In this document: positions 1 through 64,000 of the stretch, one piece after another
Numbering within the stretch: position 1 is the first letter of the stretch
Layout: each line of letters begins with the position of its first letter
Assembly (NCBI RefSeq): GCF_900215155.1
Contig: NZ_LT907980.1
Coordinates: 372,001 to 436,000, forward strand
Direction of reading: 5' to 3'
From: Marinobacter sp. LV10R510-11A
GTDB lineage: Bacteria > Pseudomonadota > Gammaproteobacteria > Pseudomonadales > Oleiphilaceae
Length of the DNA stretch: 64,000 bases
Translations under genes and position numbers: made by a program
Notes under the pieces: generated by a model
Told to the model about the DNA's origin: nothing
Databases searched by the model: none
The model's input: only the letters and a program-made list of their open reading frames with translations

Positions 1-27
1 CAACAGCCTGACTCCTGGAGAGCTTTG

Positions 28-2043
28 ATGTATCCCGAACTCGGACAGCTTGCACTGATACTTTCGCTGTTGCTGGCAGTGCTTCTTTCGGTTGTACCCC
101 TTGTTGGCTCGCTCACCGGGCGGGACAACCTTCAGGCGTTTGCCAGGCCCTTGGCGGCGGGCATGTTCGTGTTTGTCGCGTTGGCTTTTGCTGTGCTTGC
201 CCACGCGTTTTTAACTGACGATTTCTCCGTTGCCTACGTTGCCAACAACAGCAACAGCATGCTGCCCTGGTACTACAAGTTCAGTGCCGTATGGGGCGGC
301 CATGAGGGTTCACTGCTGCTTTGGATACTGATGCTGACGGGCTGGACCCTGGCCGTCGCCATTTTCAGCCGCCGCTTACCCTCTGTGATGATTTCGCAGG
401 TGTTGTCAGTTCTCGGTATGGTCAGTGTCGGGTTCATGCTCTTTATTGTAGTTACATCAAACCCGTTTGGCCGTTTGCTGCCCAATGTGCCGGCTGACGG
501 GGCGGACTTGAACCCGCTGCTGCAGGACTTTGGGTTGATCGTTCACCCACCCCTGCTTTACATGGGCTATGTCGGCTTTGCGGTGGCGTTTGCGTTTGCC
601 ATTGCTGCACTGATCAATGGCCGCTTGGACGCGGCATGGGCCAGATGGTCACGGCCTTGGACAACCGTGGCCTGGGCATTTCTATCCGTTGGTATTGCCC
701 TGGGAAGCTGGTGGGCATACTACGAGCTTGGCTGGGGTGGCTGGTGGTTCTGGGATCCGGTTGAAAACGCCTCCTTGTTGCCGTGGCTGTCTGGTACGGC
801 CCTGATGCACTCACTGGCAGTAACAGAAAAACGCGGTGTGTTCAAAAGTTGGACGGTACTGCTGGCGATTGTCACCTTTTCGCTGAGCCTGCTGGGTACC
901 TTTCTAGTTCGGTCTGGTGTGCTTACCTCAGTTCATGCCTTTGCATCGGATCCAGAGCGCGGCACCTTTTTGCTGGCGCTGCTGGCAGTCACTATTATTG
1001 CAAGCTTGGTGCTTTACGCGTTCAGAGCGCCGGTTGTTCACGTACGCTCACGCTACGGCTCACTGTCCCGGGAAATATTCTTGCTGCTAAACAACGTGTT
1101 GCTGGTTTCTGCAACGCTGCTGGTAGCGGTAGGCACCCTGTACCCGCTGGTTCTCGATTTCTTCGATCTGGGGAAAATCTCCATCGGCGAGCCGTTCTTT
1201 AACCTCACCTTCAGCCCGCTTGCAGTGGCGGCCGGCCTTCTGATGGGCGTCGGCATATTTTCTCGCTGGAAGAAGACCGATGCCGGTTGGCTTGCGCGCA
1301 AGCTGTTGTGGCCACTGGCGGCGAGTGTGCTGATCAGCACGGCTGTTATGGTTGGTTATGGCGGCTTCACACCCTGGGCATTTCTTGGCGTGTTTGCGTC
1401 TGTTTGGGTAACCACGGCAACGTTTTGGGATCTGTGGGACAAATCCTCCTCCAGAAAAGGGCGTATCCATGGTCTCAAGCGCCAATCTCGCAGTTACTAC
1501 GGCATGGTGCTGGGGCATCTTGGCCTAGCCATCACCATGGCCGGCGCAACGGTTGTATCGAACTACGGCATCGAACGTGATGTGCGCATGGTGCCCGGCG
1601 ATATTGCCGAAGTGGGCGACTATCAGTTTCTCTTTAAGGGTATCGGTGAGCGGCAGGGCAAGAACTTCACGGCGCAGTACGGCAGCTTTGATGTCATGCG
1701 AGACGGAAAGCTTGTTGCTGAACTGCACCCTGAAAAGCGCCAGTACGCGGTTGGCATGAGCGTTATGACTGAAGCGGATATTGACGGCGGCCTGTTCCGG
1801 GATATCTTTGTTGCCGTGGGTGAGCGGATTTCTGATGACGCTTGGGCTATCCGGCTCCAGTACAAACCTTTGATCCGCTGGCTTTGGCTTGGGGCTCTGT
1901 TTATGGCTGCCGGCGGCTTTCTTGCGATATCAGATCGTCGCTACAGGATCCGTGAGCGGGTTACTGAGCCCTCCTCGGTACCTTCAACCAAAATGCCACC
2001 TGCGCAGAAAGATGCACAGGGCACAGCCGGAGCGGTTTCATGA
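28..2043 (+). CDS. ccmF: Cytochrome c-type biogenesis protein CcmF
   Basis: Integral membrane subunit of the system I cytochrome c haem lyase, which with CcmH and CcmI attaches haem to apocytochrome c in the periplasm. The 671-residue polytopic protein is of family-typical length. It shows WGGHEG near residue 90 and the haem-handling WWD domain (GWGGWWFWDPVEN) near residues 235-247. I chose ATG 28 over the in-frame TTG at 25 because GGAG at 17-20 is well spaced for it. The stop overlaps the ccmG start in an ATGA, so the two are translationally coupled. Identification is very secure. Confidence 0.97.
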   Translation: MYPELGQLALILSLLLAVLLSVVPLVGSLTGRDNLQAFARPLAAGMFVFVALAFAVLAHAFLTDDFSVAYVANNSNSMLPWYYKFSAVWGGHEGSLLLWILMLTGWTLAVAIFSRRLPSVMISQVLSVLGMVSVGFMLFIVVTSNPFGRLLPNVPADGADLNPLLQDFGLIVHPPLLYMGYVGFAVAFAFAIAALINGRLDAAWARWSRPWTTVAWAFLSVGIALGSWWAYYELGWGGWWFWDPVENASLLPWLSGTALMHSLAVTEKRGVFKSWTVLLAIVTFSLSLLGTFLVRSGVLTSVHAFASDPERGTFLLALLAVTIIASLVLYAFRAPVVHVRSRYGSLSREIFLLLNNVLLVSATLLVAVGTLYPLVLDFFDLGKISIGEPFFNLTFSPLAVAAGLLMGVGIFSRWKKTDAGWLARKLLWPLAASVLISTAVMVGYGGFTPWAFLGVFASVWVTTATFWDLWDKSSSRKGRIHGLKRQSRSYYGMVLGHLGLAITMAGATVVSNYGIERDVRMVPGDIAEVGDYQFLFKGIGERQGKNFTAQYGSFDVMRDGKLVAELHPEKRQYAVGMSVMTEADIDGGLFRDIFVAVGERISDDAWAIRLQYKPLIRWLWLGALFMAAGGFLAISDRRYRIRERVTEPSSVPSTKMPPAQKDAQGTAGAVS

Positions 2044-2576
2044 AGCGGGTTTTGCTGTTCCTTCCCTTGTTGGTGGCCATCGTAGTGGGTGTTGTTCTGT
2101 TTGCCGGCATTGGCAAAGATCCGACTAAGCTCGACTCCGCGCTGGTAGGAAAGCAGGTTCCAGCATTCAGCCTTAAGGATCTGAAAAATCCCGATAGCAC
2201 GTTGGACGAGCGCCTTTTCAGCGGCGAGATTACGCTGCTGAACGTTTGGGGCACCTGGTGTCCCTCATGCCGCGATGAACATGATGACCTCATGTGGCTT
2301 GCCCGGGAAAAGAAGGTCGCGATCATTGGGCTGAACTACAAAGACAGCCGCGACGATGCGCTGATCTGGCTGGATAGGCTGGGCGATCCATACCGCACAA
2401 TTATCTACGACCCCAAAGGCACGCTGGGTTTTGATCTGGGCGTTTACGGCGCACCGGAAACCTTTGTAATCGATGCCGCCGGTATTGTGCGCTATCGCCA
2501 TGTGGGCGTTGTGAACAATGAGGTATGGGAGCAGGTTCTGTTGCCGGTGATTAACGAAGCGCGGGAGAACGGCTGA
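2040..2576 (+). CDS. ccmG: Thiol:disulfide interchange protein CcmG/DsbE
   Basis: Membrane-tethered periplasmic thioredoxin-like protein that keeps apocytochrome c cysteines reduced for haem ligation. One N-terminal transmembrane anchor (about residues 4-23) is followed by a thioredoxin fold with active site W73-C74-P75-S76-C77 and the cis-Pro region in YGAPETF. Length, 178 residues, is normal. It starts inside the ccmF stop and its own TGA overlaps the ccmH ATG by one base, so this is a compact ccm operon. Identification is secure. Confidence 0.96.
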   Translation: MKRVLLFLPLLVAIVVGVVLFAGIGKDPTKLDSALVGKQVPAFSLKDLKNPDSTLDERLFSGEITLLNVWGTWCPSCRDEHDDLMWLAREKKVAIIGLNYKDSRDDALIWLDRLGDPYRTIIYDPKGTLGFDLGVYGAPETFVIDAAGIVRYRHVGVVNNEVWEQVLLPVINEARENG

Positions 2577-3055
2577 TGCTCCGCGTTATGTGTTTGTTCA
2601 TAGCCTTAGCGGCATCTGGATTGGCCGTTGCGGATGTGGCTGCTGTTTACGATTTTGAAAGCCGCAGCGAAGAGCAGCGTTACCAAAATCTTATTTCGGA
2701 ACTGCGGTGCCCCAAGTGCCAGAACCAGAATATTGCGGACTCAAATTCGCCTATTTCCAAAGATATGAGAACGGCTGTCTACCAGATGATGCTCGATGGC
2801 TCCAGCAACGACGAAATAGTCGAATCTCTGGTGGGCCGCTTTGGCGAGTTTGTGAAATACAAGCCTGACCTAGACAGCCGTACCTTCTTGCTCTGGGCCA
2901 CACCTGCGATTGCGGTTCTGGGCGGCCTTCTTGTGGTCGGCGGCGTTGTTGTACGCTCCCGCAGGGCCGGCATAGCAGCGCCGGAGCTGAGCACCGAAGA
3001 GCAAGCCCGGATTGATAAAATGCTTGTGGAAAAAAATCAGAACGGCAACGCCTGA
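2576..3055 (+). CDS. ccmH: Cytochrome c-type biogenesis protein CcmH
   Basis: Periplasm-facing redox subunit of the CcmFHI haem lyase. A signal-like N-terminus (1-19) precedes the diagnostic motif RCPKCQNQNIADSN with cysteines 45 and 48, which reduce the apocytochrome CxxCH disulfide. A C-terminal membrane anchor lies at about 106-124 with a short charged tail. At 159 residues this is the short CcmH form, with the TPR part encoded separately as CcmI just downstream, as in Pseudomonas. Confidence 0.95.
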   Translation: MLRVMCLFIALAASGLAVADVAAVYDFESRSEEQRYQNLISELRCPKCQNQNIADSNSPISKDMRTAVYQMMLDGSSNDEIVESLVGRFGEFVKYKPDLDSRTFLLWATPAIAVLGGLLVVGGVVVRSRRAGIAAPELSTEEQARIDKMLVEKNQNGNA

Positions 3056-3098
3056 TCTGCACTGCTCTATTCATTTTTGAACCTGTGATGATATCTCC

Positions 3099-4388
3099 AT
3101 GACTGAAACTTTCTGGATTGCCGCAACGGTACTGATCATTATTGCCTTGGCATTTGTACTCTACCCCGTGATGTTCCACCGTCGGGGCGCCCGACAGCAG
3201 ACAGATCTCAGAAACCAGAACCTGATGGCCTATCGCAGCCGGATGGCGGAGCTGGAAAAAGAGCACCAAGCAGGAATCATCGATAAAGAAAGCCACCGGC
3301 AACTTCGGGATGAGCTTGCTGGCGCCATGCTGGATGATGTCCCGGATAACGAAGCCCCTGCCAAAACGGTACCAGGTCGCAAAGCCGCCATGGCGGTTGC
3401 GCTGTTCTCAATACTCGTGATTCCTGCGGCCACGGTTCTGCTCTACGAAGAGTGGGGGTCGATGGACAGCGTTGAAGCGTTCGTTGCTATGCAGGAGCTG
3501 GGCAGCTCGGATGATGCTCGGTCCGCGCAAATGAATGAACTGACGCAGCAACTGCGTGAACGGCTTGAAGCAAGCCCGGACAACCCAGATGGCTGGGCTA
3601 TGTTGGGCCAGACCTATATGCGCCTGGAACGGCATGACGATGCAGCCTGGGCATTCCGTAAGCTGGCTGATAGCGTCAGCTCTGATGATGAATCCCGGGC
3701 GGTCGCCCTGGGCTTGGCGGCTCAAGCACAGTTTTTCCGGAGCCAGGGCGCGATGACCGAAAAGGTAACGTCTGCGATTGAAGAGGCGAGGGCGTTGAAC
3801 CCTGATGAGGTTAACTCGCTTGGGCTGCTTGGAATTCACGCATTTAGCCAAAACAACTATCGTGAGGCAATCCGTTACTGGGAGCGCGTTCAAACAGTAG
3901 CGCCTGACCATCCGCAGCTGGCTTCTATTCAGGGCGGCATAAAAGAAGCATACACGCGTCTTGGCGAGCAGCCGCCTGCAGCAAAGCCTGCTTTTCCAGC
4001 TCCGAATGACGGTTTGGAAGCACAGAGTGTGGGCGTAACCGTTCGGGTGGCTCTTGATGACGCCTTCCAAAAGGATGTTCCCGCAGATACCACGTTGTTC
4101 CTTTTTGCCCGTGCGGCCAATATTCAGCAAGGCCCGCCCTTGGCCGTTGTTAGGTTAACCGCTGGCGATTTGCCCATTGAGATCCGGTTGGACGACAGCC
4201 ATGCCATGGCGCCGCAAGCGGTGATATCCGGCGTAGAAGAAGTGGTTGTGACTGCACGGCTGACACGTTCAGGCAATATTAATGCTCAGCCTGGAGATTG
4301 GCAGGGCAGCACAGATTCGCCCATTGCAGTTTCCGAAGACCAGGGTTCGCCGGTAGCACTGGTTATTGACCAGCAGTTGATCGACTGA
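3099..4388 (+). CDS. ccmI: Cytochrome c biogenesis protein CcmI (TPR)
   Basis: Apocytochrome c chaperone subunit of the CcmFHI haem lyase. Two transmembrane segments (about 6-24 and 93-112) enclose a charged coiled cytoplasmic loop. A periplasmic TPR region follows, with NPDGWAMLGQTYMRLERHDDAAWAF and a second repeat at EVNSLGLLGIHAFSQNNYREAIRYW. The C-terminal domain after a proline-rich linker is the usual beta-rich CcmI tail. It is 44 bp downstream of ccmH and ends the operon, converging on batD with a 10-bp gap. Confidence 0.93.
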   Translation: MTETFWIAATVLIIIALAFVLYPVMFHRRGARQQTDLRNQNLMAYRSRMAELEKEHQAGIIDKESHRQLRDELAGAMLDDVPDNEAPAKTVPGRKAAMAVALFSILVIPAATVLLYEEWGSMDSVEAFVAMQELGSSDDARSAQMNELTQQLRERLEASPDNPDGWAMLGQTYMRLERHDDAAWAFRKLADSVSSDDESRAVALGLAAQAQFFRSQGAMTEKVTSAIEEARALNPDEVNSLGLLGIHAFSQNNYREAIRYWERVQTVAPDHPQLASIQGGIKEAYTRLGEQPPAAKPAFPAPNDGLEAQSVGVTVRVALDDAFQKDVPADTTLFLFARAANIQQGPPLAVVRLTAGDLPIEIRLDDSHAMAPQAVISGVEEVVVTARLTRSGNINAQPGDWQGSTDSPIAVSEDQGSPVALVIDQQLID

Positions 4389-4398
4389 GGCGCTAAAC

Positions 4399-6183
4399 CT
4401 ATCCCGACACCGAAAGATTGTCGGGGTAGAGCGGCGGCAAGCCCGCTTCTGAAGACGCGTTTGCCATGCCTTCTCGGGCTTGCTTGAGTGCTAAGATCAA
4501 AACGCGGCCGTCCCACCTGTCGCTACCGGCATGGCCCCGGCTGAAAAGGTGCGCCTGCAGTTTGTTGAGCTCCCTTTCCAGATGTGGCTCTGGGAATACA
4601 CGGAAAACGTCCCCTGCAGCGCTGAAATCTTGGCCAGGCAGGCGTAAATTGGCCCAGCTTACGAACCGCCCGGGTGTGGAAACACGGCCCTGCTTTGCAG
4701 CATTAAGCAGTTGCTCGAATGCTGATCTTTCGTCCCTGACATCTGATGAGTTACCACTGGCCGACGGCTCGGATGCCATTTTACGGGTTCGCCACCAAAC
4801 CAGCATGGTCAACGCCCAGATGCCAGCCAGCGTAAGACTAACCCACTGCCAGAAGTTACTGTTGGCGGTTGTACCTTCAGCGTTGGCGGCACTCTCTTGG
4901 CTGCCGGTTCCCGGTGGCGTGCTCTGGCTATCGTTTGAGCCCGCTATAGGCACAGCTGCATTATTTTCATTACTCGCTTCACTATTTTTGTCACTGCGCA
5001 CACCGGTTATGTTCAGGGTTTGCGCGGGGATAATAGCTACTTTTTCGCTGTTCGACACGGTATCCCACCAGGGAATACGAATTGCGGGGAGAGTGAGGCT
5101 GCCCGCTTCCACCGGAACCAGCGCTCTGGTTTGTGTAAGAGTCGACGTAATACCATCGGGGCCGACATTGGTGTCCCTTTGTGGATTCTCGGGATAGCTG
5201 CGAAGCCCGTCCGGAACAGCATCGGGCAGGGGCGGCAGGGCTTCTGAAGGTAAGCCGATGGCCTGCAGGCTAAGAGTACGTGTGAGGTTGTCGCCGGTCT
5301 TCAAATTAAGTGTTGGCGGCATGCCCGCCTCAGCTAGCGTAAGACTGGTCGCCGGGAGCCAGGTTGAGCCGCTGAACGCTGCAGGCACATCGTTCACCTG
5401 CACCTCAAACAGTTGTGCGCTGTCCCGCAGGAACTTAAGCGAACCGTCAGCATCCCTCGCCTGGCCCTCAAAACGAATGGCGGGCAGGTTCAATGTGCCA
5501 GACTTTTGTGGAAACACCGCATAACGTCGTTCCACCACTCGATAGCGCACACCATCGCGCAGGCGGGAAGACTCATTCTGCTTTCCCAGGGTTTCTATGA
5601 TGGCGTTGGGGTGTTCAGGGTCGGACAGCTCGCCGCGTATAAGGTTACCCCGAAAAAACAGCCGCACGGTCAGAATAAGCTGCTCTTGAACGTAGACTTC
5701 TGCTTTGTCGGTCGTCAGTTCAATGAAACTGTTTCGGTTAGCGTTCGCCTGATCCGGAGGGTTGCCGTCCACTACCTCGATGGTTACCGGGCTGGACACA
5801 GAATCCTTGAAGGTGAGGGCAGGGATGGTGAGCTCGCCAGTTGATGTGGGCGCAAGCTGGTAGATCCACGTGATTTCTCCAACCATGTCGCCGTTTACGG
5901 TGCGAATGCTATAGCGCTGGTTGCGGGCCAGTATGTCAAAGTTTGGAGACACCTTTTCAATATCCGGCGAGGGTAGGCTTGAGATATCAAAATCAAATAG
6001 ATTGCTCAGGTTGATATCGATCTTTGTGGTGCCCTTCACGGTAAGTGTTAACACCTCGCCTTCATATAGCTGGGTTCTGTCCGGCTCCGCCGTGAGTTCG
6101 CCAGCCTGGGCAGGCACACACAGAGCCATCAGAACCGCCAAAACCGCCGGCCAGATTGTGGAAATGATCAGCCGTTTTACCAT
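4399..6183 (-). CDS. batD: BatD-like oxygen-tolerance protein
   Basis: Large membrane-anchored protein of the Bat (Bacteroides aerotolerance) family. A signal peptide (1-27, ending AQAG) leads into an extended beta-rich periplasmic region typical of BatD, then a single membrane span near residues 440-465 and a cytoplasmic tail of about 120 residues. The 594-residue length fits. It is the last gene of the moxR-bat operon and starts inside the end of the preceding batB/C gene (7-bp overlap). The family is associated with MoxR chaperone systems, but the molecular function remains unknown. Confidence 0.85.
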   Translation of the reverse strand: MVKRLIISTIWPAVLAVLMALCVPAQAGELTAEPDRTQLYEGEVLTLTVKGTTKIDINLSNLFDFDISSLPSPDIEKVSPNFDILARNQRYSIRTVNGDMVGEITWIYQLAPTSTGELTIPALTFKDSVSSPVTIEVVDGNPPDQANANRNSFIELTTDKAEVYVQEQLILTVRLFFRGNLIRGELSDPEHPNAIIETLGKQNESSRLRDGVRYRVVERRYAVFPQKSGTLNLPAIRFEGQARDADGSLKFLRDSAQLFEVQVNDVPAAFSGSTWLPATSLTLAEAGMPPTLNLKTGDNLTRTLSLQAIGLPSEALPPLPDAVPDGLRSYPENPQRDTNVGPDGITSTLTQTRALVPVEAGSLTLPAIRIPWWDTVSNSEKVAIIPAQTLNITGVRSDKNSEASNENNAAVPIAGSNDSQSTPPGTGSQESAANAEGTTANSNFWQWVSLTLAGIWALTMLVWWRTRKMASEPSASGNSSDVRDERSAFEQLLNAAKQGRVSTPGRFVSWANLRLPGQDFSAAGDVFRVFPEPHLERELNKLQAHLFSRGHAGSDRWDGRVLILALKQAREGMANASSEAGLPPLYPDNLSVSG

Positions 6184-8012
6184 GGTGTATCGCCCTCATC
6201 GGATGGTGTCTGGCGTTCCTGATATTGCTGCAGGAATTTTCTCTGTAAAAGGCCGCCGGGATTATCAGGAATCCGCCGCAGTGATTGTTCTTGGCTTTGA
6301 GTCAGAGGTGTTTCGGATACCGAGGCGGGTGCCTGGACTTCTTCGCTGCCAGGCTCTGCCCCCGAGGCCTGCGCATTTGCACCGCTGTTTTCCGGGGAAT
6401 CCTCAGATTGCTCCTCGCCAGATTCCTCTTGCGCCCCGTTTTGCCCCTGTTCTTGGGAATTATCTTGGGACTGCTCAGATTCCCCATCAGGTTTTTGCGA
6501 GTCCTGGGAGTTTTCGGAGCCCTGAGAGCCGTCCTGGCTCTGATTTTTGCCGGACGGATCGGAACTGTCCCCCTGCTGTTGGCTGCTATCCTCGCTTGAA
6601 TCGGAAGAGCTCTGATCGCCGTCGCCCTGATCTTGGCTGGAATCTTTTTTTTGTTGTTTGAGTAAGTCTTCCACCAGTTGTCGGTTTACCCGGGCGTCCT
6701 CCATATCCGGGTTGCGATCCAGAGCGCTGTCATAGGCCTTAACGGCTTCTTTCAGCTTGTCGGCCCGGGCTAAGGCGTTGCCGCGATTATAATCAGCCAA
6801 GGGCGACGGTTTTCCCGCAAACGCACTGGCGGCTTCATCATAGCGCTCGGCTCTGTAAAGCGCGGAACCCCGCCATTCTGATGATTCGAGTATCGTTGCG
6901 GCCGCTCCGGGATCTTCACGAATCAGCTCCGCTGCCCTCTGATCCTCGCGTTGCCAAAGGCTGTCCCAGTCCATGGCTGCGACCGGCTGTGGCATGGCGG
7001 GTAAAAGAATCAACGCCATTGCGGTAAATGCTCCCCGGCGCCAGCCCAGCAATAGCAGCGGCAGAGCCAGCCATAGCAGCCAGTAGCCGTCGTCTGTCCA
7101 GCGGTTGATGGTGAGCCCGGTGTCTGTGTCTTGCCACTCGTCTGAGTCAATGGGGCTTAGGTTCAGGGTAGCTATGTCGCTGGCATCCAGTGTCAGTTCA
7201 TGGCTTTTGCCGCCATTTTTGCGGGCAATCTTTGCGAGCATGTCCGGGTCGGTGCGCACTATGACAATATTGCCGTTATCCCGGATGAAACCACGCCGTG
7301 CAAGGGGAATAGGGCCGCCATCACGGGTCCCTGCCGCCAAAGTGCTCAGTGCAAAGCCGGTACCCGTTAGCGCATCGTTAATCGGCCCCATGTAGCGATC
7401 TGACACGCCATCTGTAATCAACAGAATGCGCCCTTTGCCCGGAGCGCCGCGTTCCAGAAGAGTGCGGGCCTTCGCAATAGCCAGGTCGGAGCGGTTGCCT
7501 TGAACCGGCATGATCACGGGCTCGAGTACGTTGAGCATACCTGTCAGTGTGTTGCTGTCGTCTGTCAGGGGTGTCACCACGTGCGCATCGCCGGAATACA
7601 CAACCAACCCAGTGAGGCTGCCTTCACGAATCGTTAGGATATCTCGAATCTTGCGTTTTGCCCGGGTAAGGCGATCTGGCTCCAGATCCGTTGCCAGCAT
7701 GGACAACGACAGGTCGAGCACAATCACCAGGCTGTCTCCCGGTTTTTTCAGGGGCGTGGGCGCTTCACGCCAGGCTGGCCCGGCAAGAGCGACAGCCAGG
7801 ATGAAAACGGCGCTGATTGCCGGGAAGAGCCGTGATCCGCGTTTTTTTAAAGCGCTGCCATATCGCCGGATGACCGGGGACAAAAACTGGTCAGGGATTA
7901 AGCTAGACCAACCGCTGTCACCAGAACCTTTGCGTTTCAGTGCCAAGTAAAGCACGGGCACAATCAGCAATAGCAGAAGCCAGAGCGGGCGAAGGAAGTG
8001 AAAGTCAGTCAT
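6177..8012 (-). CDS. batB: VWA and TPR protein, BatB/BatC fusion type
   Basis: Membrane protein with two N-terminal spans, a von Willebrand A domain with intact MIDAS motif DLSLS, another membrane span near residues 315-345, then TPR-like sequence (PLADYNRGNALARADKLKEA). A long low-complexity tail rich in Gln, Ser, Asp, Glu and Gly ends the protein. The VWA half is BatB-like and the TPR plus acidic tail is BatC-like, so this is the fused form found in many proteobacteria. It overlaps batA by 4 bp and batD by 7 bp. It probably works with MoxR in metal-dependent protein assembly at the membrane; the client is unknown. Confidence 0.85.
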   Translation of the reverse strand: MTDFHFLRPLWLLLLLIVPVLYLALKRKGSGDSGWSSLIPDQFLSPVIRRYGSALKKRGSRLFPAISAVFILAVALAGPAWREAPTPLKKPGDSLVIVLDLSLSMLATDLEPDRLTRAKRKIRDILTIREGSLTGLVVYSGDAHVVTPLTDDSNTLTGMLNVLEPVIMPVQGNRSDLAIAKARTLLERGAPGKGRILLITDGVSDRYMGPINDALTGTGFALSTLAAGTRDGGPIPLARRGFIRDNGNIVIVRTDPDMLAKIARKNGGKSHELTLDASDIATLNLSPIDSDEWQDTDTGLTINRWTDDGYWLLWLALPLLLLGWRRGAFTAMALILLPAMPQPVAAMDWDSLWQREDQRAAELIREDPGAAATILESSEWRGSALYRAERYDEAASAFAGKPSPLADYNRGNALARADKLKEAVKAYDSALDRNPDMEDARVNRQLVEDLLKQQKKDSSQDQGDGDQSSSDSSEDSSQQQGDSSDPSGKNQSQDGSQGSENSQDSQKPDGESEQSQDNSQEQGQNGAQEESGEEQSEDSPENSGANAQASGAEPGSEEVQAPASVSETPLTQSQEQSLRRIPDNPGGLLQRKFLQQYQERQTPSDEGDTPW

Positions 8013-8992
8013 TGTTCACGCGCCCGCCGGAAAAGAAAAAGGCTTAGCCAGAGTGCAGCGGCTATGCCTGCAGGCCAAAAGAAAAGATCGGTAACCGGGC
8101 GGTAAAACTTACCATCCAGCTCAATGGGTTCGAGTTGGTTGATGGTTTCGTAAATCAGCTCCAGCTCTGGCAGGCTACGGGCGCGAAAATACTCGCCGCC
8201 GGTTTGTTGGGCCATTCGGGTCAGCAGGTTTTCATCCAGATCCCTCGAGGGGTTTACTCGCCGTGATCCGAGCAGCCCTCGCTGGATCATCGATTCCGCA
8301 CCAATGCCGATGGTATAGAGCCGGACACTTGCGGCTGCGGCTATCTCTGTGGCCTTATCGGGAGTGATCTCACCGGCGGTGTTGGCGCCATCTGTTAGCA
8401 ATACCACCACCCGCTGCTGCTGGGGCCTGTCTCTTAAACGCTTGGTGGCCAAACCAACCGCATCACCTATAGCGGTTGCTCGCCCGGCCATGCCGATACC
8501 GGCTTCCTGCAAAAGCGTCTCAAGGGTTGCGAGATCAAATGTCAGGGGCGCCTGAACATAGGGTTCTGTGCCGAACAGTATGAGGCCGAGCCGGTCTCCC
8601 TCCCGGCGGGCAATGAATTCATTCAGCACTCTTTTAACGGCCTGCAAGCGGTTAATGCTTCGGCCCTGAATGATCATGTCCTGCTCTTCCATGCTGGGTG
8701 AAATATCCACTACCAGCATTAGATCGCGCCCAGACACGGGCATTTGAACCTGCTCGCCCACATGCTGCGGTCGTGCCATTGCCGCCACCAGTAATGCCCA
8801 AGCCATTAGTAGCACAAGAGTTTGCCAGCGAGGCACACCATTGCCCTGGCGGGTAACGCCGGGCAGGTCCGATAGCCAGTGTCCAATCGGGAACACCGGA
8901 GCATCCACGGTATGTACGGCGGGTTTTTTCCATTGCAAAAGCAGGGGTACCAAAAACAGCACCAGCACCCAAGGGTAGGCCAGGCTCAGCAT
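8009..8992 (-). CDS. batA: VWA-domain membrane protein BatA
   Basis: A 327-residue protein with N-terminal membrane spans (around 5-20 and 55-75), a von Willebrand A domain with MIDAS DISPS in VVDISPSMEEQD and the partner loop LLTDGANTAGE, then a C-terminal transmembrane helix near residues 305-323. This is the standard BatA layout. It overlaps the DUF4381 gene by 7 bp upstream and batB by 4 bp downstream, indicating one transcript and coupled translation. Confidence 0.88.
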   Translation of the reverse strand: MLSLAYPWVLVLFLVPLLLQWKKPAVHTVDAPVFPIGHWLSDLPGVTRQGNGVPRWQTLVLLMAWALLVAAMARPQHVGEQVQMPVSGRDLMLVVDISPSMEEQDMIIQGRSINRLQAVKRVLNEFIARREGDRLGLILFGTEPYVQAPLTFDLATLETLLQEAGIGMAGRATAIGDAVGLATKRLRDRPQQQRVVVLLTDGANTAGEITPDKATEIAAAASVRLYTIGIGAESMIQRGLLGSRRVNPSRDLDENLLTRMAQQTGGEYFRARSLPELELIYETINQLEPIELDGKFYRPVTDLFFWPAGIAAALWLSLFLFRRAREQ

Positions 8993-9456
8993 TTTTGTGC
9001 CTCCAGCCAGGTTCGCGCGAAATCTAGGGATTGTGCGGGTTCGGCCGTTGGTGTCGGCTGCCAGGCGCTGTTCACCAGCGCATTCACAATCGGCTGCTGG
9101 GCAATGCGGCCATCAGGGAGGTGGCGTAAAAGGCAAGCGGCCCATTGCTCGCCAGATTGCGCTTCAGGGTGTTCATTCGGGTAGCGCTCCCGCGCCACTC
9201 GTTTGAGCAGCGCATTGAGTTGCGTAAACCACTGGGGCTCTTTCGCAGCTGTGTGCTCTAAGCTGGCCAATTCAGCCTTAGCCAACCTCAGCCAACGGTT
9301 TCGGCGGTGACGACGGCGGGCTAACCAAACCAGAGCAGCCACGGCAACAAGGATAACAAGCGCCAGAATCCACCAACCCGGAGCCGGTGGCCAGAAGCCG
9401 CCGGCTTGTGGCAAGTGAATATCACGAAGTTGACTTAGGGGATCGTCTGGCATCAT
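8986..9456 (-). CDS. DUF4381 membrane protein
   Basis: A 156-residue protein with one N-terminal transmembrane helix (about residues 25-45) followed by a very basic stretch RRRHRRNRW and a helical cytoplasmic domain. It matches the DUF4381 family that sits between DUF58 and BatA genes in gammaproteobacterial moxR operons. Two adjacent ATGs are possible at 9456 and 9453; the first overlaps the DUF58 stop. Function is unknown beyond this conserved context. Confidence 0.8.
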   Translation of the reverse strand: MMPDDPLSQLRDIHLPQAGGFWPPAPGWWILALVILVAVAALVWLARRRHRRNRWLRLAKAELASLEHTAAKEPQWFTQLNALLKRVARERYPNEHPEAQSGEQWAACLLRHLPDGRIAQQPIVNALVNSAWQPTPTAEPAQSLDFARTWLEAQKC

Positions 9457-10385
9457 CCGATTCGCCCCCCTGGCCCGAGTATAGATTTAAGGCTTAAAGC
9501 CGGTGCTTCTTGGGTTGAAACGTCTGTTGCTCTGACGCCAGACAAACGAAAGCACTCCTCAAGCTTCGCTTCATGATCGGTGATCTTTGCACGCCAAGCT
9601 TGCTGAAAGCTGCTGTTGGATGCATCAAACCACACCGGGCCTTCCGCTCCCGCAATGGCAAAGCGCCCGCTCTGCGGCAGCTCCTGTTCCAGCGGGTCGA
9701 CAACCCGCAGTGCACTGACACTATTGTGACGCGCCAGCGCACCAAGCAAAGATGTGGTCTTCTCCGAAAGGCTGAGGAAATCGCTGATTACGAAGATCCG
9801 GCTGCCGGTATGGGCGACCCGCCGGGCTTCCACAAGCGCTGTATCAAGGGTGGTTTCTGCTGCAAAGCTATCCACAGACGTGCGTTGTTGGCTGGCAAGT
9901 GTATCCAGCAGCCGTAACACAGATTTTTTGCGCCGAGCCGGGCGCTGAACGGTCAAGGTGTTGCCGTTAAAAACAATGCCGCCGACCTGATCGCCTGCCG
10001 ACAGAGCGAGCCAAGCAAGAATGCTGGCAAGCTGGGCACAGCGTACCTGTTTGAAGGCGCCGGTGCTGGCAAAGAACAGGGTAGGCCCGAGATCGCACAG
10101 CAGTAGCACCGGGCGTTCCCGTTCTTCTTCGAACAGTTTGGTGTGAGGTGCCTGGCGCCGGGCAGTCACACGCCAGTCAATGCTGCGGATATCGTCTCCC
10201 GGCTGGTACAGTCGCACCTCAGAAAACGCCATCCCGCGCCCGCGCTGGGAAGATTGCTGCAGCCCGGCCTGCCGTGCTCGCGCCGGACGTGCCGATGGCA
10301 GTTTCAGCGCCCTAGCATCAGCCTGCAGGCGAATGAGTGCCTGCAGGCTGATGTGGGTTGTTGCATCGCTATCGGTTACATCCAT
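9453..10385 (-). CDS. DUF58 domain protein
   Basis: A 310-residue soluble protein of the DUF58 family, recognised by the signature region around GMAFSEVRLYQPGDDIRSIDWRVTARR and the following EEERERPVLLLCDLG, a VWA-like fold. It lies 8 bp downstream of the moxR ATPase gene and overlaps the DUF4381 gene, the classic moxR-DUF58-VWA order. Family members are thought to be adaptors between MoxR ATPases and VWA partners; the biochemical role is not established. Confidence 0.87.
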   Translation of the reverse strand: MDVTDSDATTHISLQALIRLQADARALKLPSARPARARQAGLQQSSQRGRGMAFSEVRLYQPGDDIRSIDWRVTARRQAPHTKLFEEERERPVLLLCDLGPTLFFASTGAFKQVRCAQLASILAWLALSAGDQVGGIVFNGNTLTVQRPARRKKSVLRLLDTLASQQRTSVDSFAAETTLDTALVEARRVAHTGSRIFVISDFLSLSEKTTSLLGALARHNSVSALRVVDPLEQELPQSGRFAIAGAEGPVWFDASNSSFQQAWRAKITDHEAKLEECFRLSGVRATDVSTQEAPALSLKSILGPGGRIG

Positions 10386-10393
10386 GTTGAGCC

Positions 10394-11356
10394 TCAGGCG
10401 CTCACCGGCACACGATCAATCAGGCGTTGTATCACTGTGTCGGACGTTATGCCCTCCGCCTCGGCTTCAAAGGTCAGCAGAATACGGTGTCGGAGTACGT
10501 CGAACGCCACCGCTCGAACATCGTCTGGGGTTACATAATCCCGGCCCTCTAGCCACGCAATGGCGCGGGCGCAGCGGTCTAGGGCAATGGTGCCCCGCGG
10601 GCTGGCGCCAAACGCTGTCCAGCGTGCCAACTCCGGATCCAATACGCCAGGATCTCTGGTTGCTAGCACCAGAGCCAACAGATACTGCTCTACCGAGTCA
10701 GCCATGTAGATATCTGCTGCCTGGGCCCTAGCTTCGAAAACCTGATCGGCGGTCAGGCGAGTATCAGCGGCGGGCTGGCCCTGGCGATAATCGTTTCTGG
10801 CCAAATGCAGAATTGCTTGTTCGGCCTGTGCCGACGGGTAGCCAATCACCACGTGCATTAAGAAGCGATCGAGCTGGGCTTCGGGCAGAGGATAGGTACC
10901 TTCCTGCTCAATGGGGTTCTGGGTGGCCATCACCATGAACAGGCGATCAAGCGGGAACGTGCGCATACCCACGCTAACCTGGCGTTCGCCCATGGCTTCC
11001 AACAACGCGGACTGTACTTTTGCGGGTGCCCGGTTAATTTCATCTGCCAACACAAGGTTGTGGAAAATCGGCCCGCGCTGGAATTCGAACAGCCCGGTTT
11101 CAGCACGGTAGATTTCACTGCCGGTAACGTCTGACGGCAACAAGTCTGGTGTGAACTGAATGCGGTGAAAGTCACCCATGAGGTGATCTGCCAGAACTTT
11201 TATGGCTGTGGTTTTTGCCAGCCCCGGCGCACCTTCAACTAAAAGGTGCCCATCGGCAAGCAATGCGACAAGAAGACGATCAACCAGCTTTTCCTGCCCA
11301 ATAATCCTTTTTGCTAACTGTGAACGTAGCTCACCGAACGTATGCTGTAACGACAT
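10394..11356 (-). CDS. MoxR-family AAA+ ATPase
   Basis: A 320-residue AAA+ chaperone of the MoxR family. The Walker A is GAPGLAKTT and the Walker B is LADEINRAP, followed by the sensor region MATQNPIEQEGTYPLPEAQLDRF, all typical. It is the first gene of the bat operon and probably powers VWA-mediated maturation or insertion of a client. Its ATG is covered by the first copy of an 18-bp tandem repeat, so the 5' end of the transcript is unusual. It is divergent from the NAD-glutamate dehydrogenase gene. Confidence 0.93.
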   Translation of the reverse strand: MSLQHTFGELRSQLAKRIIGQEKLVDRLLVALLADGHLLVEGAPGLAKTTAIKVLADHLMGDFHRIQFTPDLLPSDVTGSEIYRAETGLFEFQRGPIFHNLVLADEINRAPAKVQSALLEAMGERQVSVGMRTFPLDRLFMVMATQNPIEQEGTYPLPEAQLDRFLMHVVIGYPSAQAEQAILHLARNDYRQGQPAADTRLTADQVFEARAQAADIYMADSVEQYLLALVLATRDPGVLDPELARWTAFGASPRGTIALDRCARAIAWLEGRDYVTPDDVRAVAFDVLRHRILLTFEAEAEGITSDTVIQRLIDRVPVSA

Positions 11357-11391
11357 TGGAAGTGATTACTCTCTTGGAAGTGATTACTCTC
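11356..11391. repeat. Perfect 18-bp tandem duplication at the moxR start
   Basis: Two adjacent exact copies of an 18-base unit beginning TTGGAAGTGATTACT lie at 11356-11373 and 11374-11391. On the minus strand they cover the region where the moxR ribosome-binding site should be; read that way each copy contains GAGAGTAATCACTTCC. The duplication may be a recent slippage event and could alter moxR translation. Confidence 0.85.
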
Positions 11392-11507
11392 ATGCGTGAT
11401 AAGTAGTTGCCGCAGTTTTGGCGTCTGCCCGGCAAAAATCAAGGGTTTGACTATGCTTATCTCACGATATCCCGATTACGTTTATTTCACACTACCTGAG
11501 GTTGCCC

Positions 11508-14500
11508 ATGAATGCGCTGACAGTGGCTAGCAGAGATCAGTTTTTCGAGCGTTTAACTGATGAGTTCTCCAAAAAGATTGCTAAAGCCGAAGCCGAAAAA
11601 ATCAGCGAATTTGTAAAACAGCATTACGCGCATATTCCGTTAGAGGAGCTGCTCAGTCGGCGGCTCTCGGATACCTACGGCGCGGCATTGGCTGCTTGGC
11701 AATTTCTGCAAAAGCGCAGTGCCGAAGAAACATCTGTGTCGGTATTCAATCCGGAATTGGAAAGCGACGGCTGGCAATCTACTCATACTGTTGTGTTCAT
11801 CCTGCACCCGAATATTCCGTTTTTGATTGATTCTCTGCGTGTCGCCGTTAACCAGCAAGAAATCGGAACCCACTCTATCCAGCATTCCATACTGCGGGTG
11901 GAACGTGACAAAGCCGGTAAGCTAAAAGAGCTGATGCCGACCAAAAAAAGCCAGCCGTCGTCCGCCTATGAAGCGTTCATCGTTCTGGAAATAGACAAAC
12001 ACAGCAATCCCGAAGACCTAAGAGAGCTTGAGAAAACTCTGCAAACGGTATTGCACGAAGTGCGAATTGCCGTGTCTGATTTCCCTTTGGTTACTGACAA
12101 AGTAAACGAGATTGTCAAAGAGCTAGATGTCATTACGGCGGGTATCAGTAGCGAGAAAAAGGAAGAAGCAAAGGCGTTTCTCAACTGGCTGGTGCGCGAT
12201 CACTTTACCTTCCTTGGTTATGATGAGTACGACTTCGTTAAAGATAAGTCGGGCATGACCGTCAGCCGAGTAGAGAATTCCGAGTTGGGTATATTACGGG
12301 TACACAACGAGCGACCTGATCGGGTTCGGCTCAATGAACTCCCGCAGCGCACCCGCAACGAGATGACCCGCGCGGATGATCTACTGATTTTTGCCAAATC
12401 TGCACAGCGCTCCAGAGTACATCGCCCTGCGTACCCAGATTATATTGCGGTCAAAAAATTCAATAAAAAAGGCGAAGTTGTTGGTGAGCGCCGTTTTCTG
12501 GGCCTGTATACCGCCCGGGCATACAACGAACGGCCAGACGAGATTCCGCTGCTTCGAATCAAGTTCCAGAATGTCATAAAGCGCTCGGGGTTCATGCGTG
12601 AAGACTATGCCGGCAAGGAGCTGGAACAAATTCTTACCCTCTATCCCCGGGACGAGTTGTTCCAGATTGAAGAGGGCGAGTTGCTGAAGGTGGCAAAGAA
12701 CATCCTGTACATACAAGAGCGTCGCCGCATTGAGCTGTTCATGCGCGAAGATGTTTACGGCCAGTTTGTTACCTGCCTCGCGTTTTTCCCGAGGGACATC
12801 TACAACACCGAGCTTCGCCTGAAGGTGCAACAGGTGCTTATGGATAGCCTGGAAGCCGAAGACATTGAGTTCGTTACACACTTCTCGGAATCCGTGCTGG
12901 CTCGGGTCCAATTCACAATTCGTGTACCCCAAGTTGAAAACCGCACACTGCCGATTGCCGAGATCCGGGCAAAGGTCATCGAGATGGCCCAGTCCTGGCG
13001 CGACGGCCTCTCGAGCGCACTCACTGAGACCTGCGGTGAAGAGCAGGGGAATGAGCTGTACCGGCGTTGGGCCGGTGGTTTCCCAGCGAGTTACACTGAA
13101 ATGTTCTCGCCGCGTCGCGCCGCGATTGACCTAGAACATATTTCCGCCGCGTCGACTGACAACGACTTGAACATGAGCTTTTACCGGGCGTTGGAGGAAG
13201 ATGAAAGCACGCTACACTTCAAGCTGTTCTATCCCGACCAGCCGCTGCCGTTGTCTGATGTTATGCCCATTTTCGACAATTTGGGCTTCCGGGTGCTGGG
13301 CGAACACCCATTTGAGGTAACCGATCGCAATAACAAAACCGTCTGGATTCACGATTTTACTCTCTACGCCCATGGCGGGACGGTGATTGATATCCATCGG
13401 GTTCGGCCGATATTTGAGGAGCTGTTCCACCGGGTATGGTACGGCGAAGCAGAAAACGATGCGTTTAACCGGATGCTCATCACCTCGTACATGAGCTGGC
13501 GGGAAATTGCCCTGTTGCGCACCTATGCCCGATACATGCGCCAAATCCGTTTCTCCAACAGCCAAACGTTTATCTCCAATACGCTGGTCAACCACGTCGC
13601 GCTCACCCGGATTCTGTTGGAGTACTTTGAGGTACGCTTCAATCCTGATCGCTTTCAAAGCGAGGGCAAGTGCCAAGCTGCACAACAGAAGCTCGAGATC
13701 GAATTTAATGCAGGGCTGGAAGAGGTGGCAAACCTCAGTGAGGACCGTGTTCTGCGCCTGTACCTAGAATTAATGCAGGCCACGCTGCGCACTAACTACT
13801 ATCAGCTCGACGAGGCTGGTGGGCCAAAATCTTATATCAGTGTGAAGTTTGATCCTTCCGGAATTCCAGACATGCCGCTACCGCGGCCTGTGTACGAAAT
13901 CTTCGTATACTCGCCTCGAGTGGAGGGCGTCCACCTGCGCGGTGGCAAGGTCGCCCGAGGCGGTCTGCGCTGGTCCGATCGTTTTGAGGATTATCGAACC
14001 GAGGTGCTGGGCCTTGTAAAAGCTCAGCAGGTGAAAAACGCGGTGATCGTTCCGGTGGGCGCCAAGGGTGGTTTTGTCGCCAAACAGCTGCCGGATTCGT
14101 CCGATCGCGAAGCTTTCCAAGCGGAAGGCATTGCGGCCTACAAAATGTTTATCCGCGGCCTGCTCGATATTACCGACAACCTAGTAGATTCAGGCATTCA
14201 ACCGCCCGAGCGTGTTGTTCGCCATGATTCGGATGATCACTATCTGGTGGTTGCAGCAGACAAAGGCACTGCCACATTCTCCGACATTGCCAATGGCTTG
14301 GCTGCAGAATACGGTTTCTGGATGGGTGATGCGTTTGCCTCTGGTGGTAGTAATGGCTACGACCACAAAAAGATGGGCATTACCGCCTCCGGTGCTTGGG
14401 TGTCTGTTGAGCGGCATTTCCGCGAAGTAGGCATCAACCCAGCGGTGGACGAGTTTACCGCCATCGGTATCGGCGACATGGCCGGGGATGTGTTCGGCAA

Positions 14501-16376
14501 TGGCTTGCTGAGCTCCGAGAAAACCCGGTTGGTGGCAGCGTTTAACCACATCCACATTTTTGTGGATCCGTCACCGGATGCGGCTAAGAGCTACAAAGAA
14601 CGTAAGCGGCTGTTTGAGATGCCGCGCTCGGCGTGGACAGACTATGACGAGAAGCTGATCTCGAAGGGCGGCGGTGTGTTCAGCCGAAGCTCTAAATCTA
14701 TACCCATCAGCCCGGAAATCAAGAAGCTCCTAGGCATCAATTCTGATCGGGTGCCTCCGAATATGCTGATCTCCCATATCCTGAAAGCTCAGGTTGATTT
14801 GCTCTGGGTAGGTGGTATCGGCACGTACGTAAAAGGCAGTGGCGAATCCCACAGTGATGTGGGTGATAAAGCCAACGATGGTGTGCGAATCAACGGAGTG
14901 GATTTGCGTTGCAAGATTGTAGGTGAGGGCGCCAACCTGGGCATGACCCAGGTTGGCCGTATTGGCTTTGCCCTTAAGGGTGGGCGATTAAATACCGACT
15001 TTATTGATAACTCCGGGGGTGTCGATTGCTCGGATCATGAAGTTAATATGAAGATCCTGCTCAATCGCTGTGTTGCCATGGGAGATCTTACGGCCAAGCA
15101 ACGTAACGTTATGCTGGAAGAGATGACCGGCGATGTGGCGGCGCTTGTTCTCAAGAACAACTACCGGCAAACCCAAGCGATCAGTATTGCCAACGTGGAC
15201 GCACCAGCACGCCTAGAAGAATACCGTAGGTTGATGAATACCTTTGAAAGTGAAGGCAAGCTGAATCGGGCGCTAGAATTCCTGCCAGATGATGAGGTGC
15301 TGAACGAGCGCAAGTTGAACAAACGAGGTCTCACTCGGCCAGAGCTGGCGGTCATGATTGCTTATGTGAAAGGAGATCTAAAGCAAACTCTGATAAACAG
15401 CAGCTTGCCGGACGATCCGATACTTGCCCGGGAAATGTACAAAGTATTCCCCCGCGACTTGACGCAAAAGTTCTCTAAAGAGCTCGGCGAGCATCAGCTA
15501 AGAAGGGAAATTATCGCCACACAGATTGCCAATGACATGGTCAACCACATGGGCATTACCTTTGTGGAGCGGCTGACCCAGTCCACAGGCGCCGACGCAG
15601 CAACGATTGCTCTGGCTTGGTTGATCACCAGGGATGTGTTCAGGATAGACAACTGGTGGGACAAGATCGAAGATCTGGATTTCCATATTCCGGCACAACT
15701 GCAGATGGAGCTGATGGGCGATCTCATGCGCTTGATGCGCAGATCCGTGCAGTGGCTGTTGCGTAACCGCCGGGCAGAGCTGAGCATTGAAGGGCACATG
15801 GAGCGCTTTGCCGACAGTGTCTGGGCCATGACTTCTAACCTGCCAGACTACTTAGGAGGGCAGGCCCGCACCGATTGGGAAGAACGCAACAAAGCACTGG
15901 AGAAAGCTGGATTGCCTGCAGATCTGGCTTCGGTTTTGGCCGGCACCGGGTACCTGTACTCGTCGCTTGGCATTATTGAAGCTCAGAAGGCAACGGGAAT
16001 GCCGCTGAAAACGGTCGCTAATCTTTATTACGAACTGGGTGACCTTCTTGATCTCAGCTGGTTTGGCACCACGATTGCCAGCCTTGCGTCTGCAACACAC
16101 TGGCAGGCACTGGCGCGGGAAAGTTTTCGTGAAGACCTAGGCTGGCAGCAACGTGCACTGACCACGGGTGTGCTTAACCTAGCGGACAAGCCAGAGGACG
16201 TACCTGCGTGCGTTGAAAGCTGGATGCAGCGGCATGAGCATATGATCGGTCGTTGGAAGTCCATGCTGGTGGAGCTCAAGGGCGTTGGAGAGCCGGAATA
16301 CGCGATGTTCTCTGTTGCCCTGCGTGAGTTGCTTGATTTGGCGCAAAGTACGCTGTATCAGCCTGAAGGTTCCTGA
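11508..16376 (+). CDS. gdhB: NAD-specific glutamate dehydrogenase, 180-kDa class
   Basis: Catabolic enzyme oxidising glutamate to 2-oxoglutarate and ammonia with NAD+. At 1,622 residues it belongs to the large L_180 class known from Pseudomonas and Streptomyces. A long N-terminal regulatory region containing ACT-like segments precedes the catalytic core, seen as KVARGGLRWSDRFEDYRTEV and PVGAKGGFV (catalytic-type Lys near 853), then the nucleotide-binding half and a long C-terminal helical domain. I chose ATG 11508 over the TTG at 11502 because GAGG at 11498 is correctly spaced. It appears to stand alone, divergent from moxR. Confidence 0.96.
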   Translation: MNALTVASRDQFFERLTDEFSKKIAKAEAEKISEFVKQHYAHIPLEELLSRRLSDTYGAALAAWQFLQKRSAEETSVSVFNPELESDGWQSTHTVVFILHPNIPFLIDSLRVAVNQQEIGTHSIQHSILRVERDKAGKLKELMPTKKSQPSSAYEAFIVLEIDKHSNPEDLRELEKTLQTVLHEVRIAVSDFPLVTDKVNEIVKELDVITAGISSEKKEEAKAFLNWLVRDHFTFLGYDEYDFVKDKSGMTVSRVENSELGILRVHNERPDRVRLNELPQRTRNEMTRADDLLIFAKSAQRSRVHRPAYPDYIAVKKFNKKGEVVGERRFLGLYTARAYNERPDEIPLLRIKFQNVIKRSGFMREDYAGKELEQILTLYPRDELFQIEEGELLKVAKNILYIQERRRIELFMREDVYGQFVTCLAFFPRDIYNTELRLKVQQVLMDSLEAEDIEFVTHFSESVLARVQFTIRVPQVENRTLPIAEIRAKVIEMAQSWRDGLSSALTETCGEEQGNELYRRWAGGFPASYTEMFSPRRAAIDLEHISAASTDNDLNMSFYRALEEDESTLHFKLFYPDQPLPLSDVMPIFDNLGFRVLGEHPFEVTDRNNKTVWIHDFTLYAHGGTVIDIHRVRPIFEELFHRVWYGEAENDAFNRMLITSYMSWREIALLRTYARYMRQIRFSNSQTFISNTLVNHVALTRILLEYFEVRFNPDRFQSEGKCQAAQQKLEIEFNAGLEEVANLSEDRVLRLYLELMQATLRTNYYQLDEAGGPKSYISVKFDPSGIPDMPLPRPVYEIFVYSPRVEGVHLRGGKVARGGLRWSDRFEDYRTEVLGLVKAQQVKNAVIVPVGAKGGFVAKQLPDSSDREAFQAEGIAAYKMFIRGLLDITDNLVDSGIQPPERVVRHDSDDHYLVVAADKGTATFSDIANGLAAEYGFWMGDAFASGGSNGYDHKKMGITASGAWVSVERHFREVGINPAVDEFTAIGIGDMAGDVFGNGLLSSEKTRLVAAFNHIHIFVDPSPDAAKSYKERKRLFEMPRSAWTDYDEKLISKGGGVFSRSSKSIPISPEIKKLLGINSDRVPPNMLISHILKAQVDLLWVGGIGTYVKGSGESHSDVGDKANDGVRINGVDLRCKIVGEGANLGMTQVGRIGFALKGGRLNTDFIDNSGGVDCSDHEVNMKILLNRCVAMGDLTAKQRNVMLEEMTGDVAALVLKNNYRQTQAISIANVDAPARLEEYRRLMNTFESEGKLNRALEFLPDDEVLNERKLNKRGLTRPELAVMIAYVKGDLKQTLINSSLPDDPILAREMYKVFPRDLTQKFSKELGEHQLRREIIATQIANDMVNHMGITFVERLTQSTGADAATIALAWLITRDVFRIDNWWDKIEDLDFHIPAQLQMELMGDLMRLMRRSVQWLLRNRRAELSIEGHMERFADSVWAMTSNLPDYLGGQARTDWEERNKALEKAGLPADLASVLAGTGYLYSSLGIIEAQKATGMPLKTVANLYYELGDLLDLSWFGTTIASLASATHWQALARESFREDLGWQQRALTTGVLNLADKPEDVPACVESWMQRHEHMIGRWKSMLVELKGVGEPEYAMFSVALRELLDLAQSTLYQPEGS

Positions 16377-16452
16377 AGATGTTTGAAGGCGTTAGGCAGG
16401 CCAAACGCACCTGATGACATGATCCAGATAAACTGAGTATTGCGTTGGAGTC

Positions 16453-16484
16453 GTGATTCCCGTTCAATTGCGATCGGGAATCAC
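16453..16484 (+). promoter_or_regulatory. Perfect 10-bp inverted repeat before can
   Basis: GTGATTCCCG at 16453-16462 pairs exactly with CGGGAATCAC at 16475-16484 across a 12-base loop. It ends 17 bases before the carbonic anhydrase start codon and lies directly upstream of its Shine-Dalgarno GGAG. There is no following T tract, so it is a poor intrinsic terminator for the upstream gene. A 5'-leader hairpin or a dyad operator for can are the alternatives. Confidence 0.5.
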
Positions 16485-16500
16485 CAAATGGAGTCTGTTA

Positions 16501-17181
16501 ATGGGTCAACTTGACCATATTCTTAAAAAAAACCGGGCTTGGGCCGATGGCATCAAGGCCGAGGATCCGCAGTTCTTCCATCGCCTCTCGAACCAGCAGG
16601 CGCCAGAATATCTGTGGATTGGCTGTGCCGATAGTCGAGTGCCGGCCAACCAGATTGTTGATATGCTTCCGGGTGAACTGTTCGTGCACCGGAACGTTGC
16701 CAACGTTGTTGTACATACAGATTTTAACTGCCTTTCCGTATTGCAATTTGCGATTGAGGTGTTAAAGGTCAAGCATATTCTTGTGGTAGGTCACTATGGC
16801 TGCGGCGGTGTAAAAGCTGCTCTGCGCAATGAAGGTTTTGGGCTGATCAGTCACTGGCTGAGGCATGTACAGGATGTGCGTGATCTCCATCAGTCCGTAC
16901 TAGATGCCAGTAGCAGTGAGCTTGACCAGGTTGACCGTTTGTGTGAACTAAACGTGGTTGAACAGGTAGGGCACGTGTGCCAAAACAGCATCGTTCAGGA
17001 AGCTTGGAAGCGTGGCCAACAGCTTAACGTGCACGGCGTAGTGTACGATGTGGCTGACGGCATACTCCGGGATATGGGCTTGTCGGTTTCCGGCGCTAAA
17101 GACTGGGAGCAGAGCAAGCAAACCAGCTTAGATGAGCTGGTATTGCGCCCGGTGCGCTCAGGTCGCGAGAAAAAAGTTTAA
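16501..17181 (+). CDS. can: Beta-class carbonic anhydrase
   Basis: Zinc enzyme interconverting CO2 and bicarbonate in the cytoplasm. The 226-residue protein matches the E. coli Can type throughout. Zinc ligands Cys42, His98 and Cys101 and the Asp44-Arg46 dyad (CADSR) are present, as is HYGCGG. An in-frame extension upstream to 16453 is open, but ATG 16501 has a well-placed GGAG and aligns with the family N-terminus. The conserved C-terminal INVHG-like segment (LNVHGVVYDVADG) is intact. Confidence 0.95.
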   Translation: MGQLDHILKKNRAWADGIKAEDPQFFHRLSNQQAPEYLWIGCADSRVPANQIVDMLPGELFVHRNVANVVVHTDFNCLSVLQFAIEVLKVKHILVVGHYGCGGVKAALRNEGFGLISHWLRHVQDVRDLHQSVLDASSSELDQVDRLCELNVVEQVGHVCQNSIVQEAWKRGQQLNVHGVVYDVADGILRDMGLSVSGAKDWEQSKQTSLDELVLRPVRSGREKKV

Positions 17182-17211
17182 CCTTCACTGCAAAACGGCA
17201 CCATCCAATTC

Positions 17212-18279
17212 ATGCAGAATTTACCTGTTTCCAGTTTGCTTAATTCGCATCAGGCGTTGCTTAAAAACCAGCACCTGTTAACGGGTCGCTTGGCATTACT
17301 GGGTGTTGCATCCGCACATCTGTTGCCAGAGCTTCCTGCAGGCGGCCTTGCCATGAGCGAGCACGCGGGTGTTTATCGTGCGCTTCAGAGCCATGAAGCC
17401 TGGCAGGCCTGTTTTGGCTACGAAGACCCTGCGCTACTGGCAGAAGGTACCTACGACAGCATTGTGGTGTTTCTGCCCAAGGCCCGTGCCGAGTTGGAGA
17501 TGCGCTTAGCGCTTGCTCGCTCTTTGGCATCGGAAAATGCGCGGCTGATACTGGTGGGCGAAAAAAAGGAAGGCATTGTTGGTGCCATCAAACAGCTCAA
17601 AGCGGTTGCTCCGCAGGTAGCAAAAGTCGATAGCGCACGTCACTGCCAGGTCTGGTGTGCACAAGCGATTGAGCCGGCTCCCGGGTTTCGGGTTCAGGAC
17701 TGGTTAACCTGGAGCGTCGCGGAGTGCGCAGGGATGTCCGTTGAGGTTGCCGGGCTGCCCGGAATCTTCAGCCAAGATGGCTTAGATAATGGCACGCGCA
17801 TGCTGCTGGACACTCTGGCAGAACAGCCAGTTCGGGCTGACCGGGTTTTGGACTTTGCCTGTGGTGCGGGCGTTATTGGTGCCTGGCTTCAGGCCAAGCA
17901 GGTAGCGCGAGAGGAGCCCGTTGCCAGTGTTGACGGTGTGGATGTTCAAGCGCAGGCGGTTATCTGCGCAAGGGAAACCTACCAACGCAATCGCGTTACC
18001 GGCACGATTCACGCCTCAGACGGCCTCGCGGGCATTGACGCCCTCTGGTCGGGCATAATTAGCAATCCCCCCTTCCACACGGGTGTAAAAACCGATACCT
18101 CCATGACCGAGCAGTTTCTTCAGGACGTGAAACGGCACCTAAAACCAGGTGGCGAACTGCGTCTGGTGGCGAACAGTTTTTTGCCTTACGAGTCCTTGAT
18201 CAAACGCCACATCGGCCGCGTTGAACGCCTGCGTGAAGACCGGCGCTTTACGGTTTATCGCGCTTTTCGGGGTAAATAG
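17212..18279 (+). CDS. rsmC: 16S rRNA (guanine1207-N2)-methyltransferase RsmC
   Basis: SAM-dependent methyltransferase modifying G1207 of 16S rRNA in the 30S subunit. At 355 residues it has the normal two-domain form: a degenerate N-terminal methyltransferase-like domain and a catalytic C-terminal domain with [11 protein letters not shown] (SAM binding) and the catalytic motif ISNPPFHTG. It starts 30 bp after can and is followed immediately by the remains of its relative rlmG. The NPPFHTG form and the GGELR region favour RsmC over RlmG. Confidence 0.92.
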
Positions 18280-19088
18280 GTGCCTGATCGGACAACTGCA
18301 GTACTGGATTTTCCCGGTGGTAGCCTGACCTTGAGCCGCCCCGGAACCGATGATCTGAGCCTTCGTGGCTGGAGCGCCGCCGACGAACTGCTCTTGCAGG
18401 AATCTTGTAGCCGCCTAGAAGCAGCGCCCGATTCCCAGGTTCTGGTGGTAGACGACCAGTATGGCGCGTGATCACCTGTGGCTCCGGCCAAGCCACGCTA
18501 GACAACTGGCCCGGTACCTGGAAGGGCTACGAACTTGGGGAGGGCAGTGGCGTTCGCGTCTCGGCCATGCCCGCAGTATTCGCCCGGGAAAAGCTGGACA
18601 TCGGCACACGGCTGATGCTGCCCCACCTAAAGCCCACTCTTAAGTCCTGCCGCCCCGGTGCCCGGGTGCTGGATCTCGCCTGCGGTAACGGTGTTCTCGG
18701 CCTGAGTGCGTTGGCCGCGAAACCGGGCATTGAAATAACCTTCAGTGATGTGTCCAGTCAGGCAGTTCTGAGTGCTCGCAGTAACCTAGAAGCAGCATTT
18801 CCTGATGCCCAAGCTTTGTTCGTGCATGTGGATGGAATTGCAGGTGACAGCGAGCCGTTTGAGCGAATCCTGTTAAATCCGCCGTTTCATGAAGGCGGTG
18901 TGGTGGGGGATCATATCGCCTTGAGGCTTTTTGAGTAGGCTTCCCAGAACCTGGCCTAAACGGGCCGCCTGCTTATGGTGGGCAACCGGCATCTTGGTTA
19001 CCACCGAAGTTTGCGACACTTTTTTTCGCAAGTCCGTCAGCTAGATGCTAACCCCAAATTTGTGGTGTTCGAAGCCTGGAACGAGTGA
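18280..19088 (+). pseudogene. rlmG: Decayed 23S rRNA methyltransferase rlmG
   Basis: Remnant of an RlmG-type 23S rRNA (G1835-N2) methyltransferase. The first 63 codons (18280-18471) resemble the RlmG N-terminus up to VVDDQYGA, then the frame is lost. The next frame resumes at about 18465 with sequence equivalent to roughly residue 200 of RlmG, so about 100 or more codons appear deleted. The C-terminal domain keeps LDLACGNGVLGLSAL and LLNPPFHEGG. It is then cut by in-frame TAG (18936-18938) and TAA (18957-18959), after which GNRHLGYHRSLRHFF and KFVVFEAW continue in the same frame to TGA 19086. An internal deletion plus two stops indicates a true pseudogene rather than a base-call error. Confidence 0.85.
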
Positions 19089-19101
19089 TGGCTACTCCGC
19101 G

Positions 19102-19722
19102 CTAAAGCAGTGGAGCAGGGCGGTCATAACCCAGGCGCGCCAACGTATCCACGATGGTTTGTGTTTGGCTGTCGATCTCGATGTTGACCCGCATTCCCTC
19201 TTCTATTGCGCCGAAGGTTGTCGCCCGTAGAGTTTCGGGAATAAGGTGAACATTGAATCGGTTGTCTGCAACCTCGCCAATGGTAAGGCTGGCGCCATTG
19301 ATTGCAATATAGCCTTTGGCAAAGATGTAGCGGGCCCACTGATCCGGAACTTCAAACCAAATGGTCACGTTGTTTTCTGGCCGAAGAATATCCACCACAT
19401 TAGCCGTTGTGTGTATGTGCCCCGACAGCAAATGGCCGCCAATCTCATCTCCAATCCGCGCCGCTCGTTCAAAGTTGAGTGTGTGCCCCGGCTTCAAGCT
19501 GCCGAGTGTTGTCAGGCTCAAGGTTTCCTGCATGGCATCAAAAAACAGTGTGTTTCCGGCTTGGCGGGTAACAGTCAGGCAGGTGCCATTGACAGCCACC
19601 GACGCCCCAATGCTGACGCCCTCTGCACGGTTATCCGGCAAGCGGATTGCAAAAGTACTCAGCCCGGTTGCAGCGGTAACCTCTTCAATAATCGCAATAC
19701 CTTGGACAATACCTGTGAACAT
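19102..19722 (-). CDS. ribE: Riboflavin synthase, alpha subunit
   Basis: Cytoplasmic enzyme dismutating two 6,7-dimethyl-8-ribityllumazine molecules to riboflavin. The 206-residue protein begins with the essential MFTGIVQG and has two tandem lumazine-binding repeats, with GTCLTV in the first and GASLTI in the second. It is a lone copy, convergent with the rlmG remnant and 13 bp from it. No FMN riboswitch was recognised upstream (19723-19860). The symbol could be ribC in the E. coli convention. Confidence 0.93.
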   Translation of the reverse strand: MFTGIVQGIAIIEEVTAATGLSTFAIRLPDNRAEGVSIGASVAVNGTCLTVTRQAGNTLFFDAMQETLSLTTLGSLKPGHTLNFERAARIGDEIGGHLLSGHIHTTANVVDILRPENNVTIWFEVPDQWARYIFAKGYIAINGASLTIGEVADNRFNVHLIPETLRATTFGAIEEGMRVNIEIDSQTQTIVDTLARLGYDRPAPLL

Positions 19723-19860
19723 AAGCGGGCCTCATGAGGGAGCGAAGTGCGGCATGGAGCAAAAGGATAAGGCTAAATTCAAGATATTTCGAGCGCTGTC
19801 GATACGCTAGTAGGTGAAGCTCAAATAATAGAGGCCCTTTAACGCGCTGGAAGAATTGTC

Positions 19861-20685
19861 ATGGCTCAGAACCAGAACGCCGCAGAGGCGCTAACAGGAA
19901 CAGCTCAAGGCGCGGTATTGCGGCCCGGGCGAGCGGCTGACCCGGTTCCTGTGCCCGAAGAGGCTGCGCAGGACGCAAGCCAAAATAGCCCGTCAGCGCT
20001 TGCACTTGCGACCCAGCAAGAAGGCCATGAAGAATCGGGCCCGGTGCCGGCAGAATCCCGTCAGCGCAAGCTAAGGTTAATGTTGCGCCAGTGCGACCGT
20101 GTATTGTTGATGGATTTTGAGTTGATGGCAATGAACGATTGGCCCGATAACTTCACTGTTGCGGCCGCCCGCCGTAGCCGGGATTTGTGGTTGTTCAGTG
20201 CGTTAGTGGCGGCAATCGTATTTCTCAGCGGGCTGACAGGTTTTGTACCTGCCTGGATAGCTGGTGGCGGATTCGGCGCTTTTGTAATTATTTTATTGCT
20301 GGGCATCCCGGTGGTTCGCGGCGTCTATACCTCGGAGCCTTCTTATCTAGACCTGTTGATCAAACGCCAGCGCATGATGCGAGACGCGCGAAAGCATGCT
20401 GAGCACCTTGAGGGTAAAGAGGGGTTGATTTGGCAATGCGCCCGCATGGCAGATTTCAACCCCGCTTTGAAGAGTGCCCGATTCAGCAGTTTGTTGCGTT
20501 TATCGGAGCAGAAGGCTTTGCCTCGAGCGCTGTCCCGACGTGAGCATATAAGGCTTTATCTGATTTATCTTCTTGAAGCCGAAAAAGCCTATGGTCAGGT
20601 TCAAACGGCTTTCTTCGAGGGTAATCAGAGCGCCATCGACCAAGGTTGGCAAACAGTCGCGGCGGAACCAGAGCACAGAACTTGA
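19861..20685 (+). CDS. Conserved membrane protein of unknown function
   Basis: A 274-residue protein I do not recognise. The first 60 residues are Ala, Pro, Glu and Gln rich and probably disordered. A soluble helical stretch follows, then two close transmembrane helices (about 115-133 and 138-158), and a basic helical C-terminal domain containing KRQRMMRDARKHAEH. That layout suggests both ends in the cytoplasm. It starts at ATG 19861 and its stop codon overlaps the -35 element of the psrA promoter. Confidence 0.75.
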   Translation: MAQNQNAAEALTGTAQGAVLRPGRAADPVPVPEEAAQDASQNSPSALALATQQEGHEESGPVPAESRQRKLRLMLRQCDRVLLMDFELMAMNDWPDNFTVAAARRSRDLWLFSALVAAIVFLSGLTGFVPAWIAGGGFGAFVIILLLGIPVVRGVYTSEPSYLDLLIKRQRMMRDARKHAEHLEGKEGLIWQCARMADFNPALKSARFSSLLRLSEQKALPRALSRREHIRLYLIYLLEAEKAYGQVQTAFFEGNQSAIDQGWQTVAAEPEHRT

Positions 20686-20725
20686 CATAAATGTGCGTCA
20701 AACGTATGTTTCAAACAGACGTTTG
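20682..20725 (+). promoter_or_regulatory. psrA promoter with two overlapping PsrA-type operators
   Basis: TTGACA at 20682-20687 and TATGTT at 20705-20710 are separated by 17 bp, a good sigma-70 promoter. Two palindromes of the PsrA pattern (G/C)AAAC-N4-GTTT(G/C) sit on it: CAAACGTATGTTTC at 20699-20712 and CAAACAGACGTTTG at 20712-20725, sharing one base. They cover the -10 element and likely start site, which implies autorepression. The operator pattern is known for Pseudomonas PsrA; its use here is inferred. Confidence 0.8.
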
Positions 20726-20745
20726 CTAGAGGCACTGAAAACAAA

Positions 20746-21423
20746 ATGGCCCAGTCGGATACTGTTGACCGAATTCTTAATGCCGCAGAAGAACTGTTTG
20801 CTGAGCGAGGTTTTTCAGAGACGTCACTGCGCATGATTACCAGCAAGGCCAGAGTAAATCTGGCCGCTGTGAATTACCACTTTGGCTCCAAAAATGCGCT
20901 GATTCAAGCTGTTTTTGGCCGCTTCCTGACGCCGTTTTCAGCGACTCTTGAAAACGCGTTTGATGAGCTTGAGGCCAGCTGCGAAGGCAGCCCACCTTCG
21001 CTGAACCAGACGCTCTGGGCGCTTACGGAAAGTGCTGTTCGCATGCCCCAGCGGAATGAAAAGGGTATTTCGATTTTCATGCGGCTCCTCGGGCTGGCAT
21101 ATACCCAGTCGCAAGGGCATTTGCGCAAGTTTCTGGAGCAGGAATACAGCCAGCCGTTCGGCCGCTTCATGCGCCTGTTAAAAGGGGCAACACCTCAGCT
21201 TTCAGCCGTAGATCGGTACTGGCGCATCCAGTTTATGCTCGGCGCCACAGCGTTTACCATGTCCAGTAGCGATGCTCTGCAGGACATTCTGCGCAACAAG
21301 CTGGGTGTGGAGACGACTGTTCAAGAAATTTCTGCGCGCCTCGTGCCATTCCTGGCCGCTGGTATGCAAGCCCAAGACGCCTTCTTGGTTTCCCCCGCCA
21401 ACAGCAACATCCCGGTTGCCTGA
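20746..21423 (+). CDS. psrA: TetR-family fatty-acid-responsive regulator PsrA
   Basis: DNA-binding regulator of the TetR family. The N-terminal helix-turn-helix (about 26-52, ITSKARVNLAAVNYHFGSKNAL) is nearly identical to that of Pseudomonas PsrA as I recall it, and the ligand domain shares SIFMRLLGLA and SQSQGHLRKFLE. In Pseudomonas, PsrA represses its own gene and fatty acid beta-oxidation genes, activates rpoS, and is released by long-chain fatty acids. The 225-residue length is normal. Two PsrA-type sites overlap its promoter, supporting the assignment. Confidence 0.9.
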   Translation: MAQSDTVDRILNAAEELFAERGFSETSLRMITSKARVNLAAVNYHFGSKNALIQAVFGRFLTPFSATLENAFDELEASCEGSPPSLNQTLWALTESAVRMPQRNEKGISIFMRLLGLAYTQSQGHLRKFLEQEYSQPFGRFMRLLKGATPQLSAVDRYWRIQFMLGATAFTMSSSDALQDILRNKLGVETTVQEISARLVPFLAAGMQAQDAFLVSPANSNIPVA

Positions 21424-21478
21424 GCTGTACTCTCTCAGTTAGGCTTCCTCCTGAACTCTTGGGGGAGCCCATACCGTT

Positions 21479-21979
21479 TTGAATCATCACAACCGCACTG
21501 CCTGCTCAATTGACATCAGCCTGCATGATCAGACCCTTGCTCTGCTGGATGAGAGTGGCTGTGTTGTTGCAAGCTACCCTGTTTCCACTGCACTGAACGG
21601 CGTGGGCGAACAAAACGGCAGCGGTTGTACTCCAAAGGGCGAGCATTACATACGCGCGATGATGGGGGCCGGGCTTCCTGCCAATACTGTTTTCCGAGCC
21701 CGTCGCCCCACCGGTGAGATATACAGCCCCGAACTGGCCGCCAGCCACCCCGAGCGGGACTGGATTCTGAGCCGAATCCTTTGGCTTTGTGGGCTGGAGC
21801 TTGAGAAAAATCGCGGTGCCGACGTTGATACCTTCCGTCGATTTATATACATACATGGTACCCCCGATACGGAACCCATGGGCCTGGCGCTTTCACATGG
21901 GTGTGTTCGCATGCGCAATGCCGATGTCGTTGAACTGTTTGACTTTGCCCGGCCGGGTATGCCGGTTACTATCCGCTGA
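21479..21979 (+). CDS. YkuD-type L,D-transpeptidase
   Basis: A 166-residue YkuD-fold protein with the active-site sequence HGTPD followed by SHGCVRM, where Cys is the nucleophile. Such enzymes form 3-3 peptidoglycan cross-links or attach lipoproteins. No signal peptide is visible, so either export is unconventional or the annotated start misses an upstream segment. The best start is TTG 21479, with GGGGGAG at 21461-21467 spaced slightly long; no in-frame ATG lies near. It follows psrA by 55 bp and precedes a mechanosensitive channel gene, so it may respond with envelope genes. Confidence 0.82.
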   Translation: MNHHNRTACSIDISLHDQTLALLDESGCVVASYPVSTALNGVGEQNGSGCTPKGEHYIRAMMGAGLPANTVFRARRPTGEIYSPELAASHPERDWILSRILWLCGLELEKNRGADVDTFRRFIYIHGTPDTEPMGLALSHGCVRMRNADVVELFDFARPGMPVTIR

Positions 21980-22012
21980 CACCAGATTGTCAACACTGAT
22001 TAGAGGAATCCG

Positions 22013-23296
22013 ATGATCGGAGAAATGATGTCCGTGCTCAACGGCTGGATCGAGAATTTCGGTCTGCTGTCTGAGGCATGGCGCGTGGGTATTGTTGTGT
22101 TCGCACTGGTATTCGGCACGGCCACAGCTGCCTATATTGCCAGCCATATTATCCGTGCGCTGGAACGAAAATGTGCGAGCACCGGCAACTTCTGGGATGA
22201 CACAGCGCTGCATGCTGCCCGCAAACCTGTGGTGGCTTTTGTCTGGCTTCAAGGTGTGTACTGGGCTGCTGAAGTGGCCCATCGCTACTCATCCGCCGAG
22301 ATCTTCAAAGTCAATGACACTGTGCTCCAGGTCGGCTTCATTTTTATCTTTGTCTGGGCCCTGCTCAGGACAATAAAGGAAGGAGAGAGCATTCTTGTCT
22401 CTCCGGTAAAAATGAAAAAACCCATGGATTACACCACTATTAACGCGATCAGTAAGCTTTCGCGAGCCGTGGTGATCATTACGGCCGTGCTGATCAGTCT
22501 GCAGTCGCTGGGCTTTAGTATTTCGGGCGTGCTTGCCTTTGGTGGCGTGGGTGGTATTGCTGTGGCTTTTGCGGCCAAGGACCTGCTGGCCAACTTTTTC
22601 GGCGGCTTTATTATTCATCTGGATCGGCCGTTCAAGGTCGGAGACTGGGTGCGTTCACCGGATCGCAATATCGAGGGTACTGTAGAAAATATCGGATGGC
22701 GGCTTACGACTATGCGGACGTTTGACAAGCGGCCTCTCTATGTTCCGAATGCCGTGTTTACAACCATCGCAGTAGAAAACCCCTCTCGAATGACCAACCG
22801 GCGTATATACGAAAACATCGGTATCCGTTATGCAGATGTCAGCCAGATGGCGACCATTGTTTCAGACATCCGCTCAATGCTGGACAAGCATGAAGATATT
22901 GATAACCAGCAAACGTTGATAGTGACTTTTCTGGCGTTCAGTCAGTCATCGTTGGATATCATGGTTTATGCCTTCACCAAAACGACCCAGTGGGTTCGGT
23001 ATCACGAAGTGAAGCAGGACGTGCTGCTGAAAATCAGCGAAGTTATCGTAGGTTACGGTGGCGAAATAGCGTTCCCAACGCAAACTATATACCTCAACGA
23101 AGACAGCCGTATTTCCGAGCATGAAAACGGTCGCGACGGGCAAGCTGAAAGCGAAGGGGATAGCGATAGAAACCAGGCGCCCCGCAGTAATAAAAGTGTC
23201 AACAAGCACGAACGTAGCCGCCGCCAAGATACCCAGGCGGGCGACGTGGGTGAGCAGTCTCTGGACGCGGGAGAAGGAGAGGGGGATGGCGATTGA
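22013..23296 (+). CDS. MscS-family mechanosensitive ion channel
   Basis: Small-conductance type channel of 427 residues. Several N-terminal membrane helices precede the pore helix and MscS signature (ISGVLAFGGVGGIAVAFAAKDLLANFFGGF), followed by the beta domain (FKVGDWV, EGTVENIGWRLT) and the cytoplasmic alpha-beta domain. An unusual tail of about 60 residues, rich in Asp, Glu, Arg and Asn, follows the normal C-terminus. ATG 22013 has AGAGGA six bases upstream. The TGA overlaps the ATG of the next gene by one base. Confidence 0.9.
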   Translation: MIGEMMSVLNGWIENFGLLSEAWRVGIVVFALVFGTATAAYIASHIIRALERKCASTGNFWDDTALHAARKPVVAFVWLQGVYWAAEVAHRYSSAEIFKVNDTVLQVGFIFIFVWALLRTIKEGESILVSPVKMKKPMDYTTINAISKLSRAVVIITAVLISLQSLGFSISGVLAFGGVGGIAVAFAAKDLLANFFGGFIIHLDRPFKVGDWVRSPDRNIEGTVENIGWRLTTMRTFDKRPLYVPNAVFTTIAVENPSRMTNRRIYENIGIRYADVSQMATIVSDIRSMLDKHEDIDNQQTLIVTFLAFSQSSLDIMVYAFTKTTQWVRYHEVKQDVLLKISEVIVGYGGEIAFPTQTIYLNEDSRISEHENGRDGQAESEGDSDRNQAPRSNKSVNKHERSRRQDTQAGDVGEQSLDAGEGEGDGD

Positions 23297-24090
23297 TGTC
23301 TGAAATCAGCGGAGCGATAGGTATTATTGGTGGCACCGGCCTGACCACCCTAGCGGGCCTGGAGATTACCGGAACGCGAACCGTGGAAACACCCTGGGGG
23401 GCACCTTCCTCTGAGTTGACGGAAGGGCGTCTCGATGGCCAGCCTGTTGTGTTCCTGTCCCGGCACGGTAATCCTCACAGGATACCGCCCCATGAAGTGA
23501 ACTACAGGGCGAACTTAAAAGCGCTTTACGACGCTGGCGTGCGCACGGTGGTTGGAGTAAATGCGGTAGGCGGGATACACCCGGATATGGGCCCCGCCTG
23601 TGTGGTCATCCCCGAGCAGATTATTGATTACACCTGGGGCAGGCCCAGCACTTTCTTTGAGGGCAGTTTAGAGGGCAATCTGGATAAAGTGACCCACATT
23701 GATTTCACCTGGCCCTATGACCAGGCCGCGCGGGACATTCTGGCGCAGGCCGCTACAGCCCATAACGTATCGTTTGCCGGGTTTGGGGTTTACGGTGCAA
23801 CCCAAGGCCCCAGGCTGGAGACAGCGGCAGAAATACGCCGTATGGAGCGCGACGGGTGTGATCTGGTAGGGATGACCGGCATGCCCGAAGCCGCTCTGGC
23901 GGCCGAACTGGGTATGCGATACGTGTGTTTGGGGCTGGTGGTCAACTGGGCCGCCGGGAAGTCAGACCACATCATTACCATGGAAGAAATCGAAGCGGCC
24001 ATCGAGCAAGGTATGTCTGGTGTAAGGCATATACTCGAAGCGTCGATGGCCGATCTTGGTGCTCTTACTGCTCTGCCTCAACCTTCTTGA
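23296..24090 (+). CDS. S-methyl-5'-thioinosine (thioadenosine) phosphorylase
   Basis: Purine nucleoside phosphorylase of the MTAP/MTIP family, 264 residues. It shows the N-terminal IGIIGGTGL phosphate loop, RHGNPHRIPPHEVNYRANL and GMTGMPEAALAAELGM. Its position next to csiV-mfd and psrA matches PA3004 of Pseudomonas aeruginosa, which is characterised as a 5'-methylthioinosine phosphorylase, so MTIP is favoured over MTAP. It would salvage methylthio-nucleosides arising from polyamine and quorum-signal synthesis. ATG 23296 overlaps the upstream stop. Its end overlaps csiV convergently by 26 bp. Confidence 0.88.
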   Translation: MSEISGAIGIIGGTGLTTLAGLEITGTRTVETPWGAPSSELTEGRLDGQPVVFLSRHGNPHRIPPHEVNYRANLKALYDAGVRTVVGVNAVGGIHPDMGPACVVIPEQIIDYTWGRPSTFFEGSLEGNLDKVTHIDFTWPYDQAARDILAQAATAHNVSFAGFGVYGATQGPRLETAAEIRRMERDGCDLVGMTGMPEAALAAELGMRYVCLGLVVNWAAGKSDHIITMEEIEAAIEQGMSGVRHILEASMADLGALTALPQPS

Positions 24091-24772
24091 AGAACACGAG
24101 AACCCCAAGGGTGGGGGAATCCAAAAAGTGGATTTCCTCACTCCGCATCCTGCGGGTCTCCCGAATCCATGTCAGTAGTTCCAGCGGTATCTCAGGCTGA
24201 AGGTTCAGCTCGGCGCCTGTTGTAGGGAGGGTGGTTGGTGCCGCAGCCGCAGCCGCAACCTTTCCTTCCTGCCAGTGGTTCAGGTGCACGGCAACGTGCA
24301 GGTAACGCTGCCTATCGATGGTGATATTCCCCTCGATCTCTCGCTGGTCTGCTTGCTCCAGCCAGTCTCCTATCTCGATGCGCAGCGGCTCGCCTTTGTA
24401 ATCGGGCGGGAAGGCCTCGTACCAACCTGCAGACATAAGCACTCGGTATTTGCCGCTGCTTTCAAGCCGGTTGGCAGCGTTGCCAAGATGCAGCTGGTTG
24501 CGGTTAACGAGTTCTAGGGAGGAGCTCACGGACCCACCCTGAGCGACACGGTAAAGAGTCTTATCTGTCTCTACAGGTGGCTTGACCTTTCGGTTAATCA
24601 TGCGTTCGTTTACGGCATCTGGGTCAATGATGCGCTCCAGAATCACGAACTCGGCCCGGTAGTAATCGTCGGGCGTCTGCTGCGCATGGCTCAGCATTGA
24701 GGTGGCCACCAAAAGGGCGGTCAGTAGTGTGTGTGCCAATAGCCGACACAAGCGATTACCATCAGTCTGCAA
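24065..24772 (-). CDS. csiV: CsiV-like periplasmic protein
   Basis: A 235-residue exported protein of the CsiV family, which in Vibrio cholerae binds peptidoglycan and is required for growth with non-canonical D-amino acids. A signal peptide (about 1-30, ending SHAQ) precedes YYRAEFVILERI, the family's opening strand, and the closing segment EEIHFLDSPTLGVLVFF. The start is a TTG (24772-24770) with GGAG eight bases upstream. It lies 29 bp downstream of mfd, the normal neighbour of this family. Confidence 0.78.
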   Translation of the reverse strand: MQTDGNRLCRLLAHTLLTALLVATSMLSHAQQTPDDYYRAEFVILERIIDPDAVNERMINRKVKPPVETDKTLYRVAQGGSVSSSLELVNRNQLHLGNAANRLESSGKYRVLMSAGWYEAFPPDYKGEPLRIEIGDWLEQADQREIEGNITIDRQRYLHVAVHLNHWQEGKVAAAAAAPTTLPTTGAELNLQPEIPLELLTWIRETRRMRSEEIHFLDSPTLGVLVFFKKVEAEQ

Positions 24773-24801
24773 GAGATTGCTCCAGTTATATTCAGGCCGT
24801 T

Positions 24802-27800
24802 TTAGGCAGTGGCTGCGCCCTGCGCGGGTACAAGTTCGTCCAGCATTCCGGAAATACCGTCGAGCTTACCATTGGTTGAGGTGTCCTTCAGCCGAAAACG
24901 GAAGCTGTTGCCGCCCTCAAGGCGGTAAGTGTCCGGTGCAGATTGCATTTTTTTAACCAAAACCAGCGGGTCGACGGGTGTGGAGCTGCCAAATTCAAGG
25001 CGAGCCCACTCTTTGCCCGCGTCTACTTTCACTATGCCCAGAGCTTCCGCCTGGAGCCGAAGCTCAGTTTGCCGCACAAGATTTTTTGCCGGTTCTGGTA
25101 ATAATCCGAAGCGATCAATCATCTCAACCTGAAGCTCTTTTAATGCGCTACGGTCGCTCACACTGGCAATGCGCTTATAGAGCATTAAGCGGTTATGAAC
25201 ATCTGGCAGATAGTCTTCCGGGATCAGCGCCGGTATGCGCAGGTTCATTTCCGTGCCGTGGCTTAAAGGCAGTTGTGCGTTGGGTGTGCGGCCGTCGCGA
25301 ATGGCTTTTACAGCTTCGTCTAGCAATTGCATGTACAGGGTGAAGCCGATGCTCTCGATTTGCCCGCTTTGTTCGTCACCCAGCAATTCGCCCGCACCAC
25401 GAATCTCCATGTCTTGAGTTGCGAGCATAAAACCCGCCCCCAAATCTTGGGCTTCAGAAATCGCCTCGAGCCTTTTTTTGGCATCTGCCGAGATGGCTTT
25501 CGGTGGCGGTGTAAGCAAATACGCATAAGCCTGATGGTGTGAGCGACCAACCCGGCCACGGAGTTGGTGCAGCTGGGCCAAGCCGAACTTATCTGCCCGC
25601 TCGATAATAATGGTGTTGGCGCTGGGGATGTCGATACCGGTTTCGATGATGGTGGTGCACACCAGGACGTTGAAGCGCTTGTGGTAAAAATCCGACATAA
25701 TCTGCTCAAGCTTCCTCTCCCGTATTTGGCCGTGGGCTACGCCCACACGGGCTTCTGGGACAAGCTCTCGCAAATCCTTGGCGGTTTTTTCGATGCTTGC
25801 CACATCGTTGTGTAGAACGTAGACCTGACCACCCCGCAGAACCTCACGCAGGACCGCTTCTTTTACCATTGCATCGTCCCTTTGACGCACAAAGGTTTTC
25901 ACCGAAAGCCGTCGGGCAGGGGGTGTGGCGATGATAGAAAGGTCTCTGAGGTGACCCATAGCCATGTTGAGGGTTCTGGGAATCGGCGTTGCCGTGAGGT
26001 TAAGCATATCCACTTCAGCGCGCAGAGCTTTGAGTTTTTCCTTCTGCCCCACGCCGAACCGGTGCTCCTCATCAATGATCACCAGTCCCAAGTTTTTAAA
26101 CCGAACGTCGCCCTGCAAGAGCTTGTGAGTGCCTATGACGATATCGGCTCTGCCGCCTTCAATGGCTTCCAAGGCTTTGTTGGTTTGGCTTGTACTGCGA
26201 AAGCGGCTCAACAGCTCGATGTTAACCGGTGTATCCGAGAAGCGATCCCGGAAGGAGTCGAAATGTTGCTGGGCCAATAGTGTTGTGGGCACCAGCACGG
26301 CGACCTGCTTCCCAGACCAGGTGGCTAGAAAGGCTGCGCGCATAGCAACTTCGGTTTTACCAAAGCCAACATCACCACACACCAGCCTGTCCATGGGTTT
26401 TTCGTTGGTCATGTCCTCAAAAACAGCCTCGATCGCAATCTCTTGATCAGGCGTTTCCTCGAATGGGAATCCAGATGCAAACGCTCGGTAGGCTTCTTTG
26501 GGATCCTCAAACGCGAAACCTTTTCGGGCTTCCCGGCGAGCGTATACATCCAGAAGCTCTGCGGCGGTATCGCGGATCTTTTCTAGCGCTTTTTGCTTGG
26601 CGTTGCTCCAGCGTTCCGTGCCTAGCTTGTGTAGGGGCGCGTATTCTGTATCTGCGCCGGCATAACGAGAAATCAGGTGCAGGCTGGATACCGGCACATA
26701 CAGTTTTGATCCGCCGGCGTATTCGAGCATCAGGAACTCACTGGCTTCCCCTTCAACCGTAATGGTTTCCAGGCCCAGGTAGCGCCCAACGCCGTGATCT
26801 ATGTGCACCACAGGTGAGCCAGTTCGCAACTCAGACAGGTCTCGATAGCCGTCATCATTGATTTCAGTAGGCTTTTCGCGTCGGCGGCGCTGCAATACAC
26901 GTTCGCCAAAAAGAGCTGTTTCGGTTATCAGAGCAATGTTGTGCTCAGGCAGCACCAGCCCCTGTTCCATGGGTGCGATGGTGATGCCCAGCGTGCAACT
27001 TTCATCAGCCAGAAAGTCCCGCCAGTTGTCGCAACCCTTAAGTCGCAGCTGGTGCTCGCCCAGGTTTTCAATCAGAGCTTCTCGGCGGCCTGAAGACTCT
27101 GCACAAATCAGCACCCGCCCAGCAAAGTTCTTTATAAAACGCTTCAGGTGGCCCGCAGGATCCGCGGCCCGAGCGTTGATGGCAATATCCGGAAGTGCGT
27201 CGCTGGTGCAATTTACAGCGCCACCGCCTTCTGCCGTTTCCGGTGTTGTGGTTACCCGGGGAAAGGCCTTGAGGTAGCCAAACAATTCATCTTGCTGCAA
27301 AAACAAACTGGCGGGCGGAAGTATGGGCCGGTGTAGGTCGTGACGCCGGTCTTCGTAACGATTTCGGGTTTCAGCGTCGAACAACGTGACCGCCTCGTTC
27401 AGGCCCTCAGCGGTAAAAACGTGCGTCGTTCCAGGCAGATAGTCGAAAAGCGTAGCCGTCTCTTCGAAAAACAATGGCAGGTAATATTCAATACCCGGTG
27501 GCGTAATGCCGTGGCTGACATCCTGATAAACAGTTGAATCCTTGTTGGCGTTTGGAAATTGCTCGAACCAACGATTCCGGAAGCCAGAGCGAGCCTCCTT
27601 GTGCCATGGGAATTCGTAAGCGGGTAGGAGTTCGATGCGCTCAATCCGATCGATGGAACGTTGTGTTTCAGGGTCGAACGTTCGAAGGGTTTCTACCTCG
27701 TTATCAAACAGATCAATTCGGTAGGGCAGGTTGGAGCCCATGGGGAATATGTCGAGTATCGAGCCGCGAACCGCGTACTCACCATGCTCGTATACGTTTT

Positions 27801-28332
27801 CGGCGTGCCGGTAGCCGGCCGTTGTCAGCTGCATGCGCCAGTTTTCGATATCCAGAGATTGGCCGGTTTCAAGCAACAACGTATTGCCCTGAAGATAACC
27901 GACCGGCGGCAGCCGGTGCATCAGAGTTCGCGCGGGCACCACAATAACGCCATGCGCAATGCCAGGCAGCCGGTGTAAGGTGCGGATGCGCCGGGAGGTA
28001 ATATCCTGGTGTGGGGAAAATAGATCGTAGGGCAGGGTTTCCCAGTCTGGCAGCGACAGCAGCTCCAAACCGCCCTCTGTCACGGTGGCTCCATCTTCCT
28101 CTGGCGGTAACCCCAGGAAAAAACGCATGGATTGCTCCAGGCGAATCGCCTCAGCCGTGCTGCGAGTAATCACCAGGGTTAGCCCCTTATGCGCCCGGGC
28201 GCTCTCGCAAATGGCCAGGGCATCGCTGCTGCCATGTAACTGCCCCCAGGTGCGGTGATCGGCGGGTTTCGCAGGGAATGCCGGCGCAATCAGTGTTTGC
28301 AGTGAAGCGGAAGTAGGGGCACCTTGATTCAT
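24802..28332 (-). CDS. mfd: Transcription-repair coupling factor Mfd
   Basis: ATP-dependent translocase that removes RNA polymerase stalled at lesions and recruits UvrA. At 1,176 residues it has the full set: UvrB-homology domain, RNA polymerase interaction domain after GSPVVHIDHGVGRYLGL, RecG-like motor with GDVGFGKTEVAMRAAF and DEEHRFGVGQKEKLK, the helicase C half with RGRVGRS, and the C-terminal TRCF domain (LRIPALIPEDYLPDV). It is followed by csiV and is divergent from gap. Confidence 0.98.
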   Translation of the reverse strand: MNQGAPTSASLQTLIAPAFPAKPADHRTWGQLHGSSDALAICESARAHKGLTLVITRSTAEAIRLEQSMRFFLGLPPEEDGATVTEGGLELLSLPDWETLPYDLFSPHQDITSRRIRTLHRLPGIAHGVIVVPARTLMHRLPPVGYLQGNTLLLETGQSLDIENWRMQLTTAGYRHAENVYEHGEYAVRGSILDIFPMGSNLPYRIDLFDNEVETLRTFDPETQRSIDRIERIELLPAYEFPWHKEARSGFRNRWFEQFPNANKDSTVYQDVSHGITPPGIEYYLPLFFEETATLFDYLPGTTHVFTAEGLNEAVTLFDAETRNRYEDRRHDLHRPILPPASLFLQQDELFGYLKAFPRVTTTPETAEGGGAVNCTSDALPDIAINARAADPAGHLKRFIKNFAGRVLICAESSGRREALIENLGEHQLRLKGCDNWRDFLADESCTLGITIAPMEQGLVLPEHNIALITETALFGERVLQRRRREKPTEINDDGYRDLSELRTGSPVVHIDHGVGRYLGLETITVEGEASEFLMLEYAGGSKLYVPVSSLHLISRYAGADTEYAPLHKLGTERWSNAKQKALEKIRDTAAELLDVYARREARKGFAFEDPKEAYRAFASGFPFEETPDQEIAIEAVFEDMTNEKPMDRLVCGDVGFGKTEVAMRAAFLATWSGKQVAVLVPTTLLAQQHFDSFRDRFSDTPVNIELLSRFRSTSQTNKALEAIEGGRADIVIGTHKLLQGDVRFKNLGLVIIDEEHRFGVGQKEKLKALRAEVDMLNLTATPIPRTLNMAMGHLRDLSIIATPPARRLSVKTFVRQRDDAMVKEAVLREVLRGGQVYVLHNDVASIEKTAKDLRELVPEARVGVAHGQIRERKLEQIMSDFYHKRFNVLVCTTIIETGIDIPSANTIIIERADKFGLAQLHQLRGRVGRSHHQAYAYLLTPPPKAISADAKKRLEAISEAQDLGAGFMLATQDMEIRGAGELLGDEQSGQIESIGFTLYMQLLDEAVKAIRDGRTPNAQLPLSHGTEMNLRIPALIPEDYLPDVHNRLMLYKRIASVSDRSALKELQVEMIDRFGLLPEPAKNLVRQTELRLQAEALGIVKVDAGKEWARLEFGSSTPVDPLVLVKKMQSAPDTYRLEGGNSFRFRLKDTSTNGKLDGISGMLDELVPAQGAATA

Positions 28333-28518
28333 GGGCAGTCGTGTTCTCCTGCTTTGGGTGTGGGGGAGCCAATATGGCGGCTATTCTAACGCCCGCAGAT
28401 GGCGGTGTCATGGCGATAAACCTACGATGTCCGTGTCAGTTCGTATTTGCCGTTAGCCGGTTTAAGTTGGATAATGCCCGTCCTTAATTATTCCACGTGC
28501 GAAACAGGGGTCTCTACC

Positions 28519-29988
28519 GTGAGCCACGAACAGATGAACCAGTGCCTGTCCAACTGGATGGACAGAGAATCTACAGCGGAGGCTATGATTCCGCTGATTG
28601 GCCGTCTTTATCGGAAAAACAACGTTGTTACCTCCGTATACGGTCGCGCCATTATCAACCAATCGGTTATCGATATTATCCGCGCCCACAGGTTTGTGCG
28701 TCAGGTAGAGGACAGTGAGCTGTCCGTGAACGATACCTTGCCAATTCTGCAGGCCATGGATCAGATGGAGCTCGGGCGTGCGCACGTCGATATTGGTAAG
28801 TTGGCGGTGAAATTTAAGGCACAAAGCGATGATCTGGCCGAGTTTCTTAAAAAAGAAATCGGCCCGGTGATTGGTCAGTATCCCTTACAGTCAGAAGAAG
28901 ACGCCAATAACGGCACCAAAGATGTCGTGCTTTACGGCTTCGGTCGCATCGGCCGCTTACTTGCCCGCATTTTGATCGAAAAAGCTGGGGGTGGTAACAA
29001 CCTTCGCCTGCGAGCCATTGTGGTGCGCCAGGGTGGCGCAGACAACGATCTGGAGAAGCGTGCCAGCCTTTTGCGCCGCGATTCGGTACACGGCCCCTTT
29101 GATGGCACCATTCGCGTAGATGAGAAAGAATCCGCGCTGATTGCCAACGGCAACTTCATCAAAGTGATCTACTCTGATGGCCCGGATAAAGTGGACTACA
29201 CCCAGTATGGCATCAAAAACGCCATCGTTATTGATAACACCGGTAAGTGGCGTGACGAAGAAGGTCTGGGTCTGCACCTGAAATCCAAGGGCGTAAGCCG
29301 GGTTATGCTGACGGCACCGGGCAAAGGCGATATCAAGAACATCGTTTACGGCATTAATAACGACTCTATCACCGACGAAGACAAAATTCTGTCGGCTGCC
29401 TCCTGTACGACCAACGCCATTACGCCGGTGTTGAAAGCGATTTATGATGAGTACGGCATCGTAGACGGGCACGTTGAAACGGTTCACTCCTACACCAACG
29501 ACCAGAACCTGATCGATAACTACCATAAAGGTAGCCGTCGTGGCCGGAGTGCTGCGCTGAACATGGTAATTACCGAGACAGGCGCGGCAAAAGCGGTATC
29601 CAAAGCTCTGCCGGAGCTGGCAGGCAAACTGACCGGTAACGCCATTCGGGTGCCAACACCGAACGTTTCCATGGCCATCCTGAACCTCAATTTGAAGAAA
29701 GAGGTGGATGTCGAAGGTGTAAATAACTATCTGCGCGAGATGGCTTTGCACTCCGAACTGCAGAAGCAGATCGATTTTGTGAACTCTCCAGAAGTTGTAT
29801 CTTCAGACTTTGTAGGCTCACGCCATGCTGGCATTGTTGATGCTCAGGCGACGATTGCCGGGGGCAAGCGCTTGATTCTCTATGTCTGGTACGACAACGA
29901 GTTTGGCTACAGCGCCCAGGTGATCCGTGTAGTAAGTCAGATGGCCGGTATCGATTACCCCATCTTCCCGAAGCGCGCACGCGACTGA
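28519..29988 (+). CDS. gap: Glyceraldehyde-3-phosphate dehydrogenase, long form
   Basis: NAD(P)-dependent oxidation of glyceraldehyde-3-phosphate. This 489-residue form carries an N-terminal extension of about 130 residues before the Rossmann start VVLYGFGRIGRLLAR, like PA3001 of P. aeruginosa. The catalytic Cys is in SAASCTTNAITP, and NAIRVPTPNVS and WYDNEFGYS are present. The frame is open upstream to 28447, but GTG 28519 aligns with the family start (SHEQMNQCLSNW). A strong terminator follows the stop by 33 bp. It is divergent from mfd. Confidence 0.9.
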   Translation: MSHEQMNQCLSNWMDRESTAEAMIPLIGRLYRKNNVVTSVYGRAIINQSVIDIIRAHRFVRQVEDSELSVNDTLPILQAMDQMELGRAHVDIGKLAVKFKAQSDDLAEFLKKEIGPVIGQYPLQSEEDANNGTKDVVLYGFGRIGRLLARILIEKAGGGNNLRLRAIVVRQGGADNDLEKRASLLRRDSVHGPFDGTIRVDEKESALIANGNFIKVIYSDGPDKVDYTQYGIKNAIVIDNTGKWRDEEGLGLHLKSKGVSRVMLTAPGKGDIKNIVYGINNDSITDEDKILSAASCTTNAITPVLKAIYDEYGIVDGHVETVHSYTNDQNLIDNYHKGSRRGRSAALNMVITETGAAKAVSKALPELAGKLTGNAIRVPTPNVSMAILNLNLKKEVDVEGVNNYLREMALHSELQKQIDFVNSPEVVSSDFVGSRHAGIVDAQATIAGGKRLILYVWYDNEFGYSAQVIRVVSQMAGIDYPIFPKRARD

Positions 29989-30021
29989 CGGTAGTGCGCT
30001 TGCGTTGGCGCTGTTTTCTCC

Positions 30022-30053
30022 AAAAACCCGGCGCCGAAAGTCGCCGGGTTTTT
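30022..30053 (+). terminator. Rho-independent terminator after gap
   Basis: A perfect 12-bp stem, AAAAACCCGGCG at 30022-30033 and CGCCGGGTTTTT at 30042-30053, with an 8-base loop, ends in a T run. It lies 33 bp after the gap stop and separates gap from the nqr promoter region. Confidence 0.93.
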
Positions 30054-30061
30054 GTTAATGA

Positions 30062-31597
<1,536 letters not shown>

Positions 31598-31602
31598 TAC
31601 GA

Positions 31603-32811
31603 ATGGCTATCCGACAGTTTCTCGATGGAATCGAGCATCATTTTGAAAAAGGTGGCAAGTACGAGCGCTGGTATGCGCTGTATGAAGCCGCCGACACCAT
31701 GTTCTTCACGCCCAGTTCGGTAACCGCTACAACCTCCCACGTGCGTGATGGCATTGATCTCAAGCGCATTATGATTTCGGTGTGGTTGTGTGCTTTTCCG
31801 GCGATGTTCTTTGGTATGTGGAACATTGGCTTTCAGGCCAACAGCTTTCTGGCGACCAACCCGGACGCGTTGATTGCAGACGGTGGCCTGCGCACAGCCT
31901 TCATTCAGGCACTTGCCGTGACCGGAGCCGGAGCGGGTATCTGGGATAACTTTGTTTACGGGATGGCTTACTTTGTTCCCGTTTACGTCGTTACTTTCGT
32001 GGTTGGTGGTTTCTGGGAAGTCATGTTCGCGACCGTGCGTCGTCACGAAGTGAACGAAGGCTTCTTTGTAACGTCTATCCTGTTCGCACTGATTTGCCCG
32101 CCAACCATTCCTCTTTGGCAGGTGGCACTGGGTATCACATTTGGTGTGGTAATCGGTAAAGAAGTCTTTGGTGGTACCGGCAAAAACTTCCTGAACCCAG
32201 CATTAACCGGGCGTGCATTCCTGTACTTTGCCTATCCGGCACAGATCTCCGGCGATGCAGTTTGGACCGCAGTTGACGGCTTCAGTGGCGCAACCGCCCT
32301 AAGCATGGCAGCGAGCGGTGGCCTTGAGGCGCTGGAAGAGGGAATCGGCTGGATGAACGCATTTATGGGTTCTGTTCAGGGTTCCATGGGCGAAACCTCC
32401 ACGGTGGCTGTCATGATTGGCGGCCTGATACTGGTAGGTATGCGAATCGCCAGTTACCGGATTGTAGGTGGTGTGCTGATCGGCATGATCGCCACGGCGG
32501 TTCTGATGAACGTTGTTGGTTCTGAAACCAACCCGATGTTTTCCGTTCCAGCCCATTGGCATCTGGTTATAGGTGGCTTTGCCTTCGGTATGATGTTCAT
32601 GGCTACCGACCCAGTTTCAGCGTCAATGACCAACACGGGTCGTTGGTGCTTCGGTATTCTGGTGGGTGTAATGACCATTCTGATCCGGGTTGTTAACCCC
32701 GCATTCCCAGAAGGCATCATGCTGGCGATCCTGTTCGCTAACCTTTTTGCGCCGCTTATGGATCACTACGTGGTTCAGGCAAACGTTAAACGGAGGCTCG
32801 CTCGTGGCTAA
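31603..32811 (+). CDS. nqrB: Na+-NQR subunit B
   Basis: Polytopic membrane subunit carrying covalently bound FMN and the proposed Na+ channel. The 402-residue protein has the flavinylation motif [10 protein letters not shown] with FMN-accepting Thr near residue 231, and many transmembrane helices. It is 5 bp downstream of nqrA and overlaps the nqrC start by 8 bp. The FMN would be attached by the ApbE encoded downstream. Confidence 0.97.
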
Positions 32812-33607
32812 GGGTAAAGAAACTGTCCCAAGAACGCTGCTTGTTGCTCTGGTACTGAGTATCGTGTTCTCCGTAGTGGTATCAACCGCTGCGGTCGTAC
32901 TTCGCCCGGCCCAGATCAAGAACCAGAATCTGGACATCAAAACCAATATTCTGTCTGCCTCAGGCATGTTGCCCAATGGCGCGGGCGCCGAGGAAATCGA
33001 GAGCATCTTTGAGCAGTTCGAAGTGCGCTTGGTAGACTTGGAAACCGGTGACTACGTGGAACCGTCTTTCGTGGGTGTACAAGATCCGATGAAGTACGAC
33101 ATGTACAAAGCCTCCTCGGATCCCGAGATGTCTACCAGAATTCTGTCTACTGCAGATAAGGCTGGCATCAAGCGTCGGCCCAACATCTCCAAAATTTACA
33201 CTCTGAGCGAAAACGGAAGTGTTAAACGGGTGGTATTGCCTATTCATGGTTATGGCCTCTGGTCTACCCTGTACGGCTTTATGTCGCTAGAAAGTGACCT
33301 GAACACCATCGAAGGGCTGGGTTTCTATGCGCACGCAGAAACACCGGGCCTCGGCGGCGAAGTGGATAATCCACGGTGGAAATCTCAGTGGGTTGGCAAG
33401 ACGCTTTACGATGAGGATAAAACTGAACCGCAGATCCGCCTGATGAAGGGTGGAGTAGGCGCCAATACTCCCGACAAAGAGCATAAGGTCGATGCGCTTT
33501 CCGGAGCCACACTGACCAGTCGTGGTGTTCAGAACTTGGTCAATTACTGGATGGGTGACCGGGGTTACGCGCCGTTCCTCAAGAAACTTCGCGAAGGGGA
33601 GGTCTGA
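32804..33607 (+). CDS. nqrC: Na+-NQR subunit C
   Basis: Membrane-anchored periplasmic subunit with a second covalent FMN. One N-terminal membrane helix (about 10-32) precedes the FMN-binding domain, which ends with [15 protein letters not shown]; the Thr of SGAT near residue 236 is the flavinylation site. I chose GTG 32804 because GGAGG at 32792-32796 is ideally spaced and the product (267 residues) fits the family; a longer open frame upstream overlaps nqrB in the wrong way. Confidence 0.95.
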
Positions 33608-33609
33608 TC

Positions 33610-34275
33610 ATGGCCGAAATAACCGCCAAACAGGTTCTTTTCGAACCGATATTCAGTAACAACCCAATCGGGCTGCAGATCCTTGGTATCTGTTCAGCGC
33701 TTGCCGTAACCACCAGCATGAACGTCACCATCGTGATGTGTCTGTCGGTTATCGCGGTTACCGCATTTTCCAACTTGGCTGTATCGCTGGTTCGTACCCA
33801 AATACCGGCCAGCATCCGGATCATCGTTCAGATGACCATTATTGCGTCCTTGGTAATTGTGGTTGATCAGTTACTCAAGGCGTATGCCTACGAAATCAGT
33901 AAACAGCTGTCGGTATTCGTTGGCCTGATCATCACCAACTGTATTGTTATGGGGCGTGCCGAAGGCTTCGCCATGAAAAACGGCCCTTGGCTGAGTTTCT
34001 TGGATGGCATCGGTAACGGTATGGGCTACTCGATTATGCTGCTGTTCGTGGCATTTTTCCGCGAGCTTCTTGGTGCCGGTTCACTATTCGGTGTAACCCT
34101 GCTGACTCCGGTTAACGAGGGTGGCTGGTACATTACCAACGGCCTGCTTCTGCTGCCGCCGAGCGCCTTCTTCATTATTGGTTTGGCGATTTGGGGCCTG
34201 CGTACGTGGATGCCTGAGCAAGTAGAAGAGCTGGACTACAAAATGTCCCGCCATACCCATAAGGAGGCCTTCTGA
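33610..34275 (+). CDS. nqrD: Na+-NQR subunit D
   Basis: Hydrophobic subunit of 221 residues with about six transmembrane helices. With NqrE it holds the intramembrane [2Fe-2S] centre, for which NqrM is the maturation factor; the segment [17 protein letters not shown] supplies one conserved Cys. It starts 2 bp after nqrC, and its stop overlaps the nqrE start in TGATG. Confidence 0.96.
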
Positions 34276-34883
34276 TGGAGCATTATATTAGCCTGCTTCT
34301 CAAGGCAATCTTCATTGAGAACATGGCGCTCGCGTTCTTCTTGGGTATGTGTACGTTTCTTGCTATTTCCAAGAAGATAGAAGCCGCTACGGGTCTTGGC
34401 ATTGCTGTTGTTGTTGTTCTAACGCTGACCGTGCCGGTCAACAACCTGATCTACAACAACATCCTGCGTGAAGGTGCACTGTCGTGGGCAGGGTTGCCTG
34501 ATGTAGACCTTAGCTTCCTTGGCTTGATTACCTACATTGGTGTTATCGCAGCCATTGTTCAGATTATGGAAATGATTCTGGACAAATATATCCCCGCACT
34601 TTACTCCGCACTGGGCGTTTTCCTGCCCCTGATTACGGTGAACTGCGCCATTATGGGTGCCGCACTGTTCATGGTGGAGCGTGACTACACCTTCAGTGAA
34701 AGTGTGGTTTATGGTTTCGGTGCAGGTGTGGGCTGGGCTTTGGCTATTATTGCTTTAGCCGGTATCCGTGAAAAACTGAAGTACAGCGATGTTCCAGAAG
34801 GGCTGCGTGGCCTGGGTATCACCTTTATTACAGTCGGTTTGATGTCCCTTGGCTTTATGTCTTTTTCAGGGATTTCCCTGTAA
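34275..34883 (+). CDS. nqrE: Na+-NQR subunit E
   Basis: Hydrophobic subunit of 202 residues, homologous to NqrD in inverted topology, with its own conserved cysteine in [15 protein letters not shown] for the intramembrane iron centre. AAGGAGG at 34261-34267 is a strong ribosome-binding site for ATG 34275, which overlaps the nqrD stop. Confidence 0.96.
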
Positions 34884-34920
34884 TTCACCCGGTGATTCGG
34901 TTTAACGAAAAGGCGAGACC

Positions 34921-36147
34921 ATGTTTATAGAAATAACACTCGGCGTGGTCATGTTCACCGTTATCGTTCTGGCGCTTGTGGCGATCATCCTCGCGGCGAG
35001 ATCCAAACTGGTAAGCACCGGTGATGTGACCATCGAAATCAATGACGATCCGGAACATACCGTGAAAACGGAAGCCGGTGGCAAGTTGCTGGGCACACTG
35101 TCAGGCAGTGGTATCTTCCTGTCGTCTGCTTGTGGCGGCGGCGGTACCTGCGCCCAGTGCAAGTGTAAGGTGTTTGATGGCGGCGGCGCGATGCTGGCCA
35201 CGGAAAAAACGCACTTCACCAACCGTGAAGAGAAGGAAGGCTGGCGCTTGTCGTGCCAGGTTCCGGTAAAACAGGACATGAAGATTGAAGTGCCCGAGGA
35301 ATTCTTCGGTGTTAAGAAGTGGGAGTGCGAAGTTGCCTCCAACCACAACGTGGCTACCTTTATCAAAGAGCTAATACTGACACTGCCAGAAGGCGAGGAA
35401 GTAGACTTCCGCGCTGGCGGCTATGTACAGCTGGAGTGTGATCCTTACGAAATCGACTTTAAGGATTTTGATATTGGAAAGGATTTCCACGGTGACTGGG
35501 ACAAGCTCGACATCTGGCGCTTCAAGGCGATCAACAAGGAAGAGACCATCCGCGCCTACTCCATGGCGAACTATCCGGAAGAAAAGGGCGTTCTCAAGTT
35601 CAATATCCGTATTGCGACTCCGCCTCCGGGCACTGATCACGTGCCGGGCATCATGTCTAGCTACACCTTCAACCTGAAGCCGGGTGATAAGGTTACGGTT
35701 ATGGGGCCATTTGGTGAGTTCTTCGCCAAGAAGACCGAAGCGGAAATGGTGTTTATCGGCGGCGGTGCCGGCATGGCGCCCATGCGCTCCCATATCTTTG
35801 ATCAGCTCAAGCGCTTGAACTCGAAGCGTAAGATTACCTTCTGGTACGGTGCCCGAAGTGTCCGCGAGATGTTCTACGTGGAAGACTTCGACATGCTTGC
35901 AGAAGAGAACGAAAACTTTGAGTGGCATGTTGCGCTCTCGGATGCGCAGCCAGAGGACAACTGGGACGGCCCGACCGGGTTTATCCACAACGTACTCTAC
36001 GACAAATACCTGAAGGATCATCCTGCGCCTGAAGATTGTGAGTACTATATGTGTGGGCCTCCCATCATGAACTCATCTGTTATCAAGATGCTGAAAGATA
36101 TGGGCGTTGAAGAAGAGAACATCATGCTGGATGACTTCGGAGGTTAA
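34921..36147 (+). CDS. nqrF: Na+-NQR subunit F, NADH-oxidising
   Basis: Entry point for electrons. A single N-terminal membrane helix (about 5-25) is followed by a plant-type [2Fe-2S] ferredoxin domain with Cys71, Cys77, Cys80 and Cys112, an FAD domain with the RAYSMANYP motif, and an NADH-binding domain with [14 protein letters not shown] and the C-terminal YYMCGPP. The 408 residues match family length. It is 37 bp downstream of nqrE, in operon with apbE. Confidence 0.97.
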
Positions 36148-36156
36148 ACCGCTCAG

Positions 36157-37209
36157 ATGACATCTTGTATTTTACAACCCGCCAGGGTGGCCAGCGCCAG
36201 CATTGTTATGATGCTGGCACTGGTGGCCCTGGCGGGTTGCTCGTTTCAGCCAGATGAAGAAATCTGGGAAGTCTCAGGCCCTGTGTTCGGCACCCGTTAC
36301 CACATCAGCGTTGTGTTACCGGAAGACCGCGAGCGGATTGAGGCGCTGGCAGAAGGCATCGGTGAAGCCCTTGATGGGGTTGATGCGTCTATGTCGACCT
36401 GGAGGGAAGACTCTGAGCTGTCGAAGCTAAACCGCCTTGAAGATCAGTCGGACTGGATTCCCGTATCCGATCCACTTTTTGAAGTGCTTGCCAGATCGGA
36501 TCAGATATCACGGCTAACCGATGGTGCGTTTGATATAACCATCGGGCCGGTGGTTAATCTTTGGGGCTTTGGCCCAGACGCGCGGCCGGACCAGGTTCCT
36601 TCAGATAAAGCTCTCGCGCAGGCGTTGGCTTCAACGGGTTTTGAAAACCTTAGGCTACGGGCCGATCCGCCTGCGGTGAAAGCGGCACTGCCTCAATACA
36701 TTGATCTTTCTGCCATCGCCAAAGGCTACGGTGTGGATGTGGTGGCACGGTATCTCGATAGCGAGGGCGTTAAGGCTTACCTAGTGGAAATAGGCGGCGA
36801 AGTGCGCACCCAGGGGAAGAAGCCCGACGGCAGCGTGTGGAGACTTGCCATTGAGCAGCCAGCAGAGGGCGGAGAACATACGGTGAATCGTATCGTTACT
36901 CTGCCGTCCCGGGCCATGGCTACCTCCGGTGACTATCGTAACTATTACGAATCGGAAGGGCGCCGTTTTTCACATACAATAGACCCAGAAACTGGTGAAC
37001 CGATTGCGCATAATTTGGCTTCGGTATCCGTTATTGCAGATGACAGCATGAGCGCTGACGCACTGGCGACCGGTTTTACGGCAATGGGTTATGAGCGGGC
37101 GATTGCGCTCGCAACGCGGGAGAACATTCCGGCCTATTTTATTATCCGGACGGAAAACGGGTTTGAGTCTCATCAAACGCCGGCGTTTTCGTCCTACGTT
37201 ACTGAGTAA
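36157..37209 (+). CDS. apbE: FAD:protein FMN transferase ApbE
   Basis: Periplasmic Mg2+-dependent flavin transferase that attaches FMN from FAD to threonines of NqrB and NqrC. A lipoprotein signal with lipobox LAGC (Cys28) precedes the ApbE fold; AIAKGYGVDVVARYL and EIGGEVRTQGKK are conserved, as is the SVIADDSMSADALATG segment. It lies 9 bp downstream of nqrF in the same operon as its substrates. Length 350 residues is typical. Confidence 0.95.
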   Translation: MTSCILQPARVASASIVMMLALVALAGCSFQPDEEIWEVSGPVFGTRYHISVVLPEDRERIEALAEGIGEALDGVDASMSTWREDSELSKLNRLEDQSDWIPVSDPLFEVLARSDQISRLTDGAFDITIGPVVNLWGFGPDARPDQVPSDKALAQALASTGFENLRLRADPPAVKAALPQYIDLSAIAKGYGVDVVARYLDSEGVKAYLVEIGGEVRTQGKKPDGSVWRLAIEQPAEGGEHTVNRIVTLPSRAMATSGDYRNYYESEGRRFSHTIDPETGEPIAHNLASVSVIADDSMSADALATGFTAMGYERAIALATRENIPAYFIIRTENGFESHQTPAFSSYVTE

Positions 37210-37221
37210 GGGGAGGGCAAC

Positions 37222-37464
37222 ATGGGTACCTTTCTTCTGGTATTAATGATTGTGGTTTTGCTGATAGCAGGTATGTCTGTCGGCGTAATTTTTGGTCGCA
37301 AGCCGATTAGTGGTACTTGTGGCGGTATTGGCGCACTGGGCATTAGCTCTTCGTGCGACATCTGTGGTGGTAACACACAAAAGTGCGACGAAGAAAACCA
37401 GCGCACGACGTCGGAAGAAGCGCCCAAGGGGCTGGCTTATGATGCGAGCGCCAAGAACCACTAA
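37222..37464 (+). CDS. nqrM: NqrM, Na+-NQR iron-sulfur maturation factor
   Basis: An 80-residue protein with one N-terminal membrane helix (about 4-22) and the four conserved cysteines 33, 45, 48 and 55 (TCGGIGALG, CDICGG, KC). The family is required for Na+-NQR maturation, probably delivering iron to the NqrD/E centre. It is 12 bp downstream of apbE and ends the operon. Confidence 0.94.
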   Translation: MGTFLLVLMIVVLLIAGMSVGVIFGRKPISGTCGGIGALGISSSCDICGGNTQKCDEENQRTTSEEAPKGLAYDASAKNH

Positions 37465-37530
37465 GCGCTGGCCGGGTTTGAGATAATCATAATTACAATT
37501 TCACGACGTAGATAAGGAGTCACTGCGCGC

Positions 37531-38922
37531 ATGGCGGAACATCATTACGACGTCGTCGTTATCGGTTCTGGGCCTTCAGGTGAAGGTGCAGCAATGAATG
37601 CGACGAAGCACGGCAAGCGTGTTGCTATTATCGAAGACAAACCGACCGTGGGCGGAAACTGCACTCACTGGGGTACGATTCCTTCTAAGGCTTTGCGTCA
37701 CTCGGTTAAACAGATTATTACGTTCAATACCAATCAGATGTTCCGGGATATCGGCGAGCCTCGCTGGTTTTCGTTTCCCCGAGTGCTGCAGAACGCACAG
37801 AAGGTTATTGATACACAGGTAAAGCTGAGAACCCAGTTCTACGCCCGCAACCGCGTAGATTTGATCAACGGGCGCGCATCTTTCCTAGACGAGAACCGTC
37901 TTGAAGTCCGTGGTAATAAGTCCATCGAGACACTGCACTTCAAACAGGCAGTGATCGCGACAGGTTCACGCCCGTACCTGCCGCCTGATGTGGATTTCCG
38001 TCATCACCGTATTTATAACTCAGACACCATTCTTGACCTGTCCCACACACCGCGCACGCTGATCATTTACGGTGCTGGCGTTATTGGTTCGGAATACGCG
38101 TCTATCTTTGCAGGCCTTGGCGTGAAGGTTGATCTGATCAACCCAGGCAGTCGCTTGCTCTCATTCCTTGACGATGAGATCTCCGATGCGCTCAGCTATC
38201 ACCTGCGCAACAACGGCGTGCTGGTGCGACACAACGAGCAGTATGAGTCTGTAGACGGAGATGAGCATGGCGTTGTTCTCTCCTTGCAGTCAGGCAAAAA
38301 AATCCGCGGGGATGCGTTCCTCTGGTGTAATGGCCGCAGTGGCAACACCGACAGCCTGGGGCTTGAGAACATCGGCCTGACACCGAATGGCCGAGGCCAG
38401 TTATCGATTGACGACCATTACCGCACACAGGTAGAGCACATATACGCCGCCGGTGACGTGATCGGGTGGCCGAGCTTGGCGAGTGCCGCTTATGATCAAG
38501 GCCGCTCTGTGTCTTCGGACATTGTTAAAGATGATCACTTCCGGTTTGTATCAGATGTCCCGACAGGCATTTATACGATTCCCGAGATCAGTTCCGTAGG
38601 GAAAACTGAGCGTGAGCTAACCGCTGCTAAAGTGCCCTATGAAGTCGGGCAGGCCTTTTTCAAGGATCTTGCCCGGGCACAGATCACCGGCGAGGATGTC
38701 GGCATGCTGAAAATTCTGTTCCACCGTGAGACTCGGCAAATTCTGGGCATTCACTGCTTTGGAGACCAAGCAGCTGAGATCGTCCATATCGGGCAGGCCA
38801 TCATGAACCAAGAGGGTGAGGCTAACTCGCTGAACTACTTCATCAGTACAACCTTTAACTACCCGACCATGGCGGAAGCTTATCGGGTAGCCGCGTTGAA
38901 CGGCTTGAACCGGATCTTCTGA
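37531..38922 (+). CDS. sthA: Soluble pyridine nucleotide transhydrogenase SthA
   Basis: FAD flavoprotein that converts NADPH to NADH, balancing the NAD(P)H pools. The 463-residue protein has the N-terminal FAD site [13 protein letters not shown], then [16 protein letters not shown]. The second redox cysteine of dihydrolipoamide dehydrogenases is replaced by Thr, as in true SthA. The NAD(P) loop is [13 protein letters not shown] and the second FAD motif is [10 protein letters not shown]. It follows nqrM by 66 bp and probably has its own promoter. Confidence 0.96.
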
Positions 38923-38932
38923 CCGGTTCAGG

Positions 38933-38971
38933 CTTTTTTGATTGGTTAAGACTTTTTTTGATTGGTTAAGA
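38933..38971. repeat. Two tandem 19/20-bp repeats with T runs
   Basis: A unit of C, a T run, then GATTGGTTAAGA occurs twice in tandem (38933-38951 with T6, 38952-38971 with T7), between the convergent sthA and GDPD genes. It looks like local slippage. The T tracts might aid termination of sthA, but no stem was seen. Confidence 0.7.
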
Positions 38972-38972
38972 C

Positions 38973-39767
38973 TTAGTTGGCGGGTAAGGCTTCATTACCC
39001 GCCGCCATGCTTTCCTGGCGATCAGGCAGCGTTAGCGACGAGCTTGCGCGGTTGTCAAAGAACATCTGCGTACTTGTGGGGTAGTCGGTGATAATGCTGT
39101 CTACGCCCATAGCTTCAAGACGAAGCATGTCCTGGATGCGGTTAACGGTCCAGCAGGAAACGTGCATACCCTTGCGATGAGCATTTTCCACAAGTTCTGT
39201 CGAACACATCTTCCAGTTAATGCACAGATACTTGCAGCCCAAACGTGTTGCAAGCCCCATGGGCCGAGGGAAGCGCCGCTCTGATACCAGCCCGGTGCGA
39301 ATACGCTTATTTCTTCGGTGCATTTCTTTCAAAAACCACGTGTCTGCCGACGTAATCGCTGCTGTTTGATACAGATTTCGGCTTTGGATGATTTCTGTTA
39401 ACCGGTTGCCGAGAATATTCAGCCTAGCGCGTGAATCCTTTTTCACCTCAAACTGAAAATGCTCAACCTCATCAAACTGATCGAGCAGTTGTTCCAGCTC
39501 CGGAATGCCGGCTTTATTCGGCCATGGGCTGGTATTGCGGCGAGCGTCCATTTGGCCAAGCTCGGCCGCCGTATACTGGTCCACATTGCCTTTCTGGCCG
39601 GTTGTGCGGTCTGTGGTGAGATCGTGTATCACAACGGGCTTACCATCTTTTGACAGCACGATATCCAGCTCAAAATACCGAACACCCTGCCGGTAGGCGT
39701 GCCTGAATCCGGACAGAGTGTTTTCTGGGGCTTCTCCTTTAGCGCCTCGGTGTCCGTAGACGATCAT
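38973..39767 (-). CDS. Glycerophosphodiester phosphodiesterase
   Basis: Hydrolyses glycerophosphodiesters to glycerol-3-phosphate and an alcohol. The 264-residue GDPD-family protein begins IVYGHRGAKGEAPENTLSGF, containing the catalytic HRG and the metal Glu of PEN, then ELDI and VVIHD (second catalytic His). No signal peptide is seen, so it is probably cytosolic like UgpQ. The C-terminal WTVNR segment is present. Its ATG overlaps the DAHP synthase stop by 4 bp. Confidence 0.9.
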   Translation of the reverse strand: MIVYGHRGAKGEAPENTLSGFRHAYRQGVRYFELDIVLSKDGKPVVIHDLTTDRTTGQKGNVDQYTAAELGQMDARRNTSPWPNKAGIPELEQLLDQFDEVEHFQFEVKKDSRARLNILGNRLTEIIQSRNLYQTAAITSADTWFLKEMHRRNKRIRTGLVSERRFPRPMGLATRLGCKYLCINWKMCSTELVENAHRKGMHVSCWTVNRIQDMLRLEAMGVDSIITDYPTSTQMFFDNRASSSLTLPDRQESMAAGNEALPAN

Positions 39768-40891
39768 TCCGGTGTTTCACCTTTTAAACGTTGGTAAATG
39801 GCCTGGCGTTTAGTCCACGTGTCGTGGCACAGTTGGATGTCTTCCAGATAGGCTGGCAGCTCGTTCATAAGCAGCGCCTGAGGCCCGTCTACAAGTGCTT
39901 TCTCGGGCTTCGGGTGGAAGTCCACCAGCACCATGTTGGCCCCGGCGATCACGCCTTGAGCGGTGGCATGCATCACATCCAGAATGCCATCTGGCGCCTT
40001 CTCACGGGTGCCTACTGAGTGCGAGGGGTCGATGCAGACAGGCATGCGAGTTAGCCGTTTAACGGCCGGTACGTGGGCAAAGTCCACCATGTTGCGGTGC
40101 GGCTGGCCGGCTTCGGTTTTCATGCCACGTAGGCAGAAGATCACGTTTGCGTTGCCTTCGCTGGCCAGATACTCCGCCGCATTCAGGGATTCGTTCAGAG
40201 TAATGCCGAACCCGCGCTTTAGTAGTACCGGGTAGGTGCTTTGTCGGCCGATGGCTTTCAGAAGCTCAAAGTTCTGGGTGTTCCGGGTGCCCACCTGAAG
40301 CATAACGCCGGTGGGCCGCCCAAGTTTTTCCAGGCAATTATCGATTTCTTCAATGTGGCTTTCATGGGTAATTTCCATGGCAACCACTTTGATGCCGTGT
40401 TTACCGGCTTTTTCAAATACCCATGGCAGGCAGCCCTTGCCATGCCCCTGAAACGAATAGGGATTGGTGCGCGGCTTGTAGGCGCCCATACGCGTGCACA
40501 CTTGGCCGTTGTCCTCCAGAGCCTTCAGCATCATTTCAACATGCTCGGGAACATCGACCGCACAAAGCCCGGCGAAAACATTGAGGTTGGACTGGTTGAA
40601 GTCCACACCGTTATAGCTGAAACCCGTTTGCCGGTCGTCATCCTTGTGGCGCCCCAGAATCCGGTAGTCCTCGGATATGCGGATAGCACGCTCGACAGCG
40701 GGCAGAGCTTCAATCTCTTCCTTGAGAAGCGGTTTGGTATCGCCCAACAGGTATAGCTCGGTCAGACGCTGGCTGGCACCCTGAATCTCGTGTACCCGCA
40801 CAGTGACACCTGGTAGGTTTTCCAGGTAGTGCATCGTCTGGCGATAAGCTTCGCTGTCCAGCGGAGTGTTGGGGTGAAGAATGGCTAGCAT
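39764..40891 (-). CDS. 3-deoxy-7-phosphoheptulonate (DAHP) synthase, KdsA-like class
   Basis: A 375-residue class I-beta (KdsA-like) DAHP synthase, condensing phosphoenolpyruvate with erythrose-4-phosphate at the start of the shikimate pathway. Recognised by YKPRTNPYSFQGHG, VGTRNTQNFELLKAIG, PVLLKRGFG and CIDPSHSVG. The canonical GPCSVE loop is replaced by AGLCAVD, so this is a divergent subgroup and the exact substrate should be regarded as probable. An N-terminal extension of about 90 residues resembles a regulatory ferredoxin-like domain. Translationally coupled to GDPD. Confidence 0.85.
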   Translation of the reverse strand: MLAILHPNTPLDSEAYRQTMHYLENLPGVTVRVHEIQGASQRLTELYLLGDTKPLLKEEIEALPAVERAIRISEDYRILGRHKDDDRQTGFSYNGVDFNQSNLNVFAGLCAVDVPEHVEMMLKALEDNGQVCTRMGAYKPRTNPYSFQGHGKGCLPWVFEKAGKHGIKVVAMEITHESHIEEIDNCLEKLGRPTGVMLQVGTRNTQNFELLKAIGRQSTYPVLLKRGFGITLNESLNAAEYLASEGNANVIFCLRGMKTEAGQPHRNMVDFAHVPAVKRLTRMPVCIDPSHSVGTREKAPDGILDVMHATAQGVIAGANMVLVDFHPKPEKALVDGPQALLMNELPAYLEDIQLCHDTWTKRQAIYQRLKGETPE

Positions 40892-40915
40892 GCTGTCTCC
40901 TTAGCTATGTGCAGG

Positions 40916-41365
40916 CTAAGAGCGTGTGCTCTCGGCTTTGTGACGTGCCTGCATAAATTCCCGATGATTAAGATGCAGCAAATCGGCGATACGGCGAATA
41001 AGGTGTTCTTCGTATTTATCGATGCGGTCATCTGCAAGAGCAACATGCCAGATGCATTCTAGCAGTACCTGCTTACCTTCTTGATCTAGGGATTCGTTGA
41101 TTTGCTCGGTGAATTCATAGAGTGAGGTGGCATCCTCTGCTTGAGCCAACGCACTTTTGAGGATGTCTTCTGCTTCTTCCCGAGTTACCTGATGTGCTTT
41201 TACCGCACAGTTTACTATGGCTTGCAGCTCGCGCTCATCTTGATCGTTATCCACCCGCGAAAGCTGAACCATCAACGCGGTTGCAGCGATCGCAAGCTGG
41301 CGATCATCGGGTTTACGATGCTCCGTTTCGGGGGCGCTAAACAGTGTTTTCAGGCTTTCAATCAT
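40916..41365 (-). CDS. TerB-like protein
   Basis: A 149-residue all-helical acidic protein of the TerB/DjlA-like family (PF05099 type). It shows LAIAATALMVQLSRVDNDQDERE, with the acidic metal-binding style loop, and a second repeat CIWHVALADDRIDKYEEHLIRRIADLLHL. Family members act in tellurite resistance or membrane stress, but stand-alone copies such as this are uncharacterised. It is 24 bp upstream of the DAHP synthase gene on the same strand, so likely co-transcribed. Confidence 0.82.
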   Translation of the reverse strand: MIESLKTLFSAPETEHRKPDDRQLAIAATALMVQLSRVDNDQDERELQAIVNCAVKAHQVTREEAEDILKSALAQAEDATSLYEFTEQINESLDQEGKQVLLECIWHVALADDRIDKYEEHLIRRIADLLHLNHREFMQARHKAESTRS

Positions 41366-41428
41366 AATTTGATACGGTCATTAGGGTGTATTGAAAGTGC
41401 ATTAAACGTACGTTGAAAATCAGGCCGC

Positions 41429-42388
41429 TTAGCTGACCAGTTGCCGAACTTGATGCTCCAGTTCAATCTGGTCTGCGGTGAACCGGCGAATGCCGTCTGC
41501 CAGCTTTTCCGTAGCCATAGCATCTTCGTTGGACTCCCAACGAAACCGCTTTTCATCCAGCGTTTCGAAGCCGTCCGTGGACGTGGCGCCGGTCGACGAG
41601 AGTTGTTGTTTCAGGCTTCCGTTATCGTCTTTCAATTCCTGCAGTAGCGCCGGGCTGATGGTGAGCCTGTCGCAACCTGCCAGCATTTCGATTTCCCCGA
41701 TATTGCGGAAGCTCGCACCCATAACCACCGTATTTAAGCCATTGGCTTTGTAGTAGTTGTAAATGCGGGCAACCGACAGCACACCGGGATCTTCCGCTGC
41801 GGGATAGCATTCACGACCACTGCTGGCAAGGTGCCAGTCTAGAATGCGCCCTACGAACGGCGAGATTAGAAAGGCACCGGCCTGAGCGCAGGCGGCCGCC
41901 TGAACGAAAGAGAACAGAAGCGTGAGGTTGCAATGTATGCCTTCTTGCTCAAGGATCTCGGCGGCACGTATGCCCTCCCAAGTAGAGGCGATCTTGATCA
42001 GAACACGGCTGGTGTCCACGCCTTGCTGATCGTAGAGCGCTAGCAGGCGACGTGCCCGCTTGAGAGTGGCCTCAGTATCGAACGACAATCGCGCATCCAC
42101 TTCTGTGGAAACCACACCAGGTATCAGATTGAGTATTTCTTGACCCGCCAAAACCGCCAACATATCGGTTGCCATGGTTAACCGCTCGGCGTTCGAACCG
42201 CCTTGTCTTTTGGCTAGGGCAACCGCTTTCTCTAGCATGGGCCGATAGGCCTCAGAAGCCGCAGCTTTCAGCAATAGCGACGGGTTGGTTGTCGCATCCT
42301 GCGGGCGCCACTGGGCGATAGCATCGATATCGCCGGTATCCGCCACTACCGTGGTCATGGTTTTGAGTTGGTCAAGCTTGTTGGTCAT
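41429..42388 (-). CDS. talB: Transaldolase B
   Basis: Pentose phosphate pathway enzyme moving a dihydroxyacetone unit from sedoheptulose-7-phosphate to glyceraldehyde-3-phosphate. The 319-residue product starts [20 protein letters not shown], aligned with E. coli TalB. The Schiff-base Lys132 is in [12 protein letters not shown], and [12 protein letters not shown] is conserved. An in-frame extension to 42424 is rejected because it is not family-like. The 3' end lies 63 bp from the terB-like gene. Confidence 0.95.
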
Positions 42389-42550
42389 TCGTACTGTCGT
42401 CCCAGTTGATATTGTTATCAGCACATCCTACTCCCGGATGCGGGTTGTACCTCTACAATAACGGGCTGCACAGGCAGGAACAAGACAGCAAAAAGTAAGG
42501 TTTTGGCAATAGAGCGTTAACCTAGCGATTGGCGAGCGATTAAAGAGCCG

Positions 42551-43621
42551 TTAAGCGTAGGCGGCCGTGCGAGCAAGTGCAGACTGCTCCTGCTCACGAA
42601 CCTTCTCAAGTGCTGTTTGAATCACCTCCAAGCCAGCCCCCGATTTATGAGCATTTTCACTAATATAGCGGCGAAACAGCCGGCCACCGGGCATGCCGTG
42701 GAACAGCCCAAGCAAGTGCCGGGATATGTGGGCGAGGAACACGCCGCGTTCCAGTTCGCTCTGGATAAACGGGTACATAGATTCCAGCGCTTCATAACGT
42801 GAGGTAAGAGGAGCTTCCTGACCAAAGAATTCCGAATCCACGCCCGCCAAAAGCCAAGGGTTGTGATAAGCCTCGCGACCCAGCATCACGCCATCTGTAT
42901 GCTCTAAGTGCTCATGACACTCCGCAAAGGTTTTTATGCCGCCGTTGATAATGATCTCAAGGTGCGGGTACTTCTGCTTAAGGTGGTACACCCAATTGTA
43001 CTTTAACGGCGGAACATCCCGGTTTTCCTTAGGGCTCAGGCCTTCAAGAACGGCAATGCGAGCATGCACAATAAACGTCCGGCACCCAGCCGCGCTTACT
43101 TTATCCACAAATTCACACAAATCCTCCCAAGACTCCCGACCATTAATACCTATGCGGTGCTTAACCGTAACTGGAAGGCTGGTGGCCTCAATCATCGCGC
43201 GAACGCCCTCAGCCACCTTATCGGGGTGCTCCATCAGGCAGGCGCCAATCATATTGTTCTGCACCCGGTCGCTGGGGCAGCCAATGTTAAGGTTTACCTC
43301 ACTGAAACCAAACTGCTCAGCCAGCCTTGCGCAATGCGCCAGCTCACCAGCATCACTGCCCCCAAGCTGAAGCGCCAGCGGGTACTCGGCAGAGTTGTGG
43401 CGCAAAAACCGCTCAGTATCCCCGTGAATCAGCGCACCGGTGGTAATCATCTCGGTGTAGAGCAGCGTGTGCTTGCTTAGCAGGCGAGCGAGATAGCGAT
43501 AGTGCGGGGTTGTCCAATCCATCATTGGAGCCACGCAGAAGCGCCGGGATGGCTCCTGGCGAGTGTTTTTAGGAGCTTTGGACGGTGTCGAGTGTATTTC
43601 TGAAGGTGCCTTATTGATCAT
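42551..43621 (-). CDS. dusA: tRNA-dihydrouridine(20/20a) synthase DusA
   Basis: FMN-dependent enzyme reducing U20 and U20a in the tRNA D-loop. The 356-residue protein has the family opening RRFCVAPMMDWTTPHYRYLARLLSK, the catalytic NLNIGCPSDRVQNNMIGACLM, VKHRIGI and NGGIKTFAECHEHL. The first 28 residues are polar and weakly conserved, as in other DusA proteins. The intergenic region 42389-42550 to talB shows no recognised element. Confidence 0.95.
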   Translation of the reverse strand: MINKAPSEIHSTPSKAPKNTRQEPSRRFCVAPMMDWTTPHYRYLARLLSKHTLLYTEMITTGALIHGDTERFLRHNSAEYPLALQLGGSDAGELAHCARLAEQFGFSEVNLNIGCPSDRVQNNMIGACLMEHPDKVAEGVRAMIEATSLPVTVKHRIGINGRESWEDLCEFVDKVSAAGCRTFIVHARIAVLEGLSPKENRDVPPLKYNWVYHLKQKYPHLEIIINGGIKTFAECHEHLEHTDGVMLGREAYHNPWLLAGVDSEFFGQEAPLTSRYEALESMYPFIQSELERGVFLAHISRHLLGLFHGMPGGRLFRRYISENAHKSGAGLEVIQTALEKVREQEQSALARTAAYA

Positions 43622-43774
43622 TTATTGCTCGGTTGTGCCCGTTTGAATCACTGATTCTATCAGGAAAGCGGTTTCTTTGGTTTATTGGGAAGAGACGTTT
43701 GCTTCTTTAGGCCGACAAAGACAAAAATGGCGATTATTCACACCTTTCCCAGACCTTAAAGGATTCTTGATCGA

Positions 43775-44660
43775 ATGAACCCACACATACTGGCGGCCGT
43801 TCTTTCTGCCGTTTTCATGGGCACAATTGGTGCGATTTCTATTTATGCCGATGTGTGTGAGCGCCGAAACGGTTACGTTTTATCGTCTGTTTATTGGCGC
43901 CGTTTTAATGGGTTGTTTCCTTCTGGTTACCGGCCAGAAAGATAAAGTGTTCACATGGCCAGGCATTAAGGTCTTGGTAACAGGCGCGTTCCTCGCAGGC
44001 TTTGTGGTCTTTTATGTTATGGCTATGAATTATACCAGCATGGCGAACGCTGTAATGTTGGTGTATCTGGCCTCCGTAACAGCGGCCACTGTTGCACACT
44101 TTTTTATGGGTGAGCGGTTGTCGGGAACCAGCACTGCCTTGATAGGCGTGGCGCTGTTTGGCTTTGCTATGATGATGGAGTTCAACGTTAATCTCTCAGG
44201 GCGAAAGGAAGAAGCGGTTGGTCTCTTTTACGCACTGTGTGCCATGTTGTGTTACGCAGCTTTTATTCTTACCAATCGATTAATTCACGAACGGGTACAT
44301 GTGCTGACTCGTGGTGGCTTTCAAATGCTGGCTGGAGCCCTGTGCATGTTGCCTTTTATGCTGCAACAAGGTGACAGCATCGATGCGGGGCAGTGGGGCT
44401 GGCTGATTGCCGCAGGTGTCGTTCCGGGATTCCTGGCAATTATGTTTGCAGTGGTGGCGCTGAAGGCACTCCCGGCAGCGACCTTTGGCACCCTGGCTTA
44501 TCTGGAGCCTATTACCGTTGTCGCACTGGGGTGGGTTCTGTTCAATCAAAGCTTGAACACGTTGCAACTGTGCGGGAGTGCTTTGATCATCGTATCGGGC
44601 GTGACTCAGGCAGTGTTGTCACAGCGACGTTTACGCTGGGCTTGTTCAGAGGTTTCTTAA
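43775..44660 (+). pseudogene. EamA/DMT transporter, frameshifted near the start
   Basis: Drug/metabolite transporter family protein with about ten membrane helices. Translation from ATG 43775 gives MNPHILAAVLSAVFMGTIGAISIYA, a good first helix, but that frame ends at about 43942. The rest (CVSAETVTFYRLFIGAVLMG to the stop at 44660) is in another frame. The switch is at the (TG)4 run 43852-43859; one extra TG or two fewer would restore a full-length gene. Alternative: a shortened protein from an ATG at 43845 or 43851, which lacks helix 1 and has no clear ribosome-binding site. The C-terminal EamA repeat (FGTLAYLEPITVVALGW) is intact. Confidence 0.7.
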
Positions 44661-44673
44661 CTAAGAGAGCGTT

Positions 44674-45162
44674 ATGTCACTCGGATCTTCAACACTCACC
44701 ATGACGGTTTTGATGACACCGGATAAGGCCAATTTTTCTGGCAATGTGCACGGTGGCACCCTGCTTAAATACCTTGATGAAGTGGCCTATGCCTGTGCCA
44801 GCCGTTATGCAGGCAACTATGTCGTTACCCTGTCTGTTGACCAGGTGACTTTTCGGCAGCCTGTTCATGTGGGGGAGCTGGTCACATTTCTGGCCAGTGT
44901 AAACTACACCGGAAACACCTCAATGGAGGTGGGCATCAAAGTGATCACAGAAAACATCAGTGAAAGTCTGGTCAGACACACCAATAGTTGCTTTTTTACG
45001 ATGGTGGCGGTGGATGAGACTGGGGCAGCAATAAAGGTACCCAAACTAGAGCCAGGCACGGATGATGAAATCAGACGCTTCACTAACGGCCAGCAACGTC
45101 GTGAGATTCGCGCTGAGTTAGCGGAACGGTATAAAGCACTGGAACCCCGAAAGGTAGAATGA
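44674..45162 (+). CDS. Acyl-CoA thioesterase (hotdog fold, YciA-like)
   Basis: Hydrolyses acyl-CoA to free acid and CoA. The 162-residue hotdog protein has NVHGGTLLKYLDEVAYACASRYAG with the catalytic Asp, and VTLSVDQVTFRQPVHVGELVTF, typical of the YciA/BFIT group. Its start at 44674 is 13 bp after the EamA gene. Substrate chain length cannot be read from sequence. Confidence 0.88.
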   Translation: MSLGSSTLTMTVLMTPDKANFSGNVHGGTLLKYLDEVAYACASRYAGNYVVTLSVDQVTFRQPVHVGELVTFLASVNYTGNTSMEVGIKVITENISESLVRHTNSCFFTMVAVDETGAAIKVPKLEPGTDDEIRRFTNGQQRREIRAELAERYKALEPRKVE

Positions 45163-45275
45163 GCGTAGCTTGCCGCGAAGTTTAAGAGCCTGTTTTACCA
45201 CTACTATGGCTGTCAGAATTCGTGTCTATGGCGCCCATAACCTCTCGAAACCACGTTAATGACGGGCATCTACGG

Positions 45276-45566
45276 TTACTGCCGCCATGCCCAATAATCT
45301 GGTTCGCGGCGAAGGTTCATAACTGCAAGAATGAAAATGCCATTGACCCGTTAGACGTAAAGAATGCCGTATGGAAATCGTTTAACGAGGGAGCGTCGCA
45401 CAGGCTTGCGAATGAAACTCCAAGCTTGGGGGAATTTGAGGGCTCTGGCTATCGCTTGTTGAACTTCTTGTGCCAGATCAATGCCAAGGCTAGGTTGAAT
45501 TGATTCATAATAGTCAATTGCGTCATTCAGTTCCGCTTCCGCTGCGGGGTGGAAAGTGTAGTCCAT
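45276..45566 (-). pseudogene. ParE/RelE-type toxin with premature stop
   Basis: RelE/ParE-fold toxin. From ATG 45566, MDYTFHPAAEAELNDAIDYYES is characteristic. The frame stops at TAA (45353-45351) after LVKRFPYGILYV, 71 codons. In the same frame the expected C-terminus continues as RVNGIFILAVMNLRREPDYWAWRQ to TAA 45278-45276, so a single nonsense codon removes the last strand and helix that carry conserved toxin residues. The start overlaps the antitoxin stop. Likely inactive unless read through. Confidence 0.8.
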
Positions 45567-45790
45567 TACTTGTTCAGCCTGCTCCGAATCTTTCTGAAAA
45601 CTTCTTCGCCTGGCACCGCTTGCACTTGGCCAGACTCCAGTTCCGCCAGTCGGTTTTGGGCTACCTCCGCCCATTGTTCATCAATGGCGGCTTCGATTGG
45701 ATTGAGGCTTTTCAAAAGTGATTCCACAACCAGTGTTCGATCGTCGACGGGTAGTGCGCTTGCTTCGTCAATCAATTCTTGTATACGCAT
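45566..45790 (-). CDS. Addiction-module antitoxin, PF09720-type
   Basis: A 74-residue protein beginning MRIQELIDEASALPVDDRTLVVESLLKSLNP, the hallmark of the putative addiction module component family, paired with RelE/ParE toxins. The C-terminus (EEVFRKIRSRLNK) is the toxin-binding tail. A longer frame to 45805 is open; ATG 45790 fits the family. Its stop overlaps the toxin start, the usual coupling. Confidence 0.82.
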   Translation of the reverse strand: MRIQELIDEASALPVDDRTLVVESLLKSLNPIEAAIDEQWAEVAQNRLAELESGQVQAVPGEEVFRKIRSRLNK

Positions 45791-45884
45791 ACTATTCGCT
45801 CCCAAGATAGTGAAGGGCGATTGATTATATGGGTTATATTAACGCTTTATTGATATTTTTTCTCTACGTAAAAAATCGAGAAGC

Positions 45885-46832
45885 TCAGTCATGATTATCT
45901 TTCCGATTTCGCAAGTTCGCCACCCCAAACGGAATATGCACCATCGGAATATCCCCCGCATCGGATTCCAAGTGTGATCGTTGATCATCAAAGAACATGT
46001 GAGGCTTAAGCACGTTCAGAATTCGGTCTTTCTTCATCCCGCCTAGGAAGAAAACCTCATTGGCGTCCACGCCCCAGTGTTCCAGCGTTGTAATCACTCG
46101 TTCGTGGGACGGCGCATTGCGGGCCGTCACAATGGCGATTCGCAATACCCGCAGATAATCGGGATCGTCCGTTACAGCTTTGTCTTCAAGCTTTTGCAGG
46201 TGTGACAGCTTGCGAAACAAACCCGCAAGTGGGCCGGGGCTGTGGGGAACCTGAGAACGGGACGTCTCGTGCTCCTGAAAGTCCTCCAGCGAGCCGGCTT
46301 TGTATACCTGCTCAGAGGCATCATCTGCAATCACACCATCAAAATCGAACGCAATGCGCAGCTCTGCATCACCTTCATCATCCACTACCTGGCTCGGCAG
46401 CACAGTACCAGCCGGGTGGCCATAGTCTATTGCTTGCGACACATCAGCAGCATTGGCAGACAAAAAAAGCGAAGCATTGAACGCCGGAATGTAGGCATAG
46501 GGCGATTTGCCCTCCAGAAAGGCCGCGCGAGTAATGTCCAAGCCGTGGTGGTGAATAGAGTGAAACACCCGCTTACCGGTAATTACCGAGTTTCGGGATA
46601 GCAACACCACTTCTACCGGGCACTGCTCCGGAAACTTCTGATTCACGCTCAAAAAACGCTTTACGAACGGGAAGGCAACGCCCTTGCGCAAGGGCTCATT
46701 CAGGTGAGCTTCCTGATACTTCCGATAGGCCTGCTCACCCTGTTCCCGGAATACACGGTCAGACCCAGACAGATCAAACAGAGCGCTGGAGGCAACCGCA
46801 ATAACGAGCTTGTCTTCAATGGGGTAGGGCAT
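45885..46832 (-). CDS. Cytosolic 5'-nucleotidase (PF06189-like)
   Basis: A 315-residue HAD-like protein of the 5'-nucleotidase family related to animal NT5C1. It shows VIAVASSALFDLS at the nucleophile position, VVLLSRNS, RIAFDFDGVIADDASEQVY, VTARNAPSHERVITTLEHWG and FLGGMKKDRIL with FFDDQ near the end. It would dephosphorylate nucleoside 5'-monophosphates. A TTG at 46871 gives a longer product, but ATG 46832 (MPYPIEDKLVIAV) matches better. It is the last core-like gene before the accessory region. Confidence 0.85.
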   Translation of the reverse strand: MPYPIEDKLVIAVASSALFDLSGSDRVFREQGEQAYRKYQEAHLNEPLRKGVAFPFVKRFLSVNQKFPEQCPVEVVLLSRNSVITGKRVFHSIHHHGLDITRAAFLEGKSPYAYIPAFNASLFLSANAADVSQAIDYGHPAGTVLPSQVVDDEGDAELRIAFDFDGVIADDASEQVYKAGSLEDFQEHETSRSQVPHSPGPLAGLFRKLSHLQKLEDKAVTDDPDYLRVLRIAIVTARNAPSHERVITTLEHWGVDANEVFFLGGMKKDRILNVLKPHMFFDDQRSHLESDAGDIPMVHIPFGVANLRNRKDNHD

Positions 46833-46888
46833 CGGCAGAGCGTTCCTTTCTTTGCGGGTATCGAAATTCAAATCTGTAGAATCTGAAC

Positions 46889-46920
46889 TATAGTCGCACG
46901 ATGCGACACGTTCCGTCGCA
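46889..46920 (+). promoter_or_regulatory. Operator site A and candidate -10
   Basis: TGCGACA-CGTTC-CGTCGCA at 46902-46920 is one of four copies of the shared 19-bp dyad, 41 bp before the gene at 46961. A TATAGT at 46889-46894 could be the -10 element, placing the operator just downstream of it, a repressor position. An additional half-site pair, GTCGCA at 46893-46898 with TGCGAC at 46902-46907, overlaps. Confidence 0.7.
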
Positions 46921-46960
46921 TTCGTGTGGCATAGTTATCATATCAAACAGGAGGGAACTT

Positions 46961-47608
46961 ATGATTGATAACTTCAAAACCGATCTGGTTATCCGCGTGG
47001 CCGCTGTTCCTCAAGAAGAACTCCTTAAGGCCATGGGTTATCAGAAGCGGACCTCCGCAAACCTCGAGCGCCTGCAGCATGTATTGGACAGCCCCGAGTT
47101 TGGCTTAAATGACGCTGGATTCGACTTCAAGTTTAGCAGCGAAGGTTTTTTGAGAGCCATGTGCACATTGGTCGGCATGGATATGGCGTTGACGGACCAG
47201 CGCATAACCCGCGTGAAAAAGCGGCTCGCGGAAGAGAAGGCGGCCTTTCAGCCTTACCTCTGGGTAGATACGGGATTCAAACGTAAAAACCAGCCGCTAT
47301 TTGCGCTGGCGGTCTGTGAGCACCAGCGATACCTGCACTTTCCAAAAGGGTTTTGGCGCCTGACCCTCGACAGACAACTGGGTCGCGCCCAGTGTATGGT
47401 TCGTGAACATGTTTATGAAACTGGCGGAGATCTTGGGATTTGGGGTGGGATCGAGCAGTATTCGTTTTATTACAAAAAAGACGCCGCCTATCTGTTAGCT
47501 CGCAATGGTGAGGTGATGGGTAAGCGCGAGGGACCTGTTCCCAACCAAGCCATTGGAAGCCAAGAGTTGGATGTAATTTCATCTGCCGCTCGCGAAGCCC
47601 AACAGTAA
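46961..47608 (+). CDS. Unknown protein, paralog A of a duplicated family
   Basis: A 215-residue soluble protein that I do not recognise. It is clearly paralogous to the product of 48192-48830: both open MIDNF, share NLERLQ, an aromatic core PYLWVDT with FKR, and an end motif with GE and EGPV. CAGGAGGGA directly before ATG 46961 is a strong ribosome-binding site. An operator of the ARH/WYL type precedes it, and a metallophosphatase fragment follows at 47630. No signal peptide or membrane segment. Confidence 0.8.
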   Translation: MIDNFKTDLVIRVAAVPQEELLKAMGYQKRTSANLERLQHVLDSPEFGLNDAGFDFKFSSEGFLRAMCTLVGMDMALTDQRITRVKKRLAEEKAAFQPYLWVDTGFKRKNQPLFALAVCEHQRYLHFPKGFWRLTLDRQLGRAQCMVREHVYETGGDLGIWGGIEQYSFYYKKDAAYLLARNGEVMGKREGPVPNQAIGSQELDVISSAAREAQQ

Positions 47609-47629
47609 TCGAAGAAGGATGTGGTATCG

Positions 47630-47677
47630 ATGTACGACCTGATTGGTGATATTCACGGCCATGCGAAGGAGGCTTAA
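47630..47677 (+). pseudogene. N-terminal fragment of a PPP-type phosphatase
   Basis: ATG 47630 encodes MYDLIGDIHGHAKEA and then TAA. This is the beginning of a metallophosphoesterase nearly matching [15 protein letters not shown] of the intact gene at 48935. It starts 21 bp after paralog A, so the original arrangement was paralog then phosphatase, as in the second copy. The remainder has been lost between here and 47872. Confidence 0.8.
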
Positions 47678-47709
47678 ATCCCTGCCGGTTCATCTCGGCC
47701 TGCTGGAAC

Positions 47710-47820
47710 TGTCAACAACAGTGGAATTTGACCGTTTTGGGTCAGTATTACTCCGGTGTTAACACTTGGCTGCTTCGGCACGTTTCTTGGCCATTTCTTT
47801 TTCTACGCGGTTAATACTTT
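47710..47820. mobile_element. Possible insertion-sequence end remnant (IS21-like?)
   Basis: A TGTCAACA... stretch at 47710 and a reversed ...GTGTTAACA ending near 47764 form an imperfect inverted pair around GAATTTGACC and GGTCAGTATTAC. Beyond it, minus-strand translation gives RVEKEMAKKRAEAAKC then a stop, plausibly a transposase-helper tail. This resembles the terminal repeats of IS21-family elements, but no transposase gene is present. It sits exactly where the phosphatase copy is broken. Confidence 0.3.
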
Positions 47821-47872
47821 TTCTCCCTGTCTTTACATTCTATTGCCAGACTAGCACCAGCAGGCCGACCGA

Positions 47873-47891
47873 TGCGACCCCATGTGTCGCA
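47873..47891 (+). promoter_or_regulatory. Operator site B
   Basis: TGCGACC-CCATG-TGTCGCA is the second copy of the shared dyad, 37 bp before the ATG at 47929. Same spacing of 5 as the other three copies. No convincing -10 or -35 was identified around it. Confidence 0.72.
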
Positions 47892-47928
47892 TATCCGGTT
47901 TAAGATGAATTCAACAAAGGAGGGCAGA

Positions 47929-48195
47929 ATGAACATGCAGCTAACCACCGATCAAATCTCTAGAGCCTTGTTTGAAAACGATCCGATGAACACCTGTTGC
48001 AAGGAAAATGACTGTTTCGACGAATACGACCGTGTAGCCGTAGATGTAGCGCAGTGCCTTGAGGCCGGATCAACCCTGAAAGACGCTCTGGCCGGAGCCA
48101 TCAACGAATGGTTTTACGACGGCGAAGACATGCCAAAAAGTGAGTCGATCGTTGAGCCGACAATTGTGTGGCTGGAGCAGGCGGGCGCGCCATGA
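47929..48195 (+). CDS. Small acidic protein of unknown function
   Basis: An 88-residue acidic protein beginning MNMQLTTDQISRALFENDPMN, with three cysteines at CCKENDC, unrecognised. AAAGGAGGG five bases before ATG 47929 is a strong ribosome-binding site. It is coupled to paralog B by an ATGA overlap and lies behind operator B. It may be a partner or inhibitor of the paralog; paralog A has no such neighbour. Confidence 0.75.
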   Translation: MNMQLTTDQISRALFENDPMNTCCKENDCFDEYDRVAVDVAQCLEAGSTLKDALAGAINEWFYDGEDMPKSESIVEPTIVWLEQAGAP

Positions 48196-48830
48196 TCGAC
48201 AACTTCAGAGCAGACCTGATTGTGCAGGTTAACGAGTCAGAATGGTCTCGCGAAGCCATTCTCAAAAAAATGGGATACCACAAACCGTCAGCAACCAATC
48301 TCGAACGCCTACAAAAAGTGTTGAACAGCCCAACCTTGGGGCTGGATGTTGGCGGTTATGATCTGCGATACCAGAGCCATGAATTTGTTCATGAGCTGTG
48401 CCGGGCACTGGAGCTGCCTTTGGATGAATGTGACGCCAATATCGCTCGTATCAAACGCCAAACCGACGATGACCGCGCTTCATTCAAGCCTTATCTGTGG
48501 GTAGATACCGATTTTAAACGTGAAGACCAGCGTGTGTTTGTGTTGGCGGCTCTTGAAAGCAGGCGCTATCTAGGGTTCCCAAAATGGTTTTTAAGGCTCA
48601 CTCCTGAGCAGCAGTTGGTGCAAGCGCAAGAGTTGGTACAGGAACATATGCGAGAAACGGAAGGTGAATTGCTGATCTGGGGAACGATCAAGCGGTACTG
48701 GTTTTTTTATGCGCCCAATCGCAGTTATTGGCTGGCACCGGACGGCGAAATTATTGCCAAAAACGAGGGGCCGGTGAGAAACCGGGCGGGAAGTCCAGTA
48801 ATTGAGGCCATGAATAAAGCCCTTTCATAA
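48192..48830 (+). CDS. Unknown protein, paralog B of a duplicated family
   Basis: A 212-residue soluble protein, paralog of the 46961 product with shared MIDNF, MGYHK, NLERLQKVL, PYLWVDTDFKR and a C-terminal GEIIAKNEGPV. The central part has many aromatics (RRYLGFPKWFLRLTPEQQ). ATG 48192 overlaps the stop of the small acidic protein gene. A PPP phosphatase gene follows 104 bp downstream. Function unknown. Confidence 0.8.
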   Translation: MIDNFRADLIVQVNESEWSREAILKKMGYHKPSATNLERLQKVLNSPTLGLDVGGYDLRYQSHEFVHELCRALELPLDECDANIARIKRQTDDDRASFKPYLWVDTDFKREDQRVFVLAALESRRYLGFPKWFLRLTPEQQLVQAQELVQEHMRETEGELLIWGTIKRYWFFYAPNRSYWLAPDGEIIAKNEGPVRNRAGSPVIEAMNKALS

Positions 48831-48934
48831 ACGAAAAATAAGCCTGAGCTGTCCGCTTGTCGCTATTACCAATCTGGCCGAAGAGCTGGCAGAGTCAGCT
48901 AACTAACAAAATGACACTTCATGGAGGAATCACT

Positions 48935-49948
48935 ATGTATGACATCATCGGCGATATTCACGGCTACGCCACCGAGTTGAAAGCGCTACTCACCAAAATG
49001 GATTACCGAGAAATTGATGGCGTTTGGCAGCATCCTGAGCGGACGGTGATTTTTCTGGGTGATTTTGTGGACCGCGGTCCGGAGCAGGTTGAAACGGTTC
49101 AGATTGCCAAAGCGATGGTCGATAAGGGCAAAGCAATGGCCGTTATGGGTAACCACGAATTCAATGCGGTTTGCTGGGCTACTGAAGACCCCGATCATGA
49201 ATTTGATGCCGATTGTTGGGATACTGAAGATCCCGAACATGAACTTAATGCCGTTGCTGGGGACACTCCCAATCCAGAAAATCAGAAAAAATATTTACGC
49301 CTTCATACCGACAAGAATCATCGCCAGCATAAGGAGTTTCTGGAACAGGTAGTTGAGGGCAGTGAACTTCACGAGGATTTTGTTGAGTGGTTTAAAACTC
49401 TTCCAATATTTCTGGACCTACCAGAGCTCAGAGTTGTTCACGCCTGTTGGTCTCCCGAGCATCTGGAGCAAGCTCGTGGTTACATCGATAAAGAGAATCG
49501 ATTGTTGTCGGACTCTTGGGAAAAAGCCAGTCGAGATGGCAGTGAAGCCTACGATATGATCGAAACCTTGCTGAAAGGGCTGGAGATATTGCTGCCAAAA
49601 CCGCACTTTTTCCTTGATAAAGAAGGGAACCCTCGCCATGAAATCAGGACCAGGTGGTGGCAAACAGAGAACCTGACCTATCATGCTCTTGCCATGGTGC
49701 CCGGCTCAGAGATTGACAAGATCCCTCACGACCCTGTGGAGGCGCACATTCTTCCTGGTTACGACGAGAAAAAGCCGGTGTTTGTTGGCCATTACTGGAG
49801 GACAGGGGAGCCAGCGCCATTGACTGAGTACATTGCCTGCTTAGATTATAGTGTGGCGGGCGAGAACGGCGGAAAGCTATGCGCGTATCGTTTTAATAAC
49901 GATTCTAAGATTGATCCGAACAGATTTGTTTGGGTCAATCGTTATTAG
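48935..49948 (+). CDS. PPP-type metallophosphatase
   Basis: A 337-residue calcineurin-like phosphatase of the bacterial PPP group (PrpA/ApaH relatives). Metal and catalytic motifs are GDIHG (6-10), GDFVDRG (42-48), GNHE (72-75), VVHACW and GHYW. Substrates of the group include phosphoproteins, dinucleoside polyphosphates and RNA or tRNA ends, so the substrate is open. Directly after GNHE there is a threefold 14-residue repeat (75-115) that appears to be a local expansion. GGAGG precedes ATG 48935. It belongs to the paralog B module. Confidence 0.88.
49157..49279 (+). repeat. Three 42-bp tandem repeats inside the phosphatase gene
   Basis: Units at 49157-49198, 49199-49240 and 49241-49279 encode [28 protein letters not shown] and [13 protein letters not shown]. 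The units have diverged at the DNA level but keep frame. They insert about 28 residues right after the GNHE active-site motif. Confidence 0.85.
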
Positions 49949-49976
49949 CGCAGAGCAATTTCCGGGGAGCATCTCC

Positions 49977-49982
49977 TATAAT
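49977..49982 (+). promoter_or_regulatory. Candidate -10 for hsdM operon
   Basis: TATAAT 55 bp before the hsdM ATG, in the 89-bp gap after the phosphatase gene. The -35 region is poor. The shared dyad operator is absent here, so the restriction operon seems independently controlled. Confidence 0.4.
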
Positions 49983-50037
49983 TCCAAGTGGATTTCGAGC
50001 CGATAGCGACTTAAAACGTATTCAACAGGAAAGTAAA

Positions 50038-51609
50038 ATGACGAGTACCCAACAACGCGCCGCCCTGCAACGCCAAATCTGGCAAATTGCCAATAATGTA
50101 AGAGGCTCAGTGGACGGCTGGGATTTTAAGCAGTATGTACTCGGCACCCTGTTTTACCGCTTTATCAGTGAAAACTTCGCCAGTTACATTGAAGCCGGTG
50201 ACGACAGTATCCACTACGCAGAGTTGCCTGATAGCGTCATCACCAACGACATCAAAGACGACGCAATTAAGACTAAGGGCTATTTTATTTACCCTAGTGA
50301 GCTGTTTTCCAACATCGCCAAGGGTGCCAATAACAACGAGAGTCTAAACACCGACCTTGCTGCCATTTTTGCCGCCATTGAAAGTTCTGCCAATGGCTAC
50401 CCCTCTGAGCCGGACATCAAAGGCCTGTTTGCCGACTTTGACACCACCAGCAACCGCCTCGGTAATACGGTAAAAGACAAAAACTCCCGTTTGGCTGCTG
50501 TACTCAAGGGCGTAGCCGGGCTTGATTTTGGTGACTTTGAAGGCAGTCACATCGACTTGTTTGGCGATGCTTATGAATTTCTCATCTCCAACTACGCCGC
50601 CAATGCCGGTAAATCTGGCGGCGAGTTTTTCACCCCACAGCATGTGTCTAGGTTGATTGCCCAGCTCGCCATGCACAAGCAAACCAGCGTCAATAAAATT
50701 TATGACCCCGCTGCGGGTTCTGGCTCTTTACTGCTGCAAGCCAAAAAACACTTTGATGCCCACATTATTGAAGACGGTTTTTTTGGCCAAGAGATCAACC
50801 ACACCACCTTTAACCTTGCTCGTATGAACATGTTTTTGCACAACATCAACTACGATAAATTCAATATTATGTTAGGTGATACCTTACGAAATCCGCATTT
50901 TGGTGATAACAAACCCTTTGATGCTATCGTCTCTAACCCACCTTACTCATTAAAGTGGATAGGCTCAGACGACCCAACTCTGATCAACGACGATCGCTTT
51001 GCTCCAGCGGGTGTGCTTGCGCCCAAATCCAAGGCCGACTTTGCTTTTGTACTGCATGCACTCAGCTACTTATCCAGTAAAGGCCGTGCAGCCATCGTCT
51101 GTTTCCCCGGCATTTTTTACCGAGGCGGTGCAGAGAAGAAAATTCGTCAATACTTAGTTGATAATAACTATGTGGAAACGATAATTTCACTCGCACCCAA
51201 TTTTTTTTTTGGTACTACTATTTCGGTGACCATACTGGTGCTATCGAAACATAAAACCGACACCGCCACACAGTTTATTGATGCCAGCGGCCTGTTTAAA
51301 AAAGAAACAAACAACAATACCCTCACCGATGAAAACATCGAACAGATTATGCAGGTGTTCGATAGCAAAGCGAATACTGAATACTTCGCTAGATCAGTGC
51401 CTTTTGAAGAAGTCGCCGCCAACGACTACAACCTGTCGGTGAGCAGCTATGTGGAAGCCGAAGACACCCGCGAAGTCGTTGATATTACGGAACTGAACGC
51501 CGAGCTAAAAACTACCGTCGCCAAGATTGACCAGCTACATGAAGATATTGATGCCATTGTGGCCCAGATAGAAGGCGACGTGAGCGAAGTCGATGGGGTT
51601 GAAGTATGA
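50038..51609 (+). CDS. hsdM: Type I restriction-modification DNA methyltransferase HsdM
   Basis: N6-adenine methyltransferase subunit of a type I R-M system. The N-terminal HsdM domain ([32 protein letters not shown]) precedes the SAM site DPAAGSGS near 223 and the catalytic NPPY near 300. The C-terminal helix ends with a coiled coil ([26 protein letters not shown]). ATG 50038 follows AGGAAAG; the longer open frame to 49930 is non-coding. It is coupled to hsdS by ATGA. The locus is visibly more AT-rich than the core genes. Confidence 0.95.
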
Positions 51610-52751
51610 GCAGTATGAGCTGCTTGGAAAAGCTGTTGGGTGGCGTTGAAGTGGAATGGAAAGCATTGAATAGCGTGTTTGATGTTTACGCAGGCGGCGA
51701 TGCTCCAAAAGGTGCATTGTCGGAGATTAAAACCGAGGAATTTAACATCCCCATTTTATCTAATGGAATCGGCAATAAATCTCTATATGGATGGACTGAC
51801 AAATCAAAAATTGAAAAACCGAGTCTAACTATATCGGCAAGAGGAACAATTGGCTGGACAAGCTTTAGAACCAAACCTTTTTTCCCGATTGTCCGTTTGC
51901 TAGTGCTAACACCGAAGATTGAATTAGACCTGAAGTATGCCTACTACTTCATGAAAACCATTGAAAATAGTTATGAAGTTCCAGTGGCTGGTATACCGCA
52001 GCTTACCAAGCCGATGATAAAAAACATTCCAATCCCCATCCCATGCCCTGCCTACCCAGAAAAATCACTTGAAATCCAAGCCGAAATCGTCCGCATTTTG
52101 GACACATTCACCGAGCTGACCGCCGAACTCACCGCCCGCAAAAAACAATACAACTACTATCGCGACCAGTTGTTGAGTTTTGAAGAAAGGGAAGTGGAGT
52201 GGAAGACGTTGGGAGAAGTTGCCGTAATTGGTACGGGTAGTCATGACACAAAGGATGCCATCGAGGGTGGCGATTATATCTTCTATGCCCGCGGTCGGGC
52301 ACCGTTAAAGCTAGACGTGTTTGACTTTGATGAAACTGCAATCATCACTGCTGGAGATGGTGCTGGAGTAGGAAAAGTATATCACTATGCAGAGGGGAAA
52401 TATGCGTTACATCAGCGAGCATATCGTATCGTTCCAAAGGAAGTTATGGAACCGAGATTTATATATCACTATATAGCTGCATATTTTTACGCGTACATCC
52501 AAAAAGCATCGGTGAGTTCATCTGTTACCTCTCTCCGTAGGCCAATGTTTTTAAATTTCCAGGTACCCGTTCCCACGCTCTCGGAACAGAAGCATATCGT
52601 CTCCATTCTCGATAAATTCGACGCGCTGACCAACTCCATCAGCGAAGGCTTGCCGCGTGAGATTGCATTGCGCCAAAAGCAATACGAGTATTACCGCGAT
52701 CTACTGTTGAGCTTTCCTAAGCCTGAAGCTGAAACTGCCGTTAATACATAA
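51606..52751 (+). CDS. hsdS: Type I restriction specificity subunit HsdS
   Basis: DNA-sequence-recognition subunit of 381 residues with two target recognition domains (about 15-150 and 200-325). Each is followed by a conserved helical spacer: [33 protein letters not shown] and its counterpart near the C-terminus ending [15 protein letters not shown]. The two spacers are also similar in DNA, potential sites for domain exchange. The start overlaps hsdM. Confidence 0.93.
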
Positions 52752-52763
52752 GGAAGGAACCCT

Positions 52764-53804
52764 ATGTCCAAAAATATCAGCTTGCAAGACCAGACCACAG
52801 AGTTTCTGCTGTACACAGCACCTAGTGGCGAAATAAAGGTAGAGGTGTTACTGAGTAACGAGACCATCTGGCTAACGCAGGAGCGCATGGCCGAGTTGTT
52901 TGGCGTACAGCGCCCTGCGATTACCAAGCACTTAAAGAATATATTTGAGAGCGGTGAATTAGAGGAACAAGTGGTATGTTCCATTTTGGAACAAACCACA
53001 GAGCACGGCGCCATCGCGGGAAAAACCCAAACCAATAAGGTCAAATATTACAACCTCGACGCGGTAATTTCTGTTGGCTATCGGGTGAATTCTGCGCAAG
53101 CCACCCAGTTCCGGATATGGGCAACGCAGTTGATTAAAGAATACGTCATCAAGGGCTTTGCCATGGATGATGAGCGCCTTAAAAACGGCCAGTTTTTTGG
53201 TAAAGATTACTTTAAAGAGCTGCTGGAGCGGGTACGCTCAATCCGCGCCAGTGAGCGTCGTGTCTATCAACAGATTACCGACATTTTTGCCGAGTGCAGC
53301 ATTGATTACGACCGCAAATCAGAAACCACTCGATTGTTTTATGCCCATGTGCAAGACAAGTTTCATTTTGCCATCACCGGCCATACGGCAGCGGAAATTA
53401 TCTCGCTGAATGCTGATGCGAATATGCCGCTAATGGGTATGACCAGCTATAAGAATGCCCCGGCAGGTCGCGTATTAAAATCAGACACTGTTGTTGCGAA
53501 AAACTATTTGAGCGAAAGCGATATTGGAAAATTGGAACGCACAGTATCGTCGTTCTTTGATTACATCGAAGGCATTATTGAGCGCCGCAACACCTTTACC
53601 ATGGAAGCCTTTGCCGAGAGCGTTAATAAGTTTCTAGCCTTCAATGAATATCAAGTACTGGAAGGTTATGGTCGCATGTCGCGCAAAGCTGCTGAGCAAA
53701 AAGCTTTCCTTGAATATGAGCAATTTAACCAGCAACAAAAAATCGAATCGGATTTTGACCGAGAAGTGCAAAAACTACTGCAGAAAAAGGATGCACAGAA
53801 ATGA
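52764..53804 (+). CDS. rhuM: RhuM-family protein in the hsd locus
   Basis: A 346-residue protein of the RhuM family (Salmonella pathogenicity island gene name). A winged-helix-like N-terminus, [29 protein letters not shown], is followed by [20 protein letters not shown] and a Fic-like or toxin-related C-terminal part with [22 protein letters not shown]. Such genes are commonly inserted between hsdS and hsdR; their function is unproven. It overlaps the hsdR start by 4 bp. Confidence 0.88.
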
Positions 53805-56800
53805 TTACCTACACCCCCATCGCCGAATCGAACAACTTCATCGTTCTGGATACATACACCAAGGCATGGCAGGTGGCTGATAGCTACCAAAGCGAAGACG
53901 CGTTGGAGCGTGAACTTATTCAAGATCTGCAAAACCAGGGTTATGAATTTGTCCCTGGCTTGAACACGCCTGAGAAGATGCTGGCTAACGTGCGTGTGCA
54001 GTTGCAAACTTTGAATAATGTGCAGTTTGCAGAGGGTGAGTGGTTGCGCTTTGTGGAAACCTATTTGGATAGGCCCAGCGACGGCATTACCGATAAAGCC
54101 CGCAAAATTCATGACGACTATATTTATGATTTTGTGTTTGACGATGGCCGTATTCAAAACATCTACTTGCTTGATAAAAACAACATTGCCCGTAACAAGG
54201 TGCAAGTTATTAAACAGTTTGAACAAACCGGCAGTTACGCCAACCGTTACGATGTCACTATTTTGGTGAATGGCTTACCGCTAGTGCAAATTGAGCTGAA
54301 AAAACGCGGTGTGGCAATTCGCGAGGCGTTTAATCAAGTACACCGTTACAGCAAGGAGAGCTTCAACACAGATAACTCTTTGTATAAATATTTGCAGTTA
54401 TTTGTGATTTCCAACGGTACCGACACCCGCTATTTTGCTAATACCGTGAAGCGCAATATTAACAGTTTCGATTTCACCATGAACTGGGCGCGTGCAGATA
54501 ACTCATTAATTAAAGACTTAAAGGATTTTACCGCGACGTTTTTTTAAAAAAACGCTTTATTGAATGTGCTGTTGCATTACTCGGTGTTTGATGTCAACGA
54601 TACCTTACTGGTGATGCGCCCTTATCAAATTGCCGCCACCGAGCGTATCTTATGGAAAATTAGTAGTGCGTACCAAGCCAAGAATTGGAGCAACACAGAA
54701 AGCGGTGGTTTTATTTGGCATACCACCGGCTCTGGTAAAACCTTAACCAGTTTTAAAGCGGCGCGTCTGGCCACCGAGTTGGAGTTTATCGACAAGGTGT
54801 TTTTCGTGGTCGATCGAAAAGACCTCGATTACCAAACCATGAAAGAATACCAGCGCTTTTCACCCGATAGTGTCAACGGTTCTGACAGCACCGCGGGGCT
54901 AAAGCGTAATCTGGATAAAGACGACAATAAAATCATTGTCACCACCATCCAAAAGCTCAACAATCTGATAAAGGGAGAAGGCGATCGAGCCATCTACCAC
55001 AAGCAAGTGGTATTTATTTTTGATGAATGCCACCGCAGCCAGTTTGGTGAAGCGCAGAAAAATTTGCAGCGAAAGTTTAAGCGCTATTATCAGTTTGGCT
55101 TCACGGGTACGCCGATTTTTCCAGAAAATGCCCTGGGTGCTGAAACCACCGCCGACGTGTTTGGCCGTGAGATGCACTCTTATGTGATTACTGACGCTAT
55201 TCGTGATGAAAAGGTGTTGAAGTTTAAGGTCGATTACAATGATGTGCGCCCGCAGTTTAAAGTGTTTGAAGCTGAACAAGACGAGAAAAAGCTGACGGCG
55301 GCGGAAAACAAGCAAGCCTTATTGCACCCAGACCGTATTCGGGAAATTTCTCGGTATATTTTAAATAACTATCGCCAAAAAACCCATCGCAAACAAGCGG
55401 GCAGCAACGGCTTTAATGCCATGTTCGCCGTCAGCAGTGTTGATGCCGCGAAGCTGTATTATGAAACGCTGAGTCAGTTGCAGGCCGATCCTTTATATCA
55501 AGAAAAGAATAAGCCACTGAAAATTGCCACCATCTTCTCGTTTGCCGCCAATGAAGAACAAAATGCTGTGGGCGACATTCCGGACGAAAGTTTTGACGTG
55601 TCGGCCATGAACAGCAGCGCCAAAGAATTTTTAAGCGCCGCGATTTCCGACTACAATGTCCTTTTTAAAACCAACTTCGGTGTAGATAGCAACGGATTTC
55701 AAAACTATTACCGTGACTTGGCCAAACGCGTTAAATCTAAGGAAGTTGACCTGCTGATTGTGGTCGGCATGTTTTTAACCGGCTTTAATGCCCCCATGCT
55801 GAACACCCTTTTTGTGGATAAAAACCTGCGTTACCACGGTTTAATGCAGGCCTATTCGCGCACCAACCGTATTTATGATGCCACCAAGACCTTCGGCAAT
55901 ATCGTGACTTTTCGGGATTTGGAAAAAGCGACGATTGACTCCATTACCCTGTTCGGTGTTAAAAACACCAAAAATGTGGTGCTTGAAAAAAGTTACAGAG
56001 AATACATGGATGGCTTTACCGATGTTGTCACGGGTGAAGCGCGGCGTGGTTTTATGGATGTGGTCTCGGAATTGGAACAACGCTTTCCTGACCCGGATAA
56101 GATTGTTTTAGAAAAAGACAAGAAAGACTTTACTAAAGTATTTGGCGAGTACTTGCGCGCAGAGAACATCCTGCAAAACTACGACGAGTTTGCCAGCCTT
56201 AAGGCCTTGCAAAACGTTGATGTAAGCGACCAAGAGGCAGTTGAAGTCTTCAAGGCTGAGCACTACTTAGGTGATGAAGATTTAGCGACGTTACAAACTA
56301 TCAGGATGCCAGCTGAACGAAAGATTCAGGATTATCGTTCAACCTATAATGACATTCGGGATTGGTTGCGCCGCGAAAAATCAGCTGAAAACCAGGCTCA
56401 ATCTACCCTTGATTGGGACGATGTGGTATTTGAAGTGGACTTGCTTAAGTCGCAAGAAATTAACCTTGATTATATACTCGAGCTAATTTTCGAGCAAAAC
56501 AAAAAGAAAAAAACCAAGAGTGAATTAATCGAAGAAGTGCGCCGGTTGATTCGTGCGAGCCTGGATAATCGAGCGAAAGAAATCCTGATTGTCGACTTTA
56601 TCAGCCAGACCGACCTCGACGATATTGGCGATAAGGCCACTATTATTGACGAGTTCTTTAAATTTGCACAGGCAGAGCAGAGCCGTGAGGCAGAAGAGCT
56701 GATTCGTTCAGAGGGCTTGAATAAAACAGCGGCTAAACGCTATATCAGCGCCTCGCTGAAACGAGAATATGCCAGCGAGAACGGTACAGAGTTAAATGCA

Positions 56801-56914
56801 ACACTGCCTAAAATGAGCCCGCTGAATCCACAGTACAAAGCCAAGAAGCAGAGCGTTTTTCAAAAGATATCAAGTTTTGTTGAGAAATTTAGAGGTGTCG
56901 GCGGGCATTTTTAG
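53801..56914 (+). pseudogene. hsdR: Type I restriction endonuclease HsdR with in-frame stop
   Basis: Motor and nuclease subunit, 1,037 codons if read whole. Codon 249 is TAA (54545-54547) in the run T7A7; upstream and downstream parts are in the same frame ([10 protein letters not shown], stop, [15 protein letters not shown]), so one base substitution from GAA would explain it. The N-terminal part carries the PD-(D/E)XK nuclease segment [10 protein letters not shown]. The downstream part has Walker [20 protein letters not shown] and the C-terminal HsdM-binding domain. A re-start near 54560 (TTG) has no good ribosome-binding site. If real, restriction is off while methylation persists. Confidence 0.85.
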
Positions 56915-56972
56915 GCGTGGCTTCAGGCTAATCAATGAGGCGACGAGACTGGTATGCATAAGTTCAGTAGCT

Positions 56973-57341
56973 TTAGATTGTCTCTGACCTCGTAACCTGA
57001 TTCCGGGCTTCACGATAGGCGAAATCCCAGCTGTCATTGTTGGTTGGCATGCCGTTTGGTCCAAGTGGGCTTACCCCGAGTTCCTCACGACGCGCATTCA
57101 CTTTCGCCGTGTATTCAGCGTTCATTGGGTTAATGCCGCGCCGGCGGTCGGCGGCGTCGGAAATTGAATCAAGTTGGTTATCGGACTCTTCCGGAAACAA
57201 TTCAAAATGCAGGGTACGTGCAAGCTGTGAAATTTGCTGGTTACGGGCATCTTCTTCGTTTACCCGTTTGATGTCAGCTTCGCTCAAACCCTCGCGTGCT
57301 TTTTGGTACGCGCGGGCTTCTTCTTTTTTAAGGCGGTTCAT
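56973..57341 (-). CDS. Small conserved protein of unknown function
   Basis: A 122-residue hydrophilic protein, MNRLKKEEARAYQKAREGLSEADI..., with RRRGINPMNAEYTAKVNARREELGV, resembling short conserved hypothetical proteins seen in Pseudomonas and Marinobacter. No membrane segment or known fold. AAGGAAAACCT precedes ATG 57341. Its 5' region of about 140 bp holds operator C, the best copy of the shared dyad, so it is probably a regulon member. Confidence 0.72.
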   Translation of the reverse strand: MNRLKKEEARAYQKAREGLSEADIKRVNEEDARNQQISQLARTLHFELFPEESDNQLDSISDAADRRRGINPMNAEYTAKVNARREELGVSPLGPNGMPTNNDSWDFAYREARNQVTRSETI

Positions 57342-57477
57342 AGGTTTTCCTTGGCAGGTTGTTTGATGCTGATACGAAAGGTCATCGCGTTGTGTTGTTT
57401 TCTTTGTTAACTGACTTGCCTTATTTATTATTTATTATTTATTGCCAGCTGTTCCAAAGAACAACACGATAATAGCG

Positions 57478-57510
57478 GATACGTTGCGACAGATTATGTC
57501 GCAACGTATC
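57478..57510. promoter_or_regulatory. Operator site C, perfect 33-bp palindrome
   Basis: Core TGCGACA-GATTA-TGTCGCA at 57485-57503, extended by GATACGT and ACGTATC to perfect 14-bp arms (57478-57491 and 57497-57510) around a 5-base spacer. It lies between the 3' end of the WYL gene and the start of the 57341 gene, and overlaps the expected -35 of a minus-strand promoter with TATTAT at 57474-57469. Poly-TTAT sequence at 57421-57443 lies nearby; the rest of 57342-57568 shows nothing else. Confidence 0.85.
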
Positions 57511-57568
57511 GCAAGTCTAGATTCGAACGATAAATGCACTGACGGGGAGTTCTACAACTCGCGCTTGG

Positions 57569-58543
57569 TCAGCTTTGCTTCAGAAACCCCTCTGGCTCCA
57601 GAATTTCCAGCTCTGTTTCTATTCGCCGCGACAACCATCGGCGTAGCTGCGGGCTGTCTTCTATATAGGTGGTAACGATGTAATGGCTCGGACTGTCGCT
57701 GCTCCGCTCCAGGTTCTGCTCCCGGCCAATGGGGCGGTTGAACAGGGCTTCGGCCAAGGGCTGATTTACGCGTATGACTAAACGAAACGAGCCTTCCATA
57801 CCCAGCGCGAACTGTTGCGCAAGGTCCGGCTCCAGTGAGCTGTCGTTAAAGCTCAGGCTGGCGCTTGCTTGGGTAATGCGGTGCAGCGGGATCAGTTTAA
57901 TGCTGTCGTCGATGGTGTTGGCGCCGGGGTTTTCGGCGAGTAGATACAGAACTTCTTCCTGTAGCAGCAGGCGCAATGGCTGAAGTTTGCTGTAGGTTGT
58001 CTCGCCATTCAGTGTTGTGACGATCAGGTCTAGTGCATCGGTGTCCCTAAGCGCATCTTCGACGATGCTTTGTACTTCTGCACTAATGGGCGGAGACTCC
58101 GGGCGCATTGGGTCAGGCAGGTACTGAATCAGCTGCATCCACTGTTGAGTGTCGCGGTTTTGAGCGGCCGTAGCGGTTGCTTGTTCCCATAGGGAGTCGA
58201 GGCGATTGTAAACGCCGCGGGGTAATCGGTTGTAGGCCTGCTGTTTTAGCAGGGTAAGGGCTAAAGCCGCGTCGCTGTTGTTGATTAGCGTTTCCGGCAA
58301 CAGGCCTTTAAGGCTCGTTAAATGCCAGTAACTTGCTCGCCCGTTATCGCCCTGATTGTCTTCACAATAAATGGCTTGCGGGAACGTATCGAGAAGGCTG
58401 GCCAGATCCCGCTCTACGCTGCGTTTGCTGGTGGCATAGCCACGCTCACCGAGGATTTTGTGGATTTCCTTGGTGGACTTCGCCTGGCCCGGGCGAGGGA
58501 GAATTTTAAGTATTTCAATTTGCCGTTGAAGCTGAGTCGCCAT
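57569..58543 (-). CDS. WYL-domain transcriptional regulator
   Basis: A 324-residue HTH-WYL protein. The N-terminal winged helix (about 1-65, TKEIHKILGERGYATSKRSVERDLASLL) is followed by a linker and the WYL domain near 195-245, where the usual W-Y-L strand reads VLYLLAENPG, then a C-terminal WCX-like extension (residues 250-320). WYL proteins such as BrxR and CapW repress defence genes and bind nucleic-acid or nucleotide ligands. It is 22 bp downstream of the ARH gene, so co-transcribed, and I infer that it recognises the shared dyad including the site in its own promoter. Confidence 0.9.
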   Translation of the reverse strand: MATQLQRQIEILKILPRPGQAKSTKEIHKILGERGYATSKRSVERDLASLLDTFPQAIYCEDNQGDNGRASYWHLTSLKGLLPETLINNSDAALALTLLKQQAYNRLPRGVYNRLDSLWEQATATAAQNRDTQQWMQLIQYLPDPMRPESPPISAEVQSIVEDALRDTDALDLIVTTLNGETTYSKLQPLRLLLQEEVLYLLAENPGANTIDDSIKLIPLHRITQASASLSFNDSSLEPDLAQQFALGMEGSFRLVIRVNQPLAEALFNRPIGREQNLERSSDSPSHYIVTTYIEDSPQLRRWLSRRIETELEILEPEGFLKQS

Positions 58544-58565
58544 GGGTACGATGCATTCCCTGTCG

Positions 58566-59471
58566 TTATTCGCCTTGAGGCGTCATGCCGATTAACTGCT
58601 TGGCCAATGTTTCTATGCGACGTTTGCCCACCAACACGTTTAGCCAGTCTTTGGGAATTCCGTCGATGCCATAATGGCATCCAGCAAGCTGGCCTGTTAC
58701 GGCGGCGACCGTATCGCAATCGTCACCAAGGTTGGCGGCGGTGAGCAATGCGGATTCCAACGAACTGGTTGATGCGAAGCACCAAAGGGCAGCTTCCAGG
58801 GTGTCGACCACATAGCTTTTAGCTTTGATCAGCGTCTCCGGTTTATTGAGGTATTCGCCTCGGGCTAGTGCCAGGATTTTTTTGCTTTGCCAGGCTTGGT
58901 CAGCCGCTGCTGATAGCGCGTCGGATTTGTCCTCGCCAAGGAGTAAGAGGTGGAGGATAAAGGCGAGCAATTCACTGGCTTCCAGACACTCTTGGGCACC
59001 ATGCGTGGTGCGTGTGGCTTCCCGCGCCCAAAGGCGCACAAGTGCCATGTCCGGGTGGGCGGCCAGCACAACAGGAAGAAGGCGCATCAAACCGCCGTTC
59101 CCTGCCGCTAGGGGGTGAGTGGAACCCGAAAAGGCTTCACCGGTGTTTTCGAATTTGTTCAGTGCTGCACCAAGGGTGTTGCCCGGGGTGAGTGCCAGCT
59201 CACACGGCCAACCTTCTTTGCGATCGTAAAACCCCTCGTAACGGCGCATTTGATCGGCGGGATCAAAGCCGTTTGTCTTAGCCAGGCTTTCTCCCAGGCA
59301 CAACGCCAGTCCCGTATCGTCAGACCATTGGCCGACCGGAAGGTAGCGGCGGGTGCTGTGCATATCTGTGATTTCAGTGCTTCCACGGGGACTGAATTCA
59401 ACGCCGTTGGCCAGAGCATCTCCACAAGCCAGTGCTAAAAGTCCACCAAGCGCGCGATCGTTCAGGGTCAT
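58566..59471 (-). CDS. ADP-ribosylglycohydrolase family protein (ARH1)
   Basis: A 301-residue ARH/DraG fold protein that would release ADP-ribose from proteins, nucleic acids or metabolites. N-terminal GGLLALACGDALANGVEF, metal-binding WSDDT (Asp51, Asp52, Thr53), and C-terminal NLGDDCDTVAAVTGQ supply the dinuclear Mg site, so it looks active. ATG 59471 (MTLNDRALGG) is chosen; the frame is open further upstream through the promoter region but that is not plausible coding. First gene of the ARH1-WYL operon and divergent from ARH2. Confidence 0.9.
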   Translation of the reverse strand: MTLNDRALGGLLALACGDALANGVEFSPRGSTEITDMHSTRRYLPVGQWSDDTGLALCLGESLAKTNGFDPADQMRRYEGFYDRKEGWPCELALTPGNTLGAALNKFENTGEAFSGSTHPLAAGNGGLMRLLPVVLAAHPDMALVRLWAREATRTTHGAQECLEASELLAFILHLLLLGEDKSDALSAAADQAWQSKKILALARGEYLNKPETLIKAKSYVVDTLEAALWCFASTSSLESALLTAANLGDDCDTVAAVTGQLAGCHYGIDGIPKDWLNVLVGKRRIETLAKQLIGMTPQGE

Positions 59472-59513
59472 GGGTTTTCCGGTTGTTTGGGTGATGTCGC
59501 TGTGCAATTCATT

Positions 59514-59544
59514 ATTATAGCCCGTTGCGACAAAATGTGACGCA
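59514..59544. promoter_or_regulatory. Divergent promoter region with operator site D
   Basis: TGCGACA-AAATG-TGACGCA at 59526-59544 lies between the divergent starts at 59471 and 59585. On the minus strand TATAAT at 59519-59514 is a good -10 for ARH1-WYL, and the operator fills the space to its -35. That is a repressor arrangement and would put the WYL gene under autocontrol as well as controlling ARH2. Confidence 0.78.
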
Positions 59545-59584
59545 TAGAGTGTATAGGCTGCTTCCATCATTAAGGAGACGGCAA

Positions 59585-60499
59585 ATGAAAGACAATACCG
59601 AATTTGCGAAAAGTATACTGCTGGGTTTGGCTTGTGGCGACGCGCTGGGGACCACCGTCGAGTTTCGACGCCGGGATACCTTCCCGTTGCATACGGAAAT
59701 GACCGGAGGTGGCGCATTCAATGTAAAGCCTGGCGAGTGGACGGATGATACCTCTATGGCTTTGTGCCTGGCACAGAGCATAGTTCAGTGCCAAGGGTTT
59801 GACTCGAAAGACCAGCTTGAACGCTATCTTCGTTGGATGAATGACGGGTATTTGTCGTGCCACGGCTGCTGCATTGATATTGGCGGTACCACTCGCAACG
59901 CCTTAAAACGTTTTGAGCAAACTCGTGTGAGTTATGCCGGCACGGATAACCCGTTCGAAAGCGGCAACGGTGGAATTATGCGCCTGGCGCCAGCCATTTT
60001 TGCGAGCACGGACCGCGCTAAGGCTTTGGAACATGTGATTGACAGCAGCCGCACAACACATTCCAGTGCAGACTGCCTGGATGCGGCGGAGTTACTGGGT
60101 GCAATTCTCTGGGAGCTGCGAGAGGGCGCGGAGTTGAAAGCGGTGCTTGAAAATCTGCCTGACACTTGCGAGCGAGGTATGAAAATTGGCCGAATCAAGC
60201 GCGGGTTTTTTCGTAAGCTTGGGCGTGAGCAGGTCTCATCAAGTGGCTACGTGATCGACACCTTGGAGGCCGCACTCTGGTCCTGTTACCACTCGGAGGA
60301 CTTCGAAACCGCACTCATTACAGCGGTGAATCTGGGAGACGATGCCGACACGGTTGGGGCGGTTACGGGACAGGTCGCGGGTGCGGCATGGGGCGACGCC
60401 AGCATACCCTCGCGGTGGCTAAACAGTTTGGCGTGGCGGAGCCAAATTGAGGACATGGCGAATGGATTGGGGCGGCTGGCAAGTTGCACATCGGGCTAA
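59585..60499 (+). CDS. ADP-ribosylglycohydrolase family protein (ARH2)
   Basis: A 304-residue ARH fold protein: LLGLACGDALGTTVEF, WTDDTSMALC (Asp54, Asp55, Thr56), GNGGIMRLAPAI and NLGDDADTVGAVTGQ all intact. AAGGAG at 59572 precedes ATG 59585. It is only moderately similar to ARH1 across the divergent promoter, so this is probably an old duplication rather than a fresh copy, and the two may have different substrates. Confidence 0.9.
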   Translation: MKDNTEFAKSILLGLACGDALGTTVEFRRRDTFPLHTEMTGGGAFNVKPGEWTDDTSMALCLAQSIVQCQGFDSKDQLERYLRWMNDGYLSCHGCCIDIGGTTRNALKRFEQTRVSYAGTDNPFESGNGGIMRLAPAIFASTDRAKALEHVIDSSRTTHSSADCLDAAELLGAILWELREGAELKAVLENLPDTCERGMKIGRIKRGFFRKLGREQVSSSGYVIDTLEAALWSCYHSEDFETALITAVNLGDDADTVGAVTGQVAGAAWGDASIPSRWLNSLAWRSQIEDMANGLGRLASCTSG

Positions 60500-60589
60500 T
60501 CACATGCGGCATATATCCGCTTAGTTCTCTTGGTGACGCCTGTCATCCAGTGGTGGAGTAGATGCTAGTGCGATCTGCAATGCTACATG

Positions 60590-60620
60590 CTAGCGTGTTT
60601 TTGTCACATAACACCGCTAG
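60590..60620. promoter_or_regulatory. Imperfect inverted repeat before the small gene and DUF262 gene
   Basis: CTAGCGTGTT (60590-60599) and AACACCGCTAG (60610-60620) pair with one bulged C around a 10-base centre, 20 bp upstream of ATG 60641. Possible operator of the downstream gene pair. The rest of 60500-60640 shows no coding signal. Confidence 0.4.
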
Positions 60621-60640
60621 TCATAGAGGACTCAAGCGCT

Positions 60641-60835
60641 ATGGCAGTTGGAAAGAGCGGCAGGATCGTTATAGCGCTCACCGATCACGACAAACGCAAG
60701 AGTTACGCAAACCTAAAAGCTCGCGGACACACAATGCGTGAATGATTTCTTCAAAAAGCTAAACGGGACAACATGTTTACCGACGGTGTTCTTTCAGATA
60801 TCAATCGGCCCGATACATCAAAGGAGCAAAAATGA
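60641..60835 (+). pseudogene. Small DNA-binding-like protein with TGA at a Trp position
   Basis: ATG 60641 begins MAVGKSGRIVIALTDHDKRK, resembling the short proteins that often precede restriction-associated genes (GKSGRIVIEI... form, ending ...WFLQKA). The frame stops at TGA 60743-60745 after TMRE; downstream, FLQKAKRDN continues in the same frame, so TGG (Trp) to TGA would explain it. The unbroken frame ends at TGA 60833-60835, overlapping the DUF262 start (60832), the expected coupling. A 64-residue protein if repaired. Confidence 0.65.
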
Positions 60836-62937
60836 AGGCAGGAGAAGCCAACCTAATGGAAGTTCTGGAAAAGCCGCGCCAATTCCGGATCCCGATCTAC
60901 CAACGCAACTACTCCTGGAGAGAAAGTCAGTGTTGGCAACTCCTCAAAGACGTGCTTGCCGTCGGCAACGATGAGCATGCGGCCGCACACTTTCTAGGAA
61001 CAATCGTCTACGTCGAGCGCGCGCAATCAATCTTGGTTAAACAAGAACCGCTTATGGTGATTGATGGTCAGCAGCGCCTGACAACCGTTACCTTGATGCT
61101 CCTTGCCCTCTATGATCATCTTGCCAATGATGGTGTTAATGAAAAGGCTGAAATGCTCCGTCGCCGATTTTTAATCAATCCAAATGAGAGCGGTGACATG
61201 ATGTACAAGGTCGTGTTGTCTGACGTCGACCGCCCTACCTTGATTTCCCTAATTGACAAGACCCCGATGCCAGAGCCGCACAGCACGTGTGTCATGGCAA
61301 ATTATGATTTCTTTAAGGAGTGGTTTAAAGCCAACCCAGAGAAGTTGGATAATGTGTACCTTGGATTATCTAAACTAGAAATCGTTGCAGTAGCGTTAGA
61401 GCGTAAACGCGACAATCCTCAACTCGTTTTCGAGAGCATGAACTCCACCGGACTGGATCTCAGCCAGGCCGATCTGATTCGTAACTACATCCTAATGGGG
61501 CAAAATCCGGATGAGCAGGAATACCTTTATTGCCATTATTGGCGAAGCATGGAGGATGGTTTTGGGCAAGCGGCATATGACCGCCACTTCGACAGTTTTA
61601 TGCGCCACTATCTCACGACAGTAACCGGTGATATCCCAAATATTAACAATGTTTACGCTGCCTTTAAGCGCTATGCAGCACGCTATAATGGAACTACCCG
61701 CAACTTAGTGGCTGAAGTCCACACCTACGCCAAGCATTACTGTGCCATGGCTCTGGGCAAAGAGCCCCATACGTCTTTGAAAGCAGCTTTCAGAGATTTG
61801 CGGGAGTTAAAGGTAGATGTAGCTTACCCACTCCTGCTTGAGGTCTACCATGATTACAAAGAGAGGGCTCTGTTAAGCGCCGAGGAGCTGGAAGAGATCG
61901 TCAGACTCATAGAGAGCTACGTCTTTCGCCGCGCTATTTGCAGTATACCTACCAACTCCCTCAACCGGACCTTCGCGCGCTTTACGCACAGCCTCAAAAA
62001 AGACAGATACTTAGAGAGTCTCAAAGCCGCGTTTTTGTTTTTGCCATCCTACCGTCGATTCCCGCGTGATAGCGAGTTTCAAGAGCTACTCCGTGAACGG
62101 GATCTTTATCACTTCCGCAATCAACGCTACTGGCTGAGACGCTTGGAGAATTATGGTCGCAAAGAACCTGTCTTGGTAGATGAATTTACAGTCGAACACG
62201 TGATGCCTCAGAACCCGGAGCTATCGCTTGAGTGGCGCGAGGCATTGGGTTTAGATTGGGAGAACATCCACGGGAAGTACTTACACACCCTCGGCAATCT
62301 TACACTGACGGCTTACAACAGTTCCTATTCCGATAAGCCGTTTTTGCAGAAGCGTGACGCCAAGGATAAACAGGGAAAATTTATTGGCTTCGCCCACAGT
62401 CCACTGCACCTCAATGAAGAACTGAGGCACAGAGACTCATGGGGTGTGGAAGCGATCGAAGAGCGCGCGGAAGCGCTTTCGAAACGAGCAGCAAGCGTCT
62501 GGAAAGCGCCGTCTTTGAGTGAAGATGTTTTAGACGCCTATCGTAACCCCGTACAACCTAACGCCGTTGAGTATACTCTGGAAACGCATCCTTCCCTTGC
62601 CGGCGGGCACGCTAGAGAGTTATTCGACGCACTGAATCAAGAGGTGTTAGCGCTTGATCCTTGTGTCTACATGGACATTAGAAAGCTCTATATCGCCTTC
62701 AAAGCTGAGACCAATTTTGTGGATGTTATACCGCAGGCCAAACGCTTGCTTCTTTCACTGAATATTTCAGTCTCCGACCTGGATGATCCCCATAGCCTGA
62801 CTCGCGATGTTACTAATATTGGTCGCTGGGGTAACGGTGATGTAGAGCTACCCTTGGCCTCAAAAGAGGAGCTTCCTTATGCAATGGGACTGATTAGGCA
62901 GGCACTACAGCAACAATTGGACGAAAAAGCTGATTGA
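60832..62937 (+). CDS. GmrSD-like DUF262/DUF1524 nuclease (type IV restriction)
   Basis: A 701-residue single-chain member of the GmrSD family, whose known member attacks glucosylated-hydroxymethylcytosine phage DNA. DUF262 at the N-terminus has RIPIYQRNYSW and the conserved DGQQR near 78; FESMNSTGLDLSQADLIRN is also present. The DUF1524 HNH nuclease part has EHVMPQ (His456) and LGNLTLT. A C-terminal DUF5655-like domain (YMDIRKLYIAFKA, RVTNIGRWG-like TNIGRWGNGD) finishes the protein. AAGGAG precedes ATG 60832. Likely functional defence gene. Confidence 0.9.
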   Translation: MKAGEANLMEVLEKPRQFRIPIYQRNYSWRESQCWQLLKDVLAVGNDEHAAAHFLGTIVYVERAQSILVKQEPLMVIDGQQRLTTVTLMLLALYDHLANDGVNEKAEMLRRRFLINPNESGDMMYKVVLSDVDRPTLISLIDKTPMPEPHSTCVMANYDFFKEWFKANPEKLDNVYLGLSKLEIVAVALERKRDNPQLVFESMNSTGLDLSQADLIRNYILMGQNPDEQEYLYCHYWRSMEDGFGQAAYDRHFDSFMRHYLTTVTGDIPNINNVYAAFKRYAARYNGTTRNLVAEVHTYAKHYCAMALGKEPHTSLKAAFRDLRELKVDVAYPLLLEVYHDYKERALLSAEELEEIVRLIESYVFRRAICSIPTNSLNRTFARFTHSLKKDRYLESLKAAFLFLPSYRRFPRDSEFQELLRERDLYHFRNQRYWLRRLENYGRKEPVLVDEFTVEHVMPQNPELSLEWREALGLDWENIHGKYLHTLGNLTLTAYNSSYSDKPFLQKRDAKDKQGKFIGFAHSPLHLNEELRHRDSWGVEAIEERAEALSKRAASVWKAPSLSEDVLDAYRNPVQPNAVEYTLETHPSLAGGHARELFDALNQEVLALDPCVYMDIRKLYIAFKAETNFVDVIPQAKRLLLSLNISVSDLDDPHSLTRDVTNIGRWGNGDVELPLASKEELPYAMGLIRQALQQQLDEKAD

Positions 62938-63037
62938 ATTGAATTAAGATTTTGAAACCGCGAGCGCTAATGTGTAGATCCCGGCTTAGGTTTACCGCTA
63001 ATGAGAGTTTTCCACTTTTTGAAGAGTAATCTGTTCC

Positions 63038-64000
63038 ATGGAAAGTCTTATAGATCTTCACCTGAAGCCTGAATTACTAGATCGGCTCGGTTTACCCAAT
63101 ATTGCTTACCCTATCTCTGAGGAGCATCTCACCCAGGCAGTAGCGGGTAATGGCCAGCTATCTTTCGAGCTGATGCTTTATGGACTGCAGCTGCGAAGCG
63201 ACGAAGCTGGCCATAACTGGCAAATTCTGGAAGTAGCACAGAGCCGGTTACTCGGCCTTCTCGACACCGCTGATGAGCGTGAATCGATCACGGCTGCGGG
63301 CGATACCTGGTGGCTGGAAGTGGGGCCGGTAAATCTGAACGATGGACTGATTGCCGTCCAGCGGGCTGAGCGTGTGCTGGCGGCTATAATTCCGAGAAGC
63401 GATGGCAGGTTGAGGGTGGCGGTCTATCAGCCGTTGGATGCAGGCTCTATTCGCTCACTGATTGGTCTGGCGCGAAAACCTCATCCGGAGCATGGGGTTG
63501 CTACGCGTGAGAATAACTGGGAATACGCCTTGGATGCATCTGCTGGCAATGGACAGCTTTATGCGGCGGATGCAGGCCGCCCCTATTTGTCTTACTGGCA
63601 ATATGGGCTGGGTGTTTTTAGCGATGGTGGAAAAAGTCCCGAATTTCGGCCACAGGCTAACTATCAACCTCGTAATGTCGGATCTGTTGTGCAAGAAATC
63701 GGTCTTTTTTACAGCCTGGCGCCTGATTATGAACCCGAGGCGGAAACGATCTGGCATGGTGAAACAATGGAAGACAATTCTCAGCTTTGGAACTCGACCA
63801 CTGAACCCAAGAGCGGCACCAGAGAGCGCTTTCTAGGATGCCTGTTGGGTGGCGCAGTAGGCGACGCTCTGGGTGGTGCCGTGGAATTCATGTCTCGCTC
63901 CGAGATCCTTCAGCGGTTCGGTGAAAACGGTCTGACGGACTATGCCGATGCTTACGGAGGCAAGGGCAAGATCACCGATGATACTCAGATGACCCTGTAT
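63038..64000 (+). CDS. ADP-ribosylglycohydrolase with long N-terminal domain (ARH3), partial
   Basis: Open frame from ATG 63038 to the end of the window, 321 codons so far. About 260 N-terminal residues form a domain I do not recognise ([18 protein letters not shown]..., with [12 protein letters not shown] and [10 protein letters not shown]). An ARH domain begins near residue 264: [20 protein letters not shown] and TDDTQMTLY (Asp314, Asp315, Thr316). The rest lies outside the window. No dyad operator was seen in 62938-63037, so its control may differ. It is 100 bp after the GmrSD-like gene. Confidence 0.85.

What the first reader, a model, noticed from the sequence alone, without database searches (positions are those of the whole stretch)
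46902..59544. Four copies of a 19-bp operator define a WYL/ADP-ribosylglycohydrolase regulon
TGCGACA-N5-TGTCGCA occurs at 46902, 47873, 57485 and 59526, always with a 5-base spacer and always in a 5' region. It precedes both copies of the unknown-protein module, the 57341 small gene and the divergent ARH1-WYL / ARH2 promoters; site C extends to perfect 14-bp arms. The simplest reading is that the WYL protein binds this dyad and represses its own operon plus the scattered genes, so genes of unknown function are tied by regulation to ADP-ribose removal. Seen: the sites. Inferred: the binder and the mode.
Basis: partly seen in the sequence, partly recalled or inferred. Interest (0 to 1): 0.85.

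Follow-up and report, generated by a model that had tools for sequence, protein, structure and literature searches.

The report
DriD-type WYL switch for defence genes
The four repeated DNA sites look like landing pads for WYL proteins that probably switch on a scattered set of phage-defence, DNA-repair and unknown genes in Marinobacter bacteria, in the same promoter layout as a known DNA-damage activator, rather than only an ADP-ribose repressor circuit.

Summary
The dyads are real: 57485 is exact, the other three have one mismatch. They belong to a larger regulon. In the 4.44-Mb genome the promoter form GCGAC-N6-TGTCGC-N10-YANNNT matches only in three islands, each with a WYL gene and a copy of the unknown module. 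In 16 Marinobacter loci found by protein there are 37 sites against 1 for the reversed control. In 100 Marinobacter genomes hits track WYL genes (72 in 23 WYL+, 32 in 77 WYL-). A -10 hexamer lies exactly 9 bp after the operator (41 of 94 flanks, other offsets about 1), with no -35. Core and layout are those of DriD, a published ssDNA-sensing WYL activator, also the nearest solved structure. So the WYL/dyad link is supported; repression is not favoured; ARH genes sit in 1 of 16 module loci. A 2022 paper already predicts ARH-WYL-phosphatase systems, with WYL as an ADP-ribose-sensing repressor, so that reading stays a serious rival. Other targets: recC, SbcD-like nuclease, type I RM, DISARM-like helicases. 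Binding, activation and signal are inferred, not shown.

The parts
46902..46920 (.). operator A (1 mismatch), shared by DUF_A (+) and the 5'-nucleotidase (-)
   Evidence: YANNNT at +9 on both sides
46930..46935 (+). -10-like CATAGT, 9 bp after operator A, towards DUF_A
46887..46892 (-). -10-like TATAGT, 9 bp after operator A, towards 5'-nucleotidase
47873..47891 (.). operator B (1 mismatch) before SM-DUF_B-MPP
   Evidence: SM start 56 bp downstream
47901..47906 (+). -10-like TAAGAT, 9 bp after operator B
57478..57510 (.). operator C, exact core at 57485-57503, perfect 14-bp arms
57469..57474 (-). -10-like TATTAT, 10 bp after operator C, towards the small gene (9 bp in the G081 ortholog)
59526..59544 (.). 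operator D (1 mismatch) between ARH1-WYL (-) and ARH2 (+)
59554..59559 (+). -10-like TAGGCT, 9 bp after operator D, towards ARH2
59514..59519 (-). TATAAT, 6 bp after operator D, towards ARH1-WYL (not at the usual 9 bp)
   Evidence: read from the sequence
57569..58543 (-). WYL regulator, 324 aa; DriD-type by profile and fold
58566..59471 (-). ARH1, ADP-ribosylglycohydrolase (PF03747)
59585..60499 (+). ARH2, ADP-ribosylglycohydrolase (PF03747)
46961..47608 (+). DUF_A, 215 aa unknown protein, copy A of the module without SM or intact MPP
47929..48195 (+). SM, 88 aa small unknown protein
48192..48830 (+). DUF_B, 212 aa, 45% identical to DUF_A
48935..49948 (+). MPP, calcineurin-like metallophosphatase; best NCBIfam match is partial, to the phosphatase region of bacterial Pnkp, far below cut-off
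49930..56914 (+). type I restriction-modification genes (HsdM, a RhuM-family gene, HsdR) downstream of the module
56973..57341 (-). SMALL, 122 aa unknown, recurrent regulon member
45885..46832 (-). 5'-nucleotidase (PF06189), divergent from operator A

Best explanation
The dyads are operators of DriD-type WYL regulators. SHOWN: operator nGCGAC-N7-GTCGCn, a -10 hexamer at a fixed 9 bp, no -35, recurrence in front of the same gene families in many Marinobacter genomes, and co-occurrence with two related WYL lineages (the window ARH-WYL and the commoner WYL2). INFERRED: a WYL dimer binds both half-sites over the -35 position and recruits sigma70 RNA polymerase to promoters with no -35; by analogy with DriD the trigger would be ssDNA from DNA damage or phage replication, though an ADP-ribose product is open for the ARH-WYL lineage; the output is coordinated induction of repair nucleases, defence genes and the SM-DUF-MPP module. 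Symmetric operators can serve both directions (several sites have a -10 at +9 on both sides). ARH1/ARH2 are lineage-specific members, not the core.
For: Own genome: all 7 promoter-pattern hits (6 sites) fall in the three islands with module and WYL. 16 loci picked by DUF protein: 37 sites with 2 or fewer mismatches, control 1. 27 loci picked by WYL2 protein: 25 distinct core sites, control 1, TANNNT at +9 in 16 of 50 flanks, 5 or fewer at any other offset (some genomes overlap the first set). TANNNT at +9 in 41 of 94 flanks, 33 of 76 after collapsing related flanks. AAA promoters: site begins 61-62 bp before the ATG in 8 of 8 tabulated. 100 Marinobacter genomes: 104 pattern hits, control 5; two or more hits in 20 of 23 WYL+ and 6 of 77 WYL- genomes. 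Outside the genus, WYL genes of about 23-39% identity to our queries also lie beside exact sites. DriD: consensus ATACGAC-N7-GTCGTAT, site over the -35, constant distance to the -10; its didA and driD sites in our frame also have YANNNT at +9. PDB profile: first five hits are WYL chains, four of them named DriD, then PafBC; Foldseek ranks 1-7 are DriD. Targets.
Against: No binding or expression data. Identity to DriD is 16-17% and TM 0.41-0.51 over the full length; VIA-align Z for DriD (14.0) is only about 1.5 above PafBC, CapW and BrxR. An operator over the -35 would also suit a repressor. G083's ARH1-WYL promoter lacks a site. G061 has no hit (its WYL gene is cut by a contig end) and G086 none outside a resolvase-like gene; 18 of 77 WYL- genomes keep a hit not of the resolvase kind. 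Site C has its -10 at +10, site D towards ARH1 TATAAT at +6, and the two WYL2 start sides checked and the DruH and ZorA2 sides have no YANNNT at +9. In the order outside the genus, hits equal the control (28 against 29, my count). Published prediction for ARH-WYL systems is repression.
Confidence: 0.62

Rival explanations
1. First reader's model, also the published prediction for ARH-centred systems: the window WYL represses its own ARH1-WYL operon, ARH2 and the scattered genes and is released by ADP-ribose or a related product; BrxR/CapW-like mode.
For: PMC9503650 predicts WYL or Nudix negative regulators sensing ADP-ribose in ARH-type systems, with calcineurin-like phosphatase and 5'-nucleotidase partners; both partners stand beside operators here. 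BrxR operators are inverted repeats with a 5-bp spacer before defence genes (11-5-11 and 10-5-10; passages of PMC9122601 and PMC9122589). The operator covers the -35 position.
Against: No -35 under the operators (mean 1.0-1.3 of 6 matches) and rigid operator to -10 spacing are what an activator needs and a repressor does not. The DriD consensus shares the CGAC-N7-GTCG core. BrxR/CapW not found by the sequence profile at E<=1. Most module loci have no ARH.
Confidence: 0.24
2. The real binder in this genome is WYL2 (two copies, C1:1250637-1251626 and C1:206477-207466); the window ARH-WYL binds something else.
For: WYL2 is near the module in 11 of 16 loci, ARH-WYL in 1; WYL2 in 21 of 100 genomes, ARH-WYL in 5 of 145 relatives.
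Against: G081 lacks WYL2 at E<=1e-60; its only match in this WYL family is the ARH-WYL, and it has two exact sites and one 1-mismatch site in the expected places. Arg41 and Arg45 of the recognition helix are invariant in all 24 aligned members.
Confidence: 0.2
3. The dyads are intrinsic terminators or recombination sites rather than operators.
For: Site C lies just after the WYL stop codon.
Against: In 34 of 37 site-gene pairs that I tabulated the site begins 53-82 bp before the start codon, and a -10 stands at +9 in many.
Confidence: 0.03
4. Chance repeats plus homology of duplicated modules.
For: The module promoters are paralogous.
Against: Operator with a +9 hexamer before unrelated genes (AAA, PcfJ, SMALL, SM, 5'-nucleotidase, SbcD-like, DrmD-like) and after collapsing similar flanks (33 of 76); reversed control 1 against 37.
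Confidence: 0.02

Closest known systems
DriD of Caulobacter crescentus (PMC12340889, a preprint, passages read; PDB 8TP8, 8TPK, 9PFQ)
   Same: CGAC-N7-GTCG core; site over the -35 at constant distance from the -10; poor -35; nearest solved structures to the window WYL; in L079 and L125 the site lies between WYL2 and a divergent gene, with a -10 at +9 only on the other gene's side, as for driD.
   Different: 16-17% identity; outer arm bases TG/CA instead of ATA/TAT; targets here are defence genes, recC, SbcD-like nuclease and an unknown module on islands, with several WYL copies per genome; ssDNA sensing untested.
ARH-centred anti-ADP-ribosylation systems predicted in PMC9503650 (passages read)
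   Same: ARH domain with a WYL regulator, calcineurin-like phosphatase and a 5'-nucleotidase nearby; predicted phage-conflict role.
   Different: That paper infers a repressor sensing ADP-ribose and, in the passages seen, gives no operator; here most loci with the operator have no ARH, and promoters look activator-dependent.
BrxR/CapW WYL repressors (PMC9122601, PMC9122589, passages read)
   Same: WYL regulator of defence islands, inverted repeat with 5-bp spacer.
   Different: The sequence profile does not find them. Marinobacter has a separate WYL with what I read as a BrxR-type HTH.
PafBC and SiwR of mycobacteria (PMC6789036, PMC11804915, PMC10693628, passages read)
   Same: WYL activators acting at the -26 to -35 region in genotoxic stress; paired arginines four apart in the recognition helix.
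   Different: PafBC is a heterodimer with a non-palindromic motif; here the site is a symmetric dyad.

Membership tests
DriD-type homodimeric WYL activator | wHTH-3HB-WYL-WCX architecture with DriD as nearest solved relative | tested here: met
DriD-type homodimeric WYL activator | pseudo-palindromic target CGAC-N7-GTCG | tested here: met
   31 sites: C3, G4, C6, G14, C16 in all; A5 30, T15 29, G17 30; DriD consensus. The 31 were chosen by likeness to the 19-mer, so the count is biased
DriD-type homodimeric WYL activator | site at constant distance from the -10, poor -35 | tested here: met
   didA and driD in the same frame; bapE fits only in a frame chosen by hand (6 mismatches)
DriD-type homodimeric WYL activator | ssDNA binding in the WYL domain | not testable with these tools
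   needs protein
DriD-type homodimeric WYL activator | damage-dependent activation with sigma70 RNAP | not testable with these tools
   needs transcription assays
ARH-centred systems of PMC9503650 | ARH domain with WYL regulator and a phosphatase in one neighbourhood | tested here: met
   window ARH1, ARH2, WYL, MPP, 5'-nucleotidase
ARH-centred systems of PMC9503650 | WYL protein is a negative regulator sensing ADP-ribose | not testable with these tools
   a prediction in that paper too
BrxR/CapW repressors | sequence kinship to BrxR/CapW | tested here: inconclusive
   not hit by the profile at E<=1; Foldseek E about 1e-6 and weaker, after DriD and PafBC
BrxR/CapW repressors | inverted repeat with 5-bp spacer before the regulator's operon | tested here: inconclusive
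   spacer fits; site before ARH1-WYL in 3 of 4 loci
BrxR/CapW repressors | represses its own promoter | not testable with these tools
   no expression data
PafBC | non-palindromic motif | tested here: not met
   operators are symmetric dyads; PafBC motif described as non-palindromic

The most novel reading that the evidence does not exclude
A LexA-independent defence-and-repair regulon on islands: any gene that acquires a 33-bp portable promoter (operator, 9 bp, -10) joins it, so unrelated genes (type I RM, DISARM-like and Druantia genes, recC, SbcD-like nuclease, the SM-DUF-MPP module and, in one branch, ADP-ribose hydrolases) are switched on together when a WYL sensor meets ssDNA from damage or phage, and several WYL paralogs in one genome read the same operator.
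Probability: 0.4. Interest if true: 0.8.

Novelty: new variant of a known kind. Interest (0 to 1): 0.62.

Why it matters
Few WYL regulators have a known operator. A DNA pattern with a fixed -10 now predicts which genes a DriD-type WYL controls, puts an unknown three-gene module, ADP-ribose hydrolases and several phage-defence genes into one circuit, and makes the question of whether ssDNA (or ADP-ribose) switches defence on directly testable in a marine bacterium.

Tried and rejected

Literature: searches cover open-access PMC only, and I saw their listings (one search listed 10 of 947). In the listings and in the passages read I met no paper giving this operator or regulon in Marinobacter. 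ARH-WYL systems as such are in print (PMC9503650). The journal papers on the DriD structure were not seen.
Full report
What was claimed and what is there. Matches with up to two mismatches to TGCGACA-N5-TGTCGCA number five in the window against 0.31 expected. Only 57485 is exact; 46902, 47873 and 59526 have one mismatch; 19012, also with one, is not in a promoter. The window is C1:372001-436000 of a one-contig 4.44-Mb genome.

The regulon is larger than the window. In the own genome sites with at most one mismatch also occur at C1:216141, 1249001, 1250567 and 4397624, and a two-mismatch site at 218332. Two further islands carry the same module: C1:208000-226000, with a double AAA ATPase, PcfJ-like gene, SM-DUF-MPP and a PD-(D/E)XK nuclease, and C1:1240000-1259000, with SM-DUF-MPP, DUF_B, SMALL and ZorA/ZorC genes. 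Each island has a WYL gene within about 10 kb: the window ARH-WYL and two copies of a second lineage, WYL2. The 4397624 site lies inside the end of a small open frame and is probably chance.

Independent loci. A search by the DUF protein, not by the motif, gave 16 Marinobacter loci from 14 genomes. They hold 3 exact, 12 one-mismatch and 22 two-mismatch sites against 0, 0 and 1 for the reversed pattern. Sites lie before AAA, SM, SMALL, PcfJ and other genes. A WYL2 ortholog (78-83% identical to WYL2 or to the M. litoralis ortholog used as query, or that ortholog itself) is present in 11 of the 16, the ARH-WYL with ARH in 1, and none in the held DNA in 4. So the commoner regulator of the module in the genus is WYL2, and the ARH link is a side branch.

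Promoter geometry. Among 47 sites (94 flanks) TANNNT starts exactly 9 bp after the 19-mer in 41 flanks, while other offsets average about one. After collapsing similar flanks it is 33 of 76. In neighbourhoods chosen by WYL2 protein there are 25 distinct core sites against 1 control, and 16 of 50 flanks at +9 against 5 or fewer at any other offset; some of these genomes overlap the first set. The expected -35 hexamer falls inside the operator and matches TTGACA at only 1.0-1.3 of 6 positions on average in the 41 promoters. In the window, A in both directions, B, and D towards ARH2 obey the +9 rule; C has +10; D towards ARH1 has TATAAT at +6.

Across 100 Marinobacter genomes the promoter pattern GCGAC-N6-TGTCGC-N10-YANNNT has 104 hits against 5 for the reversed pattern. 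Genomes with WYL2 (E<=1e-60) or ARH-WYL (E<=1e-20; the ten genomes G510-G519 were not in that call) hold 72 hits in 23 genomes; those without hold 32 in 77. Two or more hits: 20 of 23 against 6 of 77, Fisher p=6e-13, without correction for phylogeny. Removing hits assigned to a resolvase-like coding sequence leaves 66 and 20. Own genome: 7 of 7 hits fall in the three islands.

Which WYL. G081 has no WYL2; its only match in this WYL family is a 97% ortholog of the window WYL, and it has exact sites before the module and the small gene and a one-mismatch site between ARH1 and ARH2. Conversely G013 has WYL2, no ARH-WYL, and one exact and two one-mismatch sites in the stretch read. The window WYL and the WYL2 members are 21-22% identical, yet share Arg41 and Arg45 in the recognition helix, invariant in all 24 aligned proteins. 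A separate WYL with what I read as a BrxR-type HTH was seen in 8 of 10 genomes looked at, among them G028, which has no pattern hit; it is unlikely to be the binder.

Link to DriD. Passages of PMC12340889 (a preprint) give the DriD consensus ATACGAC-N7-GTCGTAT, a site overlapping the -35, the same distance to the -10 in its promoters, poor -35 elements, ssDNA as effector, and a driD promoter site that serves the divergent operon. Placing its printed promoters in our 19-mer frame, driD has 2 mismatches and didA 4, both with YANNNT at +9; bapE fits (CAAGCC at +9) only in a frame that I picked by hand with 6 mismatches. Sequence profile and fold both put DriD first among solved structures, though the margin by VIA-align is small.

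Link to ADP-ribose. PMC9503650 (passages read) already predicts widespread ARH-centred systems against viral ADP-ribosylation, over 42% with a WYL or Nudix repressor thought to sense ADP-ribose, with phosphatase partners that include calcineurin-like enzymes and a 5'-nucleotidase. The window fits that description: ARH1, ARH2, WYL, a calcineurin-like MPP and a 5'-nucleotidase. What is new here is the operator, its promoter layout, and its use far beyond ARH loci. The layout speaks for activation, but the ligand of the ARH-WYL stays open.

Targets. Genes right after sites include RecC (PF04257: L116, L118 and, in a genome of another family, L181 tested; L123 and L124 by sequence likeness), an SbcD-like phosphoesterase with an SMC/AAA partner, HsdM, and DrmD-like SNF2 helicases. 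The recC and HsdM sites were found with the pattern that already contains the -10. A DruH3 (Druantia) gene lies 189 bp and a ZorA2 gene 390 bp after sites, both without YANNNT at +9. Hits before SIR2 and PDC genes outside the genus may be chance. The module itself remains unknown: MPP resembles the phosphatase region of bacterial Pnkp and ApaH-like enzymes, SM and DUF hit no family, and the DUF model has no clear fold match.

Judgement. The mode is more likely activation than repression, the wider set is defence and repair with ADP-ribose removal as one branch, and the kind is a new variant of DriD-type WYL control. Binding, activation and the signal are inferred.

Noticed in passing
window 47630-47677: A 15-codon remnant of the metallophosphatase start follows DUF_A; with SM also missing, copy A is a degenerate module whose promoter and leader resemble the SM promoter of the C1:208000-226000 island.
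   Followed up: partly
L012:9784-9942: Remnant of an ARH gene (47-56% identical to the C-termini of ARH1/ARH2) in another island, so ARH was once linked there too.
   Followed up: no
L011:1849-4228, L012:11778-13609, L045:6713-8745: UmuC/UmuD-like, YedK-like and LPD-like genes lie near WYL2 islands (names by my reading of sequences, not by a family search); fits a DNA-damage theme.
   Followed up: no
L111, L113, L122, L132: A recurrent operator-like string plus -10 lies inside a resolvase-like coding sequence in many Marinobacter genomes; probably fortuitous.
   Followed up: partly
L079:8957 and window 46902: A 5'-nucleotidase gene (PF06189 in the window; L079 by sequence likeness) lies beside an operator in two genomes; the -10 at +9 is there in the window, not in L079.
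   Followed up: partly
L053 (G289): Outside Marinobacter, a WYL gene and a DUF-MPP pair are divergent with an exact operator between them, but without YANNNT at +9.
   Followed up: partly
L046:2831, L046:9211, window 59526: Sites at ARH-WYL loci often carry TGACGC in place of TGTCGC in one half-site; perhaps a lineage-specific preference.
   Followed up: no
window 60832-62937: GmrSD-type restriction enzyme with DUF5655 next to ARH2.
   Followed up: no
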